A stretch of 40,010 nt of DNA from positions 1 to 40,010 of the IMG/VR virus record IMGVR_UViG_3300043621_000055, one strand, 5' to 3'. This document shows positions 1 through 40,010 of the stretch, in pieces. The DNA is from a virus. The translations under genes were made by a program, and so were the position numbers. Position 1 is the stretch's first letter, and each line of letters opens with the position of its first letter. The notes under the pieces are model-generated. The model was not told the origin of the DNA and did not search any database. It saw nothing but the letters and a program-made list of their open reading frames with translations.

Positions 1-3000
1 GCGGAGAACCGGGCTCGTACGTGTCCGCGATTCGCTCAAGCTCATCCGCTTGGTCACGGAGGCGCTTGGCGGTCGGCGATGTGCGCGAACCGCCAAGCGA
101 CTCACCCGGCGCCGACTGCGTGAGTTTCACGTCACCACCGGGGCGGTGCCACACGTACGTCGGCGGAGCGTCGCGCTGGCCGGGTGAAGGCGTATCGAAG
201 CTGACCGAGTCCACCGCTCCGCCGCCGAACCTCATCTGCGCCGCGCGGTCGCGAGGCGTGAGGAACTTCTGCGCTTCCTCGGGTGCCAGGTAGGCGCCGT
301 CCGAATGGCCCTGATACAGGCGGGCTAGGGCCGCGTCGAGTTCCGCCCGCGTGGCCTTGCCGCCGATGTCGTCGCGCAGGTCGGCGAGGCTGACGTACTC
401 CCCGCCCGGTGCGAGCATCCCCCGGTATGGGCCATCGGGGCGCGGCCGAGCGCGGAGGCGGGTGTAGGAGTCCCGGATGAGGTTCTCCACCTCAACGTCA
501 CGGTCCCCGACCCGTTCGATCTTCAACGCTTTCAGCCGGGCCTGCAGGCGGTGGTTCAAAGCCTTCACCGAAGCACCCTTCGCTGCGTTCTCTTCCACAT
601 CGGATGCGGCTCCGGCGTGGATGCGGGCAAGGTCTAGTTGCTGAGCCTTGGGTGCGTCAAAACCGCCGGCGCTGAGGACAACCGCATTCGGCGTCATCGG
701 GGCCTCAAACTCGTCGAACCCTCGGATGCTGATCGAGTCCAGCCGGCGCCCGACCGTTGCTTCGACGATCTCCTTGCGGAGCTTCACCAGAGACATGCTG
801 CCCGCGCCGGGGATGCTCAGGTCCTTCCCGATGGCCCGCAGGTCCGGGGTCGTCAGGCCCTTCACCATCTCCGCCGCCTGCTCGCGGCTCGGCGGGCGCC
901 GCTGGCCGGACAGGGAGTCGAGGACACTCCGCGCGGCCGGGCTCAGTTCGACCTTCGCCCGCTCCGGAATGGCCTGCGGCTTGGGCACATGGCCAGTCGG
1001 TTCTGGCCGGCGTGGCCGCATCGGCTTCGCGGGCACCAGTTCGCGGTACTTCTCGGCGATCCTGTTGAACGCGTCGGTGATGGGCTTGCCGATCGCGTCG
1101 GCTTCCTTGTTCCCGCCGCCCTGGCCGTAACGGATAGACATGTGGGCGTGAACGAAATCGTAGGCGTGGTCGAAGTCGGTCGTCGCATCCCCAGCCCGGA
1201 GGCGGTCGCGCATTCCGGTGAGGATCTCGCGGGGTGACGCAGCGATCCCGCCGATGGTGTCATCTAGTGCCGGGTTGTCCTTGGCCAACTCTTCGTCGAT
1301 TAGGTCAGCGAGGTAGGCGTTACGGCCGGCCTTGGTTTTGACGTTCGGCCCTGCCGGGGTCCGTGCTGCTTTCGCCTTGGCTACGGCGGGAGAGGAAGGG
1401 GCATGGCCGATGTCACTGCTCCACGAGCCCGGCCGCGCCCCGTCGCGGATCGCGGCCGAGTTCAGCCGGAAGCCGACCGTGTGCTCCACAAGTCGCGTCT
1501 TCAATTGGTCCTTGGTTGTGCCGGCGGTCGGGTAGTCCAACTCCTTGGCGACCTGCTTGAGGTCGGCAACCGTCATCCCATCGAGGTGGGCGTGGGCCTC
1601 GTCGCGGGTCTTCGATGCCTTGAGGTCCGCAACGACATCAGCCGGCGGTCGCTTCGCTTTTGGTGCTCTTACTCCCGCTACCTTCGCAGCAGCCTTGGGC
1701 TTCGCTGGCAGCGGCTTCTTGCCGGTCAGGATGTCAGATGCTTCCGCCGCATCGATCTTGCCTGCGTTCAGCAACTCCGCGACCGCCGTAGACCGGTCGT
1801 CGGCCCCTTCCCCGTCGCTATGGGTCGGGGCGAGTCTCCAGTCGCCGGGGCTTGCGGTGACAGTCGTGGAAGGCTTGGTCTCCTTCGGCTTGTCCGGGGC
1901 GTCGCCATGCTTCTGGGCGTGAACGTCCGCAGTCGCCTTCGCCAGTAGGCGCTTCTTCAGCTCCGGCTTCGACACCCGTTCCCGGTCCTTCACCAAACCG
2001 AGCTGCTTCGCCGCCTCACGCAACTGGGGCTGTTCGAACGACTCCAACGGGTCGTTCTCACCCTCGCCGTTCATCCAACCCTCAAGGGCCTGGATGATCA
2101 CAGCGGACAGTTTCCGGAACCGGCCCCCACCCACCGACCCCTCAGGGTTGCGGATGTTGTACCGGGCGCGGGCGATCGAATCCGCCAAATCCAGCCACGA
2201 CCGGGCCGCCTGCAACTGCGCCTGGTAGTCCGACTCCGCCTCATCGTCGGCGGCGGTTTCGTCAACACTCCCGTCGCCGTCGGTGTCCCGCGCACCCGGA
2301 GGAAGGAGCTGCACCGACGTGAGGCCGGAGTGGACCAGCTTCGTCGGGTCGTCCGACACCACGAACGCAACCGCCGAGTCCGGCTTATACCCGGACGTGA
2401 TCAGGGAACTCATGGTCGACGCCTGCGTCTGCTGGATCTCCGCAACGTCTTTCGCGTCCTCGTTGAGGTACGAAATGGCCCGCGGGTTGTACCAAAGCCG
2501 ATCCCCCACGTTCGGGGGCGGGAACAGGACGGACAACGCCGGGCACCACGCCGCCCACAGGTACTGGCAGGTCGTGTCCGCGAAAGACCGCTTGGCGGCC
2601 TGGTAGTTCCCAGCGTTCAGGGACGAACCCTGCATGCCCTCCGAGAACCCCACCACCACGGCGGGAACGCGGCCGGCGTTCGCGATCCGGGTCTCACCCT
2701 TGCCCTGGACGGCGGCGAAGTCCATCTGCTGCATGTTCGCGCCGATAACCGTCACATCGGCGCCGCCACCCGTGTACAGGGTCTTCCCGGCGTTCTGAAC
2801 CCCAGAATGCTTCGAGTCCATGAGGTCGACGAAGTCTTTGAACTGCTGCGCCGTGAGTTCCTTCGGCAGCGAGACAGCCAAGTTGGGGGATGCCGAGTTC
2901 TCGAAGAACGCCTGCTTGTGGTCCATGGCCAACTTGTCAGCCATAACCTCACGGACAATGGGCGTCAGCCACGACATGCCCCGGTACGACGCCAGAGGAT

Positions 3001-3619
3001 CTGGGTCGGGGGCGAAGTGCGCCACCTCATCCACGGTCAGATAGGCCGGGTCGCCGTTACCCAGCCCGCCCTCGTGGTAGGCGTAGCCAACCTTCCGCCA
3101 CCCCACCTGCGACGAACCCATCATCCGGGCCTCGAGGATGATCTCCACCCAGTCCGGGCGCAGAACCACCAGCTCGTCGTCGACGCGGACGATGTACGCG
3201 TTCCCACCGAGGTCGGCGAACAGCAGGGCCCGGGCCATCAGCGACGCCGTCGACCCACCCAGCCACGGAGTCCTCAACAAATCGAGGGACGGGTCGTCGT
3301 ACAGCTTGTTGAACTGCCCGTCCTCACGCTTCTGGAACAGCATCGCGGCCTGGGAGAAGACCTCAACCCGCTTCCACTCCACCGCAGCCACAGGCCCGTC
3401 GCGGTAGAACAACCCCTGAACGTAGCCCTCGAAACTGTTAGCGATCGGCTCCGCAGCTTTCTTGCCCTGCGTGTACGTCACCCCGGTGACGGACTGCAGG
3501 TTGCCCCAGTTCTGCGTCATCCGGGCAAACAGGTCCGTCAACGAATACCGGGAAATCTCCTCAGCCGCCTGAATGACAGGCACGTTGCGACCACGCCACG
3601 GGACCAGTTCGGAGGTCAC
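1..3619 (-). CDS. Phage portal protein with long SAP-like extension (open at left edge)
   Basis: Forms the dodecameric DNA-entry vertex of the head. I chose GTG 3619, preceded by a GAGGGGG Shine-Dalgarno and 10 bases after the TerL stop. Residues 1 to about 440 read as an HK97-type portal (for example RTPWLGGSTASLMARALL and LASYRGMSWLTPIVREVMADKLAM). There is no stop codon on to base 1, so at least 1206 codons are present against the usual 400-500. The extension has a Lys/Ala/Pro-rich linker and three SAP/Rho-N-like segments near residues 528-560, 680-726 and 917-965. The last two share the pattern G-L/M-T-x2-DL-K/R ... VE-x-TVG-x-RL-N/D-S-x2-IR. If the window is circular, the frame continues into the protease at 40010. 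I saw no clear MuF domain. Portal identity is confident; the role of the extension is unknown. Confidence 0.85.
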   Translation of the reverse strand, partial: MTSELVPWRGRNVPVIQAAEEISRYSLTDLFARMTQNWGNLQSVTGVTYTQGKKAAEPIANSFEGYVQGLFYRDGPVAAVEWKRVEVFSQAAMLFQKREDGQFNKLYDDPSLDLLRTPWLGGSTASLMARALLFADLGGNAYIVRVDDELVVLRPDWVEIILEARMMGSSQVGWRKVGYAYHEGGLGNGDPAYLTVDEVAHFAPDPDPLASYRGMSWLTPIVREVMADKLAMDHKQAFFENSASPNLAVSLPKELTAQQFKDFVDLMDSKHSGVQNAGKTLYTGGGADVTVIGANMQQMDFAAVQGKGETRIANAGRVPAVVVGFSEGMQGSSLNAGNYQAAKRSFADTTCQYLWAAWCPALSVLFPPPNVGDRLWYNPRAISYLNEDAKDVAEIQQTQASTMSSLITSGYKPDSAVAFVVSDDPTKLVHSGLTSVQLLPPGARDTDGDGSVDETAADDEAESDYQAQLQAARSWLDLADSIARARYNIRNPEGSVGGGRFRKLSAVIIQALEGWMNGEGENDPLESFEQPQLREAAKQLGLVKDRERVSKPELKKRLLAKATADVHAQKHGDAPDKPKETKPSTTVTASPGDWRLAPTHSDGEGADDRSTAVAELLNAGKIDAAEASDILTGKKPLPAKPKAAAKVAGVRAPKAKRPPADVVADLKASKTRDEAHAHLDGMTVADLKQVAKELDYPTAGTTKDQLKTRLVEHTVGFRLNSAAIRDGARPGSWSSDIGHAPSSPAVAKAKAARTPAGPNVKTKAGRNAYLADLIDEELAKDNPALDDTIGGIAASPREILTGMRDRLRAGDATTDFDHAYDFVHAHMSIRYGQGGGNKEADAIGKPITDAFNRIAEKYRELVPAKPMRPRRPEPTGHVPKPQAIPERAKVELSPAARSVLDSLSGQRRPPSREQAAEMVKGLTTPDLRAIGKDLSIPGAGSMSLVKLRKEIVEATVGRRLDSISIRGFDEFEAPMTPNAVVLSAGGFDAPKAQQLDLARIHAGAASDVEENAAKGASVKALNHRLQARLKALKIERVGDRDVEVENLIRDSYTRLRARPRPDGPYRGMLAPGGEYVSLADLRDDIGGKATRAELDAALARLYQGHSDGAYLAPEEAQKFLTPRDRAAQMRFGGGAVDSVSFDTPSPGQRDAPPTYVWHRPGGDVKLTQSAPGESLGGSRTSPTAKRLRDQADELERIADTYEPGSP

Positions 3620-3629
3620 ACGAACCCCC

Positions 3630-5174
3630 TCAACGCCATGCCACAAGTGCTTCAACGGATACCGGCTGGTTGGTCATGAAGCCCCACAGGGCGTTGGAAC
3701 ACCCGATAGCCGGGGTGATGTCTACGGTTGCCACGTACTGGTCCCACGCCCACGAGTTCGCCAGCTTCCGCTTCACCGCCCCCGCAACAGCGGCGGTGAG
3801 GTCGGCTTGGCCGGTGTGCTTCACCACGCGCGGGTCGCGGCCCATTTCGTTGGTGTCCGGGTCGAGAGACGGCCGGCCGGCGATGCCGTCGTAGAACGCG
3901 CCCGCCGCGGCGGCGACGTCCCGGGTGGAGATGGGCGTCAGGTCAATCCCCGCCTCGACGGCCTCGAGGGCGAGCGACGAAGCCGGCCCGGTCTGGTCGA
4001 TCACGACCGCGACGGGCGAGTACTTCGCGATCAGGTCCTTGAGGCGGGCAATTACCCAGCCGGTGTGCTGTCGGCGGTCTGCGATCTCGACCTGGATGTT
4101 GCCGTCCGGCCGGCGACCAGCGATGCAGATGGTGGCGAACTGGCGGTCTGACGACAGGACGACGGAAACCGCGATCGGGTCGGGTCGGACACCCTCCGGG
4201 ACCGCAGCGTCCCGCCAGTCGTCCCTCGGGATGACCAGGTAACTTTCGTTGCCCTTGGGTGGCCAGATGCCCAGCCGTTCCGTTCCGAACTTCTCCCGGC
4301 CGAGGGCCGCCAACTCGCTGGTCACGTACTCCTCGGAGATGCGAATACCGAGGGCCGGGTTGCAGTCGTACCAGAGGTCGACGTCGTTGACGTCCGCTCC
4401 GAGCGGCGCGGACCAGTCGTGATAGGCCATCCGGCCGGGATTGCCGGACTCGACCGCCTCGAGGGCGCGTTGGTGGACGTCCGAGAGCACCGTCTCGTCG
4501 TCGGCGGCCGTTTCGGCGTCCGGCACCGTAGAGAACATGTTCACCTGCGGGTTGGGCTGCGCCGACAGGGTCGGGAGCATCGCCGCGAGGTGCGTCCTCG
4601 TGAGTGCGTAAGCCTCATCCAGGATGATCCGTTGCCCACTGAACCCTCGAGCGGAGCCCTTGGACCGGGCGACGAACCTCAGGCGGGCTCCGGATTCGAG
4701 CGTGATCTGTTGTTCGCCGTTGGCTTCCCGGATTCCGCCGCCGCGCAGCCCGACCTTAAGGAGCCGGGACAGGTCGTCGCAGCCCTGAATCAGGTCCCGG
4801 ATGCGGAAGAACGCCTCCTGCGCCGTTTTGTACTCGTGCGCCGAGTGGAGGATCAGTCGCTCGCCCAGCAGGAACAGGCCGGCCAGCTCGACGGCCTCGA
4901 TGATGCCGCCCTTACCGTTCTGGCGCTGCGTGATGGTGCACGTCTCGAACGACGCCCACAAACCGTCATCCCGGACCCCGAAAATGTCCCGCACGACCAT
5001 CTGCTGCCACGGGTCAAGGATCAAACCCGCCGCGGCGGCCAGGTCGATGGCCTCATCGCCGAACGACGAGCCATACGCCGGCACGCTACGAAGCCGAGCC
5101 TCCTGCCGCCCGATGAGAGCGTCGCTCCGCCAGCTCGTCCTGACGCTTTGTGGCGGCTGCGCGAGCACGGTCAA
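3630..5174 (-). CDS. terL: Terminase large subunit
   Basis: ATPase-nuclease that packages DNA into the prohead. The N-terminal ATPase carries a Walker-A-like RQNGKGG near residues 84-90 and a Walker B ILDEA near residues 184-188. The C-terminal half has acidic nuclease-type segments such as AVVIDQTGPASS. The ORF is open to a GTG at 5255. I prefer TTG 5174 because AAGGAG lies 7 bases upstream and because the family usually begins with the LxGRQxxRLRSVP segment seen here; GTG 5168 and GTG 5084 are alternatives. With the TTG start it has 514 aa, normal for the family, and overlaps the end of TerS. The portal follows 10 bases after its stop. The function is secure; the start is not. Confidence 0.93.
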   Translation of the reverse strand: MTVLAQPPQSVRTSWRSDALIGRQEARLRSVPAYGSSFGDEAIDLAAAAGLILDPWQQMVVRDIFGVRDDGLWASFETCTITQRQNGKGGIIEAVELAGLFLLGERLILHSAHEYKTAQEAFFRIRDLIQGCDDLSRLLKVGLRGGGIREANGEQQITLESGARLRFVARSKGSARGFSGQRIILDEAYALTRTHLAAMLPTLSAQPNPQVNMFSTVPDAETAADDETVLSDVHQRALEAVESGNPGRMAYHDWSAPLGADVNDVDLWYDCNPALGIRISEEYVTSELAALGREKFGTERLGIWPPKGNESYLVIPRDDWRDAAVPEGVRPDPIAVSVVLSSDRQFATICIAGRRPDGNIQVEIADRRQHTGWVIARLKDLIAKYSPVAVVIDQTGPASSLALEAVEAGIDLTPISTRDVAAAAGAFYDGIAGRPSLDPDTNEMGRDPRVVKHTGQADLTAAVAGAVKRKLANSWAWDQYVATVDITPAIGCSNALWGFMTNQPVSVEALVAWR

Positions 5175-5496
5175 CGGCCGACTCCTTCCGCTCAGGCTGA
5201 GGAAGGGCCGAAATGGCGGTGAGCGTCTCCTCGAGGCGCTTCGTGAGAGCCACAAGGGACCGCGGGTCGCCGATACCGCACACGCAGTGGCACTCGTTCT
5301 TGTGCTTCGACCAGGTCAGGTCGTCGGTCTCGGCCGCCAGCCGGTCGCGGATCGCCAGCAGCGACGCCCTGTGGTCGCCCTTCGGGACGACGACAGAGAT
5401 GGAGTCAGCCGACGAGGAGGAGTTGGACTGTTCCTCGAGCGCCGCGGCGGGAGTTGCAGATGAAGTGCGCGAGCTGGACGTTCGCTTTGATGTCAT
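5086..5496 (-). CDS. Terminase small subunit-like protein
   Basis: Probably the DNA-recognition partner of TerL. The 136-aa protein starts at ATG 5496, with GGAGG nine bases upstream. A Ser/Thr-rich N-terminus is followed by a conserved-looking block with LLAIRDRLAAETDDLTW, Cys-x-Cys and LVALTKRLEETLTAI helices, then a charged tail. Position is the main evidence: it lies directly before TerL, overlaps it, and follows an HNH gene, the HNH-TerS-TerL order of many actinophages. Overlaps the HNH gene by 92 bases in another frame. The sequence itself is only weakly diagnostic. Confidence 0.7.
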   Translation of the reverse strand: MTSKRTSSSRTSSATPAAALEEQSNSSSSADSISVVVPKGDHRASLLAIRDRLAAETDDLTWSKHKNECHCVCGIGDPRSLVALTKRLEETLTAISALPQPERKESAVDRARAAATKRQDELAERRSHRAAGGSAS

Positions 5497-6262
5497 GCCC
5501 ACCCACCTCCGAGATCGGGATCAGGTGGTCAATGGTCGGGGCGCCCGACGCGGGGACCGTCAGCTTCATATCGACGGTCTTGCGGCACAGCCCGCAGCGA
5601 AAACCGTCCCGAAAGGCGATCTCCGTCAAGGTGTAGGGCTCACTCTCGAACGTGCCGGACTTGCGTTTGCGCTCGTAGAGCTTCCGGCGGCGCTTCGACG
5701 AGTCCCGGCACGGGTCGCACTTCGTCCGCTTGCGAGAAGGGGTGGGCGAGCCGCATCCACACATCCGATCGCAGGCGCGGGCGACGCGGTACGCCATCTC
5801 GTACGAGCGTTTCCGGGCTGCGCGGCACCCGTCGGAGCAGGTCAACTTCGGAGGCGCCACGAGGTTGGTGCACTCCGAGCAGGGACGTGGAGGCTTCGGC
5901 GCCGACTGTTCGCGACGGTTCACGAACCTGCGGTTGATCTGCACCCCACACACCCGACCGCAGGTTCGCTGCGCTGGATAGGAGCGGCGATACTCGCGAC
6001 TGCAGACCTCGCACGTGGGGAGCGGCTTGGGCTTGGGCGGCCGGCGGTACTCCCATGGCTTGGACTGCCGAAGCAACTCGGCCGTGCAAACGTCGGAGCA
6101 CGAGCGGCGGCCCGGTGGTACTGACTCGTCGCAGGATCGGCAGCGCCACTTAGACCGTCGGCATGGGTGACACATCGATTCCCCGGGTGGCCGGCACCCC
6201 TTGCCGCGCCAGATCAGAGCCCCACAGTCGCCAGCGCAGGGGACATCACGTACTCGTGGCAT
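5405..6262 (-). CDS. HNH endonuclease with Cys-rich N-terminal zinc ribbons
   Basis: ATG 6262 with GGGAG six bases upstream gives 285 aa. The N-terminal two thirds holds many Cys pairs (CAGDC, CHPC, CRSC, CSDVC, CEVC, CGRVC, CSEC, CSDGC, CGCG, CDPC), like stacked zinc fingers. The C-terminal about 70 residues form the HNH nuclease: CGLC, then IDHLIPIS, then an Asn, then LAHFICNSRRG. HNH proteins beside terminase are needed for specific cos cleavage in HK97-type phages, and the place directly before TerS fits that role. The unusual part is the large zinc-ribbon array, which may be a DNA- or RNA-reading module. It begins after a strong hairpin at 6282-6313. Confidence 0.85.
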   Translation of the reverse strand: MPRVRDVPCAGDCGALIWRGKGCRPPGESMCHPCRRSKWRCRSCDESVPPGRRSCSDVCTAELLRQSKPWEYRRPPKPKPLPTCEVCSREYRRSYPAQRTCGRVCGVQINRRFVNRREQSAPKPPRPCSECTNLVAPPKLTCSDGCRAARKRSYEMAYRVARACDRMCGCGSPTPSRKRTKCDPCRDSSKRRRKLYERKRKSGTFESEPYTLTEIAFRDGFRCGLCRKTVDMKLTVPASGAPTIDHLIPISEVGGHDIKANVQLAHFICNSRRGARGTVQLLLVG

Positions 6263-6281
6263 GAATTTCTCCCGGGCATGC

Positions 6282-6313
6282 GAAAGGCCCACGCCGGGAG
6301 ACGTGGGCCTTTC
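6282..6313. terminator. Perfect 12-bp hairpin, likely bidirectional terminator
   Basis: GAAAGGCCCACG and its exact reverse complement CGTGGGCCTTTC enclose an 8-base loop, with A/T bases flanking each arm. The hairpin lies just upstream of the packaging gene HNH at 6262. It may end early-operon transcription, or attenuate entry into the late operon. Confidence 0.7.
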
Positions 6314-6535
6314 TAACCGCGAGGAGCTACCTCGCGGGTGTCTATTGTGGATGGTTGTCACGTTGCGTGACTATTAGAGAGAGCGGCGGGAGATGGATTG
6401 CTCTGTGGTCCCCCACCTTGCCCGATGCCCCGACCCCACCCCCTCCTACCTGCACATATGTAGATCACATCGTGAGGTAAGTGGATGAGTGTGTGATTGG
6501 TGTGTGTGGTGGACTAGCACACTCACTACACACAG
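6314..6535. other. Intergenic region before packaging genes; candidate cos or late promoter region
   Basis: About 220 bases without a gene, between two HNH genes. It contains C-runs near 6409-6450 and an alternating GT/AC tract near 6489-6530 that forms an imperfect inverted repeat (GTGTGTGTGGTG ... CACTCACTACACAC). A cos site commonly lies just upstream of the terminase genes, and so does the late promoter. I cannot identify a nick site or clear -35/-10 boxes. Confidence 0.3.
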
Positions 6536-6826
6536 TTACCAACGCGAGTACTGGGGTGGGGCCTGTGCCCTCATCGCCCTGCGCTCTGCGTGGTACTTGA
6601 CCTGGTTGCAGCACAGGCCACATGTGGGGCATGGGGATGAGGAGCCGTGCATGCGCTGGTAGTTGGTGAGCCCGTTGTGCCCGCCGTCTACCCGGTTGGT
6701 GCGGTGGTCTGTTTCGTTGGCCCCGCCCTCATGCCCGCACCATGCGCAGATGTCGGGTTGTTTGCGGAGGGCTGCTTGGTCTCTGCGGAACGGCCGGCCT
6801 TTACGGCCGGCCGTGCGCGCGACCAT
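6536..6826 (-). CDS. Small HNH endonuclease
   Basis: 96-aa protein beginning at ATG 6826. It has CAWCGHEG, then ETDHRTNRVDGGHNGLTNYQRMHG, then CPTCGLCCNQVKYH: zinc-binding Cys pairs around an HNH core. Length and motif order match free-standing phage HNH proteins found near terminase genes. Either this one or the larger HNH at 5405-6262 could serve the packaging nuclease function. The Shine-Dalgarno is weak; the start follows the previous stop within seven bases, suggesting coupling. Confidence 0.8.
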   Translation of the reverse strand: MVARTAGRKGRPFRRDQAALRKQPDICAWCGHEGGANETDHRTNRVDGGHNGLTNYQRMHGSSSPCPTCGLCCNQVKYHAERRAMRAQAPPQYSRW

Positions 6827-6832
6827 GGGGTG

Positions 6833-7156
6833 TTACTCGACCGGGGCGGGCGGGGTGTCGGAGCCGTCGCCGTCGCCGACCTCGGCGTCGAACGCGTCGA
6901 CCTTGGCGGTGAGGGTGTCGAGGGCGGCCTGGCCGTCGGGGCCGAGGTTGTCACGGTCGGCGGCGAGAGCTGCGAGGGCTGCACGGACGTCGGCGATGAG
7001 GTCGGTCACCTTGGCGTCGAGGGCGCCGATCAGCTCAGCTTCGGACATGGTGTGTTCCTCCAACAGTGGTGTGAGGACGGCCCGTACAGCCGCCTCGATG
7101 TCTTCGGTTGATGGTCCGGTGATGTGGAAGTGGGCCACGTCGATGTGAATGTCCAC
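6833..7156 (-). CDS. Small acidic coiled-coil protein with two possible starts
   Basis: GTG 7156, with AGGAGG upstream, gives 107 aa. The internal ATG 7048, with a strong GGAGG eight bases upstream, would give a 71-aa product beginning MSEAEL. The C-terminal part is a predicted helix (LIGALDAKVTDLIADVRAALAALAADRDNL ... ALDTLTAKVDAFDAEV) with an acidic tail. The N-terminal segment (DIHIDVAHFHITGPS) reads like a short beta-rich extension. No function recognised; similar small helical proteins occur near phage packaging and minor tail genes. Confidence 0.55.
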   Translation of the reverse strand: MDIHIDVAHFHITGPSTEDIEAAVRAVLTPLLEEHTMSEAELIGALDAKVTDLIADVRAALAALAADRDNLGPDGQAALDTLTAKVDAFDAEVGDGDGSDTPPAPVE

Positions 7157-7239
7157 GGTGGCTCCCTCCTGGACACGCAAAAGAGCGAGCCCACCCTCTC
7201 AAGGGACAGACTCGCTCCACCTGCTCGGGATCGTACGCC

Positions 7240-7521
7240 TCAACCGTTCGGCTGATCAAGCACCGCCGCTTCGCGCGTCACCTCGCCGTCAAGCAGGCCG
7301 GTCAGGTGGAGGTCGACGAAGGTGTGCGGTCCGGGCGCGAACTGACGGAAGGTCGAGTAGTTCGTCTCTTCGGGGGTCAGTTCGCGGGGCGGGCAGTCGA
7401 TCTTAAGGTTGCCTTCAAGCGGGTGGTGGCCGTGGTCGATGAGGTTGACCTTGTACGTCACTCCGTCGCGGGAAGTGATCTCTATGTGGGCTTTGGCCCA
7501 ACCGGGACTCACGGTGGTCAT
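7240..7521 (-). CDS. Hypothetical 93-aa protein
   Basis: ATG 7521 follows AAGGAG and overlaps the previous stop by four bases (ATGA), so translation is coupled. The sequence is mixed and soluble (HIEITSRDGVTYKVNLIDHGHHPLEGNLKIDCPP), with no membrane segment or known motif. Part of the early operon. Function unknown. Confidence 0.65.
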   Translation of the reverse strand: MTTVSPGWAKAHIEITSRDGVTYKVNLIDHGHHPLEGNLKIDCPPRELTPEETNYSTFRQFAPGPHTFVDLHLTGLLDGEVTREAAVLDQPNG

Positions 7522-8234
7522 TTCGCTCCTTCGTTGACGTAGGGCAGGTCGGGGCGCGTCTCGGCGCCGATCCTCGCAGACGTCTCGGCCCGTCGGGCGT
7601 TGACCGCGGCGGTGCGGAGGTGCGATGTGTCGTGGTCGACGCGGGTGGAGGTGGCCTCGATGTGCGCGCCGAGGATGCCGATGGTGTCCGACGTCCACAC
7701 CTCTCCGCAGTGGACACACGTGGCGGTCTGGCGCGCGAGGTGGATACGGAGCGCCTTCACGTCGCAGGCCGGGCAGGTGGCGTGCGGCCGCCAGGCCGGC
7801 CTCTCCCAGCCGGTGAGGGTGGCGGCCCAGCCGTACCAGCGTCGGAGGTCGACGAGGATGCTCTTTGCGGCGTCTGAGTCGACCTGTGCGCCTACGAGGG
7901 CGCGGATGTTGGCTGGGGCGCTCTCGCGGAGCTTGAGGCCGCTACGGGACGCCCAGAGGGCTGCGCCGGCCTCGATCTGAATGAGCGCGTTGATGGCTTC
8001 GAGGCGGGCGGGTGGGATGGACCGCGGTGTGCGGACGACGTGCCCGCCTTGGTCTTCGACGTAGACCTCGCCGGGCATGACGGCGCCGGCGAGCTGGTCG
8101 AGCAGTGAGGGCATCGTGTGGGTCCAGTACTTCACCTTGCGGTTGCGGTTCTCCCACACCTCGTAGCGTTCCCGGATCTGCAGTGGGTTGGTGAGGGCGT
8201 CCGCCGCGTCGGCGATGGTGGCCAGGTCGCTCAC
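7518..8234 (-). CDS. Zinc-ribbon actinophage protein of unknown function
   Basis: GTG 8234 follows GAGAGGAG and overlaps the preceding stop (GTGA). The 238-aa protein has a helical N-terminal domain with a basic NRNRKVKYWTHTMPSLLDQL segment. The central region ends in WERPAWRPHATCPACDVKALRIHLARQTATCVHCGEVW, a four-Cys zinc ribbon, and a helical tail follows. I recognise this layout from proteins common in actinophage early regions, but no activity is established. Nucleic-acid binding is a plausible inference. Confidence 0.75.
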   Translation of the reverse strand: MSDLATIADAADALTNPLQIRERYEVWENRNRKVKYWTHTMPSLLDQLAGAVMPGEVYVEDQGGHVVRTPRSIPPARLEAINALIQIEAGAALWASRSGLKLRESAPANIRALVGAQVDSDAAKSILVDLRRWYGWAATLTGWERPAWRPHATCPACDVKALRIHLARQTATCVHCGEVWTSDTIGILGAHIEATSTRVDHDTSHLRTAAVNARRAETSARIGAETRPDLPYVNEGAK

Positions 8235-8419
8235 TCCCCACTCCTCTCAGCAACGAACCCGACCGCACCAGGCGCCTTGGCCATGCTCGGGTCGTAGACG
8301 GACCGGTAGAGCGCCAGAGCGGCAGCGGATGCCTCGTCCAGGGTGATGCCCGGCGCCTGGACGGTGACGGTCAAGGGTGGGGTGTCGATGCTGGCCATGG
8401 TGACGGCCTGGTCGGTCAC
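8231..8419 (-). CDS. Hypothetical 62-aa protein
   Basis: GTG 8419 lies in a GTGA overlap with the upstream gene's stop and has GGGAG nine bases before it. An ATG at 8398 is a weaker alternative. The sequence includes LTVTVQAPGITLDEASAAALALYRSVY and looks like a beta strand followed by a helix. No known motif. Coupled member of the early operon. Confidence 0.55.
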   Translation of the reverse strand: MTDQAVTMASIDTPPLTVTVQAPGITLDEASAAALALYRSVYDPSMAKAPGAVGFVAERSGE

Positions 8420-8622
8420 GTCTTGTCGCTCCCTTCCGCTGGCGTACGCGATCCCGGGCACCGGTTGAACGCCCGGTTGTGCAGGGGGAAGTTCCCTCCA
8501 ACGGTGAGGGCGTAGTTCCCTCCACAGCGTGGGCAGCGGGCTCTACCGGGTGAGGGGCGGTACTTGCGGGGCTCGGCCTGGTCGAGGGCCTCGGTGATGG
8601 CCTTGGTCAGGTCAGCGGTCAT
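8416..8622 (-). CDS. Small zinc-ribbon protein
   Basis: 68 aa from ATG 8622 (TTGGAG upstream). A helical N-terminus is followed by RARCPRCGGNYALTVGGNFPLHNRAFNRCPG, containing CPRCG and a later His and Cys that could complete a zinc site. Likely a small nucleic-acid- or protein-binding accessory factor; function unknown. Confidence 0.55.
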   Translation of the reverse strand: MTADLTKAITEALDQAEPRKYRPSPGRARCPRCGGNYALTVGGNFPLHNRAFNRCPGSRTPAEGSDKT

Positions 8623-8764
8623 CGGATGCTCCAATTCGCGCCGAGGCGCTAGGGGTGTCGTCGCCGCAGCCGCAGCATGGCCCGTCGTCGTCCCACCAGT
8701 GCGCGCAGTGGACGGCGTCACCTCGTGCTGGGCACTTCCCGTCGGCGATGTCTTCTGGCGTCAC
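8612..8764 (-). CDS. Cys-rich 50-aa protein
   Basis: GTG 8764 overlaps the previous stop (GTGA) and has GGGAG upstream. The protein includes CPARGDAVHCAHWWDDDGPCCGCGDD, with five Cys and two His, so a metal site is possible. Short, but the coupling pattern matches its neighbours. Confidence 0.45.
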   Translation of the reverse strand: MTPEDIADGKCPARGDAVHCAHWWDDDGPCCGCGDDTPSASARIGASDDR

Positions 8765-9153
8765 GCCGTCCCGCTCCCTTCGTCCACCGCAACCCACGGG
8801 CCCACGAGCTCGGTTCCGTCCGGCCAAAACCTCACCGAGCGAGTGTGGGTCGGCGGTACGTCGTGACCGTCCGGCGAGTCGTACGGGCCGTACGGGTAGC
8901 AGTTCTGGTGCGAACCTCCGCACGCCTCGGTCCACTCGATGCGCTCCGAACCGCCTGTCGGTAACAGGCGACCAGCGGCAGCGAGAGCGGTCAGGAACGC
9001 GGCGGTGATCGCGCACGCGGCGTTGTCGGCGTCGGAGGGCATGAACGTCATGCCGGCCCAGCCCTCGAAATGGCTGGCCACGATCTCCTCGAGGTCGGTG
9101 GGCGAGCCGCACATGAAGCACTTCGCCGCGCCGGGGTCAGGTACGTAGGTCAC
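8761..9153 (-). CDS. Hypothetical protein with CxxC motif
   Basis: 130 aa from GTG 9153, in a GTGA overlap with the upstream stop. The N-terminus has AKCFMCGSPTDLEEIVASHFEGW, a CxxC pair. A helix-rich middle and an aromatic C-terminal part (YPYGPYDSPDGHDVPPTHTRSVRFWPDGTELVGPW) follow. No function recognised. Confidence 0.55.
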   Translation of the reverse strand: MTYVPDPGAAKCFMCGSPTDLEEIVASHFEGWAGMTFMPSDADNAACAITAAFLTALAAAGRLLPTGGSERIEWTEACGGSHQNCYPYGPYDSPDGHDVPPTHTRSVRFWPDGTELVGPWVAVDEGSGTA

Positions 9154-9410
9154 GACTCCATCGCCGCCTCGAACTTGTCGACCACCGTGACCATGGTCTG
9201 AGCCCTGAAGTGGTAGCCGTCGGCGGTGACGTAGCCGTGGCGCCAAGCCCTCGCTGCTTCAACGACTGCCATCGCTGCCACCATCTCGGGTAGGGCCAGG
9301 ATGGCGTCGGCCTTCCGTTGCGCGATGGGCCACCCGTCCGGACCCGGGTCGCCGGGGATGGCATCGAAGACCAACGCCGCGACCGCGTCTCGTAGCTTCT
9401 CGGTGGTCAC
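9150..9410 (-). CDS. Hypothetical 86-aa helical protein
   Basis: GTG 9410 is preceded by AAGGAGG. The product is mostly helical (TTEKLRDAVAALVFDAIPGD ... MVAAMAVVEAARAWRHGY) and contains a PDGWPIAQRKADAILAL stretch. Coupled to both neighbours by four-base overlaps. Function unknown. Confidence 0.55.
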   Translation of the reverse strand: MTTEKLRDAVAALVFDAIPGDPGPDGWPIAQRKADAILALPEMVAAMAVVEAARAWRHGYVTADGYHFRAQTMVTVVDKFEAAMES

Positions 9411-9628
9411 GACGCCTCCTTGGGGTCGGCCCAGGTCGGGCTGAAGATCGCAACCCGGGGCCACTCAAGGTGGTCGTGTTCCGAGCAGTCGTGCTGCACC
9501 TGCTGGCCGTCGTGCTCGCACATGCCACGGCAGCACCAGCCGTCGGGGCAGCGGACCCACTCGTCACCGTCTTCGTCGACAACGGACAGAACGCTGATGG
9601 GCGGCTCGGTGATCTTGTCCTCAGCCAT
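9407..9628 (-). CDS. Cys-rich 73-aa protein
   Basis: ATG 9628 with GGAG upstream. After an acidic beta stretch (PISVLSVVDEDGDEWVRC) come CPDGWCCRGMCEHDGQQVQHDCSEHDH, a cluster of Cys and His consistent with a small metal-binding fold. Overlaps the following and preceding genes by a few bases. Function unknown. Confidence 0.5.
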   Translation of the reverse strand: MAEDKITEPPISVLSVVDEDGDEWVRCPDGWCCRGMCEHDGQQVQHDCSEHDHLEWPRVAIFSPTWADPKEAS

Positions 9629-10199
9629 GGGTGGTCTCCTGGGTGGCGTCGGACAGGGCTGTGCCGAAGTACACGAGCAGTTGCCCCCACGACATCGGCG
9701 CGAGCGTGTGGCCGGCGATTTCGAGCCCCCAGTGGTAATCCGACGACCCGCCTTGACGCGTCGCGACACCGTCTCCGAGGCGGGGATGGACGCCCGACAC
9801 CCGCGTCACCTCTGGTCCCGGCTCAGGGGGAAGGGACCACGTCTGGGGCGGCGGCAGTTTCTCGTTCGGGTCGGATAGCGCGTGTTCGACCTCGGCCTCG
9901 AGTTGGGCCGCACGCCCTCGAGCGCGACGGGCCTGGGCGGACTTGAGGGCGAGCCGGGAGTAGTACGCCGTCTTCGCGCTCGCGACCCGTCGGGCCAACT
10001 CGTCGGGACCAAGGACGCCTTCTGGGTCGACCTCGCGCTCAAAGCGAGCGTGCAACCCACCGCGAGCTGATGCCGTGGCGGCGGCGCGATCGTCGGTGCG
10101 GGCCCAGCGGTCGGACGCGGCAATGCGGGAACGAATGGTGCGTTCGGCTGGCGTAAGACGCCCGAACTGACTGCCCTCGGTGCGCTCTTGTTCTTCCAC
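9621..10199 (-). CDS. Conserved actinobacterial mobile-element protein
   Basis: 192 aa from GTG 10199, with GGAGAG upstream. The N-terminal half is a basic helical domain: LTPAERTIRSRIAASDRWARTDDRAAATASARGGLHARFEREVDPEGVLGPDELARRVASAKTAYYSRLALKSAQARRARGRAA. I recognise this block from unnamed proteins common on actinomycete plasmids, AICEs and prophages. The C-terminal part is unique and proline-rich. DNA binding is possible from its charge; there is no experimental role I can name. Confidence 0.65.
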   Translation of the reverse strand: MEEQERTEGSQFGRLTPAERTIRSRIAASDRWARTDDRAAATASARGGLHARFEREVDPEGVLGPDELARRVASAKTAYYSRLALKSAQARRARGRAAQLEAEVEHALSDPNEKLPPPQTWSLPPEPGPEVTRVSGVHPRLGDGVATRQGGSSDYHWGLEIAGHTLAPMSWGQLLVYFGTALSDATQETTHG

Positions 10200-10202
10200 A
10201 GT

Positions 10203-10934
10203 TCAGCTCTCCGTTCTGGACAGGGCGGCGATCAACTGCTCGCCGATGTGTTGGGCGACCTGGGGGACTACGGCGTTTCCGAGGGCCCTAACTCGGTCCA
10301 GCCTGCTGGGAACCCCATAAGCCACTCGACCCACTCGGGGTTCGTTGGCCCACCAAGCGCCTCCGGAAGCGATGGCGTGCCGCGGCGGTCCACTCGGGCT
10401 GCCGCCTTCGCTGGGTCGTTGATCCCCCCACGGGCACCGTCCTTCGCCACCGGAGTGGGCCACGATGAACACCCGCTCGCGTGGGTGTGGGGCGCCCATC
10501 GAACAAGCTGAGATGAATCCGGGGCGGGCTCGGTATCCAAGCCGAGCGAGGTCGCCGAGAACATCGGCGAGGCCCAGTTGGAGCAGACCGGGCACGTTCT
10601 CCGCGATAACCCAGACGGGTCGGAGGGCGGCGATGACGTCGGCCATTGCCGGCCAGAGCCAGCGGTGGTCGGCTTGCGCCAGGCGGCGACCCGTCTGGCT
10701 GACCGGCTGACACGGGAATCCTCCGCAGATGACATCAACGGGAGGGCGGGGCTCTCCCAGCCACCAGTTGGCCGCGGTGCGGACGTCGTCATGCCTCGGT
10801 ACCTCCGGCCAGTGTTTGGCCAGCACCTGCTGGCAGAAGGGATCGATCTCGACCTGGCCGACGACGGTCATGCCGGCGCGTTCCAAGCCCAATTCGAGGC
10901 CTCCGATGCCGGAGAACAGGCTTAAAACATTCAT
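10203..10934 (-). CDS. DNA (cytosine-5-)-methyltransferase
   Basis: Transfers a methyl group from SAM to C5 of cytosine in a specific DNA site. Motifs in order: FSGIGGLELGLE (motif I, near residue 7), GGFPCQPVSQTG with catalytic Cys75 (motif IV), AENV near 111-114 (motif VI), PHPRERVFIVA near 149-159 (motif VIII), and ALGNAVVPQVA (motif X). At 243 aa it is short, so the target-recognition region between motifs VIII and X is small. No restriction endonuclease is visible beside it, so it is an orphan, probably protecting phage DNA against host restriction or marking a replication site. Ends four bases before the start of the next gene. Confidence 0.93.
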   Translation of the reverse strand: MNVLSLFSGIGGLELGLERAGMTVVGQVEIDPFCQQVLAKHWPEVPRHDDVRTAANWWLGEPRPPVDVICGGFPCQPVSQTGRRLAQADHRWLWPAMADVIAALRPVWVIAENVPGLLQLGLADVLGDLARLGYRARPGFISACSMGAPHPRERVFIVAHSGGEGRCPWGDQRPSEGGSPSGPPRHAIASGGAWWANEPRVGRVAYGVPSRLDRVRALGNAVVPQVAQHIGEQLIAALSRTES

Positions 10935-10977
10935 CGATGCGCCTCCGTTCTGGGCCGCAGACGCGGCAGGGTGAGGG

Positions 10978-11478
10978 TCACGCGGTCCTCGATCCGAGCG
11001 ATTCGGACCGGCATGGGCCGCAGTTGTTTGCCGGCGAACCCTGGTGGAGCGGGCAGTCGGGCACCGCGGCCCGAGCCCCTTTAGGGGCGGTAAAGGAAGC
11101 GCGGAGTCCCATCGGTGTCACGCCGTGACTCCCCCTGGAATCACGCGTCTCGTCCACTCGGGACTGTTTCTCGCGCCACTCGGCCTTCCGTTTCGCATCG
11201 GCCGCGCGGCGGGCTTTGACCTGGGCGGCGGCCTGGTTGAGCTTCAGGTAGTCGAGCAGGATCCAACCGCCGTCAACGGCCTCCCAGAGACCGACATCCA
11301 CCAGCTTCCGAGCCAACTCCGGGGAGCCGTATGCAACAGCGACCTCAGTCGGGACGAACCCGTCGGTGAGGTTCCGCGCTACCCACGCTCCGCATCGGCA
11401 GTAGACCCCGAAGGCGGCGTTGCCGGCCCGAGCCACCGGACTGCAGTTGTCCCACCCGTCATCTATCGAGAAGCTCAC
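10978..11478 (-). CDS. Phage replication initiator-like HTH protein
   Basis: 166 aa from ATG 11478. The N-terminal pattern (ARAGNAAFGVYCRCGAWVARNLTDGFVPTEVAVAYGSPELARKLVDVGLWEAVDGGWILLDYLKLN) matches small actinophage proteins annotated as replication-initiation or DnaD-like. They have a winged-helix core followed by a basic helix, here AAAQVKARRAADAKRKAEWREKQ. The C-terminus adds a CPLHQGSPANNCGPC Cys cluster. No helicase or polymerase is encoded in the window, so host replication enzymes would have to be recruited. Assigned by family resemblance, not by a catalytic motif. Confidence 0.6.
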   Translation of the reverse strand: MSFSIDDGWDNCSPVARAGNAAFGVYCRCGAWVARNLTDGFVPTEVAVAYGSPELARKLVDVGLWEAVDGGWILLDYLKLNQAAAQVKARRAADAKRKAEWREKQSRVDETRDSRGSHGVTPMGLRASFTAPKGARAAVPDCPLHQGSPANNCGPCRSESLGSRTA

Positions 11479-12242
11479 GCAGCGGTCACCTCATCGAACA
11501 GTGATGGTGCAGCCCTCAGGCCCCGCATCACCGAGATGACCAGCCACGCGGTGCGCTGGTTGTTCATGTTGCCCACGAGCAGCGAGCAGGACGAGTCGAG
11601 GTGGAGCGCCTGGCCGACGTAGCGGCGGCGCTCCGTCTCCGTCATGGACGTGAGGTTGTTGTGCTTGCGCATCAGCTCATAGACGCCCCAGTCGCGCAGC
11701 TGGAGGCGGTGTTCGCCCTTGTCGTCCTGGAAGCGGAGACGCGGGATGTAGGGGAACCGGCGAGCGCCGGTGGGCGGCGTGCCGGGTAGGTCGAACAGTG
11801 AAAGCTCGGGCGAGTCCGGGGATGCCGGGTTGTGCTCGAACTCCAGCTCCACGGCGGAGGGATGGATGACGGCCAGGCTCGCCCGGTCGGCGTTCGCGTC
11901 CGCGATGGAGTCCGCGGCGTACCGCTGCATCAGGCGAGCGCGAGCGCCGTCACTGACCTTCCCGGTGACCGTGAACGCGGAGGAGTTGATGCGCCAGTGC
12001 TGATCGGCGGAGCGGTCGCCGGCGAGCTTGAACGACTCTGCCCGGGCATCCTTTGGGTTCCGCTCAAGGCGGGCGGTGGACACCGACCATCGAGGCGGGG
12101 AGTCGTAGCGGCCGAGCGGGTAGACCCGCACCAGCGAGCGCAAGGTGTCGCTGTAGCCGGCAGAGCACACGAACACCCTGCCGTCGGCGTTGGGCTCGGG
12201 GACGGTCTTGCCGAGCATCACGAAGTCGTCGAGGACTATCAC
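11475..12242 (-). CDS. Unknown protein coupled to the HTH-DUF4326 gene
   Basis: 255 aa from GTG 12242, in a GTGA overlap with the stop of the DUF4326 gene; GGAG lies five bases upstream. The opening VIVLDDFVMLGKTVPEPNADGRVFVCSAGYSDTLRSLVRVYPLGRYDSPPRWSVSTARLERNPKDARAESFKLAGD is conserved-looking and may form an alpha/beta domain. A helical region and an IPRLRFQDDKGEHRLQLRDWGVYELMRKH segment follow. I do not recognise the family. Strict coupling with DUF4326 suggests the two act together. Confidence 0.7.
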   Translation of the reverse strand: MIVLDDFVMLGKTVPEPNADGRVFVCSAGYSDTLRSLVRVYPLGRYDSPPRWSVSTARLERNPKDARAESFKLAGDRSADQHWRINSSAFTVTGKVSDGARARLMQRYAADSIADANADRASLAVIHPSAVELEFEHNPASPDSPELSLFDLPGTPPTGARRFPYIPRLRFQDDKGEHRLQLRDWGVYELMRKHNNLTSMTETERRRYVGQALHLDSSCSLLVGNMNNQRTAWLVISVMRGLRAAPSLFDEVTAA

Positions 12243-13072
12243 GGTTGCTCCAGAAGCTCGACGAGGATGTCGCCGTGGCAGGCCTCCGGTGCGCACCAGC
12301 AGGCGAGCACCTTGCCGCGCAGGGTCTCGAGCTTGCCCAGCAGTGAGGGCTTGAACGGCAGGTAGTGGACCGCGTAGCTCGCGATCACCGTGTCCCGGTC
12401 ACCGTCGGCCGGCAGCTCGAATGGGTTCCCCCACTCGGTGCGGCGGTCGATGCGGACGAACAGCCCGTTGTCCTCGGCCCAGCGGAGCAGGTTGGCGTGT
12501 TGCGTCCCACGCAGGCTGGCCACCACCGTCTCGCTGGCGAGCACGGACTCGCGCAGACGTTGCTCGTCCTCCGACCACCGCGGTTCCGTGGTGGTCGTGA
12601 CGCGCTCCACGGTGCCCTCGATCGCCGCAGTGATGGCGGCCGTCAGGTCACCGAGCGGGAGCGGTTGGTCCTCAAGCTCCGGCTCGGGAGCCGGTCGCGT
12701 CGCGGCGTAGGTCTTGCCGTCGGCGCCCTGGACGTCGGCAGGTGGGGAAAATTCCCCACCTGAGCGGAGGTCGCCGGCGACGGTCTTGTGGTCAACGCCG
12801 AGCGCGGCGCCGATCGCTCGCTGGCTCATGCCGGCGAGCCGCAGCTCTACGACGGCCTTCTGGCGGTGCTCGGCGGGCAGGCGGAGGCGGTCGGCGCCGA
12901 ACTCCTCGTCCACATAGGCCTGCCAGTCCGGGTAGCCGAGTGCTACCCAGTCGCGGTCGGCGTAGGCCTTGGAGATCTCGGCGAGCGTCGTCAGGTAGTT
13001 GTGGATGCCCTGGCGGATCCGGCCGGCCCGGGCGCGGGCGGTGGCCTGGTCCTCGCGGGTTGCGAGCGTCAC
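12239..13072 (-). CDS. HTH protein with C-terminal DUF4326 domain
   Basis: 277 aa from GTG 13072 (AGAGGA upstream), in a GTGA overlap with the previous gene. Residues about 1-105 form a helical DNA-binding part with RAGRIRQGIHNYLTTLAEISKAYADRDWVALGY and the HTH MSQRAIGAALGVDHKTVAGDLR, like ParB-type or plasmid regulators of actinomycetes. Residues about 185-275 match DUF4326: RTEWGNPFELPADGDRDTVIASYAVHYL ... LRGKVLACWCAPEACHGDILVELL. DUF4326 has no function I can state. The linker is Pro/Glu-rich. The domain pair suggests a DNA-targeted version of the DUF4326 activity. Confidence 0.75.
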   Translation of the reverse strand: MTLATREDQATARARAGRIRQGIHNYLTTLAEISKAYADRDWVALGYPDWQAYVDEEFGADRLRLPAEHRQKAVVELRLAGMSQRAIGAALGVDHKTVAGDLRSGGEFSPPADVQGADGKTYAATRPAPEPELEDQPLPLGDLTAAITAAIEGTVERVTTTTEPRWSEDEQRLRESVLASETVVASLRGTQHANLLRWAEDNGLFVRIDRRTEWGNPFELPADGDRDTVIASYAVHYLPFKPSLLGKLETLRGKVLACWCAPEACHGDILVELLEQP

Positions 13073-13293
13073 GAGCAGTCCTCTCGAAGGTGTTGCAGGC
13101 CTAGGGCTTCCGCTTCGTCCCTGGTCGTCGACGTCCCGATGAACGTGCCGAAGCGGTCGGTGGTGAAGACGTACGTTGCAAAGCAGTGATCACTCCACTG
13201 ACGGACTCTGACTCGCCCAGAATCCGGTCCGAGTCGTCCTCTATCGGTTCCCGGTGGGAGCCGTGGCGTTCGGGCATCAGGCACACGGCGCAC
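13069..13293 (-). CDS. Uncertain ORF with a convincing C-terminal half; start or frame unclear
   Basis: The last 45 codons (RQWSDHCFATYVFTTDRFGTFIGTSTTRDEAEALGLQHLREDCS) look like a real small beta-alpha domain, and the stop overlaps the DUF4326 start. In this frame the only available starts, GTG 13293 or 13284, lie far upstream, where the sequence reads Arg/Pro-rich and another frame looks coding. The C-terminal half may therefore be the shifted continuation of the 13101-13355 frame. See the matching finding. Confidence 0.4.
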   Translation of the reverse strand: MRRVPDARTPRLPPGTDRGRLGPDSGRVRVRQWSDHCFATYVFTTDRFGTFIGTSTTRDEAEALGLQHLREDCS

Positions 13294-13355
13294 GTCCGCT
13301 CACCCCTCCAGTTGGTCGGCAGAGTGACGTCCGGGGTGAAGGTGTGCGGCCTCAC
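13101..13355 (-). CDS. Small Cys-containing protein, possibly frameshifted
   Basis: GTG 13355 overlaps the previous stop (GTGA). The first about 55 residues look real, with a CAVCLMPERHGSH metal-site-like segment and an acidic EDDSDRILGESES stretch. The remaining residues (SSPPTASARSSGRRRPGTKRKP) have shadow-like composition, while the next frame becomes convincing at that point. Function unknown. Confidence 0.45.
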   Translation of the reverse strand: MRPHTFTPDVTLPTNWRGERTCAVCLMPERHGSHREPIEDDSDRILGESESVSGVITALQRTSSPPTASARSSGRRRPGTKRKP

Positions 13356-13690
13356 AGGGCAGCCCTCACCTGACCAGCGCGGTATCGCTCGACTGTCCGC
13401 TCCGAGACGCCGAGCCGGGCCGCGATCGCCCGGGCCGACAACCGCCGCTCAGTGAGCGTCTGGACGACCAGGCCACGCTCGCGGCACGTCAGCCGGACCG
13501 GGTCGCCGTGCATCGCGCGCTCTATCGCGATCTCGTCGACCTCGACCACGCGGCTCTTCGGCGCACGCAGCTGCACACCGCGCTGGCGCCGGCGAGCCCA
13601 CTTCGCCCGCATGCGTTCGACCATTTCCGGGCACCGGCAGCCGCCGCGCTCGTAGGCGCGGATGCTGCCGTGCCAACTAGCGGCGCACAC
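13352..13690 (-). CDS. Helix-turn-helix regulator (LuxR/sigma region 4-like)
   Basis: 112 aa from GTG 13690. The N-terminus has a WHGSIRAYERGGCRCPEMVERMRAKWARRRQRG block typical of small actinophage proteins. The C-terminus is a DNA-binding HTH: RERGLVVQTLTERRLSARAIAARLGVSERTVERYRAGQ. It may regulate the early operon. The HTH call is firm; the target is unknown. Confidence 0.65.
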   Translation of the reverse strand: MCAASWHGSIRAYERGGCRCPEMVERMRAKWARRRQRGVQLRAPKSRVVEVDEIAIERAMHGDPVRLTCRERGLVVQTLTERRLSARAIAARLGVSERTVERYRAGQVRAAL

Positions 13691-13835
13691 GAGGAGCCTC
13701 CTCGAAGAGTCGGCACTGGCAGGTGCCGTCGATCATGGTCGTGACGCGGCAGTAGGTCCGCTTCTTGCCCGGCGTCAGATGGTGACTGGTCACGAGATGA
13801 CCGCACGCACAGCGAGCTGCGTCAGTGGGCTGCAT
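13677..13835 (-). CDS. Small zinc-finger-like protein
   Basis: 52 aa from ATG 13835, preceded by GGAGG six bases upstream; ATG 13862 upstream is a weaker alternative. It has CACGHLVTSHHL and CRVTTMIDGTCQCRLFEE, a Cys/His set consistent with one zinc site. Resembles short Cys-rich peptides common in actinophages. Overlaps both neighbours. Confidence 0.5.
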   Translation of the reverse strand: MQPTDAARCACGHLVTSHHLTPGKKRTYCRVTTMIDGTCQCRLFEEAPRVRR

Positions 13836-14199
13836 GCGATACCTCCAGATACGTCGCTTCATTGGTGAGTAGCACCCACCGCTTGCAGACCAGGACTGGC
13901 GCGGTGGCGGGGTCCTTGCCCTGCGACACGAGCCAGCCGGCGGCGAGCGCGGACTCGCGGTTCGACTCGGCGAAGCCATGGCATCCCGTGGTCGCCGAGC
14001 CGCAAAGGATCATCAGGTTCGAGGGAAGGTTGGTTCCTCGGCGCTTAGTCCCGCCCATGCCCCGCGGCCGCCGGTGCTGCACGGACCAGTCGACGCCGCG
14101 GCGGTCGCCCACCAGTACGCCGCAGGCCTCGCAGCTGTACTGAGCCCGCTCGAGCACGGCCTCGACCACGGCGGATGCCGGGCCGGTGCGGGCTACCAC
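13822..14199 (-). CDS. HNH endonuclease family protein
   Basis: 125 aa from GTG 14199, overlapping the stop of the DUF3263 gene. CEACG, then WSVQHRRPRGMGGTKRRGTNLPSNLMILCGSATTGCHGFAESNR, gives the HNH beta-beta-alpha metal core with its two zinc Cys pairs. As it is far from terminase and inside the early operon, it is more likely a free-standing nuclease or homing-type enzyme than the packaging HNH. Confidence 0.8.
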   Translation of the reverse strand: MVARTGPASAVVEAVLERAQYSCEACGVLVGDRRGVDWSVQHRRPRGMGGTKRRGTNLPSNLMILCGSATTGCHGFAESNRESALAAGWLVSQGKDPATAPVLVCKRWVLLTNEATYLEVSHAAH

Positions 14200-14666
14200 G
14201 CGAACCGCCGGCGGCGGGTGGAGAGCTGGATCCGGCGGAGGCGGTTGACCAGGGTCGGGTACTCGGCGAGCGCGTCCGGGAGCTTCAGCGCGGCGTTGAG
14301 CGCCTGGTAGTAGGTGGTCAGCCCGAGGCCGAAGGTGGTGATGATGGCCTGCTGCTTGGCCCCTGGCTTGGCCCACCACTGCTGCTCGAAGTCGAGCATC
14401 TGGCGGTCCAGATCGGACAGACCAGCGCTGGGCCATTCACACAGGCAGCGGGTCCACTTCTCGACCAGGCCCGTGCCGACGTGAAGGGTGCGGAGGACCT
14501 CGCCGGTCCCAGAGCAGGTGACGCATTGGGCCCGGCAGCAGACCGAGCAGCGGCACAGCGGCGGGCCGGGGCATTCGGGACCAATGATGGACCGATGGAC
14601 GGAGGGCGCCGTCCCGCAAGCGACGCCCTCCGCCTCCGGCCTTTGGCCGGAGTCCTCGGTGATCAC
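14193..14666 (-). CDS. DUF3263 protein with N-terminal Cys-rich segment
   Basis: 157 aa from GTG 14666, in a GTGA overlap. The C-terminal 75 residues match DUF3263: DLDRQMLDFEQQWWAKPGAKQQAIITTFGLGLTTYYQALNAALKLPDALAEYPTLVNRLRRI. This is an actinobacterial HTH-like domain. The N-terminal part has CRCSVCCRAQCVTCSGTGEV, a DnaJ-like zinc knuckle. Probably a small DNA-binding regulator; no target is visible. Confidence 0.65.
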   Translation of the reverse strand: MITEDSGQRPEAEGVACGTAPSVHRSIIGPECPGPPLCRCSVCCRAQCVTCSGTGEVLRTLHVGTGLVEKWTRCLCEWPSAGLSDLDRQMLDFEQQWWAKPGAKQQAIITTFGLGLTTYYQALNAALKLPDALAEYPTLVNRLRRIQLSTRRRRFAW

Positions 14667-15064
14667 GGCAGGTCCCACCTTCCGGTGAGCCAAGGACGAC
14701 CGGGGTCAACAACGCCACCGGTTGCGTACGGCCTCGTGACGGGTGGGTCGATCCACTCGGGGACGACGCGGTGCTCCTCATCGGAGGCCCACCACTGCTG
14801 GTCGGAGAACTGCGCCCGCTCGCGCTCTAGGTCGTCGTCCGCTTCCCGCTCGTCGTCCACCGCCCAGAAGATCGCGGTCCCGCTTGATGTCCGGTCCAAC
14901 CGTCCGCCGAGTTCCTTCGCCGCCTCGAGCCGGACTGTCTCGTCGTGCTCCTTCACGTCGCGGCGGAGGAGCGCGTACAGGGCGGCACCGAAGATCAGGG
15001 CCCAGCCGAGCCCGCAAAGGGCGAGGGGGATGCCGGCCACCCAGTCGAAGTTGTGGCCGGTCAC
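14663..15064 (-). CDS. Single-pass membrane protein
   Basis: 133 aa from GTG 15064, in a GTGA overlap. One transmembrane helix (WVAGIPLALCGLGWALIFGAALYALL) near residues 8-33 is followed by a charged, acidic cytoplasmic tail ending Pro/Trp-rich. Unknown role in the early operon, next to other small membrane genes. Confidence 0.6.
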   Translation of the reverse strand: MTGHNFDWVAGIPLALCGLGWALIFGAALYALLRRDVKEHDETVRLEAAKELGGRLDRTSSGTAIFWAVDDEREADDDLERERAQFSDQQWWASDEEHRVVPEWIDPPVTRPYATGGVVDPGRPWLTGRWDLP

Positions 15065-15570
15065 GGAAGGTCACCTGCTGCGGTCAGCAGAGCTCGAGCC
15101 ATGGTGCGGGCGACGGGCCGCGAGACGTAGGCAGGCTCGCCGTCGACCTTCACCGCGATCTCGTCGGCGACAGCGCCTTCGACGCCGACCATCTCTTGGA
15201 TGCCGTTCGTGTTCGGCCCCCACCACGGCAGGTTCACCGGCTCAAGGGCGGGCACCATCGGGACGGGTGCGGGGTCCATGTCGCACAGCGCCCGCCAGCT
15301 GATCTGGTTCGGCCACGTCGTGCCGTACCAGCCGCCAGCGTGGCGATGCCAGACGCAATCGCCGCGCATCTCCCCGTCGCCCCGGATGAGCACAGTCGTG
15401 CCCGCGGGCGGCTCCTCGGGGAGCGGGGGCGGGACGTCGGTCAGCACATTCTCCGGGAAGCTCACCTCGCCAACGCCCTCGACGGTCACCGTGACCCTGC
15501 CGGCGTAGGACGTGCGGCGGTTGGTCTCAAACTCGGCGCTGCCCAGTTCGTCGGGAAGTCGGAGTCTCAT
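15061..15570 (-). CDS. Hypothetical 169-aa protein
   Basis: ATG 15570 overlaps the peptidase stop (TGATG). The first part is beta-rich (RRTSYAGRVTVTVEGVGEVSFPENVL). A central Trp-rich block (VWHRHAGGWYGTTWPNQISWRALC) and an NLPWWGPNTNGIQEMVG segment follow. No known domain recognised. Co-transcribed and coupled with the M23 peptidase. Confidence 0.55.
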   Translation of the reverse strand: MRLRLPDELGSAEFETNRRTSYAGRVTVTVEGVGEVSFPENVLTDVPPPLPEEPPAGTTVLIRGDGEMRGDCVWHRHAGGWYGTTWPNQISWRALCDMDPAPVPMVPALEPVNLPWWGPNTNGIQEMVGVEGAVADEIAVKVDGEPAYVSRPVARTMARALLTAAGDLP

Positions 15571-16448
15571 CAGCAGCCACCCACCTTCACGCCACGAGCC
15601 CGCAGCCATGGGGTCGGGTTGACCTGATGCCCCCAGTTGGCCGACGACATGATCTCCAGGTGAAGGTGCGGGCCAGTAACCGCTCCGCTAGCCCCGACCC
15701 AGCCGATCGTCTGCCCCTTGGAGACGGTCTGCCCGACCCGAACGCCGGTGCGGGACTGGTGGGCGTAGTGGGAGAACACCCCGGACGAGTGGCGGATGAT
15801 GACCTCCCGGCCGTACCCCGACCACAGCCAACCGACCCCAACGACCGTGCCGGCCCCGATCGCGTGGATCGGCGTGCCGGTGGGGGCGGCCAGGTCGATG
15901 CCTCGGTGCTTCGCGCCGCCGCGCCACTTCGGGTAGCCGTAGCAGTCCGACACCCGGTAGTGGGTAAGGGGCATCTGCCACCCCTTCGCCGTCGGCTTAG
16001 TGCTCGGCTTCGCCGCCCCCGTCGACGCCTTACCCGGGCACCGGACGCTCACGTTCCTCAACGGCAAGATCCAGCGAGGGGCGCTGCTGCCGTTCGCGCG
16101 GGCGATCTGCTCCCAACCCGACGACGACCCGCACACGCGGCCGACGAGGCTTATCCAGCCCTCGCCTCGGTGCGGTGTAGCTGCGTTGGCTGGGGCTGCG
16201 ATGGCGAGCACCAGAACAGCGGCGGTGATCGCCACAGCCCGGGCCGGCCAGTCGTGCCCCATCCGGGTCTGCCGCTGCGGCAGGTCCGGCAACTCATCCA
16301 CCGGCGACAGCGGCTCGGTGCGTTCGAAGTGTCTACTCAGGTCGGTGAGCTTCTGGTTGGCGTCCACCTCGAGGGCGTAAGCGGTGAAGCCCAGCACGAT
16401 CACCAGCCCCACGAAGGTCAGGAACATGGCGGCGAAGTACGCGTTCAT
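15570..16448 (-). CDS. Membrane-linked LysM/M23 peptidoglycan endopeptidase
   Basis: 292 aa from ATG 16448 (AGGGAG upstream). It has a membrane helix at residues 3-26, a cytoplasmic-looking linker, and a second hydrophobic segment at 70-90 ending in an ANAA signal-like site. A LysM-like domain follows near 97-137 (GWISLVGRVCGSSSGWEQIARANG). A lysostaphin-type M23 domain has HRGID (zinc ligands His181 and Asp185) and GPHLHLEI (His261, His263). M23 enzymes cleave peptide cross-bridges in peptidoglycan. Its place in the early operon, far from lysis and tail genes, is odd for a phage lysin. It may be a wall-remodelling or exclusion factor. ATG 16262 could give a second, secreted form. Confidence 0.85.
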   Translation of the reverse strand: MNAYFAAMFLTFVGLVIVLGFTAYALEVDANQKLTDLSRHFERTEPLSPVDELPDLPQRQTRMGHDWPARAVAITAAVLVLAIAAPANAATPHRGEGWISLVGRVCGSSSGWEQIARANGSSAPRWILPLRNVSVRCPGKASTGAAKPSTKPTAKGWQMPLTHYRVSDCYGYPKWRGGAKHRGIDLAAPTGTPIHAIGAGTVVGVGWLWSGYGREVIIRHSSGVFSHYAHQSRTGVRVGQTVSKGQTIGWVGASGAVTGPHLHLEIMSSANWGHQVNPTPWLRARGVKVGGC

Positions 16449-16537
16449 CGGTGTCTCCCTACGAATAGGCCGAACCAGCCGACGAAGGCGACGGCGGTCC
16501 CGGCTGAGCCGGTGAGAAGCCAGTGGGCGGTGGTCAT
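16445..16537 (-). CDS. 30-aa single-span membrane peptide
   Basis: ATG 16537 overlaps the previous stop (ATGA), and its own stop overlaps the peptidase ATG (ATGA). The sequence MTTAHWLLTGSAGTAVAFVG continues to WFGLFVGRHR, a single transmembrane span with a basic end. The tight coupling on both sides is the main reason to accept so short a gene. It may assist the adjacent M23 enzyme. Confidence 0.5.
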   Translation of the reverse strand: MTTAHWLLTGSAGTAVAFVGWFGLFVGRHR

Positions 16538-16866
16538 CGCCGACCGCCAACGGGGTGGCCATCGACGTAGTCCGGCACGGCGTCGGGCGTGAGGAGCGCA
16601 GTGGCGACACCCGGCACCGACGCCCGGATGTACCAGCGCCACCCGGACCGCTCACCGAGCCACTCGTGGGCGGTGGCGTGGTTCGATTCGATCCACGTCT
16701 CGCGGTGCTCGGTGTCGCCAAGCCAGAGGCGCCACACCTCGGCGTCGGCCAGGTCGTCACAGTGGATGCTCAAGAACGACTCGAACACGTCCACCCCACG
16801 GGGGGCGGGGAGTCCTCCACCGATGGCGTTGCCGACGATGGTCCAGATGTCGCGGCGGGTTGTCAT
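16534..16866 (-). CDS. Hypothetical 110-aa protein
   Basis: ATG 16866 overlaps the upstream stop (ATGA). It has DIWTIVGNAIGGGLPAPRGVDVFESFLSIHCDDLADAEVWRLWLGD, then HEWLGERSGWRWYIRASVPG. It resembles small actinophage proteins with a Trp-rich beta core. No function known. Confidence 0.5.
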   Translation of the reverse strand: MTTRRDIWTIVGNAIGGGLPAPRGVDVFESFLSIHCDDLADAEVWRLWLGDTEHRETWIESNHATAHEWLGERSGWRWYIRASVPGVATALLTPDAVPDYVDGHPVGGRR

Positions 16867-17081
16867 GCCGTCACCAGCTCGGCGACGACGTTGAGCAGGC
16901 TCAGCGCCTCGGCTTCGGTCTCGCAACAAATCTGGTGCATGTAGGGGCCGCGACGGTTGGTCACAGCCCACCCCTCCCGGCCGTTGAAGGCGGAGGCAAC
17001 CTGGTTGCCGTTCAGGTCGCGGGCCACGACAACGCCGTAGGTGCTACCCGAGATGGTGAATAGGGCCGTATCCTGTGCCAT
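16863..17081 (-). CDS. Hypothetical 72-aa protein
   Basis: ATG 17081 with GAGAGG upstream. The fold looks beta-rich (ALFTISGSTYGVVVARDLNGNQVASAFNGREGWAVTNRRG), with a C-terminal helix containing ICCETEAEALSLLNVVAEL. First gene after a hairpin at 17104-17131. Function unknown. Confidence 0.55.
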   Translation of the reverse strand: MAQDTALFTISGSTYGVVVARDLNGNQVASAFNGREGWAVTNRRGPYMHQICCETEAEALSLLNVVAELVTA

Positions 17082-17103
17082 GAGAGCTACCTCTCTCGCT
17101 TAG

Positions 17104-17131
17104 GTGCCTCGCCGTTCCCCCGGCGGGGCAC
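17104..17131. terminator. 11-bp hairpin between early genes
   Basis: GTGCCTCGCCG pairs with CGGCGGGGCAC (one G-T pair) around a 6-base loop. It lies in an 87-base gap between the genes at 17169 and 17081. No strong T-run follows on the minus strand, so it may attenuate rather than fully terminate. Confidence 0.5.
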
Positions 17132-17168
17132 TTCCATTTGGTGCGGGGTCTTAGGTGGGGCGTTGCGA

Positions 17169-17399
17169 CTAGGGGGAGGGCGGCGGGGTCCAGCCGAGGG
17201 CGACGAGAGCCTTGGCGGTCCGCGACGGGATACCGATCTCGGCGACACCATCGAAGGCGAAGTGCTCGACGAGGGGGGTCAGCGCCAGTTCGTGTCGGCG
17301 GGTACGCGCGTCGTACGACAGGGTGTAACCGCGCACCGCGTCCGCGATGTCCGTGCCATCGACGACGAACGTCTTGTTGCCGATCTCTACCTTCGCCAT
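17169..17399 (-). CDS. Hypothetical 76-aa protein
   Basis: ATG 17399 with AAGGAG five bases upstream. The sequence MAKVEIGNKTFVVDGTDIAD, followed by a beta-rich segment and ALVALGWTPPPSP, suggests a compact small domain. No family recognised. Follows the HNH gene. Confidence 0.55.
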   Translation of the reverse strand: MAKVEIGNKTFVVDGTDIADAVRGYTLSYDARTRRHELALTPLVEHFAFDGVAEIGIPSRTAKALVALGWTPPPSP

Positions 17400-17443
17400 G
17401 TCTTCTCCTTCGTCGATGTTTGGTGGTGGGGGCCGGCCGCTCA

Positions 17444-17923
17444 CTAGGCCGAGGCGGCCGCTCGCTCGCGGGCGCGTAGGCGCTCTTGCTGCTTCCGTTC
17501 GCGCGCCCGCTCAGGGTTGGCCAAGCGGTATTCGCGACCGACGATCCGACTGCAGGCCGCGCACCAATGGCGGCCGTTGAGGCGAGGGCGAGCGAACTCT
17601 GGGCCATGCCCGCGCGAGCATCGGTAAGGCCCGCTAGTGGCCGCTCGGCCCTTCGTTCTGCAGTCGCGGACGTTGTCTCCCTGCGTCCCGACGCTCAGGT
17701 GCGCCGGGTTGACACACGGAGGGTTGTCGCAGGAGTGCATGACAACGAGTCCAGTGGGGATCTCGCCGTGGGCCAGCTCGTAGGCCACGCGATGCGCGCC
17801 GACGTTCCTGCGGCCGACGGAGATCGCGCCGTAGCCCCACCGGTCGCGGTGGCCGGTGAACTCCCAGCACTCGCCCGCGACAGCGACTCGCAGCCAGAGC
17901 CGGTCGGCCAGTGTCTTGCGCAT
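17444..17923 (-). CDS. HNH_3-type endonuclease
   Basis: 159 aa from ATG 17923, with GAAGGAG upstream. ECWEFTGHRDRWGYGAISVGRRNVGAHRVAYELAHGEIPTGLVVMHSCDNPPCVNPAHLSVGTQGDN is the classic HNH_3 core: HR, VMHSCDNPPCVNP and HL. A C-terminal zinc-binding stretch and basic coil (ERARERKQQERLRARERA) follow. Such free-standing enzymes are often self-propagating homing nucleases in phages. Confidence 0.88.
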   Translation of the reverse strand: MRKTLADRLWLRVAVAGECWEFTGHRDRWGYGAISVGRRNVGAHRVAYELAHGEIPTGLVVMHSCDNPPCVNPAHLSVGTQGDNVRDCRTKGRAATSGPYRCSRGHGPEFARPRLNGRHWCAACSRIVGREYRLANPERARERKQQERLRARERAAASA

Positions 17924-18026
17924 TCCCTACTCCTTCGCGAGTCGCTATCGGGTGGATCTCAGACACGGCCGGCCCCCTGTCTCCCTCGTTCACAGCCCCA
18001 AGGGCGAACAGAGGGGACGTGGGTGG

Positions 18027-18215
18027 TTACGACCCCGGGTTCGGGCCGTCGGGGACCATCGGGTCGCCGGGGCCGCCGGAGGGGTTGTCGGGCTGGGCGC
18101 GCATGCCGGCCATGGCCATCTGCTTGTCGGTCCGCCTCAGCAACCGCTTGATGCGGCCGGGGCCCGTGCCTCCGTCGCCGCCCGGGCCGCTGCCCGCTCC
18201 ACCGGTGTCGCCCAT
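18027..18215 (-). CDS. Gly/Pro-rich 62-aa protein
   Basis: ATG 18215 overlaps the excisionase stop (TGATG). The protein is Gly/Pro-rich at both ends, with a basic middle (GRIKRLLRRTDKQMAMAGMRAQ). No fold or function recognised. Accepted mainly for its coupled position. Confidence 0.4.
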   Translation of the reverse strand: MGDTGGAGSGPGGDGGTGPGRIKRLLRRTDKQMAMAGMRAQPDNPSGGPGDPMVPDGPNPGS

Positions 18216-18436
18216 CAGGCGGCCTCCTCTTCTCTCTCAGCCACGTAGGCCTCCAGCGCCCGCCGGCTGATCAGCCGTCGACCGCCTTCCATGAATGACT
18301 TGATCCTGCGAAGACGCACCAGGTCCCACGTGCGGCGAGGGCTCAGGCCGATCAGCCCAGCCGCGTCGGGCACCGAGTACGCAAGTCGCTCGTCGGTGGC
18401 GTCCGTGCCACTCGTAGTTCCCGCAGTGCGATGCAT
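18215..18436 (-). CDS. Excisionase/MerR-type HTH DNA-binding protein
   Basis: 73 aa from ATG 18436; the same frame is open to GTG 18472. The core YSVPDAAGLIGLSPRRTWDLVRLRRIKSFMEGGRRLISRRALEAYVAEREEEAA is the winged HTH of excisionase (Xis/AlpA-like) proteins. It lies beside the attP-like site and the broken integrase, and divergent from the repressor, as Xis or Cro-type genes do. It would bend attP DNA for excision or act as the first early-operon regulator. Confidence 0.75.
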   Translation of the reverse strand: MHRTAGTTSGTDATDERLAYSVPDAAGLIGLSPRRTWDLVRLRRIKSFMEGGRRLISRRALEAYVAEREEEAA

Positions 18437-18644
18437 GCCACTGACCGTAGTGCAGTGGTACGCGTAGCACACATCAGCCTTTCGGCTGATTCATGCTGGG
18501 CTATTTCCTCGTACCGTCAGTGCCATGCACACCATTGCAGTCAAGCGCCGGTCGGGTCTAAGCCCCACCAGGCCACGGTGGCGCAGGTCGGAGCACTCCT
18601 GTCCACGCGATAACCGGCCAGCAAAACGCACCTATGGTCTGCGC
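18437..18644. promoter_or_regulatory. Divergent control region between excisionase and repressor
   Basis: A 208-base gap between divergent genes. It holds a perfect inverted repeat ATCAGCC-TTTC-GGCTGAT at 18473-18490 and a CCACTG ... CAGTGG repeat near 18438-18458. These are plausible repressor or Xis operators for early leftward and repressor rightward promoters. I cannot point to certain -35/-10 boxes. Confidence 0.5.
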
Positions 18645-18756
18645 ATGTCCGACGACCTGATCCGCGCCCGGTTCTCCCGCTTCGTCGACCGGGCACTCAC
18701 CTCGGCCCGGGCGCGGGGGATGACCGACAAGGACATCCATGCGGCCACCGGGACAC
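18645..18756 (+). pseudogene. N-terminal fragment of immunity repressor
   Basis: ATG 18645 opens SDDLIRARFSRFVDRALTSA followed by RARGMTDKDIHAATG. This is the N-terminal helix and first HTH helix of a repressor type common in actinomycete phages. After about 37 codons the recognisable sequence stops and the DNA continues as integrase coding sequence in another frame. The HTH is incomplete, so no functional repressor can be made. Confidence 0.55.
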
Positions 18757-19050
18757 GGTGGGCCGATCGACCCGCGCCGGGACTGGGGCGAATGGAAGGA
18801 CCTGCTCAAGGCGGCGGGGGTGCGGGATGCGCGGGTGCACGACGCCCGCCACTCGGCGGCGACCGCGATGCTCGCCATGGGGATGGACATGCGGGAGGTC
18901 ATGGAATGGCTGGGTCACAGCCAGATCTCGGTGACGTCGATCTACACCCACATCCCCGACGACGTGATGCGGGAGCGAGCCGCGCAGATGGACGTGGTGC
19001 ATCGACTGCAACCGGATGGTGCAACCAGGTCAACCCGTCGATCAAGCTGA
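18749..19050 (+). pseudogene. C-terminal fragment of tyrosine integrase
   Basis: The frame reads GPIDPRRDWGEWKDLLKAAG, then VHDARHSAATAMLAMGMDMREVMEWLGHSQISVTSIYTHIPDDVMRERAA. It keeps the catalytic HxxR-type box (HDARH), the GHS box and the Tyr nucleophile in SIYTHI. The N-terminal arm-binding and core-binding domains and the first catalytic Arg box are absent. A stop precedes the fragment in frame at 18721. It runs into the attP-like site, the usual place of an int 3' end. Clearly a remnant. Confidence 0.85.
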
Positions 19051-19205
19051 ACTGCAGGTGGGGCGGGCGGGGCTCGAACCCGCGACCGAGGGATTATGAG
19101 TCCCTCCCCTGTGGGTGCACCCCCATGCAATCCCCTGCTCAGAAGCCTTGAGGCACTACATTGCAGGGCATGTCATGGGGGTGCATTGCAACCCGTTGTG
19201 CAACC
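19007..19205. other. attP-like attachment site
   Basis: A tRNA 3' half (19059-19105) is flanked on both sides by paired TGCAACC motifs: 19007-19013 and 19020-19026 on the left, 19187-19193 and 19199-19205 on the right. A perfect inverted repeat TGCACCCCCATG/CATGGGGGTGCA (19116-19127, 19174-19185) also lies on the right. Short repeats on both sides of a tRNA core are what integrase arm-type sites look like. The left pair lies inside the int 3' end. Confidence 0.7.
19059..19105 (-). other. tRNA(CAT) 3' fragment, attachment core
   Basis: On the minus strand: anticodon stem AGGGA/TCCCT with loop CTCATAA (anticodon CAT, Met or Ile2), variable loop, T-arm GCGGG-TTCGAGC-CCCGC, acceptor strand CCGCCCC and A73. 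No D-arm or 5' acceptor strand follows, so it is not a tRNA gene. It restores the end of the host tRNA on integration. Confidence 0.85.
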
Positions 19206-19208
19206 AGA

Positions 19209-19610
19209 TCAATCGGACCGGGTCACCTTGTGCGCGAGCCGCCTGATCGCGGCCACGGTGTCCGGCGCCGGCAGAGCCACCGGACCAGACGCCACCGCCC
19301 GGTAGGTCGTCGGAAAGGACCGTCGGACATCCTGCGTCTGCTCGACCAAGGCGAGCACCTCGGCCATCTGATTGGCCAGGGAATCCAGCCGGGCATCGAA
19401 GTGCTCGGCGTTGGCCCGCTGGACGTCGCGGAGACGTCCAGCTGACCACATCGAAGTGAGGACGGCGCACGCGGTCGCGAGCGCCATGAGCACCAGCATG
19501 TTGATCGGATGCGGCGGCAGCGGTCCTTCGGCTGCGACCGTGCTGATCAGATAGACAACGTAAACGAGCGTGACCGGGCCGGCCACAAACAGCAGGTGAA
19601 GAGGTTTCAA
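19209..19610 (-). CDS. Two-span membrane protein with helical tail
   Basis: 133 aa from TTG 19610, with GGGGG upstream. It has a hydrophobic span at residues 5-26 (LLFVAGPVTLVYVVYLISTVAA) and another at 38-54 (MLVLMALATACAVLTSMW). A coiled helix follows (LRDVQRANAEHFDARLDSLANQMAEVLALVEQTQDV), then a basic end (IRRLAHKVTRSD). It lies directly beside attP. Unknown function; possibly an exclusion or cargo gene. Confidence 0.55.
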   Translation of the reverse strand: MKPLHLLFVAGPVTLVYVVYLISTVAAEGPLPPHPINMLVLMALATACAVLTSMWSAGRLRDVQRANAEHFDARLDSLANQMAEVLALVEQTQDVRRSFPTTYRAVASGPVALPAPDTVAAIRRLAHKVTRSD

Positions 19611-19754
19611 TCAGACCCCCGGACCTCGGGTGCGCTCCCTTGCGCTCCGCAGGTCCTAATGTCTACGCCGGGTTAACCGGCGATTACATCCACGTTGCGG
19701 GTGAGGCGCAGTTGACCGAGTGGTACTTACAGAGGTCAGCCGAACGGACGTAGG
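19611..19754. promoter_or_regulatory. Short intergenic region with palindrome
   Basis: Contains CGCCGG-GTTAA-CCGGCG at 19666-19682 and a GGACCT ... AGGTCC repeat at 19621-19656. They may be a terminator for gntR or operators for the membrane gene. No sure promoter is seen. Confidence 0.35.
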
Positions 19755-19773
19755 TTCCTAGCTTTGCTAGTCA
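19755..19773. repeat. Operator-like repeat at gntR 3' end
   Basis: A 19-base element containing CTAGC-TTT-GCTAG, matching the copy at 20088-20106 at 18 of 19 positions. It spans the gntR stop codon. Confidence 0.65.
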
Positions 19774-20051
19774 GCGTCCTCGGGACCGTCGGGGACGAAC
19801 ACACCCAACCCCTGCTGACCTCGGAGCTCGCCAGTCTCGATGAGCAGGCTTACGGCACGGCGGACCGTCTCGATGGCGAGGGTCTTGGAGCGGAGTTTGG
19901 TCTGATAGAACGCGACGAGCTCGCGGGTCGAGGGCAGGCGGGTACCCGGCGGCCACTCGCCAGTGGCGATGCGCGCACGTAGGTCATCCTGGATCTGCCG
20001 ATAGAACGGCTTAGACAACGTATTACTCCCGGCTAGACCCGCCGATCCCAT
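19767..20051 (-). CDS. GntR-family transcriptional regulator (short)
   Basis: 94 aa from ATG 20051, with GAGGGG nine bases upstream; GTG 20060 is possible. The winged helix is clear: FYRQIQDDLRARIATGEWPPGTRLPSTRELVAFYQTK ... AIETVRRAVSLLIETGELRGQQGLGVFV. There is no effector-binding domain. Actinomycete plasmids and AICEs use GntR regulators such as KorSA to control transfer and replication. Here it lies next to a DUF2637 membrane gene, also plasmid-like. Near-identical 19-base elements bracket the gene, suggesting autoregulation. Confidence 0.85.
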   Translation of the reverse strand: MGSAGLAGSNTLSKPFYRQIQDDLRARIATGEWPPGTRLPSTRELVAFYQTKLRSKTLAIETVRRAVSLLIETGELRGQQGLGVFVPDGPEDAD

Positions 20052-20081
20052 CACGTTCACCCCCTCACTTCAAGAGCAACA

Positions 20082-20114
20082 TTGACATTCCTAGCTTTAC
20101 TAGTCAAGCTTGAC
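20082..20114 (-). promoter_or_regulatory. gntR promoter/operator
   Basis: Holds the second 19-base repeat (20088-20106) with CTAGC-TTTA-CTAG, overlapping a perfect palindrome GTCAAGCTTGAC (20103-20114). On the minus strand TTGACT (20107-20102) could be a -35 box, and on the plus strand TTGACA (20082-20087) another. Occupancy by GntR would block transcription of its own gene. Confidence 0.55.
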
Positions 20115-20230
20115 GGGCGGTCCCCGGCTAGACACTGCGGGAACGCGCCGGGCGCGGCCTCTACTCCCGTGGGGGCCGTGCCCGAGCCCCGCGATCATCG
20201 CCCTGCCGGACGGTCGCGGGTTTGGGGGTT

Positions 20231-20274
20231 GAGACCGGCGCCGCGCTGCCAGCGCGCCGCGGCGGCCGGGTCTC
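20231..20274 (+). terminator. GC-rich hairpin in leader of secreted peptide gene
   Basis: GAGACCGG and CCGGGTCTC enclose an inner GCGCTGCCAGCGC stem. It lies 43 bases before the start at 20317, so it may be an attenuator or simply a stable leader fold. The rest of 20115-20230 holds nothing I recognise. Confidence 0.35.
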
Positions 20275-20316
20275 CCCAATCGGCACCACACTGAACCTCA
20301 ACCAAGGAGAGACCGC

Positions 20317-20553
20317 ATGCGCCGCACCATTGTCACCGTCGTCGCCGCCCTGACCGGGCTGGCCGCAGCTGTCGTCGGCGTCACCGTCATGGCCCTGCCC
20401 GCCGACGCCCGCCCCAAATGCCCATCCGGCGCGTGTGTGCCGGTCACGCCGAAGCCGACACCCCCGCGGTGCGGTGGGCTGGGCTACCAGTTCTGCACCC
20501 CGGTCACCCGGCCGGCACCGACCCCCACGACCAGGCCGTCGATCTGGTACTAG
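20317..20553 (+). CDS. Small secreted Pro/Thr-rich protein
   Basis: 78 aa from ATG 20317, with AAGGAGAG upstream. The N-terminal signal peptide is clear: MRR, then TIVTVVAALTGLAAAVVGVTVMA, then LPADA. The mature part has four Cys (CPSGAC, CGGLGYQFC) and a Pro/Thr-rich tail. One of few rightward genes. Might be lysogenic conversion cargo. Function unknown. Confidence 0.6.
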   Translation: MRRTIVTVVAALTGLAAAVVGVTVMALPADARPKCPSGACVPVTPKPTPPRCGGLGYQFCTPVTRPAPTPTTRPSIWY

Positions 20554-20882
20554 CTCGTCGCGTTGACGTAGATCGTCCACCCGAGGAACAGCAGCGGCGG
20601 TGCCGCCATGAGAACGCCGATGGTCCAGTTCCGCTGGACCATCGCTTTCTTTTCGGCCGGGCTCAGCTGGACCGCCTGCCGGCGGGCCTCGTCGATGACG
20701 TGCTGAGGTGTCCCTGCGGGGGCGTAGACCTGTGCCACCTTCGCGGGTGAGGCGAGGGCCCAGAGGGCGTAGACGTAGAGCCACGCCCCGCAGCTGAGGA
20801 CCGACAGGACGATGTTGACGGCGTGGACACCGCCGGACATGCCGGGGCGGACGGTCACCTGCAGGGCGGGGTCGTAGGTCAT
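20550..20882 (-). CDS. Two-span membrane protein
   Basis: 110 aa from ATG 20882; ATG 20960 in the same frame would add 26 residues but overlap the upstream regulator. It has two hydrophobic spans (AVNIVLSVLSCGAWLYVYALWALA, WTIGVLMAAPPLLFLGWTIYVNA) separated by an amphipathic helix (QHVIDEARRQAVQLSPAEKKAMVQ). It ends convergently on the secreted peptide gene, overlapping four bases. Function unknown. Confidence 0.6.
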   Translation of the reverse strand: MTYDPALQVTVRPGMSGGVHAVNIVLSVLSCGAWLYVYALWALASPAKVAQVYAPAGTPQHVIDEARRQAVQLSPAEKKAMVQRNWTIGVLMAAPPLLFLGWTIYVNATS

Positions 20883-20892
20883 TCCGCGAGTG

Positions 20893-21075
20893 TCAGGCTT
20901 CCCCTTCCGTGATCGGCTCGGCTGAACGGGTGGGTGGGGGCCATCCTTCGTCTCCGACATACCAATGCATCCATGCCCGAAGTGTGGCTGACCGGTCACT
21001 GGTGGACTCGCCGAATCTCGTCCACAGGTCTGCATCGACTCTGACGCTTACCGCGTCGCTTCCACGTCTGGCCAT
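20893..21075 (-). CDS. Ribbon-helix-helix type DNA-binding protein
   Basis: 60 aa from ATG 21075, with GGGGAG upstream. ARRGSDAVSVRVDADLWTRFGESTSDRSATLRAWMHWYVG fits the RHH pattern of a beta strand with alternating residues, then two helices. Likely an autoregulator acting at the palindrome 21097-21114 just upstream of its start. Confidence 0.6.
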   Translation of the reverse strand: MARRGSDAVSVRVDADLWTRFGESTSDRSATLRAWMHWYVGDEGWPPPTRSAEPITEGEA

Positions 21076-21096
21076 TCCGTCTCCCCTTACTTGCGT

Positions 21097-21114
21097 GTGA
21101 CCCGTCACATGTGA
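21097..21114. promoter_or_regulatory. Overlapping palindromes, likely operator
   Basis: GTGAC-CC-GTCAC (21097-21108) overlaps TCACATGTGA (21105-21114). They lie 22 bases upstream of the RHH gene and in the shared leader of the rightward DUF2637 gene. The rest of 21115-21307 includes a TTGACA at 21143 but no clear -10. Confidence 0.5.
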
Positions 21115-21307
21115 TAGACTGGAAGTATAAGGTAATCGCACATTGACAACTACATCCGACGCTCGAAGTCGAGGGAAGACCAGCGGATGAGAGATCCGCA
21201 CAGCCCAGGCAGCGCCGCGAAAGCGTGCAGCGCCAGGGCAAGCCCCGCAGATCCGGCCGCCGCGGGGGTGGCCGTAGATCGCGGCTCCCCGACCCTTAGG
21301 AGGGGCA

Positions 21308-21904
21308 ATGCTCAAGCTCATCCGGCCGTTGGCGCTGTTCATCATGATCGCCGCCATGGCCTCCAGCTACCACACCCAGCTGATCCAGTTCCGTCAGTGG
21401 GAGGTGGACCTGTTCACCGCAGTGATCGCGCCGTTCGCCGTGGACGCGCTCGCGGTTATCTGCTCGATCGCAATCGGGGCCAAGGGTGCCAGCGGCAAGA
21501 AGCTGGCGGCCACGGTGCTGGTGGTGACGTTGGGTGCCTCAATGGCGGCCAACTTCATCGCCGGGGCGACCCTTGGATCCCGGATCGTGCACGCGGGAAT
21601 GGTTCTCATCTACCTCATGGCGGAACTCGTGGCCAGCAAGGTGCGGGCGCCGGAGGTCGTGAAGGAGATCCCGGTGAAGGTGCCGGCGACAGAGAGTGGA
21701 AAGCCGGTCGTGCAGGCGACCGTAACCGAGGTGACCGCCGATGACGCGGCCAGCCCGGACCTGCCTGAGGCGCCGGTTAGTCCGGCGCCGCAGCGGAACC
21801 GTCCGGCGCGCAAGCAGCCGAGCCGGGTTGGACCGGCAATCGACCGCGAGGTCGTCAGCCCGTTGACGGGGCGCGTTCTTACGGAGCGCGCACCGAAGGT
21901 CTGA
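21308..21904 (+). CDS. DUF2637/SpdA-like four-span membrane protein
   Basis: 198 aa from ATG 21308, with AGGAGGGG upstream. It has four hydrophobic spans: PLALFIMIAAMASSYHTQL, FTAVIAPFAVDALAVICSIAI, LAATVLVVTLGASMAANFI and IVHAGMVLIYLMAELVAS. An 85-residue charged, Pro-rich cytoplasmic tail ends in SPLTGRVLTERAPKV. The N-terminal arrangement resembles DUF2637 proteins of Streptomyces plasmids and AICEs, linked there to plasmid spread (Spd). In a phage genome it is unexpected. No TraB-type translocase is present, so a transfer role here is unproven. Confidence 0.6.
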   Translation: MLKLIRPLALFIMIAAMASSYHTQLIQFRQWEVDLFTAVIAPFAVDALAVICSIAIGAKGASGKKLAATVLVVTLGASMAANFIAGATLGSRIVHAGMVLIYLMAELVASKVRAPEVVKEIPVKVPATESGKPVVQATVTEVTADDAASPDLPEAPVSPAPQRNRPARKQPSRVGPAIDREVVSPLTGRVLTERAPKV

Positions 21905-21920
21905 GGTAGCACGCACGAAT

Positions 21921-21975
21921 CGGCCCCGGCCGCCGAACCCAGTTCCAGTGGGTTCGGTGACCGGGGCCGTTTTCG
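21921..21975 (+). terminator. Strong rho-independent terminator
   Basis: Nested stems CGGCCCCGG ... CCGGGGCCG and CCGAACCC ... GGGTTCGG, followed by TTTTCGTTT on the plus strand. It ends the DUF2637 transcript and may also act on leftward lysis transcripts. The following 130 bases to 22108 contain only a short CGGGT-ATT-ACCCG repeat. Confidence 0.85.
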
Positions 21976-22108
21976 TTTGTGCGCCTGGATCGAGGTCCTG
22001 GCTGCTACAACTTCTCAGGGTTGCGTTGTCAGTGTGCACCGGGTGTGGCCATTTCGGAAGCACCCGCTCGGGTATTACCCGACGCAGGTCCGGGGGTTAC
22101 CCGCTACG

Positions 22109-23302
22109 TCAGTAGGCGGGAACCGGAATGACCGCGCCACTAACCCACGTATTCCCGGACCAGACGTTGCCGGGCCGGGACTTGTCGTAGTCCATGATCG
22201 GCCCGTAGAGGGCGCACTCCCGATTGGCCGACGTCGTGCCCTGCCCGAACGTGTTCCCGATGAACCGGATGTTGGCCGTCTGCGAGCTGTACGGCTTGCC
22301 CTTGGACGAACCACCGTAGGCGCACGCCGCCGCGTAGGTCGTGGGCGGGAAGTAGTTGCCCTGGATCAGGTTGTCCCGCACCGCCGCGAAGTCGCCGTAG
22401 CCGGTGAGGCTGGCCGAGCAGGACCCTTCCGGGTTGGGCTGGACCGGGGCGTCGCAGACGAGAGTGTTGTGGATCAGCGTCAAGCCTTGGCTCATCCGTA
22501 CCGCCGAGGCGTGCCACGCGTCCTTGATCTTCTGGCCGTGGATCCACGAATCGCGGATGTCGCAGTTCGAGTCGCAGTTGATACCCCGGTTCCCACCGGT
22601 CACCTCAACCCGCAACAGGGTCAGGTTCTCCGACCCGACTGACGTCACCTGGCGGGTAGCACCCGGTGTGCCGTGCACCTCGGAGTCGGTCATGCGGAGG
22701 CTGCCCGAGTTCACGGTCACCGTGCCGTTGATGCGGCTGTTGACGAAGTTCACAGCGGCGCCGATGGTCACGTCGCAGGCGAAGGACCGGCCGGTGATGG
22801 TCTGCGCGGTCGAGATGGTGCAGGACCCCGTCCAGGGCGTGAGCACAGTCGCCGCCGGCACGCCGGTGTTGGCCGCGTTCGGCCAGCCCGAGCTCGGCGG
22901 AGTCGTGGGCGGCGGGGTTGTTGCCGGCGGCGTGGTCGTGGGCGGCCGGGTCGGCGTCACAGTGATGGTTTCCGTGACCGTCCGGGTAGACCCTGGCAAC
23001 GTCACTGTCTCGGTGACGGTCTCAGTCGGGCCCGGCACGGTGACGGTGGGGCCGGGGACCGTCACGGTGACCATGGGCGCGGCGAAGGTGCAGTCGATGC
23101 CGAGGTGTGTCACGCCCTGGTCGTCGACGGTTGGGACTCCGCCAACGCAGTCAGCTGGGTCGCCCGTGGACAGCGCCCACGCGGTGCCACCAACGCCAAG
23201 AACGACCCCCACCACGATGGCGAGGGTCGCGATCTTCTGCGTGCGGGTCAGCTCTACCTGTCTACTCGGCCGCCGGTGCGACCGAATCTCGTGCTCAGTC
23301 AC
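22109..23302 (-). CDS. Membrane-anchored right-handed beta-helix protein
   Basis: 397 aa from GTG 23302, in a GTGA overlap. A cytoplasmic N-terminus is followed by a transmembrane span near 24-45 (IATLAIVVGVVLGVGGTAWAL). Next comes a low-complexity stalk of repeated TVTVPGPT, TETVT and TTPP units (about 75-145). A C-terminal beta-helix has repeated INGTVTV, GINCDSNCDIRDSWIHG and NIRFIGNTFG turns, like pectate-lyase-fold sugar-binding or sugar-cleaving proteins. Virion depolymerases share the fold, but a membrane anchor suggests host-surface display. No catalytic set identified. Confidence 0.75.
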   Translation of the reverse strand: MTEHEIRSHRRPSRQVELTRTQKIATLAIVVGVVLGVGGTAWALSTGDPADCVGGVPTVDDQGVTHLGIDCTFAAPMVTVTVPGPTVTVPGPTETVTETVTLPGSTRTVTETITVTPTRPPTTTPPATTPPPTTPPSSGWPNAANTGVPAATVLTPWTGSCTISTAQTITGRSFACDVTIGAAVNFVNSRINGTVTVNSGSLRMTDSEVHGTPGATRQVTSVGSENLTLLRVEVTGGNRGINCDSNCDIRDSWIHGQKIKDAWHASAVRMSQGLTLIHNTLVCDAPVQPNPEGSCSASLTGYGDFAAVRDNLIQGNYFPPTTYAAACAYGGSSKGKPYSSQTANIRFIGNTFGQGTTSANRECALYGPIMDYDKSRPGNVWSGNTWVSGAVIPVPAY

Positions 23303-23643
23303 TTCGTCTTCCCTTGGTCGGGTCCCAGCGGCCACGTCATCACGGACTGGATCTGCTTGATCGAACCGTTGTCGTGATAGTCGGTGACCGACGATGAAAC
23401 GGTTGGCTGGACGCCGTACGTCGGCTCCGTAGCTGCACCGAGCAGCCAGCCCAGCGCCGGCCACCTCTCCTCAAGGCGGCGGACAAGTTCGTAGTAGCCG
23501 GCCATGACGAGGCCGACCACGAGCGCGGTGTCTTCGGGGGCGATGACGATGCCGGTCTTCGCCGCGATCCAGCCAGCCGCGATGCCGACGAGAGCCGGCA
23601 CGAGGGTGCGGATGCGCGAGACCAGGCGGTCGCTCAGGTTCAC
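23299..23643 (-). CDS. Holin-like membrane protein
   Basis: 114 aa from GTG 23643, with GGAGA upstream. It has two hydrophobic stretches (TLVPALVGIAAGWIAAKTG and DTALVVGLVMAGYYELV), then a soluble tail. Lies after the amidase in the lysis cluster, where actinophages place one or two small holins. Confidence 0.65.
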   Translation of the reverse strand: MNLSDRLVSRIRTLVPALVGIAAGWIAAKTGIVIAPEDTALVVGLVMAGYYELVRRLEERWPALGWLLGAATEPTYGVQPTVSSSVTDYHDNGSIKQIQSVMTWPLGPDQGKTK

Positions 23644-23652
23644 GTCGGTCTC

Positions 23653-23925
23653 CTATCTCAATGCGATAAGCAGGAGCGCGGTGACGATGGTCCCGACCGC
23701 ACCGAACACGGCCGTCAGCGCGATCTTCCGGGTGCTGTCCGCTCTCGCTTCGGCGGTGTCGCGATCCTTCTCCAGCGACGCGAGACGCTGCTCCACCAAC
23801 GCCTGCTGCGCCGCGTAGACATCGGCCCGCAAGAGGTGGCCGAGTTGGGTGCGGAACTCCTGCCGGAAGTCCGCGATCGTCCGGGCTATCTCCCGGATGG
23901 ACATGTCATCGTCGGGGGCGGGCAT
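23653..23925 (-). CDS. Holin-like/XhlA-type protein
   Basis: 90 aa from ATG 23925 (GTG 23928 adjacent). An N-terminal coiled-coil helix (IREIARTIADFRQEFRTQLG ... ALVEQRLASLEKDRDTAEARA) precedes a single C-terminal membrane span (IALTAVFGAVGTIVTALLLIAL). The layout matches haemolysin XhlA-type lysis accessory proteins. It starts six bases after the endolysin stop. Confidence 0.65.
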   Translation of the reverse strand: MPAPDDDMSIREIARTIADFRQEFRTQLGHLLRADVYAAQQALVEQRLASLEKDRDTAEARADSTRKIALTAVFGAVGTIVTALLLIALR

Positions 23926-23930
23926 CACGC

Positions 23931-24797
23931 TCAGTCCGCCAGGCGCGCGGCTTCGGCGTCGAGAACCGCGTCAGCGTTCTCGGCCGCGGTCGGCACGTCG
24001 ATCTGCGCCACCACCTCAGCGGCGATAGCCGCCTCGTCGACGTCGACCGGCAGAGAGGTTGTGGGGATACCCCGGATGGCCTGCGCCTGGTGGTTGACCT
24101 CGCTCGTCGAGGGCCGGATGAGCGTCCCGTCCGTCGACTTGAACGCCGGAATGACGATCGGGTCGAGCATCTGCACCAGGCCGTTCAGACGGTAGTTCAT
24201 GATGTGCAGCGTGAACTCTTGAATCGGTGTCATGTCGTCGCCGCCTCCGTTGACAATCTGGATAGCCCTAGCCAAGATGGCCGGCTTCTGCGCGATGATC
24301 TTCGGTCCGGGGCACAACTCGTGCCCCCACTGTGGACCGGTCCAGTCGTCGGTCGGCCCGTTGGTGCCCATCGAGTGATGGCCGAGGCCGTACCCGTTCG
24401 GGTCGGTGGCGATGCTCAGCCGCCACCCGTGCTCGCGGTGGCCGCGGGCGAACAGCTGCGCAATGGACTCCATCTGCGCCGCACTGAGCGAGTCGCCGAC
24501 GAACCCCGAACACTCAACGCTGTCCCAGTGCCCATTCCCTGCCCGCTGCGTCCAGGCCGCCATCGACGTGTCGACCACCTGGGCGATCTGCCCGTCACGG
24601 ATGCCGTACTTCACGTCGCGCGGACCGGCCACGACGAAGTTCGAGGACACGTCGTTGTCGGGGCCCTTCTGCCACGCAATGGTCCCGAGGAAGTAGCCAG
24701 CCGCGATGTGGATGACCATGCCCCGCTGCTCGACCATGGCCGGGCCTTGGTTCTGGGTTGGACCCCGCCACTCGGCGAGGTCAGTCCAGCGGGGCAT
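23931..24797 (-). CDS. Endolysin, N-acetylmuramoyl-L-alanine amidase
   Basis: Cleaves the amide bond between muramic acid and the stem peptide to release virions. 288 aa from ATG 24797, overlapping the previous stop (TGATG). The amidase_2 domain spans residues 1-150. Likely zinc ligands are in MVIHIAAG, LGHHSMG and HELCPGPKI, with the family's YGIRDGQIAQVV core. Residues 165-288 form an Ala-rich helical C-terminus with a VDVDEAAIAAEVVAQID segment, possibly wall-binding or a linker. No signal peptide, so a holin is needed for export. Confidence 0.92.
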   Translation of the reverse strand: MPRWTDLAEWRGPTQNQGPAMVEQRGMVIHIAAGYFLGTIAWQKGPDNDVSSNFVVAGPRDVKYGIRDGQIAQVVDTSMAAWTQRAGNGHWDSVECSGFVGDSLSAAQMESIAQLFARGHREHGWRLSIATDPNGYGLGHHSMGTNGPTDDWTGPQWGHELCPGPKIIAQKPAILARAIQIVNGGGDDMTPIQEFTLHIMNYRLNGLVQMLDPIVIPAFKSTDGTLIRPSTSEVNHQAQAIRGIPTTSLPVDVDEAAIAAEVVAQIDVPTAAENADAVLDAEAARLAD

Positions 24798-25351
24798 CAC
24801 GCCACCTGCGTCAGGGTCAAGGTCGAGCCGACGTTGACCGAGACGACGTTCGCGCCGCCCGTGTTCTGCGCCGCCTGCACCTGGAAGTTGCCGGCCGTCG
24901 ACCCCATCACGAGGATGAGCCAGAACTTCGACAACGTCGGGGACGTCGACAGGCCGATGGGAATGGCCGACACACCGGAAGACCAACCGGCCGTGGCGTT
25001 GATAGCCAGATCGGTGGACGAGGAACCGGTGACACCCGCCGCGGTACCGCCCAACACCCCGCCGGCGACCGTGGCGCCCGTCGGGAACGTCAGTCCGATC
25101 TTGATGTCCTCAGTCGTGCCGGCCGCAAGAGTGGCAACGATCGTCAGGTCCGCGATGTAGACCCCGTTGATCGACGGCACGACCACCAGTTCGTTGACGC
25201 TCGCCAGGGTCGTTGTTCCGGTGGCAAGGTTCTGGGTTGATGTGACCCGTGCGGCCAGCGGGGCGCGCTGGCTGATCGCGTCGGACAACTGCTGGAGCTT
25301 CGCCGCGGTGAGGATGCCATCCGTGAAGTCGGGGGGGATGCTGAGCGCCAA
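24797..25351 (-). CDS. Minor tail or appendage protein
   Basis: 184 aa from TTG 25351, with TAGGAGGA just upstream. A short helix (TDGILTAAKLQQLSDAISQRAPLAA) precedes a beta-rich, Gly/Thr-rich domain (VNELVVVPSINGVYIADLTIVATL ... FWLILVMGSTAGNFQVQAAQN). This resembles small trimeric appendage proteins that follow minor tail genes in actinophages. Confidence 0.7.
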   Translation of the reverse strand: MALSIPPDFTDGILTAAKLQQLSDAISQRAPLAARVTSTQNLATGTTTLASVNELVVVPSINGVYIADLTIVATLAAGTTEDIKIGLTFPTGATVAGGVLGGTAAGVTGSSSTDLAINATAGWSSGVSAIPIGLSTSPTLSKFWLILVMGSTAGNFQVQAAQNTGGANVVSVNVGSTLTLTQVA

Positions 25352-25361
25352 CGTCTTCCTC

Positions 25362-26009
25362 CTACCAGGGCAGCAAATCGGTGCCGCCAAGCGCGGATGC
25401 GCCGACGCGGAAGAACGGACCAACCTCGCCCACGGTCTCCCCGACGAGGGGCGACGTGGACCATTCGACGGTGCGGAGAGTCGCATCGGACGAGGAATGC
25501 TTGATGCCCTCGACCACAAGGGACCCGGCCCCGTCCGGCCAACCCACGGGGGTGTCGGTGATGGTGATCCTTGTGCCGACCCCGACGCCGAGGATGGTCC
25601 AGATCTCCGTCACCGTGCGGATGTTCAGGATCAGTTTCAGGGCGGCGATCCGGGTCCGGGGGGTGTCGTAGTAGGTGGTGATGAAGTGGGCCAGGTTGCC
25701 CGCGTCGACCACGTTCACCGTGTCCAGGGAGGCGGAGAAGTCGAGCTGCTCGTCGGACTCCACCACGGACACCGCCGACCCGCGTGTGGCGGTGACGGCG
25801 GCGTAGGTGATGGCCTTGTCCTGCCGGAACCGAAGCGGGCCGGAGATCCAGGTCCACGGGATCTCGACCGCCTCGGGGGCGCTGAGCCCGGACAGGTACC
25901 AGTCCTGGGCGAGGGCTTGGTTGCTCTCGTCCGAGGTGAATGAGGGCAGGGCGAACAGGTCCTCGAACGGCACCAGCGGTAGGGCCGGAGCCCAGACCCC
26001 GAAGCCCAT
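25362..26009 (-). CDS. Minor tail protein
   Basis: 215 aa from ATG 26009, coupled to the previous stop (TGATG). It has WTWISGPLRFRQDKAITYAAVTATRGSAVSVVESDEQL and IAALKLILNIRTVTEIWTILGVGVGTRITITDTPVGW, a beta-rich domain of the kind that follows the large minor tail protein. Probably part of the tail tip. Confidence 0.65.
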   Translation of the reverse strand: MGFGVWAPALPLVPFEDLFALPSFTSDESNQALAQDWYLSGLSAPEAVEIPWTWISGPLRFRQDKAITYAAVTATRGSAVSVVESDEQLDFSASLDTVNVVDAGNLAHFITTYYDTPRTRIAALKLILNIRTVTEIWTILGVGVGTRITITDTPVGWPDGAGSLVVEGIKHSSSDATLRTVEWSTSPLVGETVGEVGPFFRVGASALGGTDLLPW

Positions 26010-26809
26010 CAGCCCTGGGTGAATCCGAGCATGCCGGCGGTGACCCCGCCGGAGGTGCCCGTCAGGTCGAGCACGATGAACGGCACCGAGTTGTCCCACA
26101 TCCGCCGCAGGCCCGGCTTCATGTCGGCCCCCACCCCAGCGACCGCGAGGGGGACGTAGGCGATGGGCCGGTACATGACGAGGTGAACCGTCCCCGACAC
26201 GAGGGACGTGCCGAGGGTGAGGCCCTGCACCGACCGGATCCCAGTGTCGCCGGCGGCGAGGTTGAACGGGACGAACGTCCCCGCGACAGCGGTAGCCGGG
26301 AACGACGTGACGGTGGCGGTGAGGCTGCCGTTGCCGTCCGAGTCGGTGTAGGTGGCGGTCATGTTCGTGACCGCCGAACCGTTGCCCGTGGCGGTGGACA
26401 CCTCGATGCCGAGGAACACCCCGTCGCCGTTGGACGAGCCCGACCGGTCCCTTGCCGGGAGACCGGGGTGGGTGATGGCCTGGTTCGTGGTGGTGGTGGA
26501 GGAGATGGTGCCGTTGTGCCACAGGCGGTCCATCAGCCACACCCCGCCGACCGACCCGCCCTGGGTGGCGGAGAACTCGCTCAGCTCCACATAGTCACCA
26601 CTGACCGCGGCGGGGAAGGGGATCTGCCCGGCGTACGAGGTGAGGGCGGCGCCGTTCAGGCTTGTCGGGGCGACAGCCGCACCGGGGAATCCCGCGGTGA
26701 AGAACGTGGAGAACTGCTCCCCTGCCGCTTCGCCGGTGAAGGCGGCTTTGCGCCACGAGAACGGCCGCAGCTGGCCGGCGATGAGCTGGTTGACGGACCC
26801 GATAGCCAT
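26009..26809 (-). CDS. Minor tail protein
   Basis: 266 aa from ATG 26809. It starts MAIGSVNQLIAGQLRPFSWRK and continues as a beta-rich, Ser/Thr/Gly-rich chain with GSVGGVWLMDRLWHNGTISSTTTTNQAITHPGLPARDRSG. This pattern occurs in many actinophage tail-tip proteins. No enzymatic motif. Confidence 0.75.
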   Translation of the reverse strand: MAIGSVNQLIAGQLRPFSWRKAAFTGEAAGEQFSTFFTAGFPGAAVAPTSLNGAALTSYAGQIPFPAAVSGDYVELSEFSATQGGSVGGVWLMDRLWHNGTISSTTTTNQAITHPGLPARDRSGSSNGDGVFLGIEVSTATGNGSAVTNMTATYTDSDGNGSLTATVTSFPATAVAGTFVPFNLAAGDTGIRSVQGLTLGTSLVSGTVHLVMYRPIAYVPLAVAGVGADMKPGLRRMWDNSVPFIVLDLTGTSGGVTAGMLGFTQG

Positions 26810-26817
26810 GCGACTCC

Positions 26818-28209
26818 CTACAGATCGAAGCGGTGCTTGCGGTCCTGGTAGACCAACTCAGACTCACGGGTGAAGAGGATTCCCCCGCCGGTCACGGCGG
26901 CGGTGGAGGCGAGAGAACCGGGGCGCTGGCCGGCGAACCGGGCGTGGGGCATCACCGGGTCAGACGGCTCAAGGTCGAGGTTGGCGTCACTGACCCCGGC
27001 GTAGTTGCAGATCGTCCGAATCCGTTGGTCGACGGTCTGCCCGTACAACCCGTCCCGACCGAGGCGGAACTGGGCGAGGTGGTCGTCGCGGGTGAAGTCC
27101 CCGGACGCCCCGATGTAGAGCTGCACGTGGCCAATGGATCCGGCCTGCGGGCCGGTCACCGTGACTTCATCCACGGCACCAGAAGGGGCGCCGGTGGTGG
27201 CTGCGGTGAAGACCATTTCGTCGATCCACATGGACGTCACGTTGTCGACCGTGTCAACGTGCGCGGTGACGAGCGCCCACTGGCCGAACTTCACGCTCGT
27301 GTCAGTGATGGGGGTGCCCGCCCCGCCGGGGAGAGTCGAAAAGATCCCCCAGACACCGGCCGTCTGGAAAATCTGCAGGATCGTCGTGCCGGCCACAAAC
27401 GCTATGGATGTGGCGTCGATCGAGCCGAGAGAGGACGGGAAGTAGACCCACGCCGACAGGGCGATCATCGTCGCACCGGTCGTCGTGGCGCCAACGAAAC
27501 TGTGCTTGGCCCACGTCACCCGACGCGTCGGACTCGTCGCCACCCCGGCAGCAGAGTCCCACAGCGGATACCGCGCGTCATCCCCCGTCGGGCCCTCGAT
27601 TGTGGCGAAGCTGAAAACGTCGTTGTCAAGGGCGGCGGGGATGGTCGTTCCGTACTTCTCCGGCGCCAACGCGTTCACCGGATTACCGCGCACGCACGCA
27701 ATCCGCCGCGACCCGGCGGGTTCCGTAAACGTCCAGTGCCCAGCCAGGGCGCTGGAACTGCTGGTGATATGGGCCGCCAGGACCGACGGGAACCGGGGCG
27801 CCCGATCAAGCCGGGTCTTCCGGTCGATGCAACCGACCCGGAGGACCCGGTCGGTCACCTCCGGCGCGTCCTGAACCTCGAAGGTCAGCGCAACCTCGGG
27901 CACCTCCACCCACATGTCGGGGAACCGGAACGTCTTCGCCCCGATCGTCTCCGTCCACATGATCTGGACGCCACTCTTCCAGTACGGGTAGTAGGCGCCC
28001 GCCGGGTTGTCGGGAGTGAAGCGGCCGTCGTTGTTCTTCAAGACCAGGGAAAGGTTGCTGGCGTTGATCTGGTTCAGTTCGTTCGCCCGGCCAATCGACC
28101 CGTCAAGCCCTTGCCCCTGCCCCTGGACGAGCACGTAGGCGGTGATGTCCACCCACGCGCTGTTCATGTACGCCATGACCCGGGTGGTGCAGATCGACGA
28201 CCAGGTCAC
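26818..28209 (-). CDS. Minor tail protein with lectin-like insert
   Basis: 463 aa from GTG 28209, overlapping the tape-measure stop. The N-terminus (WVDITAYVLVQGQGQGLDGSIGRANELNQINASNLSLVLKNNDGRF) is the usual opening of large siphophage minor tail proteins. A central LamG/concanavalin-like insert (IALSAWVYFPSSLGSIDA ... FGQWALVTAHVDTVDNVTSMWIDEM) probably binds sugars. The C-terminus (LYGQTVDQRIRTICNYAGVSDANLDLEP) is also typical. Candidate host-receptor binder. Confidence 0.85.
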   Translation of the reverse strand: MTWSSICTTRVMAYMNSAWVDITAYVLVQGQGQGLDGSIGRANELNQINASNLSLVLKNNDGRFTPDNPAGAYYPYWKSGVQIMWTETIGAKTFRFPDMWVEVPEVALTFEVQDAPEVTDRVLRVGCIDRKTRLDRAPRFPSVLAAHITSSSSALAGHWTFTEPAGSRRIACVRGNPVNALAPEKYGTTIPAALDNDVFSFATIEGPTGDDARYPLWDSAAGVATSPTRRVTWAKHSFVGATTTGATMIALSAWVYFPSSLGSIDATSIAFVAGTTILQIFQTAGVWGIFSTLPGGAGTPITDTSVKFGQWALVTAHVDTVDNVTSMWIDEMVFTAATTGAPSGAVDEVTVTGPQAGSIGHVQLYIGASGDFTRDDHLAQFRLGRDGLYGQTVDQRIRTICNYAGVSDANLDLEPSDPVMPHARFAGQRPGSLASTAAVTGGGILFTRESELVYQDRKHRFDL

Positions 28210-30083
28210 GGGTACGCCGCCGAAACGAGATCCTCCGACTGCCCGCGGTTCAGGGCGTCATTGATCAACTCAGTCCGCAGCACCCGACCGTCGGGGGTTG
28301 CGTGGACAACCCGCAGCGTCAGATCCACGTGCTGGGTCCCACCGCCGCCACCCGACCGCATGGCGTTGGACTGCGCGGCAGTGGCGACGTACTGCTGCCG
28401 GTCGGAGAACCTAAGCTCGGGGCCGTTCTCGCCAACCCAGAACGGCGTGTTCGCCGGAGTGGTGCCACCGCTCGCGAAGCCCTGGTACCCGAGGCCGCTG
28501 GCAGAGCCCTGCTTGGCCTTCCCGCCGCCCGACGTCCGTTCGATGTTGCGCAGCGTTGACCACGCCACAACCTCCGCGCCGGCCTTCTGTTGTAGGAAGA
28601 ACGTGATCGTGTACGTGCCGGCGAGGTCGTTGAACTTCTCCTCGGTGATCCCCGCGTTGGTGGCCATCTCCTTGATCTTCCGGATGGCCTTGTCGTACTC
28701 GCGGTTGGCCTTCACGATCGCCGCCGCATCATCGCCAGCGGCTTCAACCGCGGCGTCGCGCTTCGCCTTCAACGCGTCCACCGTGGAACGGAGCTGCTGC
28801 TGGTTCTCCAACCCGGCCTGGGTGTTGTCCTCCCAATGCCCTTTGTTCTCCTGCAGCGTCTTCTTCAACTCCAGCAGGGACATGTTCGCCGCGATCGTCG
28901 TGTCGTCGACGGAAGCTTGGATGCCGTAGTAGTCCTTGAACGCGTCGTTGGTGGCCTTGAGCGCCGCAGCGAGGCCCTTCGCGCCGCTAGTCGCCATGAC
29001 GGACGAGTAGCCGTAGCGTTCAGTGCTGACCGCCGCGATGTTAGCCGAGCCGGCCACGTTCTCCATGACGTCGTTCAGACCAGAGAACAACCCACCGATC
29101 AGCGGAATGTCCTCCGCCACACCGGTCCATTCGGCGTTCTTCTGAATGATCCACGAGAACGCCTCCGACAACCCGTACAAGGTCCGGCCGAGGACGATGA
29201 TGGTTCCGTTGAGCAGCGCAAGACCGCCATACAACCCCTGCAGGGCACCGGGTGAGGCGGACACGTCATCCATGAACGAGCCAAGGGCCGTACCCAACCC
29301 AGCCAGCCCTTGGGCGAACACCTCCGTGTACGGGCCGGCCTTCTCGAGCAGCTTGTTGAACCCGGGCATCATGTTCTTCGCCAGGTCGCCAATGCCCCGT
29401 GCGAGGGTCGTCACGAACGGGGCGGTCTTGGCGAACGCGTCACCCAGGTTCAAGCTCTGGAAGTCCCGCTGCAGAATGCCGAGCGATTCGATGACCGGGC
29501 CAGCGAAAGTCTTCCCGCCGGAGAAGAACTCCTTCGAGATCTCACTGCCGAATCCGCTGGCCGCCGCCTTGACCGAGGGTTCCTTGATCGCCGACAGGAT
29601 GCCGCCGGCCATCGCGACACCAACAACGGTGCCCGACAGCATGCCGGCGAGCAGGGCGCCCCATGCTGGGGAGCCCACGACTCCCGCCGCGACCACCCCG
29701 GCGATGCCGGCGTTGCGGGGCTTCATGCCCTCGCCGCCCATGTCGAGCGCGGACCCCATCGCGTTCTCGCCGGTCTTGTCCGCAACCCGGGTCGCGGCGC
29801 GGAGCTTCTTCAACCAGCCGATCCGCTGGTTGATCCGGTTGAACTCCCTACGGTCGTCGGCGTCCGCGTCGCCAGAGCCGATCTTCTCGGCCAGACTGCG
29901 GCGCTGAGTCTGCAACTCTTTCAGCTCTTGGGTGAGCTTCTTCGCGCTGGTGCCCGACTTCTTGAACGACCCGTCGAGTTTGTCGGACTCCTTGCGGACC
30001 TCTTCAACCGCCTTCGCGGCCTTCGCCGCCCCACGAATGTCCGAGTCGACCGTGATGTCAATGCGGACGTCTTTGTCAGCCAC
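28206..30083 (-). CDS. Tape measure protein
   Basis: Sets tail length and occupies the tail tube. 625 aa from GTG 30083. An N-terminal coiled coil (AKAAKAVEEVRKESDKLDGSFKK ...) is followed by hydrophobic spans around residues 125-165 (GIAGVVAAGVVGSPAWGALLAGMLSGTVVGVAMAGGIL). Helical repeats and a Gly-rich C-terminal region come next. At the usual 1.5 angstrom per residue it implies a tail near 90 nm. Follows the frameshifted chaperone, as expected. Confidence 0.95.
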   Translation of the reverse strand: MADKDVRIDITVDSDIRGAAKAAKAVEEVRKESDKLDGSFKKSGTSAKKLTQELKELQTQRRSLAEKIGSGDADADDRREFNRINQRIGWLKKLRAATRVADKTGENAMGSALDMGGEGMKPRNAGIAGVVAAGVVGSPAWGALLAGMLSGTVVGVAMAGGILSAIKEPSVKAAASGFGSEISKEFFSGGKTFAGPVIESLGILQRDFQSLNLGDAFAKTAPFVTTLARGIGDLAKNMMPGFNKLLEKAGPYTEVFAQGLAGLGTALGSFMDDVSASPGALQGLYGGLALLNGTIIVLGRTLYGLSEAFSWIIQKNAEWTGVAEDIPLIGGLFSGLNDVMENVAGSANIAAVSTERYGYSSVMATSGAKGLAAALKATNDAFKDYYGIQASVDDTTIAANMSLLELKKTLQENKGHWEDNTQAGLENQQQLRSTVDALKAKRDAAVEAAGDDAAAIVKANREYDKAIRKIKEMATNAGITEEKFNDLAGTYTITFFLQQKAGAEVVAWSTLRNIERTSGGGKAKQGSASGLGYQGFASGGTTPANTPFWVGENGPELRFSDRQQYVATAAQSNAMRSGGGGGTQHVDLTLRVVHATPDGRVLRTELINDALNRGQSEDLVSAAYP

Positions 30084-30086
30084 GGG

Positions 30087-30508
30087 TCACTCCCTCTCGC
30101 GGGCGTCGACGATGGCGCAGGCTTCCTCGAACAGGTCGAAGTCGAGGTCGGCTACGCCTTGCGGCGTGAGCGCGGGGTAGACGTAGCGGCAGATGCGGGA
30201 CGTGTACGCGATCCGCTTCTCGCGGATGGCGCTTTTCCCGGTTCCCGGTTCACCTGGAAGTCGCTCAGGTCGAAGTGGCACTCCGCCAACGGGACGGTGA
30301 CGCCGGCCTTGCGGAGGGCCAACCACACCATCAGCCGCAGCGCGGCCGTGGGCGGCTTGGGCTTCGCCAGCGACCAGAACAGCCACGGGTCGCCGCCCTC
30401 GGCTTCGACCGCCTCAGCGTCCTGCGTGGACAAGGAGTCCGGGGACTCCAACCACTCCTCACAACCGAACCGGGTCCGGTCGGCGTCCGACAGTCGTAGC
30501 TTCTGCAA
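30087..30508 (-). CDS. Tail assembly chaperone, frameshifted form (gpG-T type)
   Basis: Produced by a -1 slip at GGGAAAA (30239-30233). Residues 1-92 come from the upstream frame, then 48 residues (SAIREKRIAYTSRICRYVYPALTPQGVADLDFDLFEEACAIVDARERE) from the other, about 140 aa in all. The T-like extension recruits the major tail protein to the tape measure. Its stop lies 3 bases before the tape measure start. Confidence 0.8.
30152..30508 (-). CDS. Tail assembly chaperone, unshifted form (gpG type)
   Basis: 118 aa from TTG 30508 (AGGTGATGGG upstream). LRLSDADRTRFGCEEWLESPDSLSTQDAEAVEAEGGDPWLFWSLAKPKPPTAALRLMVWLALRKAGVTVPLAECHFDLSDFQV is the usual chaperone domain. The last 26 residues after the slip site are Arg/Ser-rich and unlikely to be functional. 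Lies between the tail protein genes and the tape measure. Confidence 0.85.
   Translation of the reverse strand: MQKLRLSDADRTRFGCEEWLESPDSLSTQDAEAVEAEGGDPWLFWSLAKPKPPTAALRLMVWLALRKAGVTVPLAECHFDLSDFQVNREPGKAPSARSGSRTRPASAATSTPRSRRKA
30233..30239 (-). promoter_or_regulatory. Slippery heptamer for -1 ribosomal frameshift
   Basis: G-GGA-AAA in the gpG frame, giving GGG-AAA after the slip. It matches the X-XXY-YYZ rule, and the two frames overlap exactly here. GC-rich sequence follows, which could fold. Confidence 0.85.
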
Positions 30509-30512
30509 CCCA

Positions 30513-30977
30513 TCACCTCACGACGTTGTCGGCCGCCTTGCCGGCGGCCTTCTCGATGGCCCGCACGATCAGCGGCTCTGCCCTGTGGAGCCCGTCGGCG
30601 ACGAGGTCCCGTTGAACGCCCCGGGTCTGGTCCCTCCACACGTTCCGGTTACCGAACACCGGGTGACGCAGGACGCCCCGCATGTCGATGCCGGGCAGCT
30701 GCCGGCGGTCCTTCGCCCCGTCCGCCCACACCTTGCCCGTCATGCCCTTACCGCCGGCCTTAAGCACCCACCTGAACCGCATCGCAGCGGACAGAACAGC
30801 GGCGTAACCGTTACGGCGAGGGACGTGCGTTGGGACCTCGGAGCGGATCGCCAACGACACATCCGGGGCCACCTTCTGCAGCTCCTTGTCCACCCGCACC
30901 GCAAGGTCGGCGGGGAGCTTCGCCAGTTTCACCTCGACCAGGCGCAACCCCACCTGGCCGGTAACCCGGCTAGACAT
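30513..30977 (-). CDS. HK97 gp10-like or tail-completion protein
   Basis: 154 aa from ATG 30977, overlapping the tail protein stop (TGATG). Basic throughout, with VKLAKLPADLAVRVDKELQKVAPDVSLAIRSEVPTHVPRRNGYAAVLSAAMRFRW and a C-terminal helix (AEPLIVRAIEKAAGKAADNV). The layout resembles gp10-like head-tail proteins, though these normally come before the major tail protein. Structural role likely; exact one unsure. Confidence 0.55.
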   Translation of the reverse strand: MSSRVTGQVGLRLVEVKLAKLPADLAVRVDKELQKVAPDVSLAIRSEVPTHVPRRNGYAAVLSAAMRFRWVLKAGGKGMTGKVWADGAKDRRQLPGIDMRGVLRHPVFGNRNVWRDQTRGVQRDLVADGLHRAEPLIVRAIEKAAGKAADNVVR

Positions 30978-31375
30978 CAGCCCTGCTTGATTACCGGGGT
31001 AGCGCCAGACCACGACGCGGAAACCTTCACCGGGCCGTCCACCGACGCGTCGATGTCCATGTCGACCACGACCGTGCCCCACCAGTACTGGGTCGGGGTG
31101 GCAAGGTTCGGGTACAGGTAGAACCTGCGCGCGATGCCGTCAACCGCCGCGGTGTACGTCTGCACAGACGCGTCGTCGTAGAAGCCGGCGAACGTGCCGT
31201 TGGCCTCCGGCAAACCAGAAAGGTTCACCTTCGTGGTGTCACCCATCGCGGTGACGTCGATCTTCGTGGTCTTGTGACTGATCGCCCAGTCCGCCTGGTA
31301 GGCCACCGGCTCGGCAACGCCGGCCGACGACAGACCTAGGTAGATCCGGCCATTGCGGCCCGCGATTCTGCTCAC
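30977..31375 (-). CDS. Major tail protein
   Basis: 132 aa from GTG 31375, with AAGGAG upstream. GRIYLGLSSAGVAEPVAYQADWAISHKTTKIDVTAMGDTTKVNLSGLPEANGTFAGFYDDASVQTY is the compact tail-tube fold of short actinophage tail proteins. Position before the chaperone and tape measure fits. A glycosyltransferase gene ends 12 bases upstream. Confidence 0.8.
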   Translation of the reverse strand: MSRIAGRNGRIYLGLSSAGVAEPVAYQADWAISHKTTKIDVTAMGDTTKVNLSGLPEANGTFAGFYDDASVQTYTAAVDGIARRFYLYPNLATPTQYWWGTVVVDMDIDASVDGPVKVSASWSGATPVIKQG

Positions 31376-31387
31376 CGGTGACTCTCC

Positions 31388-32410
31388 TTAACTGTCCAGC
31401 AGGCGCACGATTGCGCCCGCATGGTTGTCGAAAGTGCGATCCGCGATCGCCTCGTGCGCCTTGCGCGCCAACACGGCGCGCTCATCCGGGCGCGCCAGCC
31501 AGTACCGCAGAAGGTCCGACGCCTCGGCGGGGGACGTGAACGTGGGCAACATGTCCAGCACCTCGTCGCCCTCCCCGCGGGGGTCGCGGAGAAAGAACAG
31601 GCCGCACGCGGCCATTTCGATCTCCCTCGGTCCGAGCGCCCAACCAGCCGACAGTTCGGGCCGCTCAGCCTCACGCCGATACAGGTTGATCCCGCACCGC
31701 GCCGACCGGTACAGGGGAACGGCGTCGGCGTTCTCCAAGCACTGGTCCACGTCGGTGCCGATGAACTTCCGCAACGGAGAAGACTCCGGGGTGGCCATCC
31801 ACGTCCCGGCCAGGAGCACATCCAACCCCTCGAGGTCCATCGCCTCGAAGAACGCCACCCGCGACGGGAACCCCGTACCCACGAACGCCAGATCGCACTC
31901 AAGCCCCGGCAGCGACGGACCCGGGGAATGCACGGCCGGCCGGTAGGCGTGCGGCATGTACATCGTCGGGGCGACCGCCTGGAACCGTTCCAGGTTCGTC
32001 GGGTCGTTGATGAGGTTCAGGTCCGCGTGGGCCGCAACCTCAAGTTGCCGGTCGTCCTCGTACGGACTTTCCGTGTGCAGCACCACCACCCGGGTGCCGT
32101 TGCGTTTCACCCGGTCCAACATCTTCGGGGGCAGGAAGAACCCCGACACCACCAGCAGGACATCCGGGCGGGCCTGGTACAGGGTTGCGTACAGGCCGTT
32201 GGTGGCCATCTCGTACGCCTGGTCCCCGGTCAGGTACGTCTGGAACTCGTGATCGCCGGTCTGTTTGATCGCCGACCCGTAGAACGTCAACCGGTCGTCC
32301 AGATTGAACTCGATGACCTTCTGCCCGCACGCGCGCAAACCCTCAACCCAGCCGGTGTAAACGTCGGCCACAGAGAACGACGGCCCGGGGTGGGCGACAA
32401 CCCACCTCAC
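31388..32410 (-). CDS. CgeB-like glycosyltransferase (GT-B)
   Basis: 340 aa from GTG 32410, in a GTGA overlap. The N-terminal half (RWVVAHPGPSFSVADVYTGWVEGLRACGQKVIEFN ... ARPDVLLVVSGFFLPPKMLDRVKRNGTRVVVLHTESPYEDDRQ) and the C-terminal nucleotide-sugar part (CDLAFVGTGFPSRVAFFEAM ... RCGINLYRRE ... SAGWALGPREIEMAACGLFFLRDPRGEGDEVLDML) match the CgeB/DUF3880 glycosyltransferase layout. It lies between the tail-terminator and major tail genes, so the tail tube or head proteins are likely acceptors. Confidence 0.85.
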   Translation of the reverse strand: MRWVVAHPGPSFSVADVYTGWVEGLRACGQKVIEFNLDDRLTFYGSAIKQTGDHEFQTYLTGDQAYEMATNGLYATLYQARPDVLLVVSGFFLPPKMLDRVKRNGTRVVVLHTESPYEDDRQLEVAAHADLNLINDPTNLERFQAVAPTMYMPHAYRPAVHSPGPSLPGLECDLAFVGTGFPSRVAFFEAMDLEGLDVLLAGTWMATPESSPLRKFIGTDVDQCLENADAVPLYRSARCGINLYRREAERPELSAGWALGPREIEMAACGLFFLRDPRGEGDEVLDMLPTFTSPAEASDLLRYWLARPDERAVLARKAHEAIADRTFDNHAGAIVRLLDS

Positions 32411-32817
32411 AGGCTCACCTCAACCACAAACTCGCAGCCGTTGTACTGCACGCCGGCCCACTGCACCTCGCCGTAGTTGCGGGCTGCCGTGACCGTGGCG
32501 AAACTGACCACCCCGCCGAGGGTCCCGTCGACCGCGGCCTTGATCGAGCCGGAACCGGAGGTGTCGAGGTAGGTGGTGAGCGCGTCCTGACTGGCCCGGT
32601 CATCCCCCGCCAACACGACCACCTTGATGATGAACGTCAGGTCGTCGGATCCTCGCGCCATGGAGCTGTCGAACGTGATGAAGTCACCCGGGGAGGGGAC
32701 GACGATCGCCCACGGCGGGTCGGCGAAGTCCTTGCCGAACGCCGAGGTGCGGTTGGTCAGGGCGGTGATCGTCCTGACCCTCGTGGCGATCGCGTCGGCG
32801 ATCGCGGAAATGTCAGC
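32407..32817 (-). CDS. Head-tail joining or tail terminator protein
   Basis: 136 aa from GTG 32817. An N-terminal helix (DISAIADAIATRVRTI) is followed by a beta-rich fold (PWAIVVPSPGDFITF, DDLTFIIKVVVLAGDD, VSFATVTAARNYGEVQWAGVQYNGCEFVVEVSL). This matches the tail terminator/neck proteins that follow the connector in this gene order. Confidence 0.65.
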   Translation of the reverse strand, partial: ADISAIADAIATRVRTITALTNRTSAFGKDFADPPWAIVVPSPGDFITFDSSMARGSDDLTFIIKVVVLAGDDRASQDALTTYLDTSGSGSIKAAVDGTLGGVVSFATVTAARNYGEVQWAGVQYNGCEFVVEVSL

Positions 32818-33436
32818 CACAGAGCACCGGCTCACGCACGTACGGGCCGAGGAGCTCGGCAACCTGCGGCATAGCCTTGACCCGGATTGGCCCGAACTGA
32901 TCCATTCCCGCGAGGCCGAACTGTGCGCCGGCGAGCCGGAAGTAGCTCGACCCCAGGATCAGGCACGACTGCTTCACGTCCGCCGGAACCGCCGCCCACC
33001 CCCACGAAGCAGTCACCTGCAGCGGGGCCAGTTGGCTCGAGGTGACGCAGGGGAAGCTGTTGCTCCCGACCGCGCGGATCTTCCAGTACGGCCAGCCCGT
33101 CTCGCCATCGACGACACCGTTCAACGGCTCGAGTTGATAGTCCGCTGCCGCCCACGTCGTCTCAAACGTGCCGTCGCCGTTTGTGTCGGTCTTGATGACC
33201 AGCCCGACTGTGGTGGCGAAGTCGTCGACGAACGTGAACTTCGACGAGTCCGGGTAGAACACCCGGGCTGTCGCCGAGGAGGCGAGGTTGAACTGGCGGT
33301 GGCAGTACTTCTCAATCGACCTCGACGAAGACGTCAGCGCGTCGGTGATCCGGGAGTTGTTCGTGCTGTCCGCCGCGGCCTGGCCGATGTAGTCCTTCAA
33401 CTGATCCGACGTGGCGTAAAGATCACCCAAGGCCAT
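32813..33436 (-). CDS. Head-tail connector (adaptor) protein
   Basis: 207 aa from ATG 33436. The N-terminal MALGDLYATSDQLKDYIGQ, then ITDALTSSSRSIEKYCHRQF, is the gp6-like connector opening. The middle is a beta-rich insertion, and the end holds VPADVKQSCLILGSSYFRLAGAQFGLAG. It docks under the portal. Follows the sugar-modification cassette rather than the capsid directly. Confidence 0.8.
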   Translation of the reverse strand: MALGDLYATSDQLKDYIGQAAADSTNNSRITDALTSSSRSIEKYCHRQFNLASSATARVFYPDSSKFTFVDDFATTVGLVIKTDTNGDGTFETTWAAADYQLEPLNGVVDGETGWPYWKIRAVGSNSFPCVTSSQLAPLQVTASWGWAAVPADVKQSCLILGSSYFRLAGAQFGLAGMDQFGPIRVKAMPQVAELLGPYVREPVLCG

Positions 33437-34037
33437 GACGCCCCCACTTGGTCTGGTAGTGGTTCACGGCCTCAGCCCAGCCGGGGAGTTGGTCAATGCT
33501 GAACGAACCAGCGGTGTTGTGCCGCACCAACTGGTGCCCGTTCGTGAGGCAGAAGTTCGTGAAACCGCGGGCGAGCATCTGACGGCACGAGTCGTGGTCG
33601 TAGCCGTGGAAGCCCGGGGCCTCAAGGTCCCAGTCCACGGTCTGCGACGTGGCCAACAGGAGGCCGTCGAGAATGGAGCAGTCCCCACCTGCACCGAAGT
33701 GCAGCACCCCAGCGCGGAGGTCCACGACAGAGCCGAGTTTGTCCCCGTCCCACCACGGCATCACCGGATCCCGTGACCCGATGACCCCGACCATCCCCGC
33801 CCGGGCGCAAGCCTCAACGAGTTGGGTTCGGAGTTTGGCTGTGTCGCAGACCTGCACGTCGTGGTGGATGTAGCACCGCACCGGGTGTGACGCTTTGGCT
33901 TGGCCTTCGGCGTACGCGGCGGTGATCGACGGGGCGCCTTCGACAACAATCAGTTCGTCGTCGCCGAGGTCCAAGGTGTCGAGCAGGTTCTCTTGCAGGA
34001 CGTCTTGCCGGTGGGAGGCGACAATCCAGGAGATCAT
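33423..34037 (-). CDS. GT-A-like glycosyltransferase, divergent
   Basis: 204 aa from ATG 34037. It opens ISWIVASHRQDVLQENLLDTL, then DDELIVVEGAPSITAAYAEGQAKASHPVRCYIHHDVQV, which reads as a nucleotide-sugar-binding half with HHDV in the DxD position. GVIGSRDPVMPWWDG and HGYDHDSCRQMLARGF resemble the acceptor-side half. Fold assignment is moderate; the family sugar is unknown. Overlaps the connector gene by 14 bases. Confidence 0.7.
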   Translation of the reverse strand: MISWIVASHRQDVLQENLLDTLDLGDDELIVVEGAPSITAAYAEGQAKASHPVRCYIHHDVQVCDTAKLRTQLVEACARAGMVGVIGSRDPVMPWWDGDKLGSVVDLRAGVLHFGAGGDCSILDGLLLATSQTVDWDLEAPGFHGYDHDSCRQMLARGFTNFCLTNGHQLVRHNTAGSFSIDQLPGWAEAVNHYQTKWGRHGLG

Positions 34038-34040
34038 CGC

Positions 34041-34622
34041 TCAGCCCTTCGGGTAGTAGTCGACGGTCACCTCGGGCACGAACACCCACGTCGCCCCGCC
34101 CTCAAGCCAGGTCCTCACCAGTTCCCAGTCCACGTGGTACGGGGCGGGTACAGGCCACAGGCCGAACCGGAGGTGTGTGTCGCGGCGTTGCATGAGGATC
34201 GACGAGTCAATTAGCCCGTGGGCGGGTGGTTCCCCGCCAACTTCGTCGTTGATGCCGTGCCGGTACATCCGGGTGTACCCGAAGTCCCGGTCCGGGTTGG
34301 CGTCAAGCGCCGCGGCCAACGTCTCCACATGCTGCGGGCGGAAGGCGTTGTCGTCGTCGAGGTAGGCGATCAGGTCCCCGCTGGCCACCTCGAGGCCCCG
34401 GTTGCGGGCCCTCGCCCCGTAGTTGCACGGGTCGTCGGCGTGCTCAGCCACTTCGACGTAGACCACGTCCAGGCCGGCGAGGCGATCCCGCAGTTCCGGG
34501 TCTGGCCCGTCCGACACGACGACGTGTTCGACGGTGACGGTTTGGGCGGCGACAGACGGGATGCACCGGCCGATGAGCAGGTCGTGGCGTTGCCACGTTG
34601 GGGTGATGACGGAGAGTTTCAC
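34041..34622 (-). CDS. Glycosyltransferase family 2
   Basis: 193 aa from ATG 34622, in an ATGA overlap. It has LSVITPTWQRHDLLIGRCIPSVAAQTVTVEHVVVSDG, then NRGLEVASGDLIAYLDDDNAFRPQHVETL with the DDD metal motif, then a WELVRTWLEGG acceptor-side segment. A clear GT-A inverting enzyme of the GT2 type; shorter than most (193 aa), with no C-terminal extension. Confidence 0.9.
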   Translation of the reverse strand: MKLSVITPTWQRHDLLIGRCIPSVAAQTVTVEHVVVSDGPDPELRDRLAGLDVVYVEVAEHADDPCNYGARARNRGLEVASGDLIAYLDDDNAFRPQHVETLAAALDANPDRDFGYTRMYRHGINDEVGGEPPAHGLIDSSILMQRRDTHLRFGLWPVPAPYHVDWELVRTWLEGGATWVFVPEVTVDYYPKG

Positions 34623-35638
34623 GCCGCCACCGACGCCATCTCAGCAACCCGCTGCGCCGCGTCGAGGGCGGTGCAGATCTTCCCCGACAGCACCCACACC
34701 GTGTCCCCGTCACGCTCGACAAGGGTTGGGCGTTCGTCGGTGGCGTCCACATCGGGCAGGACCGCGCGGACGCTGAACAACGAACCGGCGTAGATGCTCA
34801 CCCCTTGCCCACCGGGCTCGATCCCGCGCAGGAACCGGCTAGCACTGGTGGTCATGTCTTCGAACCGGCTCAGCGGGGTGTGGGCCGGGCCGAGGCGGGT
34901 CAGGAGGTCTGCGTACGGGGTCGGGATGTCCGGGGCGTAGCCGACGTTCGACGCGTGCACCGAGTGGTGGACGTCGTACAGGGCGTGGCCGTGACCCATC
35001 GGGTCGAGGGAAACGAAGTCCCCGTCCACGACCACGAACGACTCACCAGCCCCGTACCTGCCGAGCTGGACGAGTGCGACCTCACACACCTCGTACCGCA
35101 GTGGCCGGAGCCACGGTTGGCCGTACGTGGCCATCACCGTCAGGTCGTAGCCCGACTGCGGGCCGGGTTCGACCCGTTGGCCGAGGTGCACGTTGACCCC
35201 GCGCTGGTGGAGTTCCGCCCGCAACTGTCGGCGTAGGGCGTTGACGTCGATGAACGCTTCCTGGACCCGCAGGCACGTGCCCCGGACTTGCGGGTGGTCG
35301 ACGAGTTCGTAGGGCAAGCCGAGACGATCGCAGAAGGCAAGGTAGTCCGCGGCCGGGACTTTGCTGTCGTCGGCGATCACGTAGTGGTGGCGCCCGCGGA
35401 GGACAGCACCCCGGAACCGGTCGGCGAACCTTGGGGCGGCGTCCCGCGCCGCTGCGGCGGTGGTGTCGCTGCGCGGGTAGTGGTAGCCGTGGTGGAGTCG
35501 CGCCTGGCACCGGGCGGTTGCCCCGGTGAGGATGTCGTTGGCCTGGTCGAACAGGTCCACCTTCGCGCCGGCGCGGGCGAGCTCAACGGCGGCGGTGGCG
35601 CCGAACACGCCCCCACCGACAACAGCGGCTTTCACCAC
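34619..35638 (-). CDS. FAD-dependent oxidoreductase (DAO-like)
   Basis: 339 aa from ATG 35638. The N-terminal Rossmann motif VVGGGVFGATAAVELARAGAKVDLFD binds FAD. It is followed by ATARCQARLHHGYHYPRSDTT, typical of D-amino-acid-oxidase-fold enzymes. Late motifs include GIEPGGQGVSIYAGS and VLSGKICTALDAAQRV. Such enzymes oxidise C-N or C-OH bonds. Here the substrate is probably a sugar or amino sugar, judged only by its glycosyltransferase neighbours. Rare inside a virion operon. Confidence 0.85.
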   Translation of the reverse strand: MVKAAVVGGGVFGATAAVELARAGAKVDLFDQANDILTGATARCQARLHHGYHYPRSDTTAAAARDAAPRFADRFRGAVLRGRHHYVIADDSKVPAADYLAFCDRLGLPYELVDHPQVRGTCLRVQEAFIDVNALRRQLRAELHQRGVNVHLGQRVEPGPQSGYDLTVMATYGQPWLRPLRYEVCEVALVQLGRYGAGESFVVVDGDFVSLDPMGHGHALYDVHHSVHASNVGYAPDIPTPYADLLTRLGPAHTPLSRFEDMTTSASRFLRGIEPGGQGVSIYAGSLFSVRAVLPDVDATDERPTLVERDGDTVWVLSGKICTALDAAQRVAEMASVAA

Positions 35639-36168
35639 TCACCGGGCCCGTAAACGGCGAGGGTGTCCACCAGTCGCGGTGGGACCTTCCACGCGTCGAG
35701 GGCCTGCCGCACGCCGGGGCAGGTGGCTTCGTCGTAGTCGTGTACGGCCAGCGTCCCAGTCGGTTTGAGGAGCTTCCGCGCCCACTCAACGTCATGGGCG
35801 ACAGCGGAGGCTTCGTGGTCGCCGTCGATCCACACGAGCCCGAACTTCTGACCCAACGCCACCAATGTGGGCATGATTTGCCGCGAGTCGGCGATCCGGA
35901 TCTCAACCTTGTCGGACACGTTGTAGTCGTCGACGTTCGAGGCCATTATTCCGAGCGAGTTCAACCACTGGTGCGGGTCGACCGCGACCACCCGGGCGCC
36001 GGCGAGGGCCATGGAGATTGCCGAGTAGCCGAAGGCTGAGCCGACCTCGAGGACCGTCTTCCCCTTCTTCGCCAACCGCCGGAGTTCGTCCGTCTCGGCC
36101 TGGGTCAGGGAGGTGCTGATGGTTGGCCCGTCACCGGGGGCGACGTCGCGCCACGCGAGGCGGATCAC
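35632..36168 (-). CDS. Class I SAM-dependent methyltransferase
   Basis: 178 aa from ATG 36168. Motif I TVLEVGSAFGYSAISMALAGARVVAVDPH, then VEIRIADSRQIMP, LVWIDGDHEASAVAHDVEWARKLLKPTGTLAVHDYDE. This is the Methyltransf_24-like O-methyltransferase pattern with an Asp-rich metal site. Probably methylates the sugar added by the adjacent transferases. Overlaps both neighbours. Confidence 0.88.
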   Translation of the reverse strand: MIRLAWRDVAPGDGPTISTSLTQAETDELRRLAKKGKTVLEVGSAFGYSAISMALAGARVVAVDPHQWLNSLGIMASNVDDYNVSDKVEIRIADSRQIMPTLVALGQKFGLVWIDGDHEASAVAHDVEWARKLLKPTGTLAVHDYDEATCPGVRQALDAWKVPPRLVDTLAVYGPGEW

Positions 36169-36821
36169 AGCTGGAACTCCCGCATCCGCTCAGCGAACCG
36201 GGACTTGTCCAGGTCGGCGAACGACCAACCCAGCCGGTACGTCGAGTCGACCTCGGCCTTACCCACCGCCGGGTGGAGGTGCTCCACCACCGCGTCCTTC
36301 GCGACGGCGAACGTTCCCCGCTGCTTAGCCACGGTCACGATCTCGTCGTCGACGAACATGTGCCGGTAGCCCTCGTGGCACACCACTCCGGGCCCGTCCC
36401 ACGACGCGCCCTGCTCCGCGATGTACTGCCGCGAGATCAGGAGGTGGGGGGCGTGGGTGCCCTGCTGGGTGCGGGGATTGGCGAGGTCGTTAACCCCAAC
36501 CACCTGCGCGCCGGTCTCCTCAGAGACGCGGATCGCTTCGTCCGCCCAGCCGGGGTGGAACACCACATCGTCACCGACAAGGAACACCCAAGCCTCATCG
36601 GTGAGGTTGTAGGCGTAGTTCACCTTCTCCGCGAACGTTGTCAGCCGGGTAAGGCGCACGTTCGCCTTGGCCTGCAACCACGTCGCCCACGTCAGGTTGT
36701 CCGCCTCGTTCACCACCGCGTACACGGTGGCCCGGTCGGTGGTTTCCCGCAGCGACGCCATGAACGGCTCAGCGCGTTGCGGCCGGTTCAACACCGGCAC
36801 CACCACGGCGATGTCACTCAC
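36165..36821 (-). CDS. Glycosyltransferase family 2-like
   Basis: 218 aa from GTG 36821, overlapping the previous gene by 8 bases. It has IAVVVPVLNRPQRAEPFMASL, then ATVYAVVNEADN, KVNYAYNLTDEAWVFLVGDDVVFHPGW with GDDVVF as the DxD motif, then a GYRHMFVDDEIVTVAKQRG end. A GT-A enzyme. Its end overlaps the methyltransferase start. Confidence 0.88.
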   Translation of the reverse strand: MSDIAVVVPVLNRPQRAEPFMASLRETTDRATVYAVVNEADNLTWATWLQAKANVRLTRLTTFAEKVNYAYNLTDEAWVFLVGDDVVFHPGWADEAIRVSEETGAQVVGVNDLANPRTQQGTHAPHLLISRQYIAEQGASWDGPGVVCHEGYRHMFVDDEIVTVAKQRGTFAVAKDAVVEHLHPAVGKAEVDSTYRLGWSFADLDKSRFAERMREFQL

Positions 36822-37566
36822 CAGCAGCCGCCAAAGCCTGAGCCTCTTCCAACGCCCGCTGGCCGGCGAAGTGCTCAAAGTTCAGCTCGAACTGCTTGAT
36901 GTGACCCAACTGCACGGCGGTGTTCACGAACACCGGCAAACCTGCCCGGCCCGCGCGGAGGCAGAACGTGATGTCCTCACCCATCGCCCGGCCGTAAAAA
37001 TCCGTCTCCTGGAACCACGGGAACGCCTGCGAAAACCCGACCTGCGGCTTGTCAGGGTGCTTGAAGTCGCGGATCTTCCGAAGCGCGTTGCGGTGAATCA
37101 ACAGGCAAGCCGCACCAGTCCCGAACACCTGGAACATGCTGTCCGGCTTCCACTCGTGGTACCGCACAAACTCCGGGCAGTCCTCCGACCCCGTCACGTC
37201 ATACAAGGTGGGGAAGAGTTTGCCGTCGTTGTCCATCGAGAAGCACAACCCGCCGACGATCGGCGCCGTCTCCGGGTCGGCGTGCTCCAACAGGGCCTCG
37301 ATGAGGTCCGGGTTGAACGTCATGTCCGTGTCCAACATCAGCAGCCACGGGGCCGTGTGGTTTGTGAGGAACTCGAAGCAGATCGTGTTCCGGGCGGACG
37401 AAATGTTCGCCGACGACACCTGCGAAATGACCCCACCACGGCCCGGCTCCAACCGGTTGTGGTTGTCCCGGTCGAAGTAGATCAGGTTCAGAACGGACTC
37501 CATGAAGTTGCCGTTCACCAACGAGGGGCGCACCCACGAAACGACCACGCCGTCTTGCTCAGTCAT
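36814..37566 (-). CDS. Glycosyltransferase family 2-like, capsid-adjacent
   Basis: 250 aa from ATG 37566, with GGAGGAAA upstream. It has SSARNTICFEFLTNHTAPWLLMLDTDMTFNPDLIEALLEHA with the DTD metal motif, then MFQVFGTGAACLLIHRNALRKI, and GRAMGEDITFCLRAGRAGLPVFVNTAVQLGHIKQF, the GED acceptor-side motif. I recognise this type from actinophages with glycosylated virions. First gene after the capsid. Confidence 0.9.
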   Translation of the reverse strand: MTEQDGVVVSWVRPSLVNGNFMESVLNLIYFDRDNHNRLEPGRGGVISQVSSANISSARNTICFEFLTNHTAPWLLMLDTDMTFNPDLIEALLEHADPETAPIVGGLCFSMDNDGKLFPTLYDVTGSEDCPEFVRYHEWKPDSMFQVFGTGAACLLIHRNALRKIRDFKHPDKPQVGFSQAFPWFQETDFYGRAMGEDITFCLRAGRAGLPVFVNTAVQLGHIKQFELNFEHFAGQRALEEAQALAAAGE

Positions 37567-37589
37567 CGAATTTCCTCCAGGTAGGCGGA

Positions 37590-37617
37590 ACCCCCCGACG
37601 ACCTGGCATCGGGGGGT
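37590..37617. terminator. 9-bp hairpin between capsid and sugar cassette
   Basis: ACCCCCCGA pairs with TCGGGGGGT around a 10-base loop. No T-run follows on the minus strand, so partial termination that lowers expression of the cassette relative to capsid is likely. Confidence 0.6.
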
Positions 37618-37654
37618 CCCTTCCCCCCAGAGCTACTGGGGGGCGATGTGTTGG

Positions 37655-39097
37655 TTAGCCGAGCGCGGTGAAGCCCGGCGTGGTGTGGAGCTGGAGCATG
37701 CGGAAGGCGTCGACGTCGACTACATCCGCGCCCACGCGCCAGAACGCAAACCACCCTGCCTGACCAGTGGGACGGCCGGCGTTGGTGGACTTGACCATCG
37801 GCTCGTAGAGGACCGACATGCCCACCCGGTCGACGATGTAGTACTTCTTGAAGTCGCCGGCGAGCAGGATGTTCGCGGACGTGGTGATGACGGCGCCCAT
37901 GGTGGAGCACTCGTACTGGGGTTGGCCGAGCAGTTCCGACGGGACACCCATGCCGAGGTTGGCCCAGAACGCCGACGAACCCGAGGTGTCGAATTGGCGG
38001 ATCTTCGAGTAGATCGTCTTGTTGGCGATCCACGACGCCTGCGACGCGTCACGGGGGCGGAGTGCGTCCGCGACCCGGTACACGTCGCCGACCACGAACG
38101 ACGTGATCGTCGCCGAAGAAACCAGCGAAGCGGTGACCGCGGCGACGGCGGCGACGATGCCGCGGGGAACGCTCGCACCGGTGTTGCCGGTGGCGAACGC
38201 CGCCTCCTCGAGACGCGTCTTCGCGTCGGCGAGCAGCGGGCCAAGTTCCGAAGCGAAGCCGGAGTCGGCGAGCATTTCGTACGAACCGAACACCCACGCC
38301 GCGGCCTTGCGCGGGGTGATGGTCGGCTGGACGAAGGTCGGGGACGCGTCTGCGGCCTGCACACCTTCACCGAGCCACTCAGCAGTCACACCCGCTGAGG
38401 TGACACCGTTCCAGTCGTCCGTCGCGATGGTCTTCGTGGTGGCGATGGACCGGATTGGCCCCTGGATACCCGAGTTGGTCAGGATGATCGTCGGGTCGAG
38501 GGTCATGGGGACCATGACGCCACCGTTGCCGGCGGTGAGGGACATGGCGGTACGCATGACCTCGCCGGTGACCTGGCCGTAGGAGGCCACGTACTCCTGG
38601 AACTCCTCGTGGTACTTCGCGGAGCCGGTCAGGAGGATGTGTCGGGCGATCAGCGGGGCGTGCTTGTTGCCGAGCTCGACGAGTTCGGTGGCGCGCTGCT
38701 TGCCGTTGTCGGTCATGTGCTCCGGTGCGGCCTCGATGGCGTTCCGGGCGCGAGACACCATCTCCTCCGGCTCGATGCCGCCGCGGCGGATCGAGTCGAG
38801 GCCGTCGTACGGGTCGGCCCGGCGCAGAACCTCGGGTCCGCGGCGGCTGCGGACAACCGCACCGTCGCCGCCCTCGGTCGTGCCGGTGTTGAGTGCGAGG
38901 GAACGGACGACCTCGCGGTCCTTGTCCTTGGCGAGGGCCGCGTCATACGCGGGCTTCAGGGCCTTGATCTCCGCGAGGATCTCGTCCGAGCGGGTCAGCT
39001 CGTCCTCGTCCGCGTCTTCGATCGCGTCGAGCTCCAACATCTCGGACCGGAGAACTTCGATCTCCTTGCCGAGCTGAGCAGCGGTCTTGCGTGCCAC
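37655..39097 (-). CDS. HK97-fold major capsid protein
   Basis: 480 aa from GTG 39097, overlapping the protease stop. The first about 140 residues form a charged coiled-coil delta/scaffold domain (AAQLGKEIEVLRSEMLELDAIEDADEDELTRSDEILAEI), normally removed by the protease. The mature fold follows: GGVMVPMTLDPTIILTNSG, AAAWVFGSYEMLADSGFASELGPLLADAKTRLEEAAFATG, and the C-terminal KKYYIVDRVGMSVLYEPMVKSTNAG. A likely target of the neighbouring glycosyltransferases. Confidence 0.95.
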   Translation of the reverse strand: MARKTAAQLGKEIEVLRSEMLELDAIEDADEDELTRSDEILAEIKALKPAYDAALAKDKDREVVRSLALNTGTTEGGDGAVVRSRRGPEVLRRADPYDGLDSIRRGGIEPEEMVSRARNAIEAAPEHMTDNGKQRATELVELGNKHAPLIARHILLTGSAKYHEEFQEYVASYGQVTGEVMRTAMSLTAGNGGVMVPMTLDPTIILTNSGIQGPIRSIATTKTIATDDWNGVTSAGVTAEWLGEGVQAADASPTFVQPTITPRKAAAWVFGSYEMLADSGFASELGPLLADAKTRLEEAAFATGNTGASVPRGIVAAVAAVTASLVSSATITSFVVGDVYRVADALRPRDASQASWIANKTIYSKIRQFDTSGSSAFWANLGMGVPSELLGQPQYECSTMGAVITTSANILLAGDFKKYYIVDRVGMSVLYEPMVKSTNAGRPTGQAGWFAFWRVGADVVDVDAFRMLQLHTTPGFTALG

Positions 39098-40010
39098 TAC
39101 AGGATTCCTTCCAGGATGGCTTCCGCGCGCATACGGTTGCGGCGGATTGACAACCGACTGGAGTGGGCGTCGTAGCCCGGCTCGTCGGCGCCGGCTTCCG
39201 GGTCGGAAGTGGCGTACGTCTCCGGCTCCTCATCGGGAGTGGTGGACGTGCGGGCCAACTCGAGGAGGTGGTCCAGGTCGAACCCGGAAGACAGGAGCGT
39301 CGCGAGCGCACTGTTCCCGGATCGGACGGCATAGATGGCGGCGTCGCGGTACACCGCCGAAGGGGTGGGGCCGTACTCGGTGAGGCCCAGTTCGGTGCGG
39401 GTCACCGACGGCAGCGGACCACCACGGCGACGGGAAGGGGTGCCGGTCGACTTGTACACCGGGCCGCGGAACGACTGGGCGCTGATCGACCCGTTGCGGA
39501 TCGCCTCAAGCACACGGTCCGCGTCGGGGCCCTCGTTGTACCGGGACACCGTGTACAGGCCCTTGGCGTCGGCACGGACCTCGAGGGAGCGGCCGATCGG
39601 CACCGAGTACATGTCTGAGGGGGTGCCGGCCACGGTCATGCCGTGGTTGTAGAGGACCGGGAACGGGCGATCGCCGCGCTCGCGGATGGTCTTGTCGAAC
39701 GCCGACCGTGAGATGGACTCCATGTAGTGGCCGTGGGGGTCGTGGACCTCGGCCGGGGAATCCCACACAGCGGCCAAACCGATGACGGTGCGACCATCAC
39801 CGGAGCGGCTGATCTCCAGGTCGATGAGGTCGTAGGTGCCCGCCCATTCCTGGGGACCTGACCGCATGATTTCCTCCTCGTCGAGGCTGCCGTCGTCGAG
39901 GGCGGCGGAGAGGTGGGGGAACTCGGCGCGGACCAGGTCGTCGCAGTCGAGCAGGTCACCGCCGCGCTTGATGCACGGCGACAGGGCGTGGGCGGCCATG
40001 AGCTTCTTCA
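39097..40010 (-). CDS. HK97 prohead maturation protease (open at right edge)
   Basis: Cleaves the capsid delta domain. A protease-only product would start at ATG 39867 (GAGGAGG five bases upstream), giving 256 aa: DLEISRSGDGRTVIGLAAVWDSP, then FPVLYNHG with the catalytic His, and GSISAQSFRGPVYK with the catalytic Ser. The frame stays open upstream (to ATG 39999 and beyond 40010) and reads LVRAEFPHLSAALDDGS, which looks coding. If the molecule is circular, it is continuous with the portal ORF. Ends by overlapping the capsid start. Confidence 0.88.
   Translation of the reverse strand, partial: KKLMAAHALSPCIKRGGDLLDCDDLVRAEFPHLSAALDDGSLDEEEIMRSGPQEWAGTYDLIDLEISRSGDGRTVIGLAAVWDSPAEVHDPHGHYMESISRSAFDKTIRERGDRPFPVLYNHGMTVAGTPSDMYSVPIGRSLEVRADAKGLYTVSRYNEGPDADRVLEAIRNGSISAQSFRGPVYKSTGTPSRRRGGPLPSVTRTELGLTEYGPTPSAVYRDAAIYAVRSGNSALATLLSSGFDLDHLLELARTSTTPDEEPETYATSDPEAGADEPGYDAHSSRLSIRRNRMRAEAILEGIL

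What the first reader, a model, noticed from the sequence alone, without database searches (positions are those of the whole stretch)
33423..37566. Six-gene sugar-modification cassette between capsid and connector
Four GT-A-like glycosyltransferases, a SAM methyltransferase and a FAD oxidoreductase sit in one overlapping, translationally coupled block exactly between the capsid and connector genes. Phage-encoded glycosylation of capsids and tail tubes is known in some mycobacteriophages, but a set able to build, oxidise and methylate a glycan on the virion is more elaborate. The coupling implies one product, plausibly a short modified glycan on the capsid.
Basis: partly seen in the sequence, partly recalled or inferred. 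Interest (0 to 1): 0.78.

Follow-up and report, generated by a model that had tools for sequence, protein, structure and literature searches.

The report
Phage virion sugar-coating gene cassette
This uncultured actinobacterial virus carries, wedged among its capsid and tail genes, a set of enzymes that most likely build and chemically decorate sugar chains on its own particle; relatives keep the enzyme next to the capsid but swap the decorating enzymes, much as bacteria swap surface-sugar genes.

Summary
The six genes are real and annotated correctly: GT1, GT2, methyltransferase, FAD oxidoreductase, GT3, GT4, overlapping, between major capsid protein (MCP) and connector. The window is a whole 40-kb IMG/VR record from an uncultured actinophage lineage. 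GTB has no match in 50,697 GenBank phage records, but at least 580 stretches in IMG/VR match it. Synteny is strong: GTB lies within 1.3 kb upstream of the tail-tube gene in 73/76 contigs, and GT1 within 3 kb downstream of an MCP in 62/66. GT1 divergence tracks the MCP (r about 0.85-0.9); GT2-GT4 track it poorly (0.2-0.4). The middle genes are a swappable tailoring cassette: MT+FAD here; elsewhere NDP-sugar epimerase, sugar C-methyltransferase, deacetylase+dioxygenase, mutase or LicD. The window resembles one relative in capsid-GT1-GT2 and others in MT-FAD-GT3. Best explanation: phage-encoded virion glycosylation with GT1 acting on the capsid, GT2-4 extending, MT/FAD tailoring, and GTB plausibly on the tail tube. 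It is a new variant of a known kind (Corndog/Che8). Acceptors and glycan are untested.

The parts
39097..39999 (-). capsid maturation protease
   Evidence: PF04586 E=6e-11
37655..39097 (-). HK97-type major capsid protein (proposed acceptor)
   Evidence: PF05065 E=1e-37
36814..37566 (-). GT1, GT-A glycosyltransferase, proposed capsid-specific (initiating) enzyme
   Evidence: phrog_34859 E=1e-14; invariant DxD and ED in 30 homologues; downstream of MCP in 62/66 contigs; distance correlation with MCP 0.85-0.9
36165..36821 (-). GT2, GT-A glycosyltransferase (GTG start 36821 preferred)
   Evidence: PF00535 above cut-off; fused to GT1 in one frame in 17 contigs
35632..36168 (-). SAM-dependent methyltransferase
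   Evidence: PF13578 E=6e-17
34619..35638 (-). FAD oxidoreductase of the DAO superfamily
   Evidence: PF01266 E=2e-16; model matches sarcosine oxidase/DAAO/GlpO folds; cellular homologues lie in glycan clusters
34041..34622 (-). GT3, GT-A glycosyltransferase
   Evidence: PF00535 E=3e-15
33423..34037 (-). GT4, Glyco_tranf_2_5 family
   Evidence: PF13712 E=9e-16
32813..33436 (-). head-tail connector
   Evidence: phrog_442 E=4e-16
32407..32862 (-). tail terminator
   Evidence: phrog_17840 E=9e-22
31388..32410 (-).
   Evidence: PF13524 E=1e-14; within 1.3 kb upstream of tail tube in 73/76 contigs retrieved by the tail-tube protein
30977..31375 (-). major tail (tube) protein, possible second acceptor
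   Evidence: phrog_10528 E=9e-7; AlphaFold model matches monocin, 80alpha, GTA and lambda tube proteins

Best explanation
The block is a phage-encoded virion glycosylation system made of a conserved core and an exchangeable tailoring cassette. GT1 recognises the capsid protein and adds the first sugar(s). GT2, GT3 and GT4 extend the chain. The methyltransferase and the FAD enzyme methylate and oxidise a sugar (on the nucleotide sugar or on the chain), giving a strain-specific cap. GTB, read just before the tail-tube gene, most likely does the equivalent job on the tail tube. Shown: gene identities, order, synteny, cassette swapping, GT1-capsid co-inheritance. Inferred: acceptors, order of reactions, chemistry, benefit (evasion of binders, receptors or predators, or particle stability).
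For: Gene identities. GT1 retrieved on its own is within 3 kb downstream of an MCP on the same strand in 62/66 contigs. The tail-tube protein retrieved on its own has GTB within 1.3 kb upstream in 73/76. GT1 distances track MCP distances (r=0.85, n=84), more than the adjacent protease does (0.71; bootstrap difference 0.08-0.19), whereas GT2, GT3 and GT4 give 0.43, 0.16 and 0.21. The window is mosaic: L123 and L004 share MCP 67-89%, GT1 81-82% and GT2 74-77% but lack MT-FAD-GT3; L048, L059, L068 and L083 share MT 63-73%, FAD 61-65% and GT3 72-81% while MCP is 30-36%. Alternative cassettes encode sugar-specific enzymes: NDP-sugar epimerase, sugar C-methyltransferase, polysaccharide deacetylase, PhyH, RGP mutase, TylF, LicD, hexapeptide acyltransferase. 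Cellular relatives of the FAD enzyme sit in glycan clusters. No membrane segments in any of the GTs. Precedents: Corndog-cluster OMT and GTs inside the structural operon with modified capsid suspected (PMC4351075); capsid and tail-tube glycans of mycobacteriophages as cited from Freeman 2023 (PMC11600133, PMC12619734).
Against: No protein chemistry. Within MCP clades GT1 is coupled to MCP about as tightly as the protease is (0.69-0.90 vs 0.69-0.87), so linkage contributes. GTB-MTP coupling (0.59) does not exceed GTB-tail terminator coupling (0.70), so the tail-tube assignment rests on adjacency. No acceptor-site signature: an extra roughly 10-residue capsid C-tail is common in the window's GT1-positive clade but absent in many other GT1-positive capsids. 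No DNA-sugar or cell-wall assay exists. Freeman 2023 itself was not readable here.
Confidence: 0.66

Rival explanations
1. The enzymes modify the host cell envelope (superinfection exclusion or receptor change), and sit in the late operon by chance.
For: Phage GTs of the Gtr type do this (established knowledge); this possibility was proposed for GTs of freshwater actinophages (PMC10202952); cellular FAD relatives sit beside GtrA-like membrane proteins (sequence reading).
Against: No transmembrane segment in any of the proteins and no flippase/GtrA-like gene in the block; genes are embedded between capsid and tail genes and co-transmitted with them in over 60 contigs; GT1 tracks the capsid.
Confidence: 0.13
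2. The block acts on the virion, but mainly on another protein (portal, connector, minor tail or fibre), not the capsid or tail tube.
For: Connector and several optional structural genes (908-aa, Gp80 fibre-like, DUF4082) lie in the same zone in relatives.
Against: GT1 follows MCP and GTB follows MTP across otherwise different contents; connector distances correlate weakly with GT1 (0.35).
Confidence: 0.13
3. The enzymes hypermodify phage DNA with sugars.
For: Phage GTs that glycosylate DNA exist; this role was suggested for Nanopelagicales phages (PMC10202952).
Against: None of the window genes tested by profile is a base-hydroxymethylating or thymidylate-synthase-like enzyme that would make the acceptor base; only a C5 cytosine methylase is present; genes are in the late structural operon.
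Confidence: 0.04
4. A loose collection of moron genes without one joint product.
For: Gene content is highly variable between relatives.
Against: Same six-domain order in 5 other contigs; MT-FAD-GT3 travels as a unit in 7 contigs; GT1-GT2 fusions in 17; overlapping starts and stops.
Confidence: 0.04

Closest known systems
Corndog-cluster (Cluster O) mycobacteriophage OMT/GT cassette
   Same: O-methyltransferase plus several GTs inside the structural operon; proposed capsid modification (PMC4351075); reported as acting on capsid and tail tube (PMC11600133 citing Freeman 2023).
   Different: There it lies between portal and protease; no FAD enzyme in that block; none of the window families matches Firecracker gp33-gp36 by profile even at E=10, so not homologous at this sensitivity. 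No separate GT beside the tail tube in the Firecracker stretch examined.
Che8-type (Cluster F1) capsid glycosylation
   Same: Phage-encoded GTs, glycans on major capsid proteins (PMC11256854, citing Freeman 2023).
   Different: GT genes near the right genome end, away from structural genes; fewer enzymes.
Bacterial O-antigen/capsule loci with serotype-type cassette exchange
   Same: Conserved flanks with interchangeable sugar-synthesis and tailoring genes in the middle (works like).
   Different: No flippase/polymerase, no lipid carrier step, located in a phage late operon; not a member.
Freshwater Nanopelagicales actinophage glycosyltransferases (E7, F5)
   Same: Actinophages encoding GTs (PMC10202952).
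   Different: Function there assigned to DNA or cell wall; homology to this block not tested.

Membership tests
Phage-encoded virion glycosylation (Freeman 2023 type) | phage-encoded glycosyltransferases with intact catalytic motifs | tested here: met
Phage-encoded virion glycosylation (Freeman 2023 type) | covalent glycan on capsid and/or tail-tube protein | not testable with these tools
   needs mass spectrometry of virions
Phage-encoded virion glycosylation (Freeman 2023 type) | genetic linkage to virion structural genes | tested here: met
Corndog-cluster modification cassette | sequence homology of the GTs and OMT to Cluster O proteins | tested here: not met
   no profile hit to Firecracker gp33-36 at E=10
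Corndog-cluster modification cassette | position between portal and protease | tested here: not met
   lies between capsid and connector
Gtr-type host envelope conversion | membrane-embedded GtrA/GtrB/Gtr(type) proteins | tested here: not met
   no TM-like segments, max 19-residue hydropathy 1.48 or less in all GT/MT/FAD proteins
DNA glucosylation systems | modified-base synthesis gene plus DNA glycosyltransferase | tested here: not met
   no such family among window proteins tested; not every small ORF was scanned
DAO-type FAD oxidoreductase | Rossmann GxGxxG and DAO fold | tested here: met
   PF01266; Foldseek to MSOX/DAAO E=1e-15

The most novel reading that the evidence does not exclude
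A large, uncultured actinophage lineage varies the chemistry of its particle's sugar coat by exchanging whole tailoring cassettes between two fixed, acceptor-dedicated enzymes (GT1 for the capsid, GTB for the tail tube), that is, virion serotype switching analogous to bacterial O-antigen switching.
Probability: 0.35. Interest if true: 0.82.

Novelty: new variant of a known kind. Interest (0 to 1): 0.64.

Why it matters
Virion glycosylation is known in a few cultured mycobacteriophages, with unclear purpose outside animals. Here it looks like an ancient and diversifying trait of a very large uncultured phage group in soil and freshwater, where no antibodies exist. The capsid-coupled GT1 and swappable tailoring cassettes make two questions testable: which enzyme chooses the protein, and what selects for changing the sugar. 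The enzymes are also candidates for programmable protein glycosylation.

Tried and rejected
(1) DNA-level relatives in GenBank phages: none; tblastn with FAD, GTB and tail tube: none; GT1 only 23-24% remote hits. (2) Corndog/Firecracker homology: none. (3) Capsid C-terminal tail as acceptor mark: suggestive in the window clade only, not general. (4) GTB-tail tube co-evolution beyond linkage: not supported. (5) Within-clade GT1-MCP coupling is not clearly above linkage, so the claim rests on the between-clade pattern and on GT2-GT4 not following. (6) PDB sequence searches: no relative for GTB; GT1 only weakly GlfT2-like, E=0.03. (7) Corndog records AY129335/NC_004685 not held; Freeman 2023 not held. 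(8) Prophage hosts: one named, Klenkia brasiliensis, and one Actinomycetota MAG; GTB absent from 395 of 396 other-sampled Actinomycetota genomes.

Full report
What is there. The window is an entire IMG/VR virus record (40,010 b, GC 0.67). On the minus strand the late module reads: portal, protease, MCP, GT1, GT2, methyltransferase, FAD oxidoreductase, GT3, GT4, connector, tail terminator, GTB, tail tube, tape measure, minor tail. Most abut or overlap by 4-14 nt. GT1 and GT2 fall near family thresholds, but GT1 keeps the GT-A DxD and the E-D pair in all 30 aligned homologues. A seventh enzyme, GTB (PF13524, E=1e-14), overlaps the tail-terminator gene by 4 nt and ends 12 nt before the tail-tube gene. 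The tail-tube call was only weakly supported by sequence (E=9e-7), so I modelled it: the model (pLDDT 73) matches monocin, 80alpha, GTA and lambda tube proteins.

Relatives. No DNA match exists in 50,697 phage records, and tblastn with GTB, the tail tube and the FAD enzyme finds none. In bacterial genomes GTB is nearly absent: two hits in 84,980 species by pattern scan, one a Klenkia brasiliensis prophage-like region with terminase, portal, a different capsid, and a small methyltransferase-GTB-tail tube run; 1 of 396 sampled Actinomycetota genomes, Klenkia itself. So the enzyme is phage-borne.

Synteny beyond chance. Contigs fetched by GT1 alone have an MCP within 3 kb upstream on the same strand in 62 of 66. 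Contigs fetched by the tail-tube protein alone have GTB within 1.3 kb upstream in 73 of 76 (66 within 300 nt). Contigs fetched by GTB have the tail tube within 150 nt in 66 of 72. Among contigs fetched by MCP, 26 of 64 carry GT1; several of the others go straight from MCP to connector, so the glyco block is an optional insertion in this capsid family. L210 has GTB and the tail tube but no GT1, so the two sites vary separately.

Core and cassette. In 36 contigs with MCP and GTB on one locus the zone holds GT1, usually GT2, often GT3 and GT4, and a variable set. Pfam on the variable genes: type A MT+FAD (window, L002, L003, L048, L059, L068, L083); type B methyltransferase + NDP-sugar epimerase (GDP-fucose-synthase-like) + GT3; type C sugar C-methyltransferase (PF08421/PF08484) + epimerase + GT3; type D methyltransferase + polysaccharide deacetylase + PhyH dioxygenase + GT; also RGP mutase, TylF + LicD, 2OG oxygenase, hexapeptide acyltransferase, and GT-only freshwater types. 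These are sugar-nucleotide and sugar-tailoring enzymes, which fits a glycan product rather than DNA.

Mosaicism. Against L123/L004 the window shares MCP 67-89%, GT1 81-82%, GT2 74-77%, but not MT-FAD-GT3. Against L048, L059, L068 and L083 it shares MT 63-73%, FAD 61-65%, GT3 72-81%, but MCP only 30-36% and GT1 32-35%. So the tailoring unit and the capsid unit have different histories. Distance correlations: MCP-GT1 0.85 (n=84) against MCP-protease 0.71 (bootstrap difference 0.08-0.19); MCP-GT2 0.43, MCP-GT3 0.16, MCP-GT4 0.21; GT2-GT4 0.85 (n=16). GT1 belongs with the capsid; GT2-4 belong with the glycan. In 17 contigs GT1 and GT2 are one open frame, which links the two steps. Caveats: within capsid clades GT1 is no more coupled than the protease in some clades, and GTB-tail tube (0.59) is not above GTB-terminator (0.70).

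FAD enzyme. It falls in the sarcosine oxidase/DAAO/glycerol-3-phosphate oxidase superfamily. Three of 297 sampled actinobacterial genomes hold relatives with the same H-x-G-[YF]-HYPR signature; by reading the sequences, each lies next to GT2 enzymes and, variously, an epimerase, a DegT aminotransferase, a hexapeptide acyltransferase, or GtrA-like proteins. This supports a role in glycan synthesis; the substrate is unknown (a secondary alcohol or an amine are both possible for this superfamily).

Mechanism proposed. GT1 chooses the capsid and starts the chain; GT2-4 extend; MT and FAD tailor; GTB acts at the tail tube. Only the genetics is shown. The precedents are Corndog-type OMT/GT genes inside the structural operon with poor capsid peptide coverage (PMC4351075) and glycans on capsid and tail tube as cited by PMC11600133 and PMC12619734. 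The window enzymes are not detectably related to the Cluster O ones, so this is an analogous, more elaborate and modular system, not a member of that family.

Limits. Contigs are metagenomic and samples were top-ranked hits, not random. ORF calls in relatives were made by a simple codon model. Pairwise-distance correlations are not phylogenetically independent.

Noticed in passing
window 2-3655 (-): Portal gene in an unusually long open frame (1218 aa, running off the record end) with weak SAP and Rho_N domain matches after the portal domain.
   Followed up: no
window 10203-10934 (-): C5 cytosine DNA methylase (PF00145 E=2e-40), the only DNA-modification enzyme found.
   Followed up: partly
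window 18739-19050 (+): Short open frame matching only the C-terminal part of a tyrosine integrase (PF00589); the rest was not found, so possibly a remnant or frameshift.
   Followed up: no
L197: Klenkia brasiliensis DSM 44526 carries a prophage-like structural module with a small SAM methyltransferase, GTB and tail tube; a possible culturable entry point to this system.
   Followed up: partly
L002 7251-9977, L085 5967-8681: About 905-aa proteins without Pfam match between GT4 and connector in some relatives; possibly head decoration or fibre proteins.
   Followed up: no
L325, L326, L327: Uncharacterised actinobacterial glycan clusters with a DAO-type oxidoreductase bearing a H-x-G-[YF]-HYPR motif.
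   Followed up: partly
window 37655-37700 (-): MCPs of the window's clade have a Thr/Ala-rich C-terminal extension of about 10 residues that GT1-lacking capsids do not have, but many other GT1-bearing capsids lack it too.
   Followed up: partly
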